Made by a program: the position numbers and the translations under genes. A stretch of DNA of 64,000 bases from Multifurca ochricompacta. Lineage: Eukaryota; Basidiomycota; Agaricomycetes; Russulales; Russulaceae. Below are positions 1 through 64,000 of the stretch, in pieces. Within the stretch, counting starts at the first letter, position 1. Each line of letters starts with the position of its first letter. The notes below the pieces were generated by a model. It made no database searches and was not told the DNA's origin. It worked only from the letters and a program-made list of their open reading frames with translations. The DNA is taken from NCBI GenBank assembly GCA_022496185.1, contig WTXG01000186.1:1-64000 (forward strand). The letters are read 5' to 3'.

Positions 1-229
1 CTAGGTTCGCTTCAGCTGTAGATAAGATTAGATTAGGTTTCCGGAGTTTCAGACTTTTTATGATATCTTTATTACATTTCTTTCTCACCTTACTCAGCTG
101 ATTAGTGATGTCCTAAGTAATGCGCAGTTAGCATGTGATAATCTCTTTGGCCAATGGCCTTTATCCCTCTTTGTTTATTGTCTGGCACTTGTGGACTTAT
201 TCCCAGTGCACACAGACCATCCCTTCAGG

Positions 230-264
230 TATATAAGGGTGTCTGTTTCATCCTCTACACTTCA
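230..264 (+). promoter_or_regulatory. LTR promoter: TATA box and inferred transcription start
   Basis: TATATAA lies at 230-236. An AGAG at about 264, 34 bases downstream, is the probable start region: the downstream intronless copy begins at exactly this word in every copia LTR of the window. The start site is inferred, not measured. The AGAG sits in an inverted repeat (ACTTCAGAG ... CTCTGAAGT). Confidence 0.7.
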
Positions 265-286
265 GAGTTTTCTTCACCTCTGAAGT

Positions 287-342
287 GTAAGTCGCCTTTA
301 CATTACTTCCTACTTATACCTTTGACTAACTGCTCTCTGTAG
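287..342 (+). other. Predicted spliceosomal intron in the LTR leader (56 nt)
   Basis: The segment begins GTAAGT, contains a GACTAAC branch-type motif 14-20 nt before the end, and ends in TAG. Removing it joins ...CTGAAGT to CTAACTTG..., exactly the sequence found again without the intron at 377-415. The same signals at the same place occur in all other copia LTRs here, with lengths of 51-56 nt. Confidence 0.8.
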
Positions 343-376
343 CTAACTTGTCATCTAGGTCAGTAGTATAGTAATT

Positions 377-415
377 AGAGTTTTCTTCACCTCTGAAGTC
401 TAACTTGTCATCTAG
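377..415 (+). repeat. Intronless copy of the LTR exon junction
   Basis: These 39 bases equal exon 1 from AGAG (264-286) joined to exon 2 (343-358), without the 56-nt intron. The match is exact by eye. The copy lies 18 nt after exon 2 and runs into the U5-like end of the LTR. Confidence 0.9.
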
Positions 416-467
416 CCTAAACCATACTAACCACAGTCAGTATAACCAGCAGCATGATTGTTTGACA

Positions 468-479
468 GGTTATGGGCCC
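468..479 (+). promoter_or_regulatory. Primer-binding site, initiator tRNA-Met type
   Basis: The bases following the LTR, GGTTATGGGCCC, are complementary to the anticodon stem-loop of eukaryotic initiator tRNA-Met (GGGCCCAUAACC), not to its 3' end. Drosophila copia and yeast Ty5 are known to use such an internal, half-tRNA primer. The same word follows the LTRs at 7369, 33693 and, on the minus strand, 43647-43658. Confidence 0.8.
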
Positions 480-1411
480 TGCTGCTCATACTGATCTGTA
501 AATCCCCTTTGTTCATTCACAGCCCAATTTGCTCTTGCACACCAAGCTCACAAAAAAAGCTTCAAAGTCTTTCCCACCAGCTTCTTCCTGTGAGCTTTTC
601 TATTTACTGCTTGTGCACCTTAACACCCCACAGGATGATGCAGTTTACTGCTCATCCTGAACTGTTTGGCTAGCCCTTTGGGGTTCTTGCAAAAGGTGAC
701 GAGGGACCCTAAGCAGGTGAAACACCTTGAGCCCCTTGAGTGCGCACTAGGTATTAGTAAAATTCATAGTTGTAGCTGGGTTTTCATCCCATAGATAGTC
801 TTAGTAGGCCACTTGCCCAGAAGGCTTGAGGCTTTTTGTCCAGTTAATGCTTGGCTCGATCTGTAAGCCAGGTTTAGCAACCTGCAGGTAGAGTTTAGGG
901 TCTAGAACAAGGCATGGGTAGTCACTCCCATGACGCTTGGGCTCGATACAAGTAGGCTGCACTATGATAGTAGACACATAGTAGCTAGAAGGTTTTGTCT
1001 CTGGGCAGAAGTATTCGCTGCCATGTTGTGGGGGTTTGCCCCACCAGAGGAAACCTAATAGTCTACTCAGTCATGGCCCCAATCATCTAGGGCTTAATCA
1101 TGGACTCCACCACCAGCATTAGAGGAAGGGCTATACACCCTTTGTCTCTAATGGAACTTGTGGTTGGCTCCTCCATGACATGACTCCCAGTCTTGTTAAC
1201 ACTAGACACTCTGGCTAGTCTACCAGAGCTTATGTCTAGTTGCAGGATTGCGCTAGACAGCTTTACTATACCTAGAAAGTCGCACAACAAAGGCAGGACC
1301 TTCTTAGGTTCTGAAGCATAGCACCACAGTAAGGGGTGGCACTCTTAAGCGAGACCTGGGCACTGGTTCTAACTGCTCCATGGAACCAGGAACTTTTATA
1401 ACATCTCAAAA
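480..1411 (+). other. 5' untranslated leader of CopB-1
   Basis: About 930 bases between primer-binding site and gag with no convincing gene. The leader is shared in altered form with the other copia elements (7381-8299, 33705-36068, 42717-43646, 63700-64000). Short open frames in it are not conserved. Confidence 0.75.
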
Positions 1412-2574
1412 ATGCCGTCCTCGATCGTCTTCCCTCCCTCCTCCAAGATGGAGCGCCTTGATGGCTCCAACTGGCAGGTTTGGTCTGCCAACTTCAATGC
1501 CCTGCTGAGGATGAATGGGCTCAGGAGGCACATTGTGACGCCTTACCCTGACATGCCCCTCCTCCCAGAGGACAAGGAGGAAAAGGAGAAGATGCAGAAA
1601 GAAGTTATTGACCCCATCCTTAGGGAATGGATGGCAGAAGAGGAAATGCTTATAGGCCTCCTGTTTCTCAATGTCACCCAAGAAGTCTACTCCCAAGTAG
1701 CTTCTGATGCCAATTATCCTTCTCTCAGTGAGAAGTATAATAAGTTGGAGCAGCTTTATGGCTCTGTAGGTAGCATGGCCACATATAATTTGTGGCTTGC
1801 CCTGGTGTCCTTCCATCTTGATGAAGGACAATCATTCAGGACTCAATTACAAAGAGTCCTGGATGCCAGGAGTACCCTTAGGGAGAACGGGATGGAGGTC
1901 AATGACCTCCAGATGAGCTTCATTTTATTGAAGGCTCTCCCTGACTCCTACAGTGCTATTGCTGGCTCTATACTGGCCTCTGGCGATCCAGAGTGACTTT
2001 CACCTCAGGACCTTGTGCAGAGGTTCCTAAATGAGGAGAGTCATCTGGCAGGTCCCTTGGGAAGTGGTAGTGCAGTCCTATCTAAGGCTGCACCTGTCAA
2101 ATCAAACAAAAATAAAAATTTATCACCACTTCCCACTGCTGCCCCTAGTTCACAAGGGGTGGTCTGCTTCTATTGCCAAAAGCCTGGACACAAGTCCAAT
2201 GCTTGCGCAAAGAAGAAGAAGGACCTGGAGAATGCCAAAAAGGGCAAGGCAGGGAACAAGAAGAGGGCTGAGGCCCAAAATGTACATACTATAGCCACTG
2301 TAGTTAATGGTAGTGGCAAAATAGAGGAGGTGCAAGAAGCACCTCACATTCACCTTTACATGCACACCTATAATCTGGATATCAACTCAGATTATTGGAT
2401 GCTTGATAGTGGAGCAATGGCTCATTTCAGTCCCAACCTTGAAGACTTTGATATGTATAAAGTCGACAGCAGCCATGAAGTATCATTAGGTGACAACTCC
2501 ATAGTCAAAACAAATGGAGTTGGTACTGTGATCATCAGGACTGATCAAGGTTTTGACTTGGAATTGAGCAATGT
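1412..2574 (+). pseudogene. CopB-1 gag and start of protease (broken)
   Basis: The start at 1412 is the ATG shared by CopB copies (MPSSIVFPP). Gag reads DGSNWQVWSANFNALLRMNG near its start, the UBN2/copia-gag-like region, and then a CCHC zinc knuckle, CFYCQKPGHKSNAC, that would bind the RNA genome. The aspartic protease motif WMLDSGAMAHFSP follows. A TGA at 1994-1996 splits gag where CopB-2 has an arginine codon. At 2574 the gene is interrupted by a solo LTR and resumes at 3183. In an intact element this would be one Gag-Pol polyprotein; here it cannot be made. Confidence 0.92.
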
Positions 2575-3177
2575 TGTTATGACCTACCCAGCGTACCTGA
2601 CAGACAGCAAGACGTGGGGGACACACAAGCAGTGACAGTAGCTGCGCGGGGTCTGCAAGGACATCGCCGGCTTAGTCATGATGTCCCACGCTGAAGTCCA
2701 GAAGACAGATACGGCATGAGGTACAGAAGCGATCACATGACAGTAAGGTTTGATGCCTCGTGTACAGAAGGACCCTGAACCTTAGTTGATGTGGGAAGAC
2801 AGTGGCACTGGTTCTGATGGAAGGTTCCATAGTCACACATCCAGAACCACAAGCATCTAGATAAGCCTGATAAGAACAGATGACTAAGCTAGTACCAGCA
2901 TGTATATATACCCTAGCTAGTCTTGCTCAGATGGTTCCCCATCTTGAGCTCCTGTGACAATCAGTAGCCTTGTGGACCTTTAACTTCCTTCCTTGCGTCT
3001 CACCACCCAAACTCATCCCTTTGGTACTCATCCCCTGTGACTTGTACACTGAGCCTGTGACTCTGGTAGACCCTGCGTCGGACTTATTGTCTTCCGCATT
3101 GACCCAAGATCGTCCCGACCTTGTCTCTGTGACCTAGCCGCCCGCATTCGACCGTGTATGCCCCTCTGAGCGTAACA
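2575..3177 (+). mobile_element. Solo LTR, unclassified family (603 bp)
   Basis: It runs from TGTTATGACC to GAGCGTAACA and is flanked by perfect AATGT duplications at 2570-2574 and 3178-3182. A TATATATA motif near 2901 suggests plus orientation. Its 3' terminus matches the terminus of LTR-L (58103-59349) read on the minus strand, so the two may be related. No coding region is attached. Confidence 0.9.
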
Positions 3178-3182
3178 AATGT

Positions 3183-3625
3183 GCTCCATATGCCTGGAGG
3201 ACATAAAATACTCTCTGCCAGTGCCCTAGTAGAAAAAGGGGCAACTGTGTTCTTTGATAATAAGAAGGCAACAATAAAATATGGCAACAACATTATAGTG
3301 GAAGCATGGAAGTTTGGCAAATTGTATTGGGTACTAGGCAAACATGTCCTGAGTAGTATCCATACATCTGCATCTGCCTCACTAGAAATCTGGCATCAAA
3401 GAATGGGCCATATGTCAAAAGAGGCCCTGAAGAGATATGCTCCTGAGGCAGTTAAAGGCCTCAGAATTAATAATAGCCAAGTGGAAGACAAGCCGTGTTA
3501 TGGCTGTGAAATGGGCAAGTCCCATCGTCTTCCATTTCCCCCATCTTCAAAGCATGCATCAGCCCCCCTTGAGATCCTTCATAGTGATCTTGTAGGTCCC
3601 TTGCAGTGCAGTTCAATACAAGGGA
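3183..3625 (+). pseudogene. CopB-1 protease end, pre-integrase and integrase start (broken)
   Basis: This is the continuation of the polyprotein after the solo LTR. It encodes the GAG-pre-integrase region with the histidines and cysteines of the HHCC zinc-binding domain: WHQRMGHMSKEALKRYAP, then CYGCEMGKSHRLPFP. It ends at the HSDLVGPLQC stretch with the first catalytic aspartate of integrase. It is interrupted at 3625 by an inverted CopA solo LTR and resumes at 4132. Residues agree closely with CopB-2 and CopB-3. Confidence 0.92.
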
Positions 3626-4126
3626 TGTAAAACAGGCATGAGGCGCAGCATACTGACTGTAAAGTTTTAGTTAGCTAGACAAAGACAAGTAACTTCAGAG
3701 ATAGAAGGAACTCTGTTATACTATACTACTGACCTAGACAAAGACAAGTACTATGTAGAGCGTTAGTCTCAAGGTATGGTAGTAAGTAAGAGAGAGGACT
3801 TACACTTCAGAGATAGAAGGAACTCTGAAGTGTAAGAGACGAAACAGACACCCTTATATACACTTTCAAGGGATGGTCTGTGCACTGGGAATAAGTCCAC
3901 AAGTGCCGGACAATGTCCAAACAATAAACATGAGGGACTAGGGCCATTGGCCATTACAGAAATCACATGCTACATGGTGTATCAGTCAGCTACTGTGGAA
4001 TGTGAGAAAGAAAGTAATAATGATAATGTAAAAAGTCCGAGACTCCGGTATCTAATCTAATCTACAAAGTAGCCAATCTAATCACCTGATGCCTGAAGCA
4101 TCACCAAACATCTTCTGTGTTCAACA
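3626..4126 (-). mobile_element. Solo CopA LTR, minus orientation (501 bp)
   Basis: It is flanked by AGGGA duplications (3621-3625, 4127-4131). Read on the minus strand it starts TGTTGAACACAG; its other end is mutated (TGTAAAACAGG on the plus strand). It carries the LTR intron (3751-3803, 53 nt on the minus strand) and the intronless junction copy. Confidence 0.93.
3751..3803 (-). other. Predicted LTR-leader intron (53 nt)
   Basis: On the minus strand it starts GTAAGTCC, has GAGACTAAC near the 3' end and ends in TAG. The exon word after it, TACTTGTCTTTGTCTAG, is found again fused to exon 1 in the downstream intronless copy of the same LTR. Confidence 0.78.
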
Positions 4127-4131
4127 AGGGA

Positions 4132-5671
4132 ATCTATACTTTGCCACCTTCTTGGATGATTTTAGCAGATATGCTTTAATTGTTCCAATGAAGTCTAAAG
4201 ATCTGTTTACACCAGTTTTTAATAAACTGAAGACACTACTTGAAAACAAATTTAATCACAAAATCAAGTGTCTTCATACAGATTGTGGTGGCAAGTATGT
4301 GAACAAGGCACTGAAGACAATGCTTGAAGATTTTGGCATAGAGCATAAACTTATGATGCTGTATAGTCCACAACAGAACGGAAGAGCTGAGAGGTTCAAT
4401 AGAACCATTATGGAAAAAGGCACTAGCATGCTGCATGATGCTGGCCTGTCTCTCGGCTTTTGGGAGTGTGCTGTCGAGACAGCATGTCATATATATAACA
4501 GAACTCCCATCTGTTCTAATAAGTGGAAGACTCTGCTTGAGCTTCTGGTTGGGAACAAACCAGATGTCTCATATTTCAAGGTCTTTGGTTGCAAAGCCTT
4601 TTATCATGTTCCAGAGGGCAAGCGGCGTAAATTAGATCCCAAAGCTAGGGAAGCCATCTTTGTCAGGTATGAGCCCACTTCCAAGGGCTATACACTTTGG
4701 GATAGTCGTACCCAGTCTCTCATCTTTTCATGAGATGTTACATTTGATGAGAGATCCTTCCTGTCCCACTCTGTGAAGGACAGCAGAGCAGATAAATCCA
4801 TAGAGCAACCTAGTCAAGGTGGCTCAATTACTTTACCTGGTGGCCCAGTCCAGCCACCACCAGCAACTGCTACACAAGTTCCTGAGGCTCCTCAAGATGA
4901 GGAAGACCTAGAAGAGGAACAGGAGGACATTGTACCTCCTCAATTACCACCACAGCCTACCACACCCACATGTAATGTAGACACCACACACCCTCAGACT
5001 ATATATCAGACCCCTCCATCACAAGTCATGGAACCATCATCCCCTCCCAAAAGAACCTGTGCAATCAGAAAATCAGAAAGGATTGCAGGCAGAATTCCTC
5101 AACCTAATTTTCAGAGGACAAGTCCACACTCTGAATGATGAGATAGGGCAATCCAAGATGATTTAGACTTGGATACTGTACGCCCCAATCACAATTGTCG
5201 CCTGAATCCTCACTTCTACAACAAGGATAATGCAGAGTTTGTGCAGGGTTCTTCCAGACTTGGTCAGATGGATCTACTCAATGCAGCAGGATCCCCTTAT
5301 AGGGATCCTCTTACATTTAAAGAAGCAATGGAGTCTGATAATGCCAGTGATTGGCTTGAGGCATGTCAATATGAAATTGATGCCTTAAAAAAACTTAAAG
5401 TGTGGTGCCTTGAAGACCTTCCTGAAGGTAGAAAGGCTGTAAAGTCCAAGTGGGTCTTTAAATTGAAAGCAGATGGATGCTTTCATGCTAGGCTAGTAGC
5501 AAAAGGGTTCACCCAAATAGAGGGGGTGGACTTCGACAAAACCTTCTCCCCAGTCACCAGATTTGAGTCTCTTAGACTGTTATTAGTGTTGGCTGCACTT
5601 GAGGATTGGGAAATCCACCAAATGGATGTCAAATCGGCATTCCTACATGGCGAACTGGGTGAGGAGATCTA
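4132..5671 (+). pseudogene. CopB-1 integrase core to reverse transcriptase start (broken)
   Basis: The integrase catalytic core is visible: HTDCGGKYVNKAL with the second aspartate and the glutamate in the NGRAERFNRTIMEKG region. An acidic, proline-rich linker and the reverse-transcriptase start (KSKWVFKLKADG, VDFDKTFSPVTRFESLRLLL) follow. TGA codons at 4731-4733 and 5136-5141 break the frame. The first, and the one at 5136, correspond to CGA in CopB-2; the TGA at 5139-5141 is shared with CopB-2. A 348-bp solo LTR interrupts at 5671. Confidence 0.92.
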
Positions 5672-6019
5672 TGAAGAATCAGGCATGGCGCAGACTGTAC
5701 TTTAGATGCTACTTTACTACTCTATCTCACCTTGTATGTGTAGAGGCTTAGATGCTTTCAATAATGCAATAGCAACTTAATTTCTGTAGCATATTTACAT
5801 AGGCTTTTATATACATCTGCATGTACTAATCAGCTATTAATCTAATCATAAGTACAACGCGTTTATAATGTGATTATAGTCACATGACCGCTTTCGGATG
5901 TATTAGGATCATTAAGTATCTAAGTGATTGTGATCGGCTGTGTTATCTCTGAAATGCATGATCACAATCTTATGTTGGACCGATCTCCAGTAGCTCTGTA
6001 CTGGTACTCTGGTTCAACA
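5672..6019 (-). mobile_element. Solo LTR, short family (348 bp)
   Basis: It is bounded by TGAAGAATC and GGTTCAACA, with perfect ATCTA duplications (5667-5671, 6020-6024). On the minus strand it begins TGTTGAACC, and a TATATAAAAG motif occurs on that strand near 5805, which sets the orientation. No other copy is seen in the window. Confidence 0.85.
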
Positions 6020-6024
6020 ATCTA

Positions 6025-6862
6025 CATGGAGCAACCTGTTGGTTTTGTCGTTGCTGGACAAGAGTCCAAAGTTTGTAGGCTACAGAAGGCTCTGTATGGC
6101 CTCAAACAAGCTTCCCGAGCATGGAACTTACAATTCCATGCAGTTCTCAATGAACTGAGCTTTACTTGGATGTACTCTGATGCAGGAGTATATGTGTATC
6201 ATCACCAAGAGGGGGATGGTTCACTTTTTGTCATTTTATATGTTGATGACATCACTATATTTGGGTCCTCCACTTAGAAGATTCAATGGCTGAAAGACTC
6301 TCTATCTAGCCAATATGAGATGACTGATCTTGGCAAAATCCAGTCCTACCTCAGAGTTAACATCACCAGGGATCGTCCTAACAAGACGCTGGACATCGAC
6401 CAGACAGCCTATGTATCCTCAATAGTTGAGAGGTTTGGAATGGGGGATTCCAACCCAGTATATACTCCTCTACCCTCTGGCGTGGATGTTCATTTGGTCA
6501 AGTTTGAAGACCAAGCATCTACCTCTGAAATTAAGAGGTATCAGCAGTTAATGGGGTCTCTGCTTTGGGTGCAGATTGGAAGCAGACCTGACATTAGTTT
6601 CGCTGTTGCACACCTTAGCCAATTTGCTTCCAACCCTTCCCAGCAGCACATGTGACTAGCAAAGTATGTCTTAGCCTATCTAAATGCTACAAAAGACTAC
6701 AAGTTGCGCTATTCTGGAGGGAATGGTGAAGTAGGCCTTCATGGCTTTGCAGATTCCTCATGGGGAGATCAAGAGGACCACCACTCCACCTCAGGCTATG
6801 TCTTTTTCCTTGCTAATGGAGCCATTAGCTGGTGTTCCAGGAAGCAAAAGACAGTAGCACAG
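6025..6862 (+). pseudogene. CopB-1 reverse transcriptase and partial RNase H (broken)
   Basis: This continues reverse transcriptase with QKALYGLKQASRAWN and the catalytic YVDD box (VILYVDDITIFGSS). It then enters the copia RNase H region (GFADSSWGDQEDHHSTSGY) and stops at the CopA-1 LTR. A TAG at 6274-6276 and a TGA at 6653-6655 break the frame. The TGA lies at the same codon as TGA in CopB-2 (41353-41355) and CopA-2, while CopA-1 has CGA there. No RNase H C-terminus or 3' LTR of this copy is present in the window. Confidence 0.92.
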
Positions 6863-7184
6863 TGTTGAACACAGAAGATGTTCAGTGATGCTTCAGGCAT
6901 CAGGTGATTAGATTAGCTACTTTGTAGATTAGATTAGATACTGGAGTATTGGACTTTTTACATTATCATTATTACTTTCTTTCTCACATTCCACAGTAGC
7001 TGACTGATGCACCAGGTAACATGTGATTTCTGTAATGGCCAATGGCCTTTCTCTCTCATGTTTATTGTTTGGACTTTATCTGGCACTTGTGGACTTATTC
7101 CCAGTGCACACAGACCATCCCTTGGGGTATATAAGGGTGTCTGTTTCATCCTCTACACTTCAGAGTTTTCTTCACCTCTGAAGT

Positions 7185-7237
7185 GTAAGTCCTATCTCTT
7201 ACTTACTACCTTACCTTTGACTAACCATCTCCTGTAG
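7185..7237 (+). other. Predicted LTR-leader intron (53 nt)
   Basis: It begins GTAAGT, has TTTGACTAAC as branch-type motif and ends CTGTAG. Exon 1 ends ...CTGAAGT and exon 2 starts ATAACTTG. Confidence 0.82.
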
Positions 7238-7272
7238 ATAACTTGTCTTTCTAGGTGTGTAGTATAGTAATA

Positions 7273-7313
7273 CAGAGTTTTCTTCACCTCTGAAGTATAA
7301 CTTGTCTTTCTAG
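7273..7313 (+). repeat. Intronless copy of the LTR exon junction
   Basis: These 41 bases equal 7161-7184 joined to 7238-7254, with no mismatch by eye. The junction reads CTGAAGT/ATAACTTG. The copy begins at the CAGAG word that lies 33 nt after the TATA box in the upstream copy, so it looks like the 5' end of the spliced transcript. Confidence 0.92.
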
Positions 7314-7368
7314 CCTTAAAACTGCTAACACTTACAGTCAGTATGCTGTGCACCGTGCCTGTTCGACA

Positions 7369-7380
7369 GGTTATGGGCCC
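7369..7380 (+). promoter_or_regulatory. Primer-binding site, initiator tRNA-Met type
   Basis: GGTTATGGGCCC directly follows the LTR and is complementary to the initiator tRNA-Met anticodon arm, as in the other copia elements here. Confidence 0.8.
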
Positions 7381-8299
7381 TGAGCATGCTTAACTGATCT
7401 GTATTTTCTTTTTGATCAGTCCAACAAATCTTTCTTCAAAGCTCACAAAGCTTCAAGATCTTCTTTCCCAATCATCTTCTCTGTGAGCTTCAATTCCCTT
7501 TTCTTTTGCCCTTAACTGTCCACAAGGTGGTGCACTTTATGTGCCCACCTTGATCTGTCTGGCTAGTCCCTCCAGGGATTCTTGCAAGAGGTGATGAGGG
7601 ACCCTAAGCGGGTGAAACACCTTGAGTTCCTCATGTGCGCTCTAAGTAAATAGTATTCATAGTTTTAGCTGGGTTTTCATCCCATCCATAGACTTAGTAG
7701 GCCACTTGCCCAGAAGGCTTGGGGCTATAGGTTCAGTCAATGCTTGGCTCGATCCGTAAGCCAGGTTTAGTGACCTGCAGGTAGAGTTTAGGGTCTAGAA
7801 CAAGGCATGGGTAGTCACTCCCATGACGCTTGGGCTTGATACAAGTAGGCTTGAACTACTATAGTATTTACACAGTAGCTAGAGGGTTTTGTCTCTGGGC
7901 AGAAGTACCTGCTGCTTTCATTGGGGGTTCGCCCCAACCAGAGGAAACCTAATAGTCTACTATAGTCATGGCCCCAATCATCTAGGGCTTAATCATGGAC
8001 TCCACCACCAGCACTAGAGGAAGGGCTCTATACCCTTTGTCTCTAGTGGAACTTGTGGTTGGCTCCTCCATGACATGACTCCCCATCTATTTACACAATG
8101 TCCCCCTGATGTGGGCTTAGGACTTGTTGTAGATGGCATTAGACAGCCTACTATACTACTTAGAAGTTGCACATCAGAGGCAGGACTTTCTTAAGTTCTG
8201 AAGCATAGTGCCACAGAATGGATGGGCCCTCTTCAATGAGACCTGGACAACTGGTTCTAACTGCTCCTTGGAACCAGGATCATCTTTTAAATCATCTCA
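7381..8299 (+). other. 5' untranslated leader of CopA-1
   Basis: About 920 bases related to the leader of the CopB elements. No gene seen. The counterpart in CopA-2 starts at 63700 and leaves the window. Confidence 0.75.
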
Positions 8300-9399
8300 A
8301 TGTCTTCCATCATCTTCCCCCCACTTTCAAGTTTGACAAACTTGATGGCTCCAACTGGCAGCAGTGGTCGGTGTCTTTCACTGCCCTGCTAAGGATAAAT
8401 GGGATGAAGAGGCACATTACTCATGATGCCCCTGAGTTCCTGAATCCGCCTAAGCCAGAGGATGGAGAAAAGGATGATGACTACGCCAAACACTTTGCAC
8501 AATGGTTGGAGCCCATGTACATAGAATGGAACAGGGTGGAGGAAGTCCTAATGGGAGTTCTGGTGATGGTAACATCACCGGAGACATACTCCCAAATTGC
8601 CTCTGACAGAACATATCCTTCTGTCCATGCCAAGTATGAGCATTTGGAATTGCTCTATGGCTCAGTAGGAAGCATGGCCACCTACAACTTGTGGTGTTCT
8701 GTGTCCTCTTTCTGCCTGGAAGAGGGCAAACCATTCAGACCCCAGTTGCAGTGTGTGTTGGATGTGAGGAGTACCCTTAAGGAAAATGGGATGGAGATCT
8801 CAGATCTCCAGATGAGCTTTATATTGCTCCAATCCCTAGCTCCATCCTACAATGCCATTGCTGGCTCAATCCTGGTGTCAGGTCCTCCTGACTGCCTTTC
8901 CCCTCAGGACCTTGTACAAAGGTTCCTAAATGAGGAAAGCTGACTAGCCGGCCCTGCAGGGAGTGGTGTTGGGGCTGCCCTTAACAAGGCAGCCCATGTC
9001 AACAAAAACAAAACTAAAAAACCAAATTTCATGCCACAACCTGCAGGTGCATCATCGTCCAATGATGTCACCTGCTTCTATTGCCAGAAGCTGGGCCACA
9101 AGGCTAATGAATGTCAGCAAAGGAAACAGGACAGAGCCAATGCTGATGCAGGCAAAAAGGGCAACAAGAGGAAGGGGCAAGGCCCCAGTGTACATAATAA
9201 CTCCACACAAGTAGCTACCATAATTAATGGTAGCGGCAGAATACAGGAGGTGCATGAGACACCTCGTATTTCACTTTATATGATGACTGAGCACACACAA
9301 GAAGTTGATGATGGCAGCAATCCTTGGATGATGGACAGTGGAGCCACCACTCATTTTACACCATACTTAGAAGATTTCTCTGAGTATTTCCCACATAAG
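8300..9399 (+). pseudogene. CopA-1 gag and protease start (broken)
   Basis: The family start codon (MSS, as in CopA-2) is at 8300, but one C is missing from the following C run, so the main frame from LDGSNWQQWSVSFTALLRI is open only from an upstream ATG at 8218. Further on come a CCHC knuckle (CFYCQKLGHKANEC) and the protease motif WMMDSGATTHFTP. A TGA at 8941-8943 replaces the CGA kept in CopA-2. A solo LTR interrupts at 9399 and coding resumes at 10002. Role: capsid formation, RNA binding and polyprotein cleavage in an intact copy. Confidence 0.92.
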
Positions 9400-9996
9400 T
9401 GTTATGTCCGGTGCGGGACATTCCACACGACTTGTGTGACAGCGTTTGTTCATTATCAGATAAGAGACCAATAGGGCCTCTTGGAGTTATGCGGGAAGAG
9501 TCAAAGTCAAAGAGGCTGTACTCTAAGACAATGTTGAACGGGAAGTACCAGAAGTACTTGAGATGGTCAAGTCAAAGTGTCCAAAGGGAAGTCCAGAAGA
9601 CAAGCACCAATGTATTCAATAAGTCAAGTCTGAGGTCTACAAGGTAGCTACAGCAGACTTATATACATAATCGAATGAGCGTCTAAAGACAAGATAAGAC
9701 GGAATCATGTGGGCCCAAATATACGAAAGTGGAGGGCATAAAGCCGAGCTTCTGATAGGGAATTAAGTAAGTGTCTGGTCGTAGAGATAAGAGATAAGAG
9801 ATAAGGGATAAGCAAAGACAGGCCAAACATAAGTACAGTAACACAAACACGAGCAAAGGCAGTCACAGGGAAGGAAGCAGGGCACGTGATGGGTCCCAAG
9901 AAGGGGATGTGATCAAGAAGTGGAGAGTCGGTGGAAGGGAAGGGTCATCATTGGGGAGGGTGAAGAAAATTGGGTTGCTGGGCAAGGGTCGTAACA
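9400..9996 (-). mobile_element. Solo GypB-type LTR (597 bp)
   Basis: It is flanked by ATAAG duplications (9395-9399, 9997-10001) and aligns by eye with the LTRs of GypB at 22628-23218 and 30128-30720. On the minus strand it starts TGTTACGACC and has a TATA box, so it lies in minus orientation. Confidence 0.93.
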
Positions 9997-10001
9997 ATAA
10001 G

Positions 10002-13000
10002 GGACATCAGGTGACAATTGGTGATGGATCCGTAGTCCAAGTTGAAGGAACAGGCAAAGTCATACTCAAAACTCGAAACAATTATGAGTTAGAGTTAAAT
10101 AATGTCTTTTATATGCCTGGCAGTGAAAGAATACTGTCGACTAGCTGCATCACCGACAAAGGTGGCTCAGTGGAATTCTCTCCATCTGAGGTCAAAATAA
10201 AGTACAATAATACAATTATAGCAGAAGGTGTCAAGGCTTTGGGACTCTATTGGGTCTTTGGGAAAACTATGCAGAATCTAAATACTGCTTCCCATAAATC
10301 TGCATCAACTAGCCTTGATACCTGGCATTTGCACATGGGTCATATGTCAAAAGAGGCCCTCAAAAGACATGCTCCTAAGGCTGTAAAAGGCCTTAGCATT
10401 GATAATAGCCAAGTGGAAGACAAGCCATGTTATGGCTGTGAAATGGGAAAATCACACTGTCTTCCATTCCCTCCCTCTCAAAAGAGAGCTTCAGCACCCT
10501 TGGAAGTCATTCATAGTGACCTAGTTGGTCCTTTGCAATGTACTTCAATTCAAGGGAACCTATACTTTGCCACTTTCATAGACGACTTTAGCAGAACAGC
10601 TTTAGTTGTTGCTATGAAAGCAAAAAGTGATTTTACATCGGTCTTCTGTAATATTAAGGCATTCTTGGAAAATAAAACAGACAAGAAAATAAAGACCTTA
10701 CATACAGACCGAGGTGGCGAATTTGTCAATAGGGAGCTGAAGTCAATACTTGAGCAGGCTGGCATAGAGCATAAATTGATGATGCCATACTCCCCACAAC
10801 AGAATGGAAGGGCTGAAAGGTTCAACAGAACCATTATGGAAAAAGCTACCAGTATGCTGCATCATGCTGGTCTTTCCCTTGGTTTCTGGGAATGTGCAGT
10901 GTGAACAGCCTGTCACATATACAATAGAATGCCTATCCGTTCCAATAAGTGGAGGACACCGCTTGAGCTTCTGGATGGGGACATTCCAGATGTCTCTTAC
11001 TTTAAAGTATTTGGCTGCTTAGCCTACTACACTGTCCCAGAGGATAAAAGATGTAAACTGGATCACAAAGCCAGAGAAACAGTCTTTGTTGGGTATGCAC
11101 CCCACTCTAAAGGATATCTTCTTTGGGATATGCATACTCGATCCTTCATATTGTCAAGAGATGTGACATTTGATGAAGGATCCTTCCCATCCAACCTTGC
11201 CAAGGACAGCAAGGGAAAGCAAAAGGAAAAAGTTATGCCTTTTGTATTAGAAGTTGAGAGGTCTGTCCATGCTCAATCAGCAACAGCCACAGTTCCTCAG
11301 GCTCCTGAAGACAAGGAAGCCGAGGTTGAGGAACAGGAGGTAGTGGAACCTCCTCAAGTAAATCCTGAGCCTACCACACCTGATAATGAGCTTGACACAC
11401 ACGATCAAACTATCTATCAGACGCCCCCATCCCAAATCATGGAACCATCAGAACTCCCTGAGAGAACCCATGCCAAAAGACAATCTAAGAAAAAGATTGT
11501 CGGCAAACTTTCCCAACCAGTATTTACTAGGGAAAGTCCACACTCTCAGCAACGTGACAAGGCTGTGCAGGAAGATTTAGATCTTGATACTGCCCGTCCC
11601 AAACGTTCACATCACATGAATCCTCGATTCTATAATGAGGATAATGCTGAGTTTGTGCAGGGTTCTTCCAGACTTGGGCATATGGAATTGCTAAATGCCG
11701 CAGGTGTCTCTTATAGAGATCCCCTGACTTTTCAGGAGGCAATGCAGTCTGACAATGCCAGTGAATGGCTTGAGGCATGTAAATATGAAATTGATGCCTT
11801 AGATAAACTTGATGTGTGGTGCCTTGAGGATCTTCCAAAAGGAAGGAAGGCAGTCAAGTCAAAATGGGTTTTTAAGTTGAAACTGGATGGACGGTTTGTG
11901 CCAGGCTCATGGCAAAAGGGTTCACCCAAGTAGAAGGAGTGGACTTCGACGAAACATTCTCTCCAGTTGCCAGATTTGAATCACTTAGATTATTACTAGC
12001 GCTAGCTACACTAGAGGATTGGGAAATCCACCAGATGGATGTCAAATCAGCATTCCTTCATGGCGATCTGGATGAAGAGATTTATATGGAGCAGCCAGCT
12101 GGTTTTGTCGTTGCTGGTCAAGAGTCCAAAGTTTGTAGGCTACAAAAAGCATTATATGGTCTCAAACAAGCCTCCCGAGCGTGGAATCTTCAATTCCATG
12201 CAGTTCTTAATGAACTGGGCTTCACTCAGACATACTCTGATGCAGGAGTATATGTGTTTCATCAAAAGGAGGGGGATGATTCACTTTATGTCATTCTCTA
12301 TGTAGATGACATTACTATACTTGGATCTTCCAATGATAAGATAACGTGGCTGAAGTCATCACTATCTAATCGATATGAGATGACTGACTTGGGAGAGATC
12401 CAGTCATACCTTGGAGTTAACATCACCAGGGATCGTCCTAATAAGACACTGGAGATTGACCAAGCAGCCTATGTTTTATCTATTATTGAGAAGTTTGGGA
12501 TGAGGGATTCCAACCGAGTATATACTCCTCTTCCCTCTGGTGCTGATGTGCACCTGGTCAAATTTGAAGGCCAGGCATCTACTTCTGAGATAAAGAAGTA
12601 CCAACAGTTGATGGGGTCTCTGCTATGGGTGCAGATTGGAAGCAGACCCAACATCAGTTTTGCTGTGGCGCGCCTTAGTCAATATGCTTCCAACCCCTCT
12701 CAAGATCACATGCGACTTGCAAAATATGTCCTAAATATCTAAATAGTACAAAGGACTGCAAGTTGCGGTATTCTGGAGGGAATGGGGAGAGTGGCCCTCA
12801 TGGCTTTGCAGATTCCTCATGGGGAGATCAAGAGGACTGCCACTCTACCTCAGGCTACATGTTTTTCTTAGCAAATGGTGCCATTTCATGGTGTTCCAGA
12901 AAGCAGAAAACAGTAGCACAGTCCACCACTGAAGCCAAGTATATGAGCCTCTCTGAGGCTGCAAATCAGGCAGCGTGGTATAGGACTTTTATGGAGGAAT

Positions 13001-13260
13001 TAGGGTATGAGGTATCGTCCCCTATACTACTCCATTGTGACAATAAGGGTGCCATAGATTTGGCATTAAACCCAGTCACAGGAAGGCGGTCAAAGCATAT
13101 ACCCATCAAGTACCATGCCATTAGGGGGTACATTGAATCGCACATAATTGAGTTAGTGCATACCCCCACAGGTGAGATGCTGGCAGATGGCTTCACTAAG
13201 TCTCTACCAAGAGCATCGTTTGAAACCATGGTGAATGGACTTGGACTTATGCTGGAATAA
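10002..13260 (+). pseudogene. CopA-1 pol: protease end, integrase, RT, RNase H (broken)
   Basis: Domains in order are the protease end; GAG-pre-integrase (WHLHMGHMSKEALKRHAP, CYGCEMGKSH); integrase core (HTDRGGEFVN, NGRAERFNRTIMEKA); an acidic linker; reverse transcriptase with YGLKQASRAWN and YVDD; and RNase H (DSSWGDQEDCHSTSGY, AQSTTEAKYMSL) ending in a natural TAA at 13258-13260. Damage: TGA at 10902-10904 where CopA-2 has CGA; loss of one base near 11897 that shifts the frame inside RT; another shift near 12735. The gene is otherwise close to CopA-2. Confidence 0.94.
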
Positions 13261-13527
13261 GAGAGCTGGAATTTGGAGACTTTGAATACCAGTTTCACTT
13301 TCCCACCATGCCATATGAGTATATTCTCGACCTCGAGAGTGACACAAGTGGTGTGAGTTAGTTTGCATAAGCAGATATACAACTTGTATGCAAAGCTCAC
13401 AACCTGCACTTGAGAGTTAGAGAAGTTGGATCTCTGGCTGGTGATATGCTCGTTCAATTGTGGTGATGGCAGTATGCTCATTCACCTCATTTCACATCCA
13501 TGACCAGATGCCTTCAGCATGGAGGGA
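13261..13527 (+). other. 3' untranslated region and polypurine tract of CopA-1
   Basis: Non-coding tail. CATGGAGGGA at 13518-13527 abuts the 3' LTR and is the plus-strand priming tract. The same word precedes the CopB-2 3' LTR (42142-42152) and, inverted, the CopA-2 LTR (56913-56923). Confidence 0.85.
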
Positions 13528-14033
13528 TGTTGAACACAGAAGATGTTCGGTGATGCTTCAGGCATCAGGTGATTAGATTAGCTACTTTGTAGATTAGATT
13601 AGATACCAGAGTATTGGACTTTTTACATTATCATTATTACTTTCTTTCTCACATTCTGCAGTAGCTGACTGATGCACCAGGTAACATGTGATTTCTGTAA
13701 TGGCCAATGGCCTTTCTCTCTCATGTTTATTGTTTGGACTTTATCCGGCACTTGTGGACTTATTCCCAGTGCGCACAGACCATCCCTTGGGGTATATAAG
13801 GGTGTCTGTTTCATCCTCTACACTTCAGAGTTTTCTTCACCTCTGAAGTGTAAGTCCTATCTCTTACTTACTACCTTACCTTTGACTAACCGTCTCCTGT
13901 AGATAACTTGTCTTTCTAGGTGTGTAGTATAGTAATACAGAGTTTTCTTCACCTCTGAAGTATAACTTGTCTTTCTAGCCTTAAAACTGCTAACACTTAC
14001 AGTCAGTATGCTGCGCACTGTGCCTGTTCGACA
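13528..14033 (+). repeat. 3' LTR of CopA-1 (506 bp)
   Basis: Same length and subfamily as the 5' LTR. Intron-like segment at 13850-13902 (53 nt) and intronless junction copy at 13938-13978 (41 nt). It ends GTTCGACA and is followed directly by inverted CopB-3 integrase sequence instead of the expected CACAG. Confidence 0.95.
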
Positions 14034-14058
14034 CCCCTTGCCCTCTGGAACATGATAA

Positions 14059-14280
14059 TGTTGACACAGTCAGGTGTCGCACGATGCAACTCTGCATGAC
14101 CTCATATAGGAGGTTTTGTACCACTATGAACCTGAGGCTGTGTAGCTCAGTGGTTTAGAGCACCGGACCCGGCTTGTCCAGAGGTCTTGGGTTCAATCCC
14201 CAACATGGCCATTTCTTTTCTGGTGTGTGAGCCAGGGTCCTGTTTAAGGTCCCTTGATTGGGGTGCGTGTTTAGCCAACA
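14059..14280 (+). mobile_element. TRL copy 1: 222-bp LTR-like element carrying a tRNA-like sequence
   Basis: It starts TGTTGACACAG and ends TTTAGCCAACA, with complementary termini TGTTG/CAACA. It is flanked by GATAA at 14054-14058 and 14281-14285; the empty site CATGATAATAGGC is seen in CopB-1 and CopB-2. A second copy of the same length is at 46210-46431. It has the end structure and 5-bp TSD of a solo LTR, but inside is a cloverleaf-like sequence with Pol III A and B boxes. It encodes no protein. Confidence 0.9.
14136..14210 (+). ncRNA. tRNA-like sequence inside TRL copy 1
   Basis: It contains an A box (TAGCTCAGTGGTTTAGAGC), a B box (GGTTCAATCCC), a T arm TTGGG/CCCAA and an acceptor stem GGCTGTG/CATGGCC that closes with three non-canonical or wobble positions. 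The anticodon arm is irregular (GGAC/GTCC around CCGGCTT), so a functional tRNA is unlikely. The A-box side resembles tRNA-Thr, but the isotype is uncertain. Confidence 0.75.
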
Positions 14281-14285
14281 GATAA

Positions 14286-14683
14286 TAGGCTTTGCAACCA
14301 AAGACCTTAAAATACAAGACATCTGGTTTGTTCCTAACCAGAAGCTCAAGCAGAGTTTTCCACTTATTAGAGCAGATGGGAGTTCTGTTATATATATGAC
14401 ATGCTGTTTCAACAGCACACTCCCAAAAACCAAGAGATAGGCCTGCATTGTGCAACATGCTAGTGCCTTTTTCCATAATGGTTCTATTAAATCTCTTGGC
14501 CCTTCCATTCTGTTGTGGACTATACAGCATCATGAGTTTATGCTCTATGCCAAAATCTTCAAGCATTGCTTTCAGTGCCTTGTTCACATACTCACCACCA
14601 TGATCTGTATGAAGACACTTGATTTTATGATTAAATTTATTTTCAAGTAGTGTCTTCAATTTATTAAAAACTGGTGTGAACAG
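14286..14683 (-). pseudogene. CopB-3 integrase core fragment
   Basis: Reads on the minus strand HTDHGGEYVNKALKAMLEDF, the second catalytic aspartate region, then NGRAKRFNRTIMEKGTSML and the FKVFGCKAYY stretch. Its 3' side runs through TRL to 14034, where the element is truncated (VPEGK region). Its 5' side is cut by a solo CopA LTR at 14684 and continues at 15189. One arginine is changed in the conserved GRAERFNRT motif (GRAKRFNRT). Confidence 0.9.
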
Positions 14684-15188
14684 TGTTGAACACAGAAGAT
14701 GTTCGGTGATGCTTCAGGCATCAGGTGATTAGATTAGCTACTTTGTAGATTAGATAAGATACCGGAGTCTCAGACTTTTTACATTATCATTATTACTTTC
14801 TTTCTCACATTCCGCAGTAGCTGACTGATGCACCATGTAACATGTGATTTCTGTAGTGGCCAATGGCCTTTGTCCCTCATGTTTATTGTTTGGACTTTGT
14901 CCGGCACTTGTGGACTTATTCCCAGTGCACAGACCATCCCTTGAAGAGTATATAAGGGTGTCTGTTTCGTCTCTTACACTTCAGAGTTTCTTCTATCTCT
15001 GAAGTGTAAGTCCCTTCTCTTACTTACTATTATACCTTGAGACTAACGCTCTTAGTAGGAACTTGTCTTTGTCTAGGTCAGTAGTATAGTATAATAGAGT
15101 TTCTTCTATCTCTGAAGTGAACTTGTCTTTGTCTAGCTTAAACTGCTAACCTTCACAGTCAGTATGCTGCGCACATGCCTGTTTCACA
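14684..15188 (+). mobile_element. Solo CopA LTR (505 bp)
   Basis: It is flanked by AACAG (14679-14683, 15189-15193). The intron-like segment is at 15006-15058 (53 nt). The exon 2 word GAACTTGTCTTTGTCTAG and the loop variant TTTCTTCTAT are unique to this LTR, and both recur in its own intronless junction copy (around 15105-15136). Confidence 0.95.
15006..15058 (+). other. Predicted LTR-leader intron (53 nt)
   Basis: Starts GTAAGTCCC, contains GAGACTAAC and ends AGTAG. Removal joins CTGAAGT to GAACTTG, the junction that appears fused 45 nt further on. Confidence 0.8.
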
Positions 15189-16085
15189 AACAGATCTTTA
15201 GACTTCATTGGAATGATTAAAGTGTATCTGCTGAAATCATCCAAGAAGGTGGCAAAGTATAGATTCCCTTGTATTGAACTGCACTGCAAGGGACCTACAA
15301 GATCACTATGAAGGATCTCAAGGGGGGCTGATGCATGCTTTGAAGATGGGGGAAATGGAAGATGATGGGACTTGCTCATTTCACAGCCATAGCATGGCTT
15401 GTCTTCCACTTGGCTATTATTAATACTGAGGCCTTTAACCACCTCAGGAGCATATCTCTTCAGGGCCTCTTTTGACATATGACCCATTCTTTGATGCCAG
15501 ATTTCAAGTGAGGCAGATGCAGATGTATGGATACTATTTAGGACGTGTTTGCCTAGTACCCAATACAATTTGCCAAACTTCCATGCTTCCACTATGATGT
15601 TGTTGCCATATTTTATTGTTGCCTTCTTACTATCAAAGAAGATAGTTGCCCCTTTTTCTACTAGGGCACTAGTGGAGAGTATCTTGTGACCTCCTGGCAT
15701 ATGCAGGACATTGCTCAATTCCAAGTCAAAACCTTGATCTGTCCTGATGGTCACAGTGCCAACTCCATTTGTTTTGACTATGGAGTTGTCACCCAGTGAC
15801 ACTTCATGGGTGGTGTTGACTTTATATGTATCAAAGTCTTCAAGGTTGGGACTGAAATGAGCCATTGCTCCACTATCAAGCATCCAATAATCTGAGTTGA
15901 TGTCCAGATTATGGGTGTGAACATAAAGGTGAATGCAAGGTGCTTCATGCACCTCCTCTATTTTGCCACTACCATTAACTACAGTGGCTATAGTATTTAC
16001 ATGTTGGGCCTCAGCCCTCTTCTTGTTCCCTGCCTTGCCCTTTTTGGCATTCTCAAGGTCCTTCTTCTTCTTTGTGCAAGCATTG
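15189..16085 (-). pseudogene. CopB-3 zinc-knuckle end, protease, pre-integrase and integrase start
   Basis: The minus strand reads the lysine-rich stretch after the knuckle (KKKKDLENAKKGKAGNKKRA), protease WMLDSGAMAHFSP, WHQRMGHMSKEALKRYAP, CYGCEMSKSHHLPFP (one glycine changed) and HSDLVGPLQC. The frame is open over this section. It is bounded by two solo LTR insertions and is part of the same polyprotein as the fragments at 14286 and 16586. Confidence 0.92.
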
Positions 16086-16585
16086 TGTTGAACAGGCATG
16101 AGGCGCAGCATACTGACTGTAGAGTGTTAGCAGGTTAAGCTAGACAAAGAAAGTTACTTCAGAGGTTAGAAGAACTCTATTAACTATACTACTGACCTAG
16201 ACAAAGAAAGTTCTACATAAGAACATTAGTCTAATAGTGAAGTAGATAGTAAAGAGAAACTTACACTTCAGAGGTTAGAAGAACTCTGAAGTGGAAGAGA
16301 CAAAACAGACACCCTTATATACAATCCAAGGGATGGTCTGTGCACTGGGAATAAGTCCACAAGTGCCAGACAAAGTCCAAACAATAAACATGAGGGAGAA
16401 AGGCCATTGGCCACTACAGAAATCACATGTTACATGGTGTATCAGTCAGCTACTGCAGAATGTGAGAAAGAAAGTAATAATGATAATGTAAAAGTCCGAA
16501 ACTCCGGTATCTAATCTAATCTACAAAGTAGCTAATCTAATCACCTGATGCCTGAAGCATCACCGAACATCTTCTGTGTTCAACA
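16086..16585 (-). mobile_element. Solo CopA LTR, minus orientation (500 bp)
   Basis: It is flanked by CATTG (16081-16085, 16586-16590). The intron-like segment is at 16213-16264 (52 nt on the minus strand, GTAAGT...GACTAAT...TAG). Its exon 2 word AACTTTCTTTGTCTAG differs from all other LTRs and recurs in its own intronless copy. Confidence 0.95.
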
Positions 16586-17332
16586 CATTGGACTTGTGTC
16601 CAGGCTTTTGGCAATAGAAGCAGACCACCCCTTGTGAACCAGGGGCAGCAGTGGGAAGTGGTGATAAATTTATATTTTTTGGTTTTGATTTGACAGGTGC
16701 AGCCTTAGATAGGACTGCACTACCACTTCCTGAGGGACCTGCCAGATGACTTTCCTCATTTAGGAACCTCTGCACAAGGTCCTGAGGAGAGAGATGCTCT
16801 GGATCCCCAGAGGCTAGTATGGAGCTGGCAATGGCACTGTAGGAGTCAGGGAGAGCTTTCAACAAAATGAAGCTCATTTGGAGGTCATTGACCTCCATCC
16901 TGTTCTCCCTAAGGGTACTCCTGGCATCTAGAACCTTTTGTAATTGGGTTCTAAATGTCTGTCCTTCATCAAGATGGAAGGACACCAGGGCAAGCCACAG
17001 ATTATATGTGGCCATGCTTCCTACAGAGCCATAAAGTTGCTCCAACTTATTATACTTCTCACTAAGAGAAGGATAATTGGCATCAGAAGCTACTTGGGAG
17101 TAGACTTCTTGGGTGACATTAAGAAAGAGGAGCCCAATAAGCATTTCCTCTTCTGCCATCCATTCCCTAAGGATGGGGTCAATGACTTCCTTCTGCATTT
17201 TCTCCTTTTCCTCCTTGTCCTCTGGGAGGAGGGGCATGTCAGGGTAGGGTGTAATAATGTGCCTTCTGAGCCCATTCATCCTCAAGAGGGTGTTGAAGTT
17301 GGCAGACCAAACCTGCCAGTTGGAGCCATCAA
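16586..17332 (-). pseudogene. CopB-3 gag, main part
   Basis: The minus strand reads GSNWQVWSANFNTLLRMNG, the helical gag core and the start of the CCHC knuckle (CFYCQKPGHKSN), which is cut by the CATTG insertion. Its first codons are on the other side of CopB-2, at 42671-42716. No stop is seen in this section. The gene is nevertheless split by CopB-2 and by the solo LTR. Confidence 0.92.
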
Positions 17333-17874
17333 TGTTGACATGGGACGTGTCTGGAGATGCTTCAGGCATCTGAGGATCGCTTTAGCTGTAGATAAGATTA
17401 GATTAGGTTCCGGAGTTTCGGACTTTTTACAATATCTTTATTACATTTCTTTCTCACCTTACTCAGCTGATTAGTGATGCCCTTAGTAATGCGCAGTAAG
17501 CATGTGATATCTCTTTGGCCAATGGCCTTAATCCCTCTCTGTTTATTGTCCGGCACTTGTGGACTTATTCCCAGTGCGCACAGACCATTTCCCCTGGCCC
17601 CTATGGGTATATAAGGGTGTCTGTTTCATCTCTTACACTTCAGAGTTTCTTCTACCTCTGAAGTGTAAGTCCCATTTAGTCTACTCTCTACTTCCTTTAG
17701 ACTAGTGATGTTCTGGCCCGGCTTGGCCCAAAAGCCGCGGCTTTGGCTCAGCCTGAGGTGGCTCCGGCTTTCCTGAAGTCTGGGCCAAGCCAAAGCCGCC
17801 ACAGATGGCTTGGCCCTGGCCCGGCTTGGCCCAAGCTGCGGCTTTTGGCAGAGAAAATTTTATGACATATAACT

Positions 17875-18487
17875 TGTGACGGTTTTGTCTGTTGGTGTTA
17901 GGGTCATGTGTACCATGTGCTTTTCTTTTTCTTTTGCCTTACATTTTACTATATCACGCAGATACACACATGACTTGCTTATGAAGGACTTATTACTTAC
18001 ATGCTGACTGATTTGCTTACTGATCTTACTTAGTGACTTACTGATCAACATCCAGAGGGCGCAACCCCTCTCCTTTCTTTATCCTTCTGGGGTATTCTAC
18101 TGTACAACCATTAGACTACCTAGTGAACGCTCTAGTAACTACCAGAACCAACCTTCATAGCATAGCACATGTATATAAACCCCTAGTAGATCAGAGTAAG
18201 ACTTTAAGTCTGTTCTTCTGTAGCAATACAGGTGTACTGGGACTCACATTACTTGACTGAGAACACCTTCCACTTGAAACCTTTAAGCCGCGCCTTGAAG
18301 GAACTTCGACCCCGTGAAACTTGCAGCAGGACTTAGTGTCACTGCTCGACTTCGTCTCGCGCGTGTGCCCCCTTTGACCGGCACAGCTTGATCTAGCTTG
18401 GAACCTTGACTTGATAAAAGGCTCTTGTAGCATTGACAGACAACCTCAAACCTCGAACTCAACACAGCACCACACCTTGCTGTGACA
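17875..18487 (+). repeat. 5' LTR of GypA (613 bp)
   Basis: Starts TGTGACGG and ends GCTGTGACA. TATATAA is near 18173, followed by a perfect palindrome GACTTTAAGTC about 30 nt later that is also present in LTR-D. I found no clear tRNA 3'-end complement after the LTR. Confidence 0.93.
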
Positions 18488-19942
18488 TAAGAACAGACTT
18501 TCAAAGAACTAAACAGAAGAACCCACCAGAACTGCAAGGCGACGACGACGCGTCCCTTGCCCGACACCCGATCGCGACGTCTTCAACACGCGAGCCCAGA
18601 ACCCCACCATCTGAACGAACGTCCTTCGACGAGACATCCCCACGACGATACCTGTCGACCGAAGAATCAGAACCCAGAGAAAGAGGAGACTTACCCTTTG
18701 ACCTTCACAACCGCTTTGCATTACTTGCCGCAACCGACGACACCATCGATATAGAAACTAGGACCACCACCCCACAAATAATGGCAGCCAGACCGAATAC
18801 TAGACAAGCACGACGGGCCGCGGAGGAAGACGTTGTCGAATCGCATCCCAGTTGTCCTGAACGAAGTCCCGAAGAGAGATCCACTGCGACCACCCGAGCC
18901 ATGGGCAGAAATCCCGACGAACCACCCTTAGGCCCTCCTACCCAGGGGCAGGAACAGTAAATCAAGGAAGTGGAACCATGACAGGAGTACCACCATCCTT
19001 CTTCGAAGGGACCGCGACACGGCCATGGATTGGTTGGCCAAACTCGAATTATTCTTCAGTTTGAATGAAACCGTGGCCACAGTCCAGAACGAAAGAACCA
19101 GAGTGGCTTACACCCTGGGATTGATACGAGGACCCAGGGTAGACCAATGGGTAGTGGACCAAATCAAGTGGCTGACTGACATCAAAGAAGGGAACATTCG
19201 AGTCCCATACATTTGGGCCGGATTCAAACAAATCTTCCGAGAAGCATGGGCCGACGTAGCGGCAGGACAAAAGGCACTACGTGCGCTAGACCGATTACAA
19301 ATGCGCGATGCCAATATTGATGACTATATCGCCGAATTTCGCACGCTAGCCACAAGGGCAGAACTTCATATCAATGATCCGGCCGCTCGGCAGTACTTCC
19401 ACCGAGGTCTCCCCACGCGTCTCGTTCAAACAATGTTATTATTTGATCAGCCCAAAACCTTTGACGAAGCAGCAGCATCTGCTCGGAAACATCACGCTAA
19501 TTGGTTATACAGTAAGGATGCCCTTGGCATGAGACCCACAACCAATACACCACCGCATGGCAATAAATTCACATTCTATCGACGACGCGATCACGATATC
19601 TCGACCCCCAAAGTCATAAAAAAAGCTGTAACAATCGAAGAGAAAGAACAATACAAAAAGGAAGGCCGATGTTTCGAATGCGGTAGGCGAGGACATTTGG
19701 TCCGAGACTGCCCGAATAAGAAACCACGTGCGAATGCTCCCACACCGGCTCGCGCTGCCACAATCACCGAAACACCCACGACTGCGACGGTACCAGCAAA
19801 GGCGCCCGCCTCCGCTAACGCGTCAAACACCCCGACAGTCGATCTCGACGCGCTTGCTACGGCTCTTAGGACTATGACAGATGAACAGCGCCAGAAACTC
19901 CAGGAGAAATTCAGTGGTGACAAGGATTTTTACATCGCTTGA
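18488..19942 (+). pseudogene. GypA gag (frameshifted)
   Basis: An N-terminal part rich in Arg, Pro and acidic residues is readable around the ATG at 18781 (MAARPNTRQARR). The retrotransposon gag domain follows in another frame from 19025 (MDWLAKLELFF, then a helical core), and a CCHC knuckle, CFECGRRGHLVRDC, lies near residue 220. The frame appears to change about 18950 and again in the G run near 19010, where one G seems missing. The last part ends in TGA at 19940-19942, overlapping the next frame. It would form the particle shell and bind RNA. Confidence 0.85.
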
Positions 19943-22627
19943 ACAACACGGCCTACATTCAAGCGATACTTTCACATCATGTATATAGATCATCTCTAAA
20001 ATCAATGAAAATATCTGTTCCACTACATGATGCGACCAATAAGGCCCACATACAAGCACTCGTGGATAGCGGTGCAACCGAAAACTTCATCAACTATCGA
20101 ACGGTCATCAAACATCGCCTCCCCACGAAATGACTAACTATTCCAAAAAGCTCCAGAACGCGGACGGATCACCTAATCAAACACACACCATCACGCAATG
20201 TGTAGATCTCACAGTCACAACTAATAACAACCAACAAAATCATCGCTTTTACGTTGCATCTATCGGCGCCGATGAAATGATTCTTGGATATCCTTGGCTC
20301 GCCGCAAATAACCCTACTATCGACTGGACAACAGGAACCCTCAACCAATCACTCACGTTCAATCTACCCGACAGCCGACTTAAACATTTGAATATAGCAC
20401 AAGAATTAGCGATCAAAGCCAAAGACATGACAGAGCGAACTTGGGATCAGATCGTTCCGAAAGAATATCAATGACATCAGAAGGTTTTAGCGATCAAGAA
20501 GCGCAACGGTTCCCGGCGGCACGACTCTGGGATCACAAAATAGAACTAAAGCCAGACGCACCCGCCACGCTAGACTGCAAGATCTACCCGTTAGGACTGG
20601 GCGAGCAGGACGCGCTCAATAAGTTCCTAGACGAGCACTTACAGAAGGGGTATATCACCGAATCAAAATCACCCTACGCGTCCCCTTTCTTCTTCATCAA
20701 GAAGAAAGACGGGAAACTACGTCCAGTCCAAGATTATCGAAAACTTAACAGTTGGACCATCCGAAATACATACCCACTCCCTCTCATACCTGAGCTCATC
20801 GATCGCGTAAGAGGAAGCACTCTATTTACCAAAATGGATATCCGTTGGGGCTATAATAACGTACGGATCGTACCAGAGGATCGTTGGAAAGCAGCGTTCA
20901 AAACTAATCGCGGTCTCTACGAACCTAACGTGATGTTTTTCGGCCTAACCAACTCTCCAGCAACATTTCAAACTATGATGAACGCGGAATTCCGCGAAGA
21001 ATTGGATGAACACGATGCCTCGGGAAGGGCCTGGTTCACGGTCTATATGGATGACATTTTAATACATACTGACTCCGATCCCGTGAACCACCGATCTAAG
21101 GTCCACCGTATCCTGGACAAACTCGATAAACTCGATCTATATCTTAAGCTGGAAAAATGTGCATTCGAACAGACGCGAATTGAATATCTCGGCCTAATCC
21201 TAGAAGGAAATCAGGTTCATATGGATCCGGTAAAAGTCGAGGGCATCACATCCTGGAAAACCCCGACCACGGTTAAAGAAGTTAGATCATTCCTCGGATT
21301 TTGTCAATTTTACAGACGGTTTATACAAGGCTTCAGTAAGATTGCGGCACCCCTGAATGCCCTCACTAGTGTGAAGAATCCGTGGAAATGGACAACAGAC
21401 AAACAGAACGCCTTCGATACTCTAAAACAACGAGTGACCTCACAACCAGTTCTTGCTCAACCAGACTTCACCAAACCTTTCATCGTAGATACAGACGCCT
21501 CAGGGTTCGCAGTAGGAGCGACGCTTAGTCAAAAAGACCATGATGGACGATTACACCCCATCGCGTATCTCTCAAAGACACTAGACGCTACCCAAAGAAA
21601 TTGGGACATTTACGATCGGGAATTATTCGCGATTATGGTCGCCTTCCGAACATGGCGCCAGTATCTTCTGGGAGCCCAACACAAGGTACAAGTGCGCACC
21701 GATCACAATAATTTACAATATTTCAAAGAACCGCAAAAACTCAATCGCCGCCAAGCACGATGGCTTCAAGAATTAGCTGATTTCGACTTCTCCCTCGAAC
21801 ATGTTCCCGGCAAACTACACACGGTAGCCGACATGCTATCGCGTAGACCAGATGCCGAACATGGTGATAGTGATAACGAAGCAATCACCGTTTTGCCACC
21901 GGCGTTGTTTGTTAAGGTAGCCCGCACCAATAAACTCCCATTTCCTCAAACGTTGTCCGAAAGACAAGAGATTCTACACCAGCACCATGACCATATCCTA
22001 GCGGGACACCCTGGTATTGATAAAACTATTAGAAAAGTTCAGCAGGATTACGAAGGGCCGGGACTTACGGACTTTGTATGCGAATACATCCGCGGCTGTG
22101 CGCCATGTCAAGAAAACAAGCCTAAGCTAACAAAGAAAGTTCCGCTTTTCCCGTTAGATGTACCAGTGGCCGTGGGCCCTTTCCAATACATTGCCATGGA
22201 CCTCATCACGGACCTCCCTGTCTCTGGCCGCTACGACGCCGTACTAACCATTGTGGATCAAGGTTGTTCGAAAGCGGCTAAATTCATTCCGTGCTCGAAA
22301 GATATCACGGGTGAGGGGGTTGCAACACTCTACTATCGACACATATTCCCGCTATTCGGCGTCCTGCGGCGCATCATTTCGGATCGCGATCCGCATTTCA
22401 CTTCTCAATTCTCTCGCGCCCTAGCAACCACCTTACAAATCCAGCAGAACCTGTCGACGGCCTTTCACCCCCGCACCGACGGTGCAAGTGAGCGAATGAA
22501 CTTGTGGTTAGAACAATATCTCCGCCTCTGGGTTGGCAACGATCAACATCAGTGGGCCGACTTCCTCCCACTTGCCGAATATGTCCATAATTCCTGGACA
22601 CACGATCGAACTAAGTTGTCTCCACAC
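19943..22627 (+). pseudogene. GypA pol: protease, RT, RNase H, integrase N-part
   Basis: Protease: LVDSGATENFIN and [33 protein letters not shown] and catalytic YMDD (VYMDDILIHT). RNase H: VDTDASGFAVGATLSQ. Integrase: HHCC finger (GHPGID ... CAPCQENK), catalytic AMDLITDLP and IISDRDPHFTSQF, and a glutamate in GASERMNLWLEQYLR. Two in-frame TGA codons (near 20131 and 20472) are each followed by an apparent one-base loss in an A or T run. From about 20480 the frame is open to the GypB insertion, with all catalytic residues in place. Integrase resumes at 30726. Confidence 0.93.
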
Positions 22628-23218
22628 TGTTACGTCCGGTGCGAGACGTACTGCACGACTTGTGCGACAGCTTCGTTCGTGTGTTCAGATAAGAGGCCAA
22701 TAGGACCTCTTGGAGTTTCAGTGGGAGAGTCAAAGTCAAAGGGGCTGTTCCCTAGTGACAATGTTGAGCGGGAAGTGCCGAAAGCACTGAGATGATCGAG
22801 TCAAAGGGTCCAAGGGAGAGTCCGAAAGACAAACACCGATGTATTCAATAAGTCGAGTCTGAGGTCTACACGGTAGCTACAGTGGACTTATATACGTAAT
22901 TGAGTGGGCGTCTATAGATAAGATAACAGAGTCAGGTGGGCCCAAATATACGGAAGCGGACGGCGTAAAGTCGGGCTTCTGATAGGGTATTAAGTAAGTG
23001 TCCGAGCATAAAGATAAGGGATAACAAGATAAGAGATAAGGGCCAATCATAGGTACACAACAAGTCAACAAGTCCAAAGCAGGTCACGGGGAAGGGAGCA
23101 AAGCACGTGATGGGTCCCAGGACGGGGACGTGATCATGAAGTGCAAGGTAGGCGGCAGGGATGGGTCACTGTTGGGGAGGTGGAAGAAAAATGGGGTTGC
23201 TCGGTAGAGATTGTAACA
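22628..23218 (-). repeat. 3' LTR of GypB (left, 591 bp)
   Basis: On the minus strand it starts TGTTACAATCTC and ends GGACGTAACA; TATA box on that strand near 22888. It is preceded (minus sense) by the polypurine tract AGAGGGGGTGA at 23219-23229. Confidence 0.93.
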
Positions 23219-23249
23219 TCACCCCCTCTTCTGGTTCTAGCAGACCCGG

Positions 23250-24446
23250 CTAGAAACGACTCGTACCGTCATCATCCTGTACCAACTCCAGATAATCGTC
23301 GGCTACATTACGATCATCCATCGTGTAGTTCTCCTTGTCTGGGTCCTGCGGGCATTGATGGGTGCGAAGGAAGCCATATGGACCGCACTGACCACACAGG
23401 CGGCACATGTCATGGATTGGACAATCCAACTCGCGATGCCCCGAGTTGTGGCGGAGACACTTACCGCACCACCCTGATGGGTTGATGATTGTTGGGGCAA
23501 CTCCCACACGGCGGAAGATGCAGAACCGGCTCCAGTGGAGGTTGCTGCGACAATGCCGGCACCACTTGCGGTTCAAGGGGCAGTTCCAACTGATGTGATA
23601 CTTGCTATCGCATCGCCAGCACGTCTCTCCACGAGGGTTCTCGTGCATCCGAGGCATTTCGAATCGGTTTGGTATCAGCCTCGGGGCGGCTCCTAATGAT
23701 CGTGGGGGGAGGGGTCATGCGTACGTGTCGGCGTACCGTTCAGCAATCGTCTGATATGCGTCTCCTATCTCCAGCCTCTTCCTGATCTCCACCAACTCCT
23801 GTTCCACTTGGAACATCCCATTCGTCAACCTTGCCATCATCTTGCATGCTCTTTATATTGTTTGTTAAGTGTTGTGCGCAATGTCAAATTCTTCCGCAGT
23901 CTCATCACCTCAGCTTTGAGACGCGGAAGGCGCATATCGTTGAGCACCTCATCGATAGCGAAGGCGTGGGAGTCTTCGGCAGCCAGGTGTCCGAGCTGCT
24001 CGTCAGTCATGTGTGGTGGAGACGTCCCGTATACCTTTCTTCAAATAGACCGGGGCCCCATAGACAGGGCCATCTTTCTTCATACACCCGGCTACATCCA
24101 TTCCTCCGTTGGTGTAGAATATGTATTTGGCGATGGCAGTGGTCCCGTCAGCCATGGTGATCTCGAGAGGGAAATAGGTCGAAGAGTTGGGGTTGTTGGA
24201 AAAGAAAGGAAACTCGGGCACCTCATCATCCAGCTCCATGCCCAGCAGATCATTCGGGTGTGGCTCTTCATTGTGTTCGAAATCGTCGTTCGGGTTCGGG
24301 GACTGATTTTTAACTCGGGCCTCGGCTGCCTCATAATCAATGGGGGAAGAGGGACGTGTGGAGGGATGAGCAGAGGGGAAATTCTCGACAACTACAGTGG
24401 TGGCCGTGAAGGCATCAATGGCAGCGTTGGCAGCGACAAAAGACAT
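23250..24446 (-). pseudogene. GypB third ORF: conserved domain, helical region, zinc-knuckle array
   Basis: It lies after integrase in the place where some retroelements carry env. From the start at 24446 (MSFVAANAAIDAF) the product has an acidic, Pro/Ser-rich part, then a compact domain (EFPFFSNNPN; KYIFYTNGGMDVAGC; GPVYGAPVYL), a frame change near 24020, and a helical stretch (RLPRLKAEVMRLRKN). An in-frame TGA follows near 23718. The last part has CCHC knuckles CWRCDSKYHISWNC and CRHCRSNLHWSRFC, then two looser Cys/His groups. There is no signal peptide or membrane segment, so it is not an envelope protein. GypC has a clear homologue (48142-49328). The function is unknown; nucleic-acid binding is likely for the knuckles. 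Confidence 0.82.
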
Positions 24447-24520
24447 GATAGATTGGATGGTGTTAGAACGTTGCTGGGAGAGCATGTACTGGGGAATTAA
24501 CAGGGTCTGAGGCACTTCTT

Positions 24521-25789
24521 TTAAGCATTCTTCGGCGCTTCTGGGTGTCGGATGTGGAACTCCGAGATAAGGTCTGGGGCAAAGATATCCCCGGCTGGTT
24601 CCCACGAACTGTCAGAGTCTGGGAATCCCTTCCACTTGATTAGGTAGTACAGTCTGCGCCCTCGGCCTTGTCGCTTGGAGTCTAGAACTCGTTCCACTTC
24701 CCACTCTTCTTCGCCATCGATAAGGTCAGGTGGAGGTCTCGGGAAGTTCTCTCCGTGGATGGAGGTCTCCCTGTAAGGGGTCAGAAGCTTGGCATGGAAG
24801 ACTGGGTGGATCTTCCATTTCGGCGGCAATTTCAATTCATATGATACATCTGACAGCTTCCTTGTGATCTGGAAGGGTCCGTGACGTCGGGGCGCTAGTT
24901 TGGCCGTGGGGTGTGATGTGTGAATGTTCCTGCCTTCGAGCCATACCCAGTCATTGGTCCGATAAGGTGTGAATGTGCTTGGCTGTGCTGCCAGGAGTTG
25001 TTGCGCCTTTACCAGATTCTCATTGGCCGATTGTCGCAGTTCTTCCCATTGGCTTATCCGTTCGGTTGCCGACGGGACGTTGGTGGGCTTATCTGTCCAT
25101 GTGGTGCGTGGGGTCCAGCCCATGATAAGGGAAAAAGGGGTGGCTTTTGTCGTGCCATTGGGCCACGAGTTGTGGGCAAACTCCGCGGTTGATAGCCATT
25201 CTGCCCAGTCATCTTGCCTGCTGTTGCACCAGAATCGGAGGTACTGTTCTAGCCATTGGTTCGTTCGTTCAGACTGTCCGTCCGTTTGGGGATGGTATGC
25301 TGTAGAGATGTTCTGCATGATGTCCAACGTTTTGCATAGGGCCTTTGCAAATGCCGATGTGAAGCGGGTATCCCTATCAGAGATGATCTTCTTGGGGAGC
25401 CCGTAGTGACGGTATACGTGGTCCAGGTACAGTTTTGCCACTCCTTCGGCTGTGATGGTTTCGTTACAGGGGATAAAGAGGGCTGCTTTGGAGCAATCAT
25501 GATCTGTGATTGTGAGGATAGTGTCGAAGCCTTGTGATTTGGGCAGCTTGACAATGAAGTCCATGGCAATGGTCTGGAACGGAGTTGACGCAGTGGGAGT
25601 GATGGGGTACAGTGGTGGGACTTTCGGGTGCGTGTTCACCTTGTTTGCTTGACATGCCGCGCATCCTTGTACGTAGCGTTCAATGTCCTTTTTCATATTG
25701 GGCCACCAGTAGTCTCGTTTGGCCAAGGCGTAGGTGTTGGCGATGCCAGGATGGCCAGCGGAGGGAAGGTCGTGATGAAAATGGATCAC
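24521..25789 (-). pseudogene. GypB integrase with C-terminal chromodomain
   Basis: Open over 422 codons. HHCC zinc finger: HHDLPSAGHPG ... CAACQANK. Catalytic core: AMDFIVKLP, IISDRDTRFTSAF and the glutamate of TDGQSERTNQWLEQ. The C-terminus holds the GPF-like region (RRHGPFQITRKL) and a chromodomain (EEEWEVERVLDSKRQ, YYLIKWKGFPDSDSSWEPAG), which in chromoviruses steers integration to marked chromatin. This stretch itself shows no break, but it needs the upstream pol frame, which is broken. Confidence 0.93.
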
Positions 25790-27380
25790 CCCCCTCTTAA
25801 TGTTGTCACCACCGGTGACAACGAGTCGATCCCCGTCCTTCCACCAAAGACCATCAATTTTCTTTAATTGTGAGCGTCAGCCCATGAAAGGCACAGGTCT
25901 TGGTTCATATTTTGGGAAACCTGTGCCCACAGGTCCATGTCGTGGAGACTGACCACGGCTGTTTTTGCAAAAACTTCTTCCGGGAGGACAGTGATGTCAT
26001 TGTTGTCGTCCTCTCCTGTATGCATATCTGGCCTACGTGACAGTGCATCTGCTCTAGCTTCTGGCTCCCTGCGATGTGTTTCAGTGTAAGTTATATTCTT
26101 CTAACTCCAAGACCTCTCGTGCCACGCGTCGACTAATTTTGTGGGGTTCCTTCCAATATAATAGATTGGAATGATCAGTGTGAATGATGGTCTTGTGCGG
26201 GGTCCCTGCCAGGTAGGGTCGCCAGTGTCGCAATGCCTTGACTATGGCTAAGAGCTCCCTATCCCAGATATCATAGTTCCTTTCGGCTGGGGAGAAGGTT
26301 TCGGAGTAGTATGCCACTGGGTGAAGTATTTGTGCGGCATTTCTTTGATATAATACTGCTCCGTTCGCAAAGCGGGAGGCGTCCACCTCTAGTTCAAAGG
26401 GGTGACTCAGATCCGGCTGAATGAGTACTGGTTCTGATCCGACAAGGTCCCTGATCTGTTCAAATGCCTGTTGCTGTGCCGTACCCCAGTACCATGGTAC
26501 ATCCTTTTCAGTAGGTCGTTCAATGGTCGCGCTACGCCTGAAAATCCCTTGACGAATCGTCGGTAGAAGTTGCAGAATCCAATGAATGACCGGACGTCTT
26601 TGACACAGGTTGGCACCGGCCATTCTCGGATTCCTTGTACTTTAATGGGGTCCATACGCACTCGTCCTCCTTCCAGGATGACTCCAGGTACTCGACACTC
26701 CGCTGCTCAAAGGAACACTTGGCAGGCTTGAGATACAGGTCATGTTCTTGTAATATGTCCAGCACCTGGTGCACTCGGTCTCGATGGTGGTCTAAATTGT
26801 CTGAGGTAGCGACCAGGATGTCGTCCATGTAGACCACTACTTCTCCTGTGAGAATAAGATCGCGGAAGATATGATTCATCATAGACTGGAATGTCGCCGG
26901 CGAATTCGTGAGACCAAAGAACATGACATTGGGTTCGAATAACCCTTGATTTGTCTTGAACGCTGCCTTGCACTGATCACCTTCCTTGATTCGAACATTA
27001 TTGTAGCCCCACCGCACGTCCATTTTTGAGAAGAGAGATTTATCCCTCATAGTGTCGATGAGTTCAGAGATGAGCGGCAGGGGGTAGGCATTTTTCACGG
27101 TGTATGCATTGATTCGTCGATAGTCCTGAACTGGCCGCAGCTTGCCATCCTTCTTCTTGATAAAGAAGAAGGGCGAGGCATACTGCGATTTGGATGGGCG
27201 AATGTAACCTTTGGCCAAATGTTCTTCGAGGAATTCTGTTAACGCTACCTGCTCCGACTGGGACAGTGGGTAGATTTTACAATCTATGGCGGTCGGTGTC
27301 TCCGGGAGTAGGTCTATGCATGGTCCCATGGTCTGGAGGGTGGAAAGCGCTGGGATTCTTCCTCGGAAAATACCTTCCAA
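25790..27380 (-). pseudogene. GypB reverse transcriptase and RNase H (frameshifted)
   Basis: The minus strand reads the RT domain from 27380: [20 protein letters not shown], then [11 protein letters not shown] with the catalytic YMDD. In the region 26532-26660 the frame changes and RNase H continues (LEVDASRFANGAVLYQR, YDIWDRELLAIVKALRHW). The join from RNase H to integrase near 25860-26080 is also broken. The order and motifs match GypA and GypC. Confidence 0.9.
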
Positions 27381-27538
27381 TGCCGATGGTAGGTGTCCGG
27401 CACTATGTCGCTGTATGTCTTCTCTGTCTGCCCCTGTATTGCCTTTGAGCTAATTCTGATGCTTTGGTGACATAGCAGTAGCCTGGGTCTTCTTCTTTTG
27501 TACTGGCAGCCTTTATTGTCGGGTGTCTGACTGCGTAA

Positions 27539-27994
27539 TCATAGCCCATGATGTGATAATGGTGGGTATGATTCTTTATCCATCGTCGCATCCGCCCAAT
27601 TGATCTTGGGTTCAAACGCAGCGAGCCACGGGTATCCCAGAATGAGGTCTTCGTCTCCTAGATCCGTGATTAAGAAGCGAATGTTTTTCGTAGCTTCTCC
27701 AACCTGGACCCTCAGATCCGTGTAGTGGGTGATCTTTCCCGCACGGTTGGCCGTTCCATCAATGTTCCAAATGTTCTTTTCCTGGGGAAGTGCCAGCCGT
27801 CCCAAACCCATTGTCCTAAGTAGTCGTGGGTGAATAAAATTGTCGGTGGCTCCTGAGTCCACCAAGATATCTCGATCGGCCGTCCTCTGTGTAGTTTCAA
27901 AATGGACTGGTATTTTCAACGATTTGAATCGACTAGCATACACAGAGGTAACATGGAGTGCTCGCGCCCAGGCCGATGGGTTTGAGCCTATCAA
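27539..27994 (-). pseudogene. GypB aspartic protease region
   Basis: Contains ILVDSGATDNFIHPRLL with the catalytic aspartate and, about 70 residues on, EDLILGYPWLAAFEPKINW, the second landmark of gypsy proteases. It starts at MIGSNPSAWARALHV and resembles GypC 52408-52878 closely. It is separated from gag and RT by frame changes. The role is cleavage of Gag-Pol. Confidence 0.9.
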
Positions 27995-28103
27995 AAATCC
28001 TTCTTTGCAAACGCCTTTTCTACTAGTATGGCGCGCACTTCCTCACTCTCTTTCATCATGTTAGCCCATATATCCTGAGCCTTTTCTTCTTTTGACCGTT
28101 TGT

Positions 28104-30108
28104 CTATGGTTGGTGGGTTGTTCTGAGCAGGATGTTCTGTTGCCGTAGTGGTGGCAGCGACCCGTGCTCCCTTCTTGGGCAGTCTCGAGACATGTGCCCC
28201 AATGCTCTACAACGGAAGCAGCGCCCTTCTTTCATGAGGGTTTGTCGCTCATCTTCCGTGAGTGTCGCTGAGCTCGGGCTCATCTGCGGAGGTGTCCATA
28301 GCATTTGGGTCCCGCTGGGTGTGCTGGACAGGCTTGACTCCGAAGGCGGCCTTCCACTGATCTCTGGTTTTTCCTTTTTGGTGTCGACTCCAAACCGCGT
28401 TTGGAAGTCCAAGTAGTCTTGTTGTTGCCGCCGAGCAGCATCGACCCAGGTGTCCCAATCATGGGGGTGATGGAACTGTATGATATTTTTAACCAGGGGG
28501 TTGGGCAGTCCCTGGGAGAAGAGGTCCAACGTGGCCTCCTCATCTGTGTCGTAGCCAGCTCGGTTGGCCAAACTTCTGAACTTGGCTACATATGCGTCAA
28601 GCTCTCCTTTTTCCATCCTGAGGGACTTTAGTTCTCGTGCGGCCTTCTGTTTGGCCTGTCCATCTGTGAAGGCGTCCTTAAATCTCTCGGCTATGGTCTC
28701 CCAAAGACCTTCGCTCGTAGTTCGGCGCCCGCTCTCAATCTGCTCATTCAGCCATTCTAGCTGTTCCATCGTCCAGTCATCCACTGCTTCCCCTCGGATC
28801 AGGGACAAAAACAATTGGCCCTTTGGAACGGGTTGACAATTTGTGGGACATCATGATTGAAGTTCTTGAATGTCGTGAACTCCAACATGAATTTCTTGCT
28901 CTGTGAGCGATCCCCAGTGAATGTTTGGGGTAAAACTCCAGACAGACGTCCAGAGGGGGGGGGATGTTCGGTGGTGGTGCCACAGGAGCTGGCGGGGCGG
29001 GATCTGGGAGTTGGGCGGCAATCGTTGACATATTTTGGTAGAGTGGGGTTACTGTGTCAGTGGATCGTATTGATATCTGTGGAGTTGTCAAAGCAGGGGC
29101 TCTGATCGTGACAACTTCAGGTGCAACCGGAAACGTAGTCCTTGCTAATGCCGGTGCTTCTTCTTCGCTGGGTTCTTCTACGTACTCCTCTGGTTCGGAG
29201 TCCATGACAATGGCCGGAGGGTTTTCTCTCCATGGGCCTAGTCCAAATTCGGGTGGGGCAGGTCTGGTCGTGACCCAAGAGTTTCGACTGTCCGAGTATC
29301 GGATACAATACCAAACTCTTTTCTCGTCGTCGTATTCTACCGGTTGGTATCTTCCGTCGTGATAGACATAGTGTGACGGTTTCCGATGACTTGTGACAGG
29401 TTTTGTGACAAAACGTGACGTTTTTCGAGTCGCGCGCGCGCGCGTTCGGTTTCGAGTTATGTGACTAGAGGGCTGATAATTCTTATGATCTGATTGTTTA
29501 ACTGCACACCACGCTTGTGCTACAGAGGGTGCAACCCCTCTTACTAATTCCCATCTTATTTCAGGGCCTAACCCCTGGAGCATCTGATTATCTGGATACT
29601 TACTGGAACCTTCTGATTAGCTTATATTTACTGATTGTACCTCACTCAGGATGTATTTAAGCTACTAGATTAACTGAGACAGACTTTAAGTCTGTTCTCT
29701 TGTATCTAATACAGGTGTATTCGACTTCACTAAGATCCACTTGAACTCCCTGAGTAGCAGCTTGAGGAGGCTTCTTCCCAGTAACTCTGCAGGGCTGATT
29801 GCTGCTGCTTTCGACTTCGTTTCCTGCACGCGCCCCCTCCATAACATCGTGGGCACTTGAAACTTTGAACTAAACTAGGCCTTCTCTGTTAGACCTTGAA
29901 TCTTGAGTGCGCCCCGCATCTTGAGGGCCTTCAGACATCGAAAACGTGACTGGACGCAGCAGACACCTGGCTGTGACATGTAGTATCCAAACTCGGATTC
30001 AAAGTCCTTCCAGGCGGCAGAGCCAAGTACTTGCTGTGAAAGATTATTCTCGTCTCTGCACTCGATGAGTTCTTCTCGGAAGAGGGTCTGACTGCGGCTG
30101 GAAGCCAC
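28104..30108 (-). pseudogene. GypB gag, split by LTR-D and frameshifted
   Basis: The minus strand starts at 30108 (MASSRSQTLFREELIE), is cut by LTR-D at 29978-29372, resumes with YHDGRYQPVEYDDE, and shifts frame near a run of nine G's (28955-28964). The gag core follows (WTMEQLEWLNEQ, GELDAYVAKFRSLANRAG) with the CCHC knuckle CFRCRALGHMSRDC close to the end. The G run is the likely site of a length change, natural or from sequencing. Confidence 0.88.
29372..29978 (+). mobile_element. Solo LTR-D (607 bp, GypA-related)
   Basis: Starts TGTGACGG, ends GGCTGTGACA and shares with the GypA LTR the segment around AGACTTTAAGTCTGTTCT. Flanks are CATAG (29367-29371) and TGTAG (29979-29983): an imperfect duplication. 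Contains a short CG repeat near 29433-29445. A decayed second copy forms 44170-55186. Confidence 0.85.
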
Positions 30109-30127
30109 TGTGAGAGACTCGACTTGA

Positions 30128-30720
30128 TGTTACGTCCGGTGCGAGACGTACTGCACGACTTGTGCGACAGCTTCGTTCGTGTGTTCAGATAAGAGGCCAA
30201 TAGGACCTCTTGGAGTTTCAGTGGGAGAGTCAAAGTCAAAGGGGCTGTTCCCTAGTGACAATGTTGAGCAGGAAGTGCCGAAAGCACTGAGATGATCGAG
30301 TCAAAGGGTCCAAGGGAGAGTCCGAAAGACAAACACCGATGTATTCAATAAGTCGAGTCTGAGGTCTACACGGTAGCTACAGTGGACTTATATACGTAAT
30401 TGAGTGGGCGTCTATAGATAAGATAACGGAGTCAGGTGGGCCCAAATATACGGAAGCGGACGGCGTAAAGTCGGGCTTCTGATAGGGTATTAAGTAAGTG
30501 TCCGAGCATAAAGATAAGGGGATAACAAGATAAGAGATAAGGGGCCAATCATAGGTACACAACAAGTCAACAAGTCCAAAGCAGGTCACGGGGAAGGGAG
30601 CAAAGCACGTGATGGGTCCCAGGACGGGGACGTGATCATGAAGTGCAAGGTAGGCAGCAGGGATGGGTCACTGTTGGGGAGGTGGAAGAAAAATGGGGTT
30701 GCTCGGTAGAGATTGTAACA
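30128..30720 (-). repeat. 5' LTR of GypB (right, 593 bp)
   Basis: Partner of 22628-23218. Differences: GAGCGGG/GAGCAGG, AACAGAG/AACGGAG, GGCGGC/GGCAGC and two extra G's in G runs. Confidence 0.93.
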
Positions 30721-30725
30721 CACAC

Positions 30726-31328
30726 GCACTACTTCACGGCGTTTCACTGGATTGGAAAGCAGAATTATCCGACACGGATGTCCCTCGCCTAGACGACTGG
30801 CTAAACAGTCTACGACACGCCCGCATGCGAGCCGAAGCGGCCTTCCGTTCACACGCTACACGCCCATCCTATCCGACGTTCCCCGTCGGTTCCCAGGTCT
30901 GGCTCGAAGGTCGCAACATCAAGACACACTTCCCCTCAACAAAACTCGCCCCGCGCCAGTATGGCCCGTTCCGGATCTTAGACCAAATCTCTCCAGTGGC
31001 CTATAGATTATCCCTGCCACCCCATATGAGGATCCACAATGTTTTCCACGTTGATCTTCTGTCCCCTTACAAAGAAACAGATGCACATGGCCCGAACTTC
31101 TTAAGACCTCCACCTGATATTGTAAACCATGAGGAGGAATACAAAGTGGAAGCCATCTTAGATCACAGACTCCATGGGCGCTCCCAGAACTTACAATTCC
31201 TGGTCAGCTGGAAAGGATATCCCACAAGTGACAACTCCTGGGTAAATAAGGAGGACTGCCACGCCCCTGACCTTGTGAAGCAGTACTATGATTCCATTTC
31301 TAGGCGCCAGGGTCGACGCCACTCTTAA
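30726..31328 (+). pseudogene. GypA integrase C-terminal part with chromodomain
   Basis: Continues the GypA integrase after GypB with one CACAC copy removed (LSPH to THALLHGVSLDWKAEL). It has the GPF-type region (RQYGPFRILDQI) and a C-terminal chromodomain (EEYKVEAILDHRLHG, LQFLVSWKGYPTSDNSW). The stop is TAA at 31326-31328. The reading frame of this part is intact. It is followed after 58 bases by the third ORF. Confidence 0.92.
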
Positions 31329-31386
31329 AGGGGGGTGCATCTACCCCAACAATCTGTGTCCCCATCCTTTTTTTCCTTCTTCCCCT

Positions 31387-32589
31387 ATGGCACGTATAAA
31401 ACGCCCTGCTTGTCTTACTCAAGAACGCAAATTCTATCGCATCACCCCAAGAATGTCCACCTCTCGTTTCCGCCACCCTCTTACTGGACAAGCACCGTCC
31501 CCTATCAATGATCCTGAGGTCTTTGAAGCTACCAGGTCTGCTGCCATGGATGCCGCTACTAAAGGTGCACTAAGACGACCGCTGGATGCCCCCACACTTC
31601 CTCCCACACCCATCACAACCCCTCTTCCTTCTCCACCATGCCCATCAACGCCTTTTACTTTGTCCGATGACCCGGCCACCAATCTCACTCAGGCAATGGT
31701 ACTCACAGCTGCAAACCAGACGTTGGAAGACGACATCCGCAACAGAGTCTTACTTCTACTGGAAGAAGCCCGCACTAGACTACAGACCCATGGACCCCCA
31801 CCTGACAACCCCCACTTTGTTTATCGCCCTACGACCCCTACCTTTGCACACCTCCCAGCCGAAGATATAGTCACACAAACACAACGTGAAGTCAATGAAC
31901 CTGGTTCAGATTACGACTCTCCTGGCTTCCCCTTTCAACGCAACCATGTCCACTCTCCCCGCTTCATTCCACAGCAGATCATTGACAAAGACGGCCACCT
32001 TGACACTGCTCGTTGGGTTGCCTTTGAATACTGTTGTGTGGACCCTCGTGTTTACTTCACAATGGGAAAGCGTCACCCCATCAGCCATGCTCCACTCTAT
32101 GCCACCACCTTCTACCACTTCGCTCATGGCCCCAACCCTCTTCTCTCTGCTTGCCAACAACACCTATTTGATGACAACCAATCCTACACCCCCCTGGTGG
32201 ACAACGCTCTAGACGACATGCATGATCCAGGAGCCTGGGCCGAAGTCTCTCGTTTCCGCCACGCTACTTACCGCCTGGATGAAGCCCATCGCAACATTGC
32301 TCACTGGCGACGACAGGCTGACAGAGCCTCACAAAGCATCCGCGAAGCCACACACGCCATGTCACGCACCGACCTCTACTACAGAGTATTCCCCCACCTC
32401 ACCTATATTCACGCCCCTTCACGCTCCATCCCTCCCACCCAGGTTGCTCGCTTTGTACCAGACCCTGAACTACGTGCTGTCTTACAAGCTGGGGGACCAG
32501 GCAGTCGACATCTCCCTCACCGTCGTCATGCGCGCCGCTCACCACCGCGCATTGCCAATCAACTTCAGACTGACGAACCCACTGTCTGA
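31387..32589 (+). CDS. GypA third ORF, intact, 400 residues, unknown function
   Basis: It starts at ATG 31387 (MARIKRPACLTQERKFY), with a second in-frame ATG at 31453, and ends at TGA 32587-32589, shortly before the polypurine tract. A Pro/Thr-rich N-terminal half is followed by a domain that resembles the one in GypB and GypC: GFPFQRNHVHSPRF, then DGHLDTARWVAFEY and HPISHAPLYATTF, and then a helical part with LDDMHDPGAWAEVSRFRH. It has no zinc knuckles; the tail is Arg/His-rich (HLPHRRHARRSPPR). No signal peptide or membrane segment is evident. It is the only gene of GypA without a break. Homology to the GypB ORF is by eye and needs a profile comparison. Confidence 0.78.
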   Translation: MARIKRPACLTQERKFYRITPRMSTSRFRHPLTGQAPSPINDPEVFEATRSAAMDAATKGALRRPLDAPTLPPTPITTPLPSPPCPSTPFTLSDDPATNLTQAMVLTAANQTLEDDIRNRVLLLLEEARTRLQTHGPPPDNPHFVYRPTTPTFAHLPAEDIVTQTQREVNEPGSDYDSPGFPFQRNHVHSPRFIPQQIIDKDGHLDTARWVAFEYCCVDPRVYFTMGKRHPISHAPLYATTFYHFAHGPNPLLSACQQHLFDDNQSYTPLVDNALDDMHDPGAWAEVSRFRHATYRLDEAHRNIAHWRRQADRASQSIREATHAMSRTDLYYRVFPHLTYIHAPSRSIPPTQVARFVPDPELRAVLQAGGPGSRHLPHRRHARRSPPRIANQLQTDEPTV

Positions 32590-32607
32590 GGTCAGACAGA
32601 GGCTTAC

Positions 32608-32618
32608 AAAGGGGGTAA
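32608..32618 (+). promoter_or_regulatory. Polypurine tract of GypA
   Basis: AAAGGGGG followed by TAA, directly before the 3' LTR. Confidence 0.8.
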
Positions 32619-33231
32619 TGTGACGGTTTTGTCTGTTGGTGTTAGGGTCATGTGTACCATGTGCTTTTCTTTTTCTTTTGCCTTACATTTTACTATATCA
32701 CGCAGATACACACATGACTTGCTTATGAAGGACTTATTACTTACATGCTGACTGATTTGCTTACTGATCTTACTTAGTGACTTACTGATCAACATCCAGA
32801 GGGCGCAACCCCTCTCCTTTCTTTATCCTTCTGGGGTATTCTACTGTACAACCATTAGACTACCTAGTGAACGCTCTAGTAACTACCAGAACCAACCTTC
32901 ATAGCATAGCACATGTATATAAACCCCTAGTAGATCAGAGTAAGACTTTAAGTCTGTTCTTCTGTAGCAATACAGGTGTACTGGGACTCACATTACTTGA
33001 CTGAGAACACCTTCCACTTGAAACCTTTAAGCCGCGCCTTGAAGGAACTTCGACCCCGTGAAACTTGCAGCAGGACTTAGTGTCACTGCTCGACTTCGTC
33101 TCGCGCGTGTGCCCCCTTTGACCGGCACAGCTTGATCTAGCTTGGAACCTTGACTTGATAAAAGGCTCTTGTAGCATTGACAGACAACCTCAAACCTCGA
33201 ACTCAACACAGCACCACACCTTGCTGTGACA
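32619..33231 (+). repeat. 3' LTR of GypA (613 bp)
   Basis: Appears identical to 17875-18487 over all 613 bases by eye. Confidence 0.93.
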
Positions 33232-33692
33232 TAACTAGTAGTTATAGTTCAGCTAATCCAAATCTGACTTGGTGTGTTACATATTGCAAAGCTATATTGA
33301 AGAAAAAGTTTGAAATGCCGTGATAAACATGATCACGTGACCCAAATCAACCACTTTGTGATAAGATTTCTACTGATTTTGACGATTGCTAATGCATTTG
33401 TATGTGCTGTTGAAAGCTGCAGCCTGAGCCAGTGGCTTTGGCTTTTAGTTTCTCTGAGCCGGGCCAAAGCCCTTGCTGGGCCATCACAACAGCCTGGCTT
33501 GGCCCGGCTTCCAGCTTTGAGCCAGGCCAGGCACATCACTACTTTAGACTAATGCTCTATGTAGCAACTTGTCTTTTCTAGGTCAGTAGTGTAGTAATAT
33601 AGAGTTTCTTCTACCTCTGAAGTCAACTTGTCTTTTCTAGCCTAACCACTACTAACCACAGTCAGTATAACCAGCAGCATGATTGTTTGACA

Positions 33693-33704
33693 GGTTATGG
33701 GCCC
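33693..33704 (+). promoter_or_regulatory. Primer-binding site of CopB-2
   Basis: GGTTATGGGCCC, complementary to the initiator tRNA-Met anticodon arm. Confidence 0.8.
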
Positions 33705-36068
33705 TGCCACTCATACTGACTGTTTATATTCCCTTTGTTCACAAAACAGCCCAACTCGCTTTTTGCACACAAGCTCACAAAAGCTTCAAAGTCTTTCCCA
33801 CCAGCTTCTTCCTGTGAGCTTTCATATTTACTGTCTGTGCACCTTAACACCCCACAGGATGACACAGTTTACTGCTCATCCTGAACTGTTTGGCTAGCCC
33901 TTCGGGGTTCTTGCAAAAGGTGACGAGGGACCCTAAGTGGGTGAAACACCTTGAGCTCCTTGAGTGCGCACTAGGTATTAGTAACTTCATAGTTGTAGCT
34001 GGGTCTTCATCCCATAGATAGCTTTAGTAGGCCTATAGCCAGAAGCTTGTGGCTTTAAGTCCAGCCAATGCTTGGCTCTATCTGTAAGCTGGGTTTAGCA
34101 ACCCGCATGTGGAGTTTAGGGTCTAGAACAAGGCATGGGTAGTCACTCCCATGACACTTGGGCTTGATACAAGTAGGCTGCACTACTATAGTCTATACAT
34201 AGTAGATATAGTCTTCATCTCTGGGCATAAGTATCCATTGCCTTTGTAGGGTAACCACACCCTACCAGAGACAGACTAGACATCTACTCAGTCATGGCCC
34301 CAATCATCTAGGGCTTAATCATGGACTCCACCACCTAGTGATTGGCAGGGGTAACCCTGGGGTATCCTTGTTGGTACCCGTACCCATACCTGTACCCGTA
34401 GTGATGGGTACGGGTAACCCGCGGGTTACCTGCAGGTCACCCGTGAAAACGCGTGCAAGTTCTTTACTTGCATCGCGCATTTCGGATACCCGGCCTGGGA
34501 CTTCCCGGACCAAGAAGATACACAATGCATTTATTTGTGGCTGCTTAAGATCCCTCAATGACTCTTATTCTATGTTCAGAAGATTAAGATAATTCATTAT
34601 TCCATTTTTATTTTATTATTCTGCTTTCAATTTTATACAAGCACAACTAAAATACAGTATACAGAGATGATTAGATAGGATGTTATAGAACATTGATGAA
34701 TAGCCTGTCAGATAACCACACAGAATGCAAAATAATTTGATGAACACATAGCAATTTGCAGGGGTAACCCCTGGGTAATTGTTTTGATACCTGGGTTACC
34801 CATAAAATGAAACGCGTGCAAGTTCTTTACTTGCATCATGCATTTCGGACATCTGGCCCAGGACATCCCGGTCAAGGAGATACGCACTTGGACACAATGC
34901 GTTCATTTATGGCTACTCAAGATCCCTCAAAATTCCTATTTTATGTTCATAAGATTAAGATAATTTATTATTCCATTTTTATTTTATTATTCTGGTTTCA
35001 ATTTTATACGAGCATGACTGTTCTTTGCATTTCTGTGCATTTCGGATAAGTGGCCCAGGCCATCCTGGTCAAGGAGATAAGCACTTGGACACAACGCATT
35101 CATTTATGGCTACTCAAGATCCTTCAAATATTGTTGGTTTATGTTCAGAAGATTAAAAGGATCCTTTATTTACATTATTATTTTATTATTCTGCTTTCAT
35201 TTCATACAAGCACGACTGTCCTTGTGCGTTTAAGTCAACCTTCCTTAATAGGAAGGAGGTCAGACCACCATGCAATGCAATGTAGTCGCTGCCCCATGCA
35301 GCTTGTAGATACACACGGGCCTTTTTTCAGTAAACTAATTTGATAATTATATTATATTATAGTCTAAAGTAGTCTAGAGAGTATTTTAGATAGTGCCAGA
35401 CCGGCAGAATTGGTCGCGCATTGATAAAACAGGTGCATCATGATTTTCAAGAAGTGGATCACTGATAACACTTTTATTTTACATCGCACCGTTAATCTGC
35501 TTTGATATTTTATATAATAATACTAGAACATATTTAAAGATACCCTATAGCATACATCAGATGAGATCTTTTATTTTTGTGGCTGCAGATGTGTTTTATC
35601 TTAGAATTTCTACTGATCTTGTCAATGCATGATTGGTGCCTATACCCACCAAACCTGCCATGTGGGTATGGGTTTCCATGGGTTGGGAGCCGTATACCCG
35701 TACCTGTACCCGGCAAAACCCGTGGTGCTTACCTGTGCGGGTATGAAAACCCTTGACAATCACTACCACCACCAGCATTAGAGGAAGGGCTATATACCCT
35801 TTGTCTCTAATGGAACTTGCAGTTGGCTCCTCCATGACATGACTCCCAGTCCTGATTACACTAGGCACTCTGGCTAGTCTACCAGAGCTTATGTCTAGTT
35901 GCAGGATTGTGCTAGACAGTTTTACTATACCTAGAAAGTCGCACAACAAAGGCAGGACCTTTTTAGGTTCTGAAGCATAGTGCCACAGTGTGGGGTGGCA
36001 CTCTTAAGCGAGACCTGGGCACTGGTTCTAACTGCTCCTTGGAACCAGGAACTTTATAACATCTCAAA
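33705..36068 (+). other. 5' leader of CopB-2, holding hAT-N2
   Basis: The non-coding leader is related to 480-1411, interrupted at 34336-35765 by hAT-N2. No gene seen. Confidence 0.8.
34336..35765 (+). mobile_element. hAT-N2 copy 1: non-autonomous hAT-like element (1430 bp)
   Basis: Ends TAGTGATTG / CAATCACTA; 8-bp TSD CCACCACC at 34328-34335 and 35766-35773. Subterminal regions are packed with GGGTACGGGTA-type words. The middle has about three diverged copies of a unit of roughly 200 bp (from 34451, 34814 and 35035) containing TGCAAGTTCTTTACTTGCAT and ATGTTCA(G/T)AAGATTAA. No transposase. A sister copy is at 44224-45674. Confidence 0.9.
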
Positions 36069-36547
36069 ATGCCATCTTCAATTGTCTTCCCTCCCTCCTC
36101 CAAGATGGAGCGCCTCGATGGGTCAAACTGGCAGGTTTGGTCTGCCAACTTTAACGCCCTCTTGAGGATGAACGGGCTTAGGAGGCATATTATTACCTCC
36201 TACCCTGACATGCCTCTGCTCCCAGAAGATAAGGAGGAAAAGGAGAAAATGCAAAAGGAAGTCATTGATCCCATCCTTAGGGAATGGATGGGAGAAGAGG
36301 AAATGCTAATTGGGCTCCTCTATCTTAATGTCACCCAAGAGGTTTACTCTCAAGTAACCTCTGATGCTGACTATCCTTCTCTTTTTGAGAAGTATAATAA
36401 GTTGGAATGGCTTTATGGTGCTGTAGGGAGCATGGCCACATATAATCTGTGGCTTGCCCTGGTGTCCTTCCATCTGGATGAAGGACAACCATTCAGGACC
36501 CAATTACAAAAGGTCCTGGATGCCAGGAGTACCCTAAGGGAGAACGG
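36069..36547 (+). pseudogene. CopB-2 gag, first part
   Basis: Starts with MPSSIVFPP at 36069; the conserved DGSNWQVWSANFNALLRMNG follows. LTR-H interrupts it after the NPRENG-like position (36547); it continues at 37461 with MEVNDLQMSFILLKAL. No stop in this part. It would give the N-terminal half of the capsid protein. Confidence 0.92.
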
Positions 36548-37455
36548 TGTCATGGCTCTACCTTATTTTTCATCTCTTTTCCCCCTTTTGGATCACATGA
36601 CTGTGGGAAGATACCCCAGCAGTCTCAAGACGTGATCGTGGGAATGTAGTTGTGACATGGATCATGTGACCGAGTCACATGTAATAGTCACATGCTGCTT
36701 AGTCAGCACAAGAGCCACTTGACAAGAACAAGTCGATTCTCTATTGTGTTTACCACAATAGGCACAGCCCCACAGTCTGGACGGTTCTAGACCAAGTGGA
36801 GCTGTTATCAAGATAAGAGAAGTCCAGCCTAGAAGGTTCTAGGTAAGTGGAGCTCTAGATAAGGGCCCAGGTTGGGCCATGGCCAATTTTAGCACAGAAT
36901 CATATGTATCAGTAGATAGACGTGTTCCAGACCTATGGGCCAGACTACATATCAGTTATCTACTCCACAATGACGTCATTATGACATCACATTGTGGAGC
37001 ATGATCAGTCAGCAGAGTAAAGCAGCTTACGAATCACAAAGATAAGGCTCAGTCAGCAATACAGCTGACTGATACTTGCTGATTCTTGCTTACACTTCCT
37101 GCTTACCTCGTTACACTGAGAAATGTATATAAGACCCTCTGTAACAGCCTGTAGCCCCCCATCTTGTCCTCTTGGGGCTGCAGGTGAGTAACTGTCTACA
37201 CGAGTTCGATACATAGTGCTAATGGTACACTGCCTCCCTGTGTGACTCGATCCTTTGGATCTTGTCCTCTTGGGGCTGCAGCTTCTTCCAGTTTCAGAAC
37301 GCCGTCATCGTGGTTGAATAAACCACTGTGGGTGACAAGGTTCCTGGTCATTGCTTAACGCGTGACGTTTGCCTCCGCGGTACGCCCAACGACAAAGGTC
37401 ACTTTACCTTTGCCCTTCTTGCTTACTAAGTGTACACGGAGCATCACCCGTTACA
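36548..37455 (+). mobile_element. Solo LTR-H copy 1 (908 bp)
   Basis: TGTCATGGCTC...CCGTTACA with TSD AACGG (36543-36547, 37456-37460). It has a palindrome with a TGACGTCA site near 36968, TATATAA near 37126, and a duplicated 23-nt word starting ATCTTGTCCTC; the first copy is followed by GTGAGT. Other copies: 46919-47826 (-) and 57061-57967 (+). Confidence 0.93.
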
Positions 37456-37460
37456 AACGG

Positions 37461-39127
37461 GATGGAGGTTAATGACCTCCAGATGAGCTTTATATTATTA
37501 AAAGCTCTCCCTGACTCCTACAGTGCCATTGCCGGTTCCATACTGGCCTCTGGCGACCCAGAGCGGCTTTCTCCTCAGGACCTTGTGCAGAGGTTCCTAA
37601 ATGAGGAAAGTCGCCTGGCAGGTCCCTCAGGAAGTGGTAGTGCAGTCCTATCTAAGGCAGCACCTGTCAAATCAAACAAAAATAAAAATTTATCACCACT
37701 TCCCACTGCTGCCCCTGGTTCACAAGGGGTGGTCTGCTTCTATTGCCAAAAGCCTGGACACAAGTCCAACACTTGTGCAAAGAAGAAGAAGGACCTGGAG
37801 AATGCCAAAAAGGGCAAGGCAGGGAACAAGAAGAGGGCTGAGGCCCAACATGTAAATACTATAGCCACCATAGTTAATGGTAGTGGCAAAATAGAGGAGG
37901 TGCAAGAAGCACCTCGCATTTGCCTTTATGCACACACCTATAATCTGGACATAGATTCAGATTATTGGATGCTTGATAGTGGAGCAATGTCTCATTTCAG
38001 CCCTAACCTTGAAGACTTCGATACATATAAAGTCAACACCACCCATGAAGTGTCACTAGGTGACAACTCCATAGTAAAGACAAGTGGAGTTGGAACCATG
38101 ACCATCAGGACTGATCAAGGCTATGATCTAGAACTGAGCAGTGTGCTCCACATGCCTGGAGGACATAAAATACTCTCCACCAGTGCCCTGGTAGAAAAAG
38201 GGGCAACTGTGTTCTTTGATAATAAGAAGGCAACAATTAAATATGGTGAAAACATCATAGTGGAAGCATGGAAGTTTGGCAAATTGTATTGGGTACTAGG
38301 CAAACACATCCTAAATAGTATCCATACATCTGCATCTGCCTCACTAGAAATCTGGCATCAAAGAATGGGCCATATGTCTAAAGAAGCCCTGAAAAGATAT
38401 GCTCCTGAGGCAGTTAAAGGCCTCAAAATAAATAATAGCCAAGTGGAAGACAAGCCATGTTATGGCTGTGAAATGGGCAAGTCCCATCGTCTTCCATTTC
38501 CCCCATCTTCAAAGCGCACATCAGCCCCCTTGAGATCCTTCATAGTGATCTTGTAGGTCCCTTGCAGTGCAGTTCAATACAAGGGAATCTATACTTTGCC
38601 ACCTTCTTGGACGACTTTAGCAGATATGCTCTAATCATTCCAATGAAATCTAAGGATCTGTTCACACCAGTTTTTAATAAACTGAAGACACTACTAGAAA
38701 ACAAATTTAATCATAAAATCAAGTGTCTTCACACAGATTGTGGTGGTGAGTATGTGAACAAGGCGCTGAAGGCAATGCTTGAAGATTTTGGCATAGAGCA
38801 TAAACTTATGATGCTGTATAGTCCACAACAGAATGGAAGGGCAGAGAGATTTAATAGAACCATTATGGAAAAAGGCACTAGCATGCTGCACGATGCTGGC
38901 CTGTCTCTTGGCTTCTGGGAGTGTGCTGTTGAGACAGCATGTCATATATATAACAGAACTCCCATCTGTTCTAATAAGTGGAAAACTCTGCTTGAGCTTC
39001 TGGTTGGGAACAAGCCAGATGTCTCGTATTTCAAGGTCTTTGGTTGCAAAGCCTATTATCATGTTCCAGAGGGCAAGTGGCGTAAGCTAGATCCCAAAGC
39101 TAGGGAAGCAGTCTTTGTCAGGTATGA
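37461..39127 (+). pseudogene. CopB-2 gag end, protease, integrase (frameshifted)
   Basis: Reads the gag end with CCHC knuckle CFYCQKPGHKSNTC, protease WMLDSGAMSHFSP, pre-integrase WHQRMGHMSKEALKRYAP and CYGCEMGKSHRLPFP. At about 38529 one C is missing in a C run and the frame shifts. Integrase continues from 38562 with HTDCGGEYVNKAL and NGRAERFNRTIMEKG. A GypB-type solo LTR cuts the gene at 39127; it resumes at 39726. Confidence 0.92.
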
Positions 39128-39720
39128 TGTTACGTCCAGTGTGGGATGTTCCACACAACTTGTGTGACAGCTCTGTCTGCGAATTCAGGTAAGGAACCAA
39201 TAAGGCTCCTTGGAGTTCAGGTGAGGTGAGTCAAAGTCAAAAGGGCTGTCCCTTAAGACAATGTTGAACGGAAAGTGCCAAAAGCACTGAGACGAATGAG
39301 TCAAAGATTCAAAGGGGATGTCCGGAAGACAGGCACCAATGTATTCAATAAGTTGAGTCTGAGGTCTACAAGGTAGATACAGCAGACTTATATACGTAAG
39401 TAAACGGGCGTCTATGAGATAAGGATAACAAGGTCAGGTGGGCCCAAATATACAAAAGCGGAGGGTGTAAAGCCTAGCTTCTGATAGGGTATTAAGTAAG
39501 TGTCCGGTCGTAAAGATAAGGGGATAAGAGATAATGAGATAAGGGTCAAGCATGGGCAAACAACAAGTCAACAAGTACAATGGAGGTCATGGGGATGGGA
39601 GGAGGGCACGTGATGGATCCCAGGATGGAGACGTAATCATGAAGTGCAGGGTAGGTGGCAAAGAGGGGTCATTGTTGGGAAGGGTGAAGAAAACGGGGTT
39701 ACTCGGCAGGGATTGTAACA
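39128..39720 (-). mobile_element. Solo GypB-type LTR (593 bp)
   Basis: TSD TATGA at 39123-39127 and 39721-39725. Aligns with the GypB LTRs and the solo copy at 9400-9996; minus orientation by its TATA box. Confidence 0.93.
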
Positions 39721-39725
39721 TATGA

Positions 39726-41901
39726 GCCTACTTCTAAGGGCTATACACTTTGGGATAGTCATACCCAGTCTCTCATCTCTTCACGAGATGTTACATTTGA
39801 TGAGAGATCCTTCCCATCCTGCTCTGTAAAGGACAACAGAGCAGATGAATTCATAGAGCAACCTAGCCAAGGTGGCTCATTTACTTTACCTGGTGGCCCA
39901 GTCCAGCCACTGCCAGCAACTGCTACACATGTTCCTGAGGCTCCTCAGGATGAGGAAGACCTGGAAGAGGAACAGGAGGACATCGTACCTCCTCAATTAG
40001 CACCACAGCCTACCACACCCACATGTAATGTAGACACCACACACCCTCAGACTATATATCAGACCCCTCCATCACAAATCATGGAACCATCCTCCCCTCC
40101 CAAAAGAACCAAGGCAATCAGAAAATCACAAAGGATTGCAGACAGGATTCCTCAACCCAATTTTCAGAGGACAAGTCCATGCTCTGAACGATGAGATAGG
40201 GCAATCCAAGAAGATTTAGACTTGGATACTGCACGTCCTAATTGTAATCATCATCTGAATCCTCACTTCTACAACAAGGATAATGCAGAGTTTGTGCAAG
40301 GTTCTTCCAGACTTGGTCAGATGGATCTACTCAATGCTGCAGGATCCCCTTATAGGGATCCTCTTACATTTAAAGAAGCAATGGAGTCTGATGATGCCAG
40401 TGACTGGCTTGAGGCATGTCAATATGAAATTGATGCCTTAGAAAAACTTAAAGTGTGGTGCCTTGAAGACCTTCCTGAAGGTAGAAAGGCTGTAAAGTCC
40501 AAGTGGGTCTTTAAATTGAAAGCAGATGGATGCTTTCGTGCTAGGCTTGTAGCAAAAGGGTTCACCCAAATAGAGGGGGTGGACTTTGACAAAACTTTCT
40601 CCCCAGTTGCCAGATTTGAGTCTCTTAGACTACTATTAGTGTTGGCCGTGCTTGAGGATTGGGAAATCCATCAAATGGATGTCAAATCAGCATTCCTTCA
40701 TGGCGATCTGGAAGAGGAGATTTATATGGAGCAACCTGTCGGTTTCGTCATTGCTGGACAAGAGTCCAAAGTTTGTAGGCTACAGAAGGCTCTGTATGGC
40801 CTCAAACAAGCTTCCTGAGCATGGAACTTGCAATTCCATGCAGTTCTAAATGAACTGAGCTTTACTCGGACATACTCTGATGCAGGAGTATATGTGTATC
40901 ATCACCAAGAGGGGGATGGTTCACTTTTCGTCATTTTATATGTTGATGACATCACTATACTTGGGTCCTCCACTAAGAAGATACAATGGCTGAAGGACTC
41001 TCTATCTAACCGATATGAGATGACTGATCTTGGCGAAATCCAGTCCTACCTTGCAGTTAACATCACCAGGGATCATCCTAACAAGATGCTAGATATTGAC
41101 CAGACAGCCTATGTATCCTCAATAGTTGAGAGGTTTGGAATGGGGGATTCCAACCCAGTATATACTCCTCTACCCTCTGGCGTGGATGTTCATTTGGTCA
41201 AGTTTGAAGACCAGGCATCTACCTCTGATATCAAGAGGTATCAGCAGTTAATGGGGTCTCTGCTTTGGGTGCAGATTGGAAGTAGACCCGATATTAGTTT
41301 TGCTGTTGCACGCCTTAGCCAATTTGCTTCCAACCCTTCCCAGCAGCACATGTGACTAGCAAAGTATGTCTTAGCCTATTTAAATGCTACAAAAGACTAC
41401 AAGTTGTGCTATTCTGGAGGGAATGGTGAAGTTGGCCTTCATGGCTATGCGGACTCCTCATGGGGAGATCAAGAGGACCGCCACTCCACCTCTGGCTATG
41501 TCTTTTTCCTTGCTAATGGAGCCATTAGTTGGTGCTCCAGGAAACAGAAGACAGTAGCACAGTCCACCACTGAAGCCAAGTATATGAGCCTTGCTGAGGC
41601 TTCAAATCAGGCAACGTGGTATAGGACTTTTATGCAGGAATTGGGATATGAAGTTAGTTCACCCATACAACTGCATTGTGATAATAAGGGTGCAGTAGAT
41701 CTTGCATTAAACCCTGTCACAGGAAGGCGATCAAAGCACATACCAATAAAGTACCATGCCATTAGGGAGTATGTAGAATCAAACCAGATAGACTTGGTGC
41801 GAACTCCCACTGGAGAGATGCTAGCAGATGGCCTTACAAAGTCTCTGCCTAGATCATCTTTTGATCACATGGTAACTGGATTTGGACTAGTGCTGGAATG
41901 A
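39726..41901 (+). pseudogene. CopB-2 integrase end, RT and RNase H (broken)
   Basis: An acidic linker with EEDLEEEQEDIVPP is followed by RT (KSKWVFKLKADG, VDFDKTFSPVARFESL, YGLKQAS, YVDD in VILYVDDITILGSS) and RNase H (DSSWGDQEDRHSTSGYVFF, AQSTTEAKYMSL), ending in TGA at 41899-41901. TGA stops lie at 40192-40194 and 41353-41355, both shared with CopB-1, and at 40816-40818, where CopB-1 has CGA. The RNase H section is open and well preserved. Confidence 0.93.
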
Positions 41902-42152
41902 AGGAGCTGGAATCTGGAGACCTTGTACACCAGTTTCACTTTCCCACCATGTCACATGAGCACGTTCTTGACCTTGAGAGTGATGCAAGAGGTGTGTAGA
42001 CTTGCATAAGCGAATCTACAACTCATACGCAAAACTCACAAAGCGTTAGAGAAGTTGGATCTCTGACTGGTGACATGTTCGTTCAATTGTGAACAGCAGT
42101 GTGCTCATTCAACTCATTCCATTTAATGATCAATGCCTTCACCATGGAGGGA
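41902..42152 (+). other. 3' untranslated region and polypurine tract of CopB-2
   Basis: Non-coding; ATGGAGGGA at the end abuts the 3' LTR. Confidence 0.85.
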
Positions 42153-42484
42153 TGTTGACACGGGACGTGTCTGGAGATGCTTCAGGCATCTGAGGATCGC
42201 TTTAGCTGTAGATAAGATTAGATTAGGTTCCGGAGTTTCGGACTTTTTACAATATCTTTATTACATTTCTTTCTCACCTTACTCAGCTGATTAGTGATGC
42301 CCTTAGTAATGCGCAGTAAGCACGTGATATCTCTTTGGCCAATGGCCTTAATCCCTCTCTGTTTATTGTCCAGCACTTGTGGACTTATTCCCAGTGCACA
42401 CAGACCATTTCCCCTGGCCCCTATGGGTATATAAGGGTGTCTGTTTTGTCTCTTACACTTCAGAGTTTCTTCTACCTCTGAAGT

Positions 42485-42537
42485 GTAAGTCCCATTTAGT
42501 CTACTCTCTACTTCCTTTAGACTAACGCTCTATGTAG
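42485..42537 (+). other. Predicted LTR-leader intron (53 nt)
   Basis: GTAAGT...TTAGACTAAC...TATGTAG. Removal joins CTGAAGT to CAACTTG, as found fused downstream. Confidence 0.82.
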
Positions 42538-42573
42538 CAACTTGTCTTTTCTAGGTCAGTAGTGTAGTAATAT

Positions 42574-42613
42574 AGAGTTTCTTCTACCTCTGAAGTCAAC
42601 TTGTCTTTTCTAG
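42574..42613 (+). repeat. Intronless copy of the LTR exon junction
   Basis: Forty bases equal to the spliced product of the same LTR, including the variable loop TTTCTTCTACC and exon 2 word CAACTTGTCTTTTCTAG. Confidence 0.92.
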
Positions 42614-42716
42614 CCTAACTGCTACTAACCACAGTCAGTATAACCAGCAGCATGATTGTTTGACAATCAAGATGTTCCATCTTGGAGGAGGGAGGGAAGA
42701 CAATTGAGGATGGCAT

Positions 42717-43646
42717 TTTGAGATGTTATATAAAATTGTTCCTGGTTCCAAGGAGCAGTTAGAACCAGTGCCCAGGTCTCACTTAAGAGTGCCACCCCCT
42801 ACTGTGGCACTATGCTTCAGAACCTAGAAAGGTCCTGCCTCTGTTGTGCGACTTTCTAGGTATAGTAAAACTGTCTAGCACAATCTTGTAACTAGACATA
42901 AGCTCTGGTAGACTAGCCAGAGTGTCTAGTGTAAACAAGACTGGGAGTCATGTCATGGAGGAGCCAACTGCAAGTTCCATTAGAGACAAAGGGTATAGAG
43001 CCCTTCCTCTAATGCTGGTGGTGGAGTCCATGATTAAGCCCTAGATGATTGGGGCCATGACTGAGTAGATGTTTAGTCTGTCTCTGGTAGGGTGTGGTTA
43101 CCCTACAAAGGCAATGGATACTTATGCCCAGAGATGAAGACTATATCTACTATGTATAGACTATAGTAGTGCAGCCTACTTGTATCAAGCCCAAGTGTCA
43201 TGGGAGTGACTACCCATGCCTTGTTCTAGACCCTAAACTCCACATGCAGGTCACTAAACCTGGCTTACAGATAGAGCCAAGCATTGACTGGACTTAAAGC
43301 CACAAGCTTCTGGCTATAGGCCTACTAAGACTATCTATGGGACAAAAACCCAGCTACAACTATGAAATTACTAATACCTAGTGCGCACTCAAGGAGCTCA
43401 AGGTGTTTCACCCACTTAGGGTCCCTCATCACCTTTTGCAAGAACCCTGAAGGGCTAGCCAAACAGTTCAGGATGAGCAGTAAACTGCATCATCCTGTGG
43501 GGTGTTAAGGTGCACAGACAGTAAATATGAAAGCTCACAGGAAGAAGCTGGTGGGAAAGACTTTGAAGCTTTTGAGAGCTTGGTGTGCAAGAGCAAGTTG
43601 GGCTGTTAATGAACAACAAGAAATGAATCAGTCAGTATGAGTGGCA
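42717..43646 (-). other. 5' leader of CopB-3
   Basis: Non-coding leader related to 480-1411; no gene seen. Confidence 0.75.
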
Positions 43647-43658
43647 GGGCCCATAACC
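43647..43658 (-). promoter_or_regulatory. Primer-binding site of CopB-3
   Basis: GGGCCCATAACC on the plus strand, i.e. GGTTATGGGCCC on the element strand. Confidence 0.8.
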
Positions 43659-44169
43659 TGTCAAACAATCATGCTGCTGGTTATACTGACTGCAGTTAGT
43701 AGTGTGTTAGGCTAGAAAGACAAGTATACTTCAGAGGTTGAAGAAACTCTGTATTACTATTCTACTGACCTAGAAAGACAAGTATCTACAAGAGACAGTT
43801 AGTCAAAGGTATGATAGAAAGTATACTAGAACTTACACTTCAGAGGTTGAAGAAACTCTGAAGTGGAAGGGATGAAACAGACACCCTTATATACCCATAG
43901 GGGCCAGGGGAAATGGTCTGTGCACACTGGGAATAAGTCCACAAGTACTGGACATTCAACAATGAGGGACAAAGGCCATTGGCCAAGGAGACATCATGTG
44001 CTTACTGCACATTACTAAGTCCATCACTAATTAGCTGAGTAAGGTGAGAAAGAAATGTAATAAAGATATTGTAAAAAAGTCCAAAACTCCTGAACTTAAT
44101 CTAATCTTATCTACAGCTAAAGTGATCCTTAGATGCCTGAAGCATCTCCAGACACATCTTGTGTCAACA
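43659..44169 (-). repeat. 5' LTR of CopB-3 (511 bp)
   Basis: Ends TGTCAAACA / GTGTCAACA on the plus strand. Intron at 43786-43836 (51 nt on the minus strand). Exon 2 word ATACTTGTCTTTCTAG recurs in its own intronless copy near 43713-43752. Confidence 0.94.
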
Positions 44170-44223
44170 GGTGCAACCCCTCTTACTAATTCCCATCTTA
44201 TTTCAGGGCCTAACCCCTGGAGC

Positions 44224-45674
44224 TAGTGATTGGCAGGGGTAACCCTGGGGTATCCTTGTTGGTACCCGTACCCGTACCCATACCCATCACTACAGGTACG
44301 GGTAACCCACAGGTTACCCGCAGGTCACCCATGAAAACGCGTGCAAGTTCTTTACTTGCATCGTGCATTTCGGATAACCGGCCCGGGCCTTCCTGGACCA
44401 AGAAGATACACAACGCGTTCATTTGTGGCTGCTTAAGATCCCTCAATGACTCTTGTTTTATGTTCAGAAGATTAAGATAATTAATTATTCCATTTTTATT
44501 TTATTATTCTGCTTTCAATTTTATACAAGCACAACTAAAATCTAGTATACAGCAATGATTAGATAGGATGTTATAGAACATTGATGAAAAGCCTGTCAGA
44601 TAATTACACAGAATGCAAAAAAAATTGATGAATACATAGAAATTGGTAGGGGTAACCCCTGGATAATTGTTTTGATACCTGGGTTACCCATAAAATGAAA
44701 CGCGTGCAAGTTCTTTACTTGCATCGCGCATTTCGGACATCCGGCCTGGGAGATCCCGGTCAAGGAGATATGCACTTGGACACAATGCGTTCATTTATGG
44801 CTACTCAAGATCCCTCAAACATTCCTATTTTATGTTCATAAGATTAAGATAATTTATTATTCCATTTTATTTTATTATTCTGGTTTCAATTTTATATGAG
44901 CGTGACTGTTCTTTGCATTTCTGCGCATTTCGGGTAAATGGCCTGGGCCATCCCAGTCAAGGAGATAAGCACTTGGACACAACGCGTTCATTTATGGCTA
45001 CTCAAGATTCCTCAAAAATTGTTGGTTTATGTTCAGAAGATTAAATGGATCATTTATTTACATTATTATTTTATTATTCTGGTTTCATTTCATACAAGTG
45101 CGACTGTCCTAGTCCCTGGATGCACATTTCTGTGCGTTTAAGTCAACCTTCCTTAATAGGAAGGAGGTCAGACCACCATGCAATGCAATGTAGTCACTGC
45201 CCCATGCAGCTTGTAGACACACGTGGGCCTTGTTTCAATAAAGTAATTTGATAATTAAATTATAGAATAGTCTATATTAGTCTAGAGTGTATTTTAGATA
45301 GTGCCAGACCGGCAGAATTGGTTGCGCGTTAATAAAACAGATGTATCATGGTTTTCAAGAAAGTGGATCACTGATAAGGATTTTATTTTACATCGCACTG
45401 TTAATCTGCTTTGATATTTTGTAGGATAATACTAGAACATATTTAACGCCATCCTGTAGCATACATCAGACAAGATCTTGTATTTTTGTGACTGCAGATG
45501 TGTTTTATCTCGGAAATTCTACTGATCTTATCAATGCATAATCGGCACCTATACCCACCAAACCCGCCGCACAGGTATGGGTTTCCACGGGTTGGGAGCC
45601 ATATACCCATACCCGTACCTGGCAAAACCCGCGGCACTTACCCGTGTGGGTATGAAACCCCTTGACAATCACTA
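44224..45674 (+). mobile_element. hAT-N2 copy 2 (1451 bp)
   Basis: TSD CCTGGAGC at 44216-44223 and 45675-45682; same ends and inner repeat units as copy 1 at 34336-35765. No coding capacity. Confidence 0.9.
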
Positions 45675-46209
45675 CCTGGAGCATATGATTATCTGGATAC
45701 TTATTGGAACCTTCTGATTAGCTTATATTTACTGATTGTACCTCACTCAGGATGTATTTAAGCTGCTAGATTAACTGAGACAGACTTTAAGTCTGTTCTC
45801 TTGTATCTAATACAGGTGTATTTGACTTCACAGAACCCCACTTGAACTCCCTAAGTAGCAGCTTTGAGGAGCCTTCTTCCCAGTAGCTTTGTGTTGAACA
45901 CAGGATGTGTTCAGTGATGCTTCAGGCATCAGGAGATTAGATTAGCTGCTTTGTGGATTAGATTAGATATCGGAGTTTTGGACTTTTTACCATATCATTA
46001 TTATTTTCTTTCTCACATTCTGCAGTAGCTGACTGATGTACCTTAGTAATGATGTACAAGCATGTGATTCCTTACTGGCCAATGGCCTTATTCCCTCTTG
46101 TTTATTATTTGGACTTTGTCCAGCACTTGTGGACTTATTCCCAGTGCACAGACCATCCCTTGGATTGTATATAAGGGTGTCTGTTTTGTCTCTTACACTT
46201 CAGAGTTTC

Positions 46210-46431
46210 TGTTGACACAGTCAGGTGTCACATGATGCAACTCTGCATGACCTCATATAGGAGGTTGTGTACCACTATGAACCTGAGGCCATGTAGCTCA
46301 GTGGTTTAGAGCACCAGACCCGGCTTGTCCAGAGGTCTTGGGTTCAATCCCCAACATGGCCATTTCTTTTCTGGTGTGTGAGCCAGGGTCCTGTTTAAGG
46401 TCCCTTGATCAGGGTGCGTGTTTAGCCAACA
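46210..46431 (+). mobile_element. TRL copy 2: 222-bp LTR-like element carrying a tRNA-like sequence
   Basis: TSD GTTTC at 46205-46209 and 46432-46436; TGTTGACACAG...TTTAGCCAACA, same length as copy 1 at 14059-14280 with scattered transitions. The empty site is the hairpin loop of the CopA LTR, readable in other copies. Confidence 0.92.
46287..46361 (+). ncRNA. tRNA-like sequence inside TRL copy 2
   Basis: The acceptor stem GGCCATG/CATGGCC pairs perfectly over 7 bp; D arm GCTC/GAGC; T arm TTGGG/CCCAA with loop TTCAATC; A and B boxes intact. The anticodon arm is irregular, so it looks like a promoter-bearing tRNA relic and not a working tRNA. A possible discriminator A is at 46362. Confidence 0.78.
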
Positions 46432-46603
46432 GTTTCTTCTACCTCTGAAGTGTAAGTTGTCCTCTCTACTATCTTCACTACCTTTAGACTAACTCTGTAT
46501 ATAGAACTTGTCTTTCTAGGTGTGTAGTATAGTAAAATAGAGTTTCTTCTACCTCTGAAGTAACTTGTCTTTCTAGCCTAACCCGCTAACTTTACAGTCA
46601 GTA

Positions 46604-48110
46604 TGTAATGCCTGGTGCGGGCGTTCGTCACGACGTGTGAGAAGTCGTGTAGTGGAACTATGGAGTCAGGTGTGCACTGTCTTTCAAGTACACAGAGATC
46701 GGATGAGAAGTCAATACAAAGGAGCTAATCCCTTAGTATCGGTGAGTGGACAAGTGCCAGAAGCACTGAGACAATTCAAGAGTCAGGTCTTAGGAATCAC
46801 CCAGAAGGTAATGCACCAAGTTGATTAAGAAGTCGAGTCTAAGGTATACAGGCTATCTAGGCAGGCCTTATATACGTAATAGAGGTCGGAGTCTGAATCG
46901 GAGTAACGTACTTGATGTTGTAATGGGTGATGCTCCGTGTACACTTAGTAAGCAAGAAGGGCAAAGGTAAAGTGACCTTTGTCGTTGGGCGTACCGCGGA
47001 GGCAAACGTCACGCGTTAAGCAATGACCAGGAACCTTGTCACCCACTGTGGTTTATTCAACCACGATGACGGCGTTCTGAAACTGGAAGAAGCTGCAGCC
47101 CCAAGAGGACAAGATCCAAAGGATCGAGTCACACAGGGAGGCAGTGTACTATTAGCACTATGTATCAAACTCGTGTAGACAGTTACTCACCTGCAGCCCC
47201 AAGAGGACAAGATGGGGGCTACAGGCTGTTACAGAGGGTCTTATATACATTTCTCAGTGTAACGAGGTAAGCAATAAGTGTAAGCAAGAATCAGCAAGTA
47301 TCAGTCAGCTGTATTGCTGACTGAGCCTTATCTTTGTGATTCGTAAGCTGCTTTACTCTGCTGACTGATCATGCTCCACAGTGTGATGTCATAATGACGT
47401 CACTGTGGAGTAGATAACTGATATGTAGTCTAGCCCTTAGGTCTGGAACACGTCTATCTACTGATACATATGATTCTGTGCTAAAATTGGCCATGGCCCA
47501 ACCTGGGCCCTTATCTAGAGCTCCACTTACCTAGAACCTTCTAGGCTGGACTCCTCTTATCTTGATAACAGCTCCACTTGGTCTAGAACCGTCCAGACTG
47601 TGGGGCTGTGCCTATTGTGGTAAACACAATAGAGAATCGACTTGTTATTGTTGAGTGGCTCTTGTGCTGACTAAGCAGCATGTGACTATTACATGTGACT
47701 CGGTCACATGATCCATGTCACGACTACTTTCCCATGATCACGTGTTGAGACTGCTGGGTAATCTTCCCACAGTCATGTGATCCAAAAGGGAGAAAAGTAA
47801 AGGAAAAATAAAGTAGAGCCGTGACAGATGTATCAACGAAGTCGTAATCTATCCTAGAAGGGAACGGAATCGAGTGGGCCAGATGAGAATATATGTAGAC
47901 GGATCCAGTATAGTCGCGATTCTGGTGGGAAAATACATAAGGGTTCTGAGGTAAGGTATGAGTCACAGATAAGCAAGAAGTCGAGTCAGAGATAAGGAAC
48001 AAATATGCACAAAGGAAGTCATAATACAGTCAACAAAGGGGCAAACAGAGCCAAATGAAGTGTCACGTGATGTGGAGAGAAAATAAAATGACGCAACGGG
48101 GTTCGTAACA
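46604..48110 (-). repeat. 3' LTR of GypC (left), split by LTR-H
   Basis: Parts 46604-46918 and 47832-48110. It is followed (minus sense upstream) by the polypurine tract AAAGGGGGTAA at 48111-48121. Confidence 0.92.
46919..47826 (-). mobile_element. Solo LTR-H copy 2 (908 bp, minus)
   Basis: TSD GATGT at 46914-46918 and 47827-47831. The palindrome around 47377-47410 carries paired changes relative to copy 1 that keep it symmetric. Confidence 0.93.
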
Positions 48111-48141
48111 TTACCCCCTTTTTAAGTCCTAGCAGAGCCAG

Positions 48142-49328
48142 CTAGATTGGCATACCGTCATCATCCTGGACCAAGGAGAGGTAGTCGTCTGCTACGGCGT
48201 AGTGGTCCGCATCGTAGTTCTCCTTCTCTTCATCGGTGGGGCAAACATGTGTTCATAGAAAACCATAGGGCCCCCGTCTCCCACAGCGAAAGCAGCCATC
48301 GTAAACATGGCAGTCGATCTCTCGATGACTGGCGTTGTGAGAGAGACATTTGCCACACCACCCTGAAGGGTTCTGGACGGTGGGGGCCTGCGTAAGTCGT
48401 CGGAACAAGCATTGGCGACTCCAATGCAAGGTGCTTTGACAGTGTCGGCATCGTTTCGCAGCCTTGGGGCAGCACCAGCTGAGATGGTATTTGCTGTTGC
48501 AGCGCCAGCAAAGCTTGCCATCGGGATTTTCATGGAGTTGCGGCATTTCGAAGCAGTGAGGATTGAGCTGAGGTGCAAGGTCGAGGCGGCGATGAGGGAG
48601 TGGTTGCGCAAAAATATCGGCGTACCGTTCGGAAATGGTCTGGTATGCCTCTCCTTGTTCCAACCTCGTCCTAATACTCGCCAGGTGATGCTCTATATCA
48701 AAAACCCCCCAATTGATCTTTACCATTTGTCGCTCATAGTCGCGACACTGTATCTCTAGATTGTCCTGAAGTGCTTGGAACTTGCGGAGTTGTGCAATCT
48801 CGGTGGTCAGTCATGGCATTCGTAGGTCTCGAAGCACTTCGTTAATTGCGAAGGCGCGTGGGTCATGGGCCAGAGGTGTTGCAAATGTTTGGGCCCCAGG
48901 ACATAATGTAGTCGCCCGACATTCTTCTCTTCGAGGTAGACTGGGGCCCCATAGATGGGCCCTCCTTTCTCTAAGCACCCAGCTATGTCCATACCTTCAT
49001 TGGTGTAGTAGATGTACTTGGCCACCTCCGTAGTACCATCATTCTTGGAGGATGGGATCATGAGCGGGAAGTAGAACTGTGAGTTGGGGTCATTGGGGAA
49101 GAAGGGGAACTCGGGGACTCATCACCAAAGTCTACATCGATCAATGTTGGGATGGGGGTGTTCAGGCAAATTAAAATCTTCGTTGATGTCGATGATTCTG
49201 TCCCCTTGGGCCACTTGGGCGGTCGCATCGTAGTTAATAGGAGAAAGTGGGCGAGAAGGAGGATGCACAGGAGTAAGTACGGGAAACGCATCGATGGCGG
49301 CAGAGACGTGGATCTTAGATGATGACAT
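48142..49328 (-). pseudogene. GypC third ORF: conserved domain and zinc-knuckle array
   Basis: Start at 49328 (MSSSKIHVSAAIDAF), stop TAG at 48142-48144 after DDDGMPI. Order as in GypB: acidic Pro-rich part; EFPFFPNDPNSQFYFPL; KYIYYTNEGMDIAGC; GPIYGAPVYLEE; a helical part (LEQGEAYQTISERYADIF); then knuckles CWRCNSKYHLSWCC and CRHCQSTLHWSRQC, the third group CGKCLSHNASHREIDC and a fourth Cys/His group. One-base deletions break the frame near 49120, 48880 and 48260. Cysteines and histidines agree with GypB although both copies are broken, which argues for past selection. Confidence 0.83.
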
Positions 49329-49518
49329 GGGGAATTTCTGGTCAGTTGTGGGGGAGAGAACTGTTCAGCAACTGTATCTTCTCTGGCTCTTTATCTGCCT
49401 CTGGGTGGCGTCTATAGAAGTCTTCGATGAGTTTGGGCACAAAGACATCCGCAGCAGGTTCCCACGAGTTGTCGGCATCTGGGAATCCCTTCCATTTGAT
49501 CAAGTAATGGAGCCTTGA

Positions 49519-50554
49519 TTACGTCCTCACCCTTCCATTTGGCATCGGCAATACGTTCCACTTCCCATTCCGGTTCTCCATCAACGAGGTCAGGAGGGGG
49601 TCTGGGAAGTTCTGTCCGTGAATGGCAGTTTCTTTGTATGGCATTAGAAGGCTAGCATGGAAGACGGATGTATTTCCAGGTGGCAGGTAACGTGAGCTTG
49701 TACGTGATATCTGAAAGCTTCCGTTCAATTACAAAGGGCATGACGTCTGGGAGCTAATTTCGCCGTTGGGTGTGATGTGTGGATATTGCGCCCTTCTAAC
49801 CAGACTTGATCTCCGACCTGGTAGGGCGTAAACTTGTAGGCTTCTCGGCTAGGGTTCTTTGCGCCTTCTGAAGGTTTCTACTGGCCGATTCCCGTATTTC
49901 CTCCCATTGGCCGATACGTTGTGTTACAGACAGTACATTTGTGGGCTTGTCTGTCCATGTGGTGCGAGGGTTCCATCCCATAATAAGAGAGAAGGGAGTG
50001 GTCTTTGTCGTTCCATTTGGCCAACTATTGTGCGCAAACTCAGCTGTCGCCAGCCATTCTGCCCAGTCGTTCTGTCGCTTGTTACACCAAAATCGAAGAT
50101 ATTGTTCCAGCCATTGATTTGTTCGCTCTGATTGTCCGTCTGTCTGGGGGTGATACGCGGTCGAGATGTTCTGCTGAATGTTGAGATGTTTACAGAGGGC
50201 TCGTGCAAACATGGAAGCAAACCGTGGGTCTCGGTCAGAAATAATCTTCTGTGGCAGTCCATAATGCCGGTAGACATGGTCCAGGTAGAGTTTCGCAACC
50301 CCTTCTGCTGATATTGTCTCGTTACAGGGGATGAAGAGGGCAGCCTTTGAATAGTCATGGTCCATGATGGTGAGTATCGAGTCGTATCCCTGCGATTGTG
50401 GGAGTTTGACAATGAAGTCCATGGCGATGGTCTGGAAAGGAGCTGTTGCGATTGGCATAATGGGTGAAAGTGCCGGTGGTCTTGGGTGAGTATTTACTTT
50501 GTTTGCCTGGCATTCTGCGCATCCCTTGACGTATGCTTCAACATCCTTTTTCAT
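49519..50554 (-). pseudogene. GypC integrase (frameshifted, C-terminus decayed)
   Basis: The minus strand reads MKKDVEAYVKGCAECQANK (HHCC finger end), AMDFIVKLPQSQGYD, IISDRDPRFASMFARALC and TDGQSERTNQWLEQYLRFW, so all three catalytic acids are present. From 49796 on, deletions shift the frame; the GPF-like region and chromodomain are only partly readable (49380-49728). Very similar to GypB. Confidence 0.9.
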
Positions 50555-52383
50555 GTTTGGCCACCAGTAATCTCGTTTGGCAAGGGCATATGTGTTTGCA
50601 ATCCCGGGTGTCCTGCAGAGGGAAGGTCGTGGTGAAAATGAATCACCCCCCTCTTAATGTTGTCACCACCGGTGACAACCAATCGATCGCCATCCTTCCA
50701 CCAGAGGCCGTCTTTCATTTTTATGTTATGCGGCTCTGCCCAGGATTTGCATAATTCCTGGTTCATGTTCTGCATTACTTGGGCCCATAAATCCATGTCA
50801 TGGAGGCTAACAACAGCGGTCTTCGCAAAGACATCTTCGGGTAAAACAACGATATTGTCATTGTCATTTTCCCCTTCATCTCGTCCAGTTGGTCTGGACA
50901 GGGCATCGGCTCGTGCATTACGAGCTCCGGGTAGGTGCTTGAGTGTGAAGTTGTATTCTTCAAGCTCCAGGACTTCTCGTGCTATCCGTCGGCTGATCTT
51001 GTGCGGTTCTCTCCAGTACAAAAGGTTGGAGTGGTCTGTATAGATGATGGTTTTGTGCAGAGATCCAGCCAAATATGGTTGCCAATGTCGTAGTGCTTTA
51101 ACGATAGCCAATAATTCCCTGTCCCAAATGTCATAATTTCTTTCCGCTGGTGAGAACGTTTCTGAGTAGAATGTGACGGGATGAAGAATTCCTCCGTATC
51201 TCTTTGTGATAAGACTGCGCCGTTGGCATACATGGAATGCTCAACCTCCAGTTCAAAGGGTTTGGCCAGGTCAGGTTGAATAAGAACTGGCTTGGAGCTG
51301 ATAATCGCTTTTATTTGGTCAATGCTTTCTGTTGGGTTGTCCCAGTGCCAGGGCACGTCCTTTTTCAATAAATCATTAAGCGGTCGGCGATGGCGGAGAA
51401 TCCCTTGACGAAGCGTCGGTAGAAATTACAAAATCCAATGAACGATCTGATGTCTTTGGTACACTGAGGGGCAGTCCATTCTCGAATGCCTTGTACTTTT
51501 ACAGGGTCCATGCGTACTTGCCCCCCTTCCAGGATAACACCCAGATATTCGACGGTCTTTTGTTCGAAGGAACATTTGGCAGGTTTCAAGTAAAGGTCAT
51601 GTTTTGCCAGGATTTCTAGTACCTCGTGAACTTGGGTTCGGTGGTGATAAATGTCATCCTTTGTGGCTACCAGGATATCTCCATATACACCATGACCTCT
51701 TCTGTGAGGATCAGGTCTCGGAAAATGTGATTCATCATGGCCTGGAAGGTTGCCGGTGAATTCGTCAAGCCAAAGAACATAACGTTGGGTTCGAAGAGTC
51801 CTTGATTGTCTTGAAGGCGGCTTTGGGCTGGTCGCCTTCTCGGATGCGAATGTTATTGTACCCCAACGAATGTCCATTTTCGAAAACAAGGCTTTATCGC
51901 GCATTTTGTCGATGATTTCTGAGATGAGAGGAAGTGGGTAGTTATTTTTCACCGTGAGTTCGTTAATCTGTCTGTAATCCTGTACCGGTCGCAGTTTCCT
52001 GTCCTTCTTTTTAATGAAAAAGAAGGGTGATGCATAAGGCGAGTTGGAAGGTTGTATGTATCCTTTTGCCAGGTGTTCCTCCAGAAAGGTAGAAAGCGCT
52101 TCTTTTCTGGTTGTGATAGGGGATAGATCTTACAGTCTACTGATCGCAGGGCATCCGGGATGAAATCAATGGCATGATCCCAAGGTCGAGAAGGAGGAAA
52201 GCGTTGCGATTCTTCTTCTGAGAAAACCTTCCAATGTTGGTGATATTCTGCAGGGACTACTTCTTCAAATGTCTTTTCTGGGTTCTTCTGGGCCTCTGCC
52301 TGGGCCAGTTCCAATGCTTTCGTGACATAACAATACACCTGATCCACAGGTTCCACGTCACTCCAGGTGACGGCTGATCCCAT
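50555..52383 (-). pseudogene. GypC RT and RNase H (many small deletions)
   Basis: From 52383 the minus strand gives RT beginnings ([15 protein letters not shown]), a broken palm (the YMDD position is altered by a short deletion near 51680), then AKCSFEQKTVEYLGVILEGG. RNase H follows (LEVEHSMYANGAVLSQRD; the usual catalytic aspartate context is changed). The section 50551-51111 continues to KHLPGARNARADALSRP. Several one-base losses make the gene non-functional. Confidence 0.88.
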
Positions 52384-52407
52384 GACAATAGCATGGGTGA
52401 GAGGGTG

Positions 52408-52878
52408 TCATGCAGCGTAGTCGTATCCTAGGGACGTGATGATAACTGGGTAGAAATCTTTATCCATGGTGGCCTCCGCCCAGTTGATCTTGGGTTCAAA
52501 TGCTGCCAACCATGGGTATCCTAAGACCATGTCTTCTTCTCCTAGATCCGTGATGAGGAAGCGAAGCTGCTTCATTCGTTCCCCAACCTGTACTTCTAAA
52601 TCACAACAATGTGTGATTTTCCCAGCTTTGTTGGCTGTTCCATCTATGTTCCAAATGTTTTTCTCTTGGGGAAGTAACTGCGTCCCCAATCCTAACGTCC
52701 TCTGGAGTCGTTGGCTAATGAAGTTGTCTGTAGCTCCAGAGTCGATCAATATTCGTCTGTTGGCCGTCTTCTGTTTGATTTCAAAATGTACTGGTATGTT
52801 TAACGATTTGAAACGACTAGTGTACACAGAAGTTACATGGAGTGCTCTTGCCCAGGCCGATGGGGTCGAGCCAATCAA
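52408..52878 (-). pseudogene. GypC aspartic protease region
   Basis: Open over 156 codons from MIGSTPSAWARALHV: ILIDSGATDNFISQRLQ with the catalytic aspartate, then EDMVLGYPWLAAFEPKINW. Nearly parallel to GypB 27539-27994. Not fused in frame to gag or RT. Confidence 0.9.
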
Positions 52879-54402
52879 AAATCCTTCTGGCCAAAGGCCT
52901 TGTCAACGATCAAGGCCGTACTGCCTCATCTTCGTTCATCATGTGTTCCCAGATAGCTGCCGCTTTTGTTCTTTGGTCTTTGGGGCGGTTATCGGGTTTT
53001 CTTTTACTGGGGTGGGTAGGTTTGTATTGGCGATGTCATAGTGGTGGCAGCTACTGTTGCTTCAGCAGCACGACTGTTTTCTTCGGGCAAATCGCGACAT
53101 GTGCCCTTGTGCTGCAGTGAAAGCAGCGCCCTTCCTTCATAAGGTTTTTCTTTTCATCATCGTAAGGGCTGCAGGGCCTTGGTGCGATCTGCCGATGTTC
53201 CATGGCGTTGGGGTCTCGAGGATGGGTAGGTTTCACCCCAAACGCCACCTTCCACTGATCACGGGTTCTGCCCTTCTTTGTATCAACTCCAAATCATGTT
53301 TGGAAGTCAGGTAGTCCTGCTGCTGTGTTCTGGCAGCACTGTCCACTGGCTCCATGACTCAGGGTGATGGAATTGGATGATGTTCTTCACCAGGGGTTGG
53401 GCAACCCCTGGGAGAAGAGGTCAGCGTTGCCTCTTCATTCACATCGTACCCCGCTCTCTTGGCCAGGTTGCGAAATCTGGCTACATAGCCATCCAGTCTC
53501 CTCTTCCATTTTGAGGGACTTCAGTTCTCTGGCAGCCTTCTGTTTGGCCTGCCCATCTGTGAAGGCGTCTTTAAATCTTTGCGCCACTACATCCCACAGA
53601 TCTTCATCCTGGTTCTGGTTCCAGCTGTAACTCTGTCATTCAGCCATTCAATCTGCTCCATTGTCCAATCATCGACGGAGTCCCTCTGATAAGGAGAGGA
53701 AGAGGTTGGTTCGTTGGAAAGGGTTCACGATCTGGGGACGTCATGATTGAAGTTTTGAACATCTCAAATTCGAGCATGAACTTCTTGCTCTGTGATCGGT
53801 CACCGTGAACGTGTCGGCAGGACTCCCGTAAGGCGTCCTGATGGAGGGGGAAGGTTCGGGGCAGGGACAGTTGGAGCGGGGTCGGGTAACTGTGCAGCGA
53901 TGGTCGACATCGTAGGATAGGTAATGGTGGGGTGTCTGAGGTTTGTTGTGTGATCTGGGGAGAGACTAAAGCAGATGTTCTGAACGTAGTACTCTCTGGT
54001 GCAACTGTCTGAGCCATAAAACTAGTGGCTATGACTTGTGCGTCTTCGCTGCTTTCTTCAATGTATTCTTCTGGTTCTGAATCTGTGACGATGGCTGGAG
54101 GATTTTCTCTCCAAGGTCCTAGGCCGTACTCTGGTGGGGCGGGTCCTGTGGTAACCCAGGAACGATGGCTTCTAGAGTAACGGATATGGTACCAGACCCT
54201 CTTCTGTTCATCGTATTCAACTGGCTGGTACTGGTCGTCATGATAGATGTAGTATCCAAACTCGGTTTCAAAATCTTTCCAGACGGCAGAGCCAAGGACT
54301 TGTTGTGAAAGATTATCCTTGTCTCAGCGGTCGATGAGTTCTTCGTTGTGCAAGGTCTGACTGCAGCTGGATGAAGCCACGGTGGGGAGAGACTCAACTT
54401 AA
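52879..54402 (-). pseudogene. GypC gag (frameshifted)
   Basis: Pieces in several frames match GypB gag: the N-terminus near 54370, a Pro-rich middle, the core near 53400-53700, and a knuckle CFHCSTRAHVAIC at about 53110-53160 that lacks one residue of the CX2CX4HX4C spacing. Too broken to encode a protein. Confidence 0.82.
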
Positions 54403-54996
54403 TGTAACGCCTGGTGCGGGTGTTCGTCACAACGTGTGAGAAGTCGTGTAGCGGAACTATGGAGTCAGGTGTGCACTGTCTTTCAAGTACACAGAGATCG
54501 GATGAGAAGTCAATACAAAGGAGCTAATCCCTTAGTATCGGTGAGTGGACAAGTGCCAGAAGCACTGAGACAATTCAAGAGTCGGGTCTTAGGAATCACC
54601 CAGAAGGTAATGCACCAAGTCGATTAAGAAGTCGAGTCTAAGGTATACAGGCTATCTAGGCAGGCCTTATATACGTAATAGAGGTCGGAGTCTGAATCGG
54701 AGTAACGTACTTGATGTATCAACGAAGTCGTAATCTATCCTAGAAGGGAACGGAATCGAGTGGGCCAGATGAGAATATACGTAGACGGATCCGGTATAGT
54801 CACGATTCTGGTGGGAAAATACGTAAGGGTTCTGAGGTAAGGTATGAGTCACAGATAAGCAAGAAGTCGAGTCAGAGATAAGGAACAAATATGCACAAAG
54901 GAAGTCATAATACAGTCAACAAAGGGGCAAACAGAGCCAAATGAAGTGTCACGTGATGTGGAGAGAAAATAAAATGACGCAACAGGGTTCATAACA
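54403..54996 (-). repeat. 5' LTR of GypC (right, 594 bp)
   Basis: Uninterrupted; TGTAACGCC...TCATAACA on the plus strand. Partner of the split left LTR. Confidence 0.93.
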
Positions 54997-55186
54997 CAGT
55001 ATGCTGCACCTCATGCCTGTTCAACACTTTGCAGGGCTGATTGCCACTACTTTTGACTTCATTTTCTGCACATGTCCCCTCCATATCATTGTGGGCACTT
55101 GAAACTTTGACCCAACTTAGATCTTCTCTACCTGAACTCAGATCTTGAATGCACCCAGATCTTGAGGGCCTTTGGACACTGACAAC

Positions 55187-55455
55187 TGTTGACACAAGAC
55201 GTGTCTGGAGATGCTTCAGGCATCTAAGGATCGCTTAAGCTGTAGATAAGATTAGATTAGGTTCCGGAGTTTTGGACTCTTTATGATATCTTTATTACAT
55301 TTCTTTCTCACCTTACTCAGCTGATTAGTGATGTACTTAGTAATGTGCAGTAAGCACATGATTCTCTTTTGGCCAATGGCCTTAGTCCCTCACTATGTAT
55401 TATCCAGCACTTGTGGACTTTTTCCCAGTGCACACAGACCATCCCTTGGGGTATA
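55187..55455 (+). repeat. CopB LTR, 5' part only
   Basis: TGTTGACACAAGACG... up to GGGGTATA, where the Tc1-like element is inserted, directly in the TATA box. The rest should lie beyond 64000. Confidence 0.9.
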
Positions 55456-56370
55456 CAGTAGCCCACAAAACCGTTCCAATGTTTGGCCACCCTGAAGAGA
55501 TTGACCTACCACACAATGAGAATAATTTTCAAAATTAGTAGAACTTAGTAGATGATAGTGTAGCATCTAAGCTTCAATTAGAGTCTATATTAATGTCAAT
55601 TGGATCAGTGGTTCATGATATATAAAATGTTTTGTGAGGCATTATCATTGGAATGGTTTTGTGGCCAACATGTGAGATGACAAAACCAGTATCTGGTGGT
55701 CATGGGAATGCATTGACAGTCATGTGACAATGTTTAATAAGTTGAACACACACCAAATAATCATCAAGAACACTTGCTTCTTACCATGCATGCCCTCTCT
55801 GCTGCCAAAAGGACTCACATCATCTCCCTCCTCACTTCAGGCAAATCTGCCCATAAAGTGTCAACTATGACTGGCCATGGCACTATTATCATCTCAAGAT
55901 GGGTCATAAATACTGCCCTTACCATCCCAAGTCAAATGGAGGGAGACCAAGGAAGCTGACAGAGAGAAATGCTCAGCATGCTGTTTGCCTTATCTCCTCT
56001 GGCAGGGCAGACACAGATGTGGAAGTGACTAGAGCACTTCAGAAGTTGTTAATGGGTTCCTCTATCAACATAATATGCCCATCCATCCTCCCATCAAGTT
56101 TTCAAGCCATAACTGGCCCCTCCCATATCATACACCCCCATTCCATCATAAGTGCAATAGGCCACAAAACCAATTCAATGACATTGCTACACAAAACATT
56201 TTATATATCATGAACCACTGACCCAATTGACATCAGTATAGGCTCTAAGTGACACTTAGATGATACAATATCATCTACCAATTTCTACTAATTTTGGAAA
56301 TTATTCCTATGGTGTGGTTGGTCAATCTCTTCAGGATGGTTAAACATTGGAATGGTTTTGTGGGTTACTG
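55456..56370 (+). mobile_element. Tc1/mariner-like element with long inverted arms, transposase deleted
   Basis: It starts CAGTAGCCCACAAAACC and ends with the inverse GGTTTTGTGGGTTACTG; TA flanks at 55454-55455 and 56371-56372. The terminal arms are over 200 bp and imperfectly inverted; each arm has smaller inverted ends of the same word. Between them is only the N-terminal part of a transposase. Confidence 0.85.
55774..56100 (+). pseudogene. Tc1-like transposase, N-terminal DNA-binding part only
   Basis: Two overlapping frames give a helix-turn-helix region: LSAAKRTHIISLLTSGKSAH and then KSNGGRPRKLTERNAQHAVC, the GRPRKLT motif between the two HTH parts being typical of Tc1 transposases. One frame change lies near 55905. 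The catalytic DDE domain is absent: the sequence passes into the right inverted arm. It would bind the element ends but cannot transpose them. Confidence 0.8.
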
Positions 56371-56410
56371 TATGATGGAATGGGGGTGTATGATATGGGA
56401 GGGGCCAGTT
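56111..56410. repeat. 40-bp inverted duplication around the right Tc1 arm
   Basis: Bases 56111-56150 are the exact reverse complement of 56371-56410. They flank the 220-bp right arm (56151-56370), so the arm sits in the centre of a palindrome. The right half continues into CopA-2, which begins at 56410. Confidence 0.9.
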
Positions 56411-56912
56411 GTTGAACAGGCATGAGGCACAGCATACTGACTGTGAAGTTTAGCGGGTTAGGCTATAAGACAAGTTAGACTTCAGAGGTGAAGAAAACTC
56501 TATTACTATACTACTGACCTATAAGACAAGTTAGCTACAGAGAGCGGTTAGTCAAAGGTATAAGTAGGAAGTAATGTAGGAAGGACTTACACTTCAGAGG
56601 TGAAGAAAACTCTGAAGTGTAAGAGACGAAACAGACACCCTTATATACTCCAAGGGATGGTCTGTGCACACTGGGAGTAAGTCCACAGGTGCCGGACAAT
56701 GTCCAAACAATAAACATGAGGGAGAAAGGCCATTGGCCACTACAGAAATCACATGTTACATGGTGCATCAGTCAGCTACTGCGGAATGTGAGAAAGAAAG
56801 TAATAATGATAATGTAAAAAGTCTGAGACTCCGGTATCTAATCTAATCTACAAAGTAGCTAATCTAATCACCTGATGCCTGAAGCATCACTGAACATCTT
56901 CTGTGTTCAACA
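56410..56912 (-). repeat. 3' LTR of CopA-2 (503 bp)
   Basis: Intron at 56535-56590 (56 nt on the minus strand); exon 2 word CTAACTTGTCTTATAG recurs in its intronless junction copy near 56463-56502. Polypurine tract at 56913-56923. Confidence 0.95.
56535..56590 (-). other. Predicted LTR-leader intron (56 nt)
   Basis: On the minus strand GTAAGTCC...TTTGACTAACC...CTGTAG. Confidence 0.8.
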
Positions 56913-57060
56913 TCCCTCCATGCTGAAGGCATCTTGGTCATGGATGGGAAATGAGTTGGATGAGCACACTGCCATCACAATTGAATGAGCATATTGCCAG
57001 CCAGAGATCCAACTTCTCTAACTCTTGAGTGTGAGAAGTGCATGGTGTTCAGAGGCATAT

Positions 57061-57967
57061 TGTCATGGCTCTATTTTATTTTTCCTTTCTTTTCTCCCTT
57101 TTGGATCACATGACTGTGGGAAGATTACCCAGCAGTCTCAACATGTGATCATGGGAATGTAGTTGTGACATGGATCATGTGACCGAGTCACATGTAATAG
57201 TCACATGCTGCTTAGTCAGCACAAGAGCCACTCAACAATAACAAGTCGATTCTCTATTGTGTTTACCACAATAGGCAAGGCCCCACAGTCTAGACGATTC
57301 TAGACCTAGTGGAGCTGTTATCAAGATAAGAGGAGTCCAGCCTAGAAGGTTCTAGGTAAGTGGAGCTCTAGATAAGGGCCCAGGTTGGGCCATGGCCAAT
57401 TTTAGCACAGAATCACATGTATCAGTAGATAGACATGTTCCAGACCTAAGGGCTAGACTACATATCAGTTATCTACTCCACAATGACGTCATTATGACAT
57501 CACATTGTGGAGCATGATCAGTCAGCAGAGTAAAGCAGCTTACGAATCACAAAGATAAGGCTCAGTCAGCAATACAGCTGACTGATACCTGCTGATTCTT
57601 GCTTACACTCATCGCTTACCTCGTTACACTGAGAAATGTATATAAGACCCTCTGTAACAGCCTGTAGCCCCCATCTTGTCCTCTTGGGGCTGCAGGTGAG
57701 TAACTGTCTACACGAGTTTGATACATAGTGCTAATGATATCCTGCCTCCCTGTGTGACTTGATCCTTTGGATCTTGTCCTCTTGGGGCTGCAGCTTCCTC
57801 CAGTTTCAGAACGCCGTCATCGTGGTTGAATAAACCACAGTGGGTGACACAGTTCCTGGTCATTGCTTGATGCGTGACGTTTGCCTCCGCGGTACGCCCA
57901 ACGACTTAGGTCACCACACCTTTGCCCTTCTTGATTACTAAGTGTACACGGAGCATCACCCATTACA
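57061..57967 (+). mobile_element. Solo LTR-H copy 3 (907 bp)
   Basis: TSD CATAT at 57056-57060 and 57968-57972; same structure as copy 1. Confidence 0.93.
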
Positions 57968-58102
57968 CATATCGCGGTGATTCGCTTATGCAAACTGAAA
58001 CCATACACACCTCTTGCATCACTCTCGAAGTTGAGAACTTTGCTCATGGTGGGAAAGTGAAACTGGTATTCAAAGTCTCCAGATTCCAGCTCTCTCATTT
58101 CA

Positions 58103-59349
58103 TGTTACGCTCAGTGGAGTGTTCTGTGCGGTGTGCATGGGTCGGCGCGGGTCCATTACCTCAGCCACGAGCCTAGCACAATAAGGCTAGACTCTGGGCA
58201 CTGTCTAGCTTCGGAATTGGTCAAGGTTTGGTGCTATAATCAAGCACAGAGGGAGACGGGATGAGCCAGCCAAAGGGAGCTAATCCCCTAAGGCTGTTAA
58301 GTGGGGACAGGGCCCAGCTGCTGTGCCAGAAGCACACCAAGTGCACTGGAGCCCTTAGGGAGTGGCAAAGGGGTTCAAAAGGAAGGGTACACACCCATTG
58401 CCAGAGGCAATGGGGGGTCCCTGCAGGGATCTCAAGGATGCAAAAAAGGGGGAAAAGGCTTCTGATGTATTGGGGTCTAAGATCTCTAGGCTGAAGGCCC
58501 AAGAGGTCAAATCTAGGGTTGTATAAACTGTCTACAGGGTCTTATATACTGTATGGGGATCTGGTTTGTAGCTAATCAGGAACAGGGTCAGAGTCCTTAT
58601 CATCCAATAGCAGATAAGATGTCAAATATAGTCCATGATAAGGATAAGCCTTATCAGAAGCATAATCATGTGGGACAGCCCCACAGGAGTCATATCAGTG
58701 TGGGAGGATTCCCACCAGGGTCAGGGGTAAATGGGGAAATGACAGGTCCCACAGGAGTCAGATCAGTGTGGGAATACTCCCACAGGAATCAGAGAAGAGG
58801 GTCAAGTGACTGATGGGTCAGATGATCTAAGGGGTCATGATCAAAGCCCAAGGTCACATGGTCAAAGGGGGTCACATGGTCTGAGGTCATGTGGTCAAGG
58901 GTCACATGATAGGTCATGGCTTTGAGTCCATGTCATGTGCCTACAGGTCATGTGGTCTGGAGGGGCAAATGCAAGCCAAAGTCGTCTTGTGTGCAGAGTC
59001 AGGTTTGGCAGGGACAGTGTCAGAGATCCTATGGGTGTCAAGCACAGGGACAGGGGTACTGGCCAAGGCATAAACCAAGGCAATAAGGAAGGGTGATGTA
59101 CATCCAACAGTATAGCAGCAGAACTACCATCAGGTTAGGTGTAAATGGTGGTAAGGGAGGTTGGTCCTGTGAGCAACAGGTCACAGGCATCAGGGTAAGG
59201 TCCTGGGCACACAGGCCACAGGCATCAGGAAGGTCCCAAGGCAGCATACCAAGGGCATCAGGGAGTGGTCCAGAGAAGGGGAAAGTCAAGGATGGTGCAA
59301 AGAATAAGGCATGGTGTGCAGGGTCAGGAAAAAGAGTAGGGTCGTAACA
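58103..59349 (-). mobile_element. Solo LTR-L (1247 bp)
   Basis: TSD TTTCA at 58098-58102 and 59350-59354; ends TGTTACGCTC / GTCGTAACA. A TATATAAGACCCTG motif on the minus strand near 58545 sets the orientation. Contains clustered GGTCACATG-type words (58850-58930) and repeats around GTCCCACAGGAGTCAGATCA. No coding region. Confidence 0.87.
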
Positions 59350-59354
59350 TTTCA

Positions 59355-60984
59355 GCATAAGTCCAAGTCCCTTGACCATGGTTTCAAACGATGCTCTTGG
59401 TAGAGACTTAGTGAAGCCATCTGCCAGCATCTCACCAGTGGGGGTTCACACTAACTCAATTATGTGCAATTCAATGTACCCCCTAATGGCATGGTACTTG
59501 ATGGGTATATGCTTTGACCGCCTTCCTGTGATCGGGTTTAATGCCAAATCCACGGCACCCTTGTTATCACAGTGGAGTAGTATAGGGGAGGATACCTCGT
59601 ACCCTAATTCCTCCATAAAAGTCCTATACCACACTGCCTGATTGGAAGCCTCAGAGAGGCTCATATACTCGGCTTCAGTGGTGGACTGTGCTACTGTTTT
59701 CTGTCTCCTGGAACACCATGAAATGGCACCATTTGCTAAGAAAAACACATAGCCTGAGGTGGAGCGGCAGTCCTCTTGATCTCCCCATGAGGAATCTGCA
59801 AAGCCATGAAGGCCACTCTCCCCATTCCCTCCAGAATACTGCAACTTGCAGTCTTTTGTACTATTAAGGTATTTTAAGACATACTTTGCAAGTCACATAT
59901 GGTCCTGAGAGGGGTTGGAAGCATATTGACTAAGGCGTGCCACAGCAAAACTGATGTCGGGTCTGCTTCCAATCTGCACCCATAGCAGAGACCCCATCAA
60001 CTGTTGGTACTTCTTTATCTCAGAAGTAGATGCTTGGCCATCAAACTTGACCAGATGTACATCAGCGCCAGAGGGAAGAGGAGTATATACTCGGTTGGAA
60101 TCCCTCATCCCAAACTTCTCAATAATAGATAAAACGTAGGCTGCTTGGTCAATATCCAGTGTCTTGTTAGGACGATCCCTGGTGATATTAACTCCAAGGT
60201 ACGACTGGATTTCTCCCAAGTCAGTCATCTCATATTGATTAGATAGAGCTGACTTCAGCCACGTTATCTTATCATTGGAAGATCCAAGTATAGTAATGTC
60301 ATCTACATAGAGAATGACATAGAGTGAATCATCCCCCTCCTTTTGATGAAACACATATACTCCTGCATCAGAGTATGTCTGAGTGAAGCCCAGTTTATTA
60401 AGAACTGCAAGGAATTGAAGATTCCATGCTCGGGAAGCTTGTTTGAGGCCATATAATGCTTTCTGCAGCCTGCAAACTTTGGACTCTTGACCAGCAATGA
60501 CGAAACCAACTGGTTGCTCCATATATATTTCCTCATCCAGATCACCATGTAGGAATGCCGATTTGACATCCATCTGGTGGATTTCCCAATCCTCTAGTGT
60601 AGCTAGTGCTAGTAATAATCTAAGTGATTCAAATCTGGCGACTGGGGAAAATGTTTCGTCAAAGTCCACTCCTTCTACTTGGGTGAACCCTTTTGCCACG
60701 AGCCTAGCACGAAACTGTCCATCTGGTTTCAGCTTAAAAACCCATTTTGATTTGACAGCCTTTCTTCCTTCTGGAAGATCCTCAAGGCGCCATACATCAA
60801 GTTTATCTAAGGCATCAATTTCATATTTACATGCCTCAAGCCATTCACTGGCATTGTCAGACTGCATTGCCTCCTGAAAAGTCAGGGGGTCTCTATAAGA
60901 GACACCTGCAGCATTTAGCAATTCCATATGCCCAAGTCTGGAAGAACCCTGCACAAACTCAGCATTATCCTCATTGTAAAATCA
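59355..60984 (-). pseudogene. CopA-2 reverse transcriptase and RNase H (broken)
   Basis: The minus strand gives RT over a long open stretch (59893-60954: KSKWVFKLKPDG, VDFDETFSPVARFESLRLLL, YGLKQASRAWN, YVDD) and RNase H (DSSWGDQEDCRSTSGYVFF, AQSTTEAEYMSL). TGA codons at about 59893-59895 and 59446-59448, and one near 60981, stand where CopA-1 or CopB copies have CGA or, once, CAT. Catalytic residues are otherwise kept. Confidence 0.93.
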
Positions 60985-62749
60985 AGGATTCATTCGTCGT
61001 GAATGTTTGGGACGGGCAGTATCAAGATCTAGATCTTCCTGCACAGCCCTGTCACGTTGCTGAGAGCATGGACTTTCCCTAGTAAAGACTGGTTGGGGAA
61101 GTCTGCTGACATTCTTCTTAGACTGTCTTTTGGCATGAGTTCTCTGGGGAGTTCTGATGGTTCCATGATTTGGGATGGAGGCGTCTGATAGATAGTGACA
61201 TCATGTGTGTCTTCTCTTTCGGGTGTGGTAGGCTCAGGATTTATTTGAGGAGGTTCCACTACCTCCTGTTCCTCAACCTTGGCTTCCTTATCTTCAGGAG
61301 CATGAGGAACTGTGGCTATTGCTGGTTGAGGCTGGACAGGCCTCTCAACTTCTAAGACAAAAGGTGTAACTTTTTCCTTTTGCTTTCCCTTGCTGTCCTT
61401 GGCAAGGTTGGATGGGAAGGACCCTTCATCAAATGTCACATCTCTTGACAATACGAAGGATCGAGTATGCATATCCCAAAGAAGATATCCTTTAGAGTGG
61501 GGTGCATACCCAACAAAGACTGTTTCTCTGGCTTTGTGATCCAGTTTACGTCTTTTGTCCTCTGGGACAGTATAGTAGGCTAAGCAGCCAAATATTTTAA
61601 AGCACGAGACATCTGGAATGTCCCCATCCAGAAGCTCAAGCAGTGTCCTCCACTTATTAGAGCGGATTGGCATTCTATTGTATATGTGACAGGCTGTTCG
61701 CACTGCACATTCCCAGAAACCAAGGGAAAGACCAGCATGATGCAGCATACTAGTGGCCTTTTCCATGATGGTTCTGTTGAACCTTTCAGCCCTTCCGTTC
61801 TGTTGTGGGGAATATGGCATTGTCAATTTATGCTCTATGCCAGCCTGCTCAAGTATTGACTTCAGCTCCCTATTGACAAATTCACCACCTTGGTCTGTGT
61901 GTAAGGTCTTTATTTTCTTGTCCATTTTATTTTCCAAGAATGCCTTAATATTACAGAACACCGATGTAAAATCACTTTTTGCTTTCATAGCAACGACTAG
62001 AGCTGTCCTGCTAAAGTCATCTATGAAAGTGGTGAAGTATAGGTTCCCTTGAATTGAAGTACATTGCAAAGGACCAACTAGGTCACTATGAATGACTTCT
62101 AAGGGTGCTGAAGCTCTCTTTTGAGAGGGAGGGAATGGAAGACAGTGTGATTTTCCCATTTCACAGCCATAACATGGCTTGTCTTCCACTTGGCTATTAT
62201 CTATGCTAAGGCCTTTTACAGCCTTAGGAGCATGTCTTTTGAGGGCCTCTTTTGACATATGACCCATGTGCAAATGCCAGGTATCAAGGCTACTTGATGC
62301 AGATTTGTGGGAAGCAGTATTTAAATTTTGCATTGTTTTCCCAAAGACCCAATAGAGTCCCATAGCCTTGACACCTTCCACTATAATTGCATTATTGTAC
62401 TTTATTCTGACCTCAGATGGAGTAAATTCCACTGAGCCGCCTTTGTCAGTGATGCAGCTTGTGGACAGTATTCTTTCACTGCCAGGCATATAGAAGACAT
62501 TGTTCAGTTCTAACTCATAATTATTTCGAGTTTTAGAACAACTTTGCCCATTCCTTGAACTTGGACTATGGAGCCATCACCAATTGTCACCTGATGTCCC
62601 TTGTGTGGGAGATACTCAGAGAAATCATCTAAGTATGGTGTAAAGTGTGTGGTGGCTCCGCTGTCCATCATCCAAGGATTGCTGCCATCATCGACTTCTT
62701 GTGTATTGTCTGTCATCATATAAAGTGAAATGCGAGGTGTCTCATGCAC
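60985..62749 (-). pseudogene. CopA-2 protease, pre-integrase and integrase (broken)
   Basis: The minus strand reads protease WMMDSGATTHFTPYLDD, a frame change near 62500, then WHLHMGHMSKEALKRHAP, CYGCEMGKSHCLPFP, HSDLVGPLQC, HTDQGGEFVN and NGRAERFNRTIMEKA, and an acidic linker. Integrase is open over 486 codons (61029-62489) with its catalytic acids. A frame change near 61050 separates it from RT. Confidence 0.93.
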
Positions 62750-62784
62750 CTCCTGTATTCTGCTGCTACCATTAACTATGGTAG

Positions 62785-63699
62785 CTATTGTGTGGAGTTA
62801 TTTTGTACACTGGGGCCTTGCCCCTTCCTCTTGTTGCCCTTTTTGCCTGCATCAGCATTGGCTCTGTCCTGTTTCCTTTGCCAACATTCATTAGCCTTGT
62901 GGCCTGGCTTCTGGCAATAGAAGCAGGTGACATCATTGGACGATGATGCACCTGCAGGTTGTGGCGTGAAAGTTACTTTTTTGTTTTTGTTTTTGTTGAC
63001 ATGGGCTGCCTTGTTAAGGGCAGCCCCAACACCACTTCCTGCAGGGCCGGCTAGTCGGCTTTCCTCATTTAGGAACCTTTGTACAAGGTCCTGAGGGGAA
63101 AGGTGGTCAGGAGCACCTGACGCCAGGATAGAGCCAGCAATGGCATTGTAGGATGGAGGTAGGGATTGGAGCAATATAAAGCTCATCTGGAGATCAGAGA
63201 TCTCCATCCCATTTTCCTTGAGGGTACTCCTCACATCCAACACATGCTGCAACTGGGGTCTGAATTGTTTGCCCTCCTCCAAGTGGAAGGAGGACACAGA
63301 ACACCACAAGTTGTAGGTGGCCATGCTACCTACTGAGCCATAGAGCGATTCCAAACACTCATACTTGGCATTGACAGAAGGGTAAGTTCTGTCAGAGGCA
63401 ATTTGGGAGTATGTTTCTGGCGATGTTACCATCACCAGAACTCCCATAAGGACTTCCTCCACCCTGTTCCATTCCAGGTACATTGGCTCTGACCAAAGTG
63501 CAAAGCGCTTGGCGTACTCATCGTCCTTTTCTCCATCCTCTGGCTTGGGAGGATTGAGGAACTCAGGGGCATCATGCGTGATGTGCCTCTTCATCCCATT
63601 AATCCTCAGCAGGGCTGTGAAGGACACAGACCACTGCTGCCAGTTGGAGCCATCAAGTTTGTTGAACTTGAAAGTGGGGGGGAAGACGATGGAAGACAT
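62785..63699 (-). CDS. CopA-2 gag, open over 304 codons
   Basis: Start at 63699 (MSSIVFPPTFKFNKLDGSNW) is the family start; an in-frame ATG further upstream lies in the leader. Gag core with WQQWSVSFTALLRI, knuckle CFYCQKPGHKANEC near residue 275, and a Lys/Arg-rich tail. A one-base loss near 62790 ends the frame early at VQNNSTQ, before the protease. Gag alone could be made, but the fusion to pol could not. It is the most complete gag in the window. Confidence 0.88.
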   Translation of the reverse strand: MSSIVFPPTFKFNKLDGSNWQQWSVSFTALLRINGMKRHITHDAPEFLNPPKPEDGEKDDEYAKRFALWSEPMYLEWNRVEEVLMGVLVMVTSPETYSQIASDRTYPSVNAKYECLESLYGSVGSMATYNLWCSVSSFHLEEGKQFRPQLQHVLDVRSTLKENGMEISDLQMSFILLQSLPPSYNAIAGSILASGAPDHLSPQDLVQRFLNEESRLAGPAGSGVGAALNKAAHVNKNKNKKVTFTPQPAGASSSNDVTCFYCQKPGHKANECWQRKQDRANADAGKKGNKRKGQGPSVQNNSTQ

Positions 63700-64000
63700 T
63701 GAGATGATTTTAAAAAAAGGTTGATCCTGGTTCCAAGGAGCAGTTAGAACCAGTTGTCCAGGTCTCATTTAAGAGGGCCCATCCATTCTGTGGTGCTATG
63801 CTTCAGAACTTAAAGAAGTCCTGCCTCTAATGTGCAACTTCTAAGTAGTATAGTAGACTGTCTAGCGCCATCTACAACAAGTCCTAAGCCCACATCAGGG
63901 GGACATTGTGTAAATAGATGGGGAGTCATGTCATGGAGGAGCCAACCGCAAGTTCCACTAGAGACAAAGGGTATATAGCCCTTCCTCTAGTGCTGGTGGT
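63700..64000 (-). other. 5' leader of CopA-2 (partial)
   Basis: Related to 7980-8299; no gene seen. Continues outside the window. Confidence 0.75.

Follow-up and report, generated by a model that had tools for sequence, protein, structure and literature searches.

What looks like two exons separated by an intron is followed, in the copia-type LTRs of Multifurca ochricompacta, by the same two exons joined directly. How could an LTR come to carry such a copy of its own spliced leader, and how would the copy be kept in step with the interrupted sequence upstream? The LTR at 6863-7368 is taken as the reference for the window, that is, the whole 64-kb stretch of DNA that was analysed. The order of its parts is U3, TATATAAG, E1, intron 1, E2, spacer, X, U5, and primer-binding-type site (Table 1), where E1 and E2 are putative exons and X is E1 joined to E2.

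Elements and LTRs of the Window

The elements are Ty1/copia-type LTR retrotransposons. As is typical of that class, the LTRs are direct and have TG...CA ends, the target duplications are 5 bp long (matching in 14 of 22 LTR pairs, with no match in six and two unreadable), and integrase is encoded upstream of the RVT_2-type reverse transcriptase (PF07727; E values 3.6e-81 and 1.3e-70) in both pol loci. The LTRs starting at 6863 and 13528, between which the first of these loci lies, have no matching target duplication. Gypsy-type pol pieces were also seen at 20384-22792 (plus strand, RVT_1 and integrase) and 24524-25876 (minus strand, integrase and chromodomain). The word GGTTATGGGCCC stands 3' of 5' LTRs, and the primer-binding-type site is presumably a candidate of the initiator-Met half-tRNA type; no corresponding tRNA was found at the two sites examined of 22 candidate host sites. 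Searches for relatives gave no match to the LTR DNA pattern in viral contigs and prokaryote genomes and no protein match in viral contigs; protein relatives are present in the protein database, where they come without flanking DNA for a comparison of LTRs.

A sequence-blind detector, which knows only the pattern A-GT..AG-B followed later by A-B, reported ten places in the window, all of them within these LTRs (donors at 287, 7185, 13850, 15006, 42485, and 46452 on the plus strand and at 3803, 16264, 43836, and 56590 on the minus strand), and no such arrangement on both reversed strands of the window. Two LTRs carry insertions, one at 17665-33540 within intron 1 and the other at about 46208-46430 within E1. 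X is exact (by eye) in the first of them; in the second, it agrees exactly with E2 and with the 21 nt that are left of E1. The initial annotation had claimed an X for each LTR that reaches this region, which holds for 11 of 11 LTRs in the window, i.e., the ten detected and the split one. A further LTR remnant, at 55249-55455, is broken off at the TATA box, before E1.

Table 1. Coordinates of the LTR parts and pol loci in the window.
Feature	Position	Strand	Remarks
Reference LTR	6863-7368	+	reads TGTTGAAC...GTTCGACA
TATATAAG	7128-7135	+	34 nt upstream of A in AGAG
E1, putative first exon	7162-7184	+	A of AGAG is the putative RNA start
Intron 1 (putative)	7185-7237	+	GTAAGT ... CTAAC ... TGTAG, 53 nt
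E2, putative micro-exon	7238-7254	+	17 nt; contains branch-point-like TAAC; AG at end
Spacer	7255-7273	+	starts with GTGTGT, putative second 5' splice site
X, E1 joined to E2	7274-7313	+	exact copy, 0 mismatches
Intron 2 (putative)	7255-7313	+	spacer and X; terminal AG of X is the putative 3' splice site
U5	7314-7368	+	
Primer-binding-type site GGTTATGGGCCCTG	7369-7382	+	directly 3' of reference LTR
LTR cassette	264-415	+	E1 264-286, intron 287-342, E2 343-358, spacer 359-376, X 377-415
LTR cassette	3675-3826	-	E1 3804-3826, intron 3751-3803, E2 3734-3750, spacer, X 3675-3714
First copia-type pol, flanked by LTRs 6863 and 13528	9798-12740	+	rve 9798-10904, RVT_2 11876-12740; frames broken, separate pieces
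LTR cassette	13827-13978	+	E1 13827-13849, intron 13850-13902, E2 13903-13919, spacer, X 13939-13978
LTR cassette	14983-15136	+	E1 14983-15005, intron 15006-15058, E2 15059-15076, spacer, X 15096-15136
LTR cassette	16140-16287	-	E1 16265-16287, intron 16213-16264, E2 16197-16212, spacer, X 16140-16178
Split LTR, E1	17642-17664	+	insertion within intron 1; donor at 17665
Split LTR, remainder	33565-33640	+	E2 33565-33581, spacer 33582-33600, X 33601-33640
LTR cassette	42462-42613	+	E1 42462-42484, intron 42485-42537, E2 42538-42554, spacer, X 42574-42613
LTR cassette	43712-43859	-	E1 43837-43859, intron 43786-43836, E2 43770-43785, spacer, X 43712-43750
LTR starting at 45892, insertion in E1	46431-46576	+	21 nt of E1 remain, 46431-46451; intron 46452-46504, E2 46505-46519, X 46539-46576
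LTR cassette	56463-56613	-	E1 56591-56613, intron 56535-56590, E2 56519-56534, spacer 56502-56518, X 56463-56501
Second copia-type pol	59896-62576	-	integrase piece 61032-62576, RVT_2 piece 59896-60981

Occurrence in the Genome

In the genome of M. ochricompacta (53.8 Mb, 605 contigs), the exact pattern of E1 followed by GTAAGT occurs at at least 1425 sites, and a similar pattern lacking the splice-site requirement at at least 1587. The first 89 of the 100 matches listed for E1 plus GTAAGT were taken as a sample, which was thus chosen on intact E1 and GTAAGT and not on X; scoring of X needs a C after it. X is identical to E1+E2 at 75 of these sites and differs at eight (by one edit in five and two edits in three). 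It is absent at four, three of which are broken into other sequence and one of which has U5 directly 3' of E2. The remaining two possess X without the usual AG-C end, and one of these (L033) is identical by eye. The statement that every copia LTR carries the copy is therefore valid for the window and too broad for the genome sample.

The spacing between TATA box and copy start, given as 33-34 nt in the initial annotation, was found again in the sample, TATATAAG beginning 34 nt before the A of AGAG at 85 of 87 sites and 33 nt before it at the other two; the exact word is absent at two of the 89. The copy had been said to begin at (C)AGAG. Identity does extend from the A of AGAG, and the preceding C matches in some LTRs only. 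In the reference LTR (7157-7184) and in other LTRs the putative start site lies inside a 9-bp palindrome, ACTTCAGAG...CTCTGAAGT, the loop of which is the variable part of E1; X retains only its 3' arm and AGAG.

Concordance of X with E1 and E2

The window LTRs, together with those of the set L001-L097 that fit a grammar in which E2 is followed by GTNNGTA and X by C[CT], made up a set of 82 LTRs, in which these particular letters are demanded by the grammar and hence carry no information of their own. Over the whole set, X differs from the E1+E2 of its own LTR by ten edits in 3201 nt (0.31%), while X sequences of two different LTRs differ by about 15% on average. When X was dealt at random among the LTRs, the mean was 474 edits and the minimum 385 (5000 shuffles). 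Identity with X extends over the whole of E1+E2 in 74 of 82 LTRs, over E1 in 80, and over E2 in 75. There are 45 different E1+E2 words, arising from substitutions as well as indels, and 41 of them were found with an identical X. Distances between X sequences correlate almost perfectly with those between E1+E2 (rho 0.99), and far less with those of intron 1 (0.35), U5 (0.16), and U3 (0.10). Co-variation of the upstream, conceptually spliced copy with the downstream copy, proposed as a check in the initial annotation, is thus borne out both by the 75 identical sites of the 89 and by the comparison with the shuffled sets. An origin of X by chance was rejected on the grounds of the empty reversed-strand controls and the shuffle results. 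The E1-intron-E2-spacer-X layout is confirmed as real, and the concerted evolution of X with E1+E2 is solid.

Since X follows E1+E2 across so many variants, it must be renewed. Its simplest source would be the spliced leader of the element RNA, written back into the LTR at first-strand transfer. It could be argued instead that selection alone is responsible, X not being copied from the leader at all: transfer in LTR elements needs matching repeat ends, and mismatched copies would be purged. Purging preserves what is there and cannot create 45 haplotypes, 41 of them with an identical X and paired indels included, so that this explanation is very improbable.

Signals of Two Putative Introns

Splice-site-like and branch-point-like signals are conserved in the LTR cassette. 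Putative intron 1 is 49-56 nt long in the 82-LTR set and has CT[AG]A[CT] 12-14 nt upstream of its end in 82 of 82 LTRs. A second candidate 5' splice site, GTNNGT, stands 3' of the upstream E2 at all 83 sampled sites with a scorable X. It is likewise present in 100 of 100 among the matches listed, out of 249, for a pattern open at these six positions and, with nothing at all required there, in 87 of 93 rows; in the other six the E2/X match stops early or late. Positions 3 and 4 of GTNNGT vary and the others are fixed, as in a 5' splice site. At the opposite end, X terminates with TAG in 81 and CAG in one of the 82 LTRs, a NAC motif, admittedly a lenient one, occurs 10-15 nt upstream of this end in 82 of 82, and spacer and X together measure 55-60 nt. 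GT directly after X was found in 0 of 93 rows. From this arrangement, E2 would have two roles depending on its position, namely that of a micro-exon upstream and that of branch point and 3' splice site within X.

GTCAGT and GTGTGT are weaker-looking 5' splice sites than GTAAGT, yet the two-intron model needs their efficient use, which counts against it. For comparison with the host, actin-family matches are interrupted by gaps of about 31-64 nt (rough sizes); a search of two host stretches for the motif GTNNG...CT[AG]A[CT]...YAG gave no candidate, and inspection by eye no firm one. A further motif, CTAAC...ACAG|TCAGTAT, which resembles a branch point plus 3' splice site, is seen at 7314-7340 and in the U5 of other LTRs. 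Its use would remove U5 sequence from the copied RNA, and it may therefore serve mRNA only.

Proposed Replication Cycle

Transcription would start at the A of AGAG and yield an RNA beginning with E1-intron 1-E2-spacer-X-U5. At the 5' end of this RNA, two short introns would be removed: intron 1, with GTAAGT..CTAAC..TAG, and intron 2, comprising spacer and old X, with the GTNNGT after E2 at its start and the terminal AG of X at its end. The copy of E2 within X would provide the branch point and the 3' splice site of intron 2, and the mature 5' end would read E1-E2-U5. The 3' LTR would stay unspliced, with the RNA terminating at or beyond X, so that X would be the only contiguous E1-E2 at the 3' end. 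Minus-strand strong-stop DNA (E1-E2-U5) would then pair with X and be extended through spacer, E2, intron 1, E1, and U3, giving a new LTR of the order U3-E1-intron-E2-spacer-[E1-E2]-U5. As the outcome, the LTR would receive a new X from the spliced leader and give up the old one, and intron 1 would be safe from loss. Conventional cycles, in which unspliced RNA lands on the first E1 and the cassette is copied unchanged, would probably also occur.

The second splice is where this scheme departs from the initial annotation, according to which the spliced leader is written into the LTR at transfer. That idea stands in so far as X tracks E1+E2, but splicing of intron 1 alone is insufficient: it would leave a leader of E1-E2-spacer-old X-U5, and hence add one unit per cycle. 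A second splice taking out spacer and old X would close the loop. When both introns were removed in silico and the product was made to land on X, the exact LTR was rebuilt in 74 of 82 cases, as against 0 of 82 upon removal of intron 1 alone. Unspliced copying onto the first E1 rebuilds 82 of 82, trivially; because it reproduces any LTR, the layout alone is no proof, and only the concordance is informative.

The loop might also be closed if intron 1 alone were spliced, X were renewed at the transfer, and the old X were lost when reverse transcriptase slips from one 40-nt repeat to the other. Direct repeats can drop out during reverse transcription, and the concordance would be accounted for. 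However, unslipped E1-E2-spacer-X products should then be frequent, and the exact pattern of E1-E2 followed by spacer has 0 matches in the genome; moreover, the GTNNGT after E2 is left unexplained. With these points against it, single splicing plus slippage is disfavoured and must be rated as quite unlikely.

Renewal of X coupled to splicing by way of two introns is considered the best explanation, to which a probability of roughly 0.6 is assigned. We infer from the DNA that splicing takes place, where the RNA starts and is polyadenylated, and where the strong-stop DNA lands. It also has slightly better than even odds that the transcript of the DNA lacks, at its 5' end, the repeat used in first-strand transfer, and that this repeat is made by double splicing of the leader, its spliced form being stored in the 3' LTR. 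This stored copy would be an intron at the 5' end and would be rewritten at each such jump, and the LTR introns would survive the RNA stage.

Linkage and Odd LTR Forms

Within the cassette, from E1 through intron 1, E2, and the spacer to X, the parts show mutual linkage, with rank correlations of mostly about 0.2-0.7. The cassette and U3 correlate only within about 0.17 either way (all LTRs, families A and B), also in the last ~20 alignment columns before E1. Three U3/U5 families (A, B, and C) can be distinguished; family C, with ten non-redundant LTRs, shows some higher values, e.g., 0.68 for the spacer versus the last part of U3. Full shuffling of the cassettes is contradicted by their nearest neighbours, 81% of which are of the same U5 family (42% expected). 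U5 itself is of little help here, since its correlation with U3 within family A amounts to only 0.03-0.18. Near-identical cassettes occur across families C and A and families C and B, with none for A and B; the cassette has therefore crossed families.

The drop of linkage at the putative RNA start is the trace to be expected of strand transfer between molecules and agrees with a 5' end at AGAG. The near-unlinking of U3 and cassette is not accounted for by landing on X, so that another route of exchange at the RNA start is needed. The weak linkage also suggests that unspliced leaders are copied onto the first E1 in some cycles, and that renewal of X need not accompany every cycle. The notion that the copy is renewed in each cycle is thus to be modified: X is renewed, as its tracking of E1+E2 tells, but the linkage points to conventional copying as well.

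Several odd LTR forms were encountered. The intronless form U3-E1-E2-U5 is represented by 27 LTRs, the form U3-E1-intron-E2-U5, lacking spacer and X, by four, and a double E1-intron-E2-spacer unit by one; perhaps another double unit exists on contig C59, where two spacers lie 123 nt apart. L082 has no intron, whereas L097, its likely partner at a distance of 5.9 kb and with the same U5, is normal; L071 and L072, about 6 kb apart, are both intronless. These forms were dropped as proof of the two-intron model, which allows each of them, but so does recombination between short repeats.

Sister LTRs

Conventional replication from unspliced RNA would suffice if X were an old duplication that is kept equal by gene conversion or by recombination between genomic repeats. 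The existence of intronless and truncated LTRs, including the unequal pair L082 and L097, is in favour of this view. Sister LTRs bear on it more directly. Pairs L106/L107 and L110/L111 resisted alignment and were excluded from the matching pairs; L112/L113, with 4 of 5 letters of the target duplication matching, is counted among the 14. Eight of the 14 are without sister difference in E1, E2, or X. In three, one LTR has an indel common to E2 and X (L026, L009/L010, and L011/L012), which is predicted by gene conversion and not by simple reverse transcription. The other three have a private indel in a single copy (L038 in E1, L103 in E2, and L113 in E2), i.e., conversion has left these differences standing. 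Private substitutions in one copy have stayed in L056 and L057 too, but these belong to pairs without matching target duplication and may not be sisters, which weakens the case against gene conversion. Conversion would further need to work independently on two segments, of about 22-23 and 14-18 nt, with an intron splitting one copy only, and to do so across 45 haplotypes while leaving the intron in place. On balance, it is an unlikely source of the concordance, although clearly ahead of the other alternatives considered here. L038 displays an identical E2/X mismatch in both sister LTRs; being common to both, the mismatch must already have existed when the element inserted, which counts against the renewal of X, although a lag of one cycle or a mixed template would have this effect.

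Sister LTRs of seven elements (L009/L010, L011/L012, L026, L038, L102/L103, L112/L113, and L114/L115) differ by clusters of small indels. By a hand count over the 14 matching pairs, 25 of 30 indel events lie downstream of the putative RNA start, and in six of the seven elements the letters missing downstream of the start belong to the 5' LTR. These clusters could be real biology or read error. Many substitutions in LTR pairs, e.g., 6863/13528 of the window, L031, and L057, are CpG to TpG/CpA changes, which suggests methylation-type decay.

If the clusters of single-base indels by which sister LTRs differ beyond the start are read errors, polishing or misassembly might also be held to have homogenised the short repeats. 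Against such an artefact, E1 words distinguished by substitutions are found repeatedly, in numerous LTRs and on numerous contigs, and for each of them X matches in most instances; homogenising one LTR with another would wipe out matched variants specific to single LTRs rather than make them. An assembly artefact is accordingly hard to believe in.

Comparison with Known Systems

Introns should be lost when spliced RNA is reverse-transcribed. Nevertheless, a family with more than 1400 countable LTR sites seems to use the copying of spliced RNA, and the genome itself seems to record which form of the RNA was copied. If true, the LTRs would contain an inherited segment whose letters record a splicing event, and its concerted evolution would be driven by the replication cycle and not by gene conversion. 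They would also offer a natural system for RNA packaging choice, the landing of strand transfer, and intron survival through an RNA stage.

In a full-text literature search, assessed from titles and abstract openings and with subscription journals mostly outside its reach, no paper was listed that describes an LTR intron plus a spliced downstream copy, in agreement with the initial annotation, which knew of no description. From the Ty1/copia elements, which they resemble in the features named above, the present elements would differ by introns in the transcribed part of the LTR and by a downstream spliced self-copy that acts as the repeat. According to the available portions of two sources, element RNA of BARE1, Drosophila copia, EVD, and Ogre is spliced by the host (PMC3735527, PMC12786077), and retrotransposons must avoid reverse transcription of spliced RNA (PMC3735527). 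Splicing yields subgenomic or Gag-only RNA in those elements, as far as these texts go, whereas the spliced RNA would be the template here. For Tnt1, evidence was given of first-strand transfer between molecules, with more than one RNA as the template (PMC2923131, in part); multiple templates would fit the weak linkage between U3 and cassette, but the repeat region of Tnt1 is ordinary, and an LTR intron is not mentioned in that portion of the source. In foamy viruses, the major splice donor lies in the LTR ahead of the poly(A) signal and has a differing fate at the two RNA ends (PMC3694450), as would the putative donors of the present LTRs; the abstract describes the donor alone, with no complete LTR intron or spliced copy. 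Judged from these partial sources, spliced retrotransposon RNAs and the foamy-virus splice donor are the nearest known counterparts of the system proposed here.
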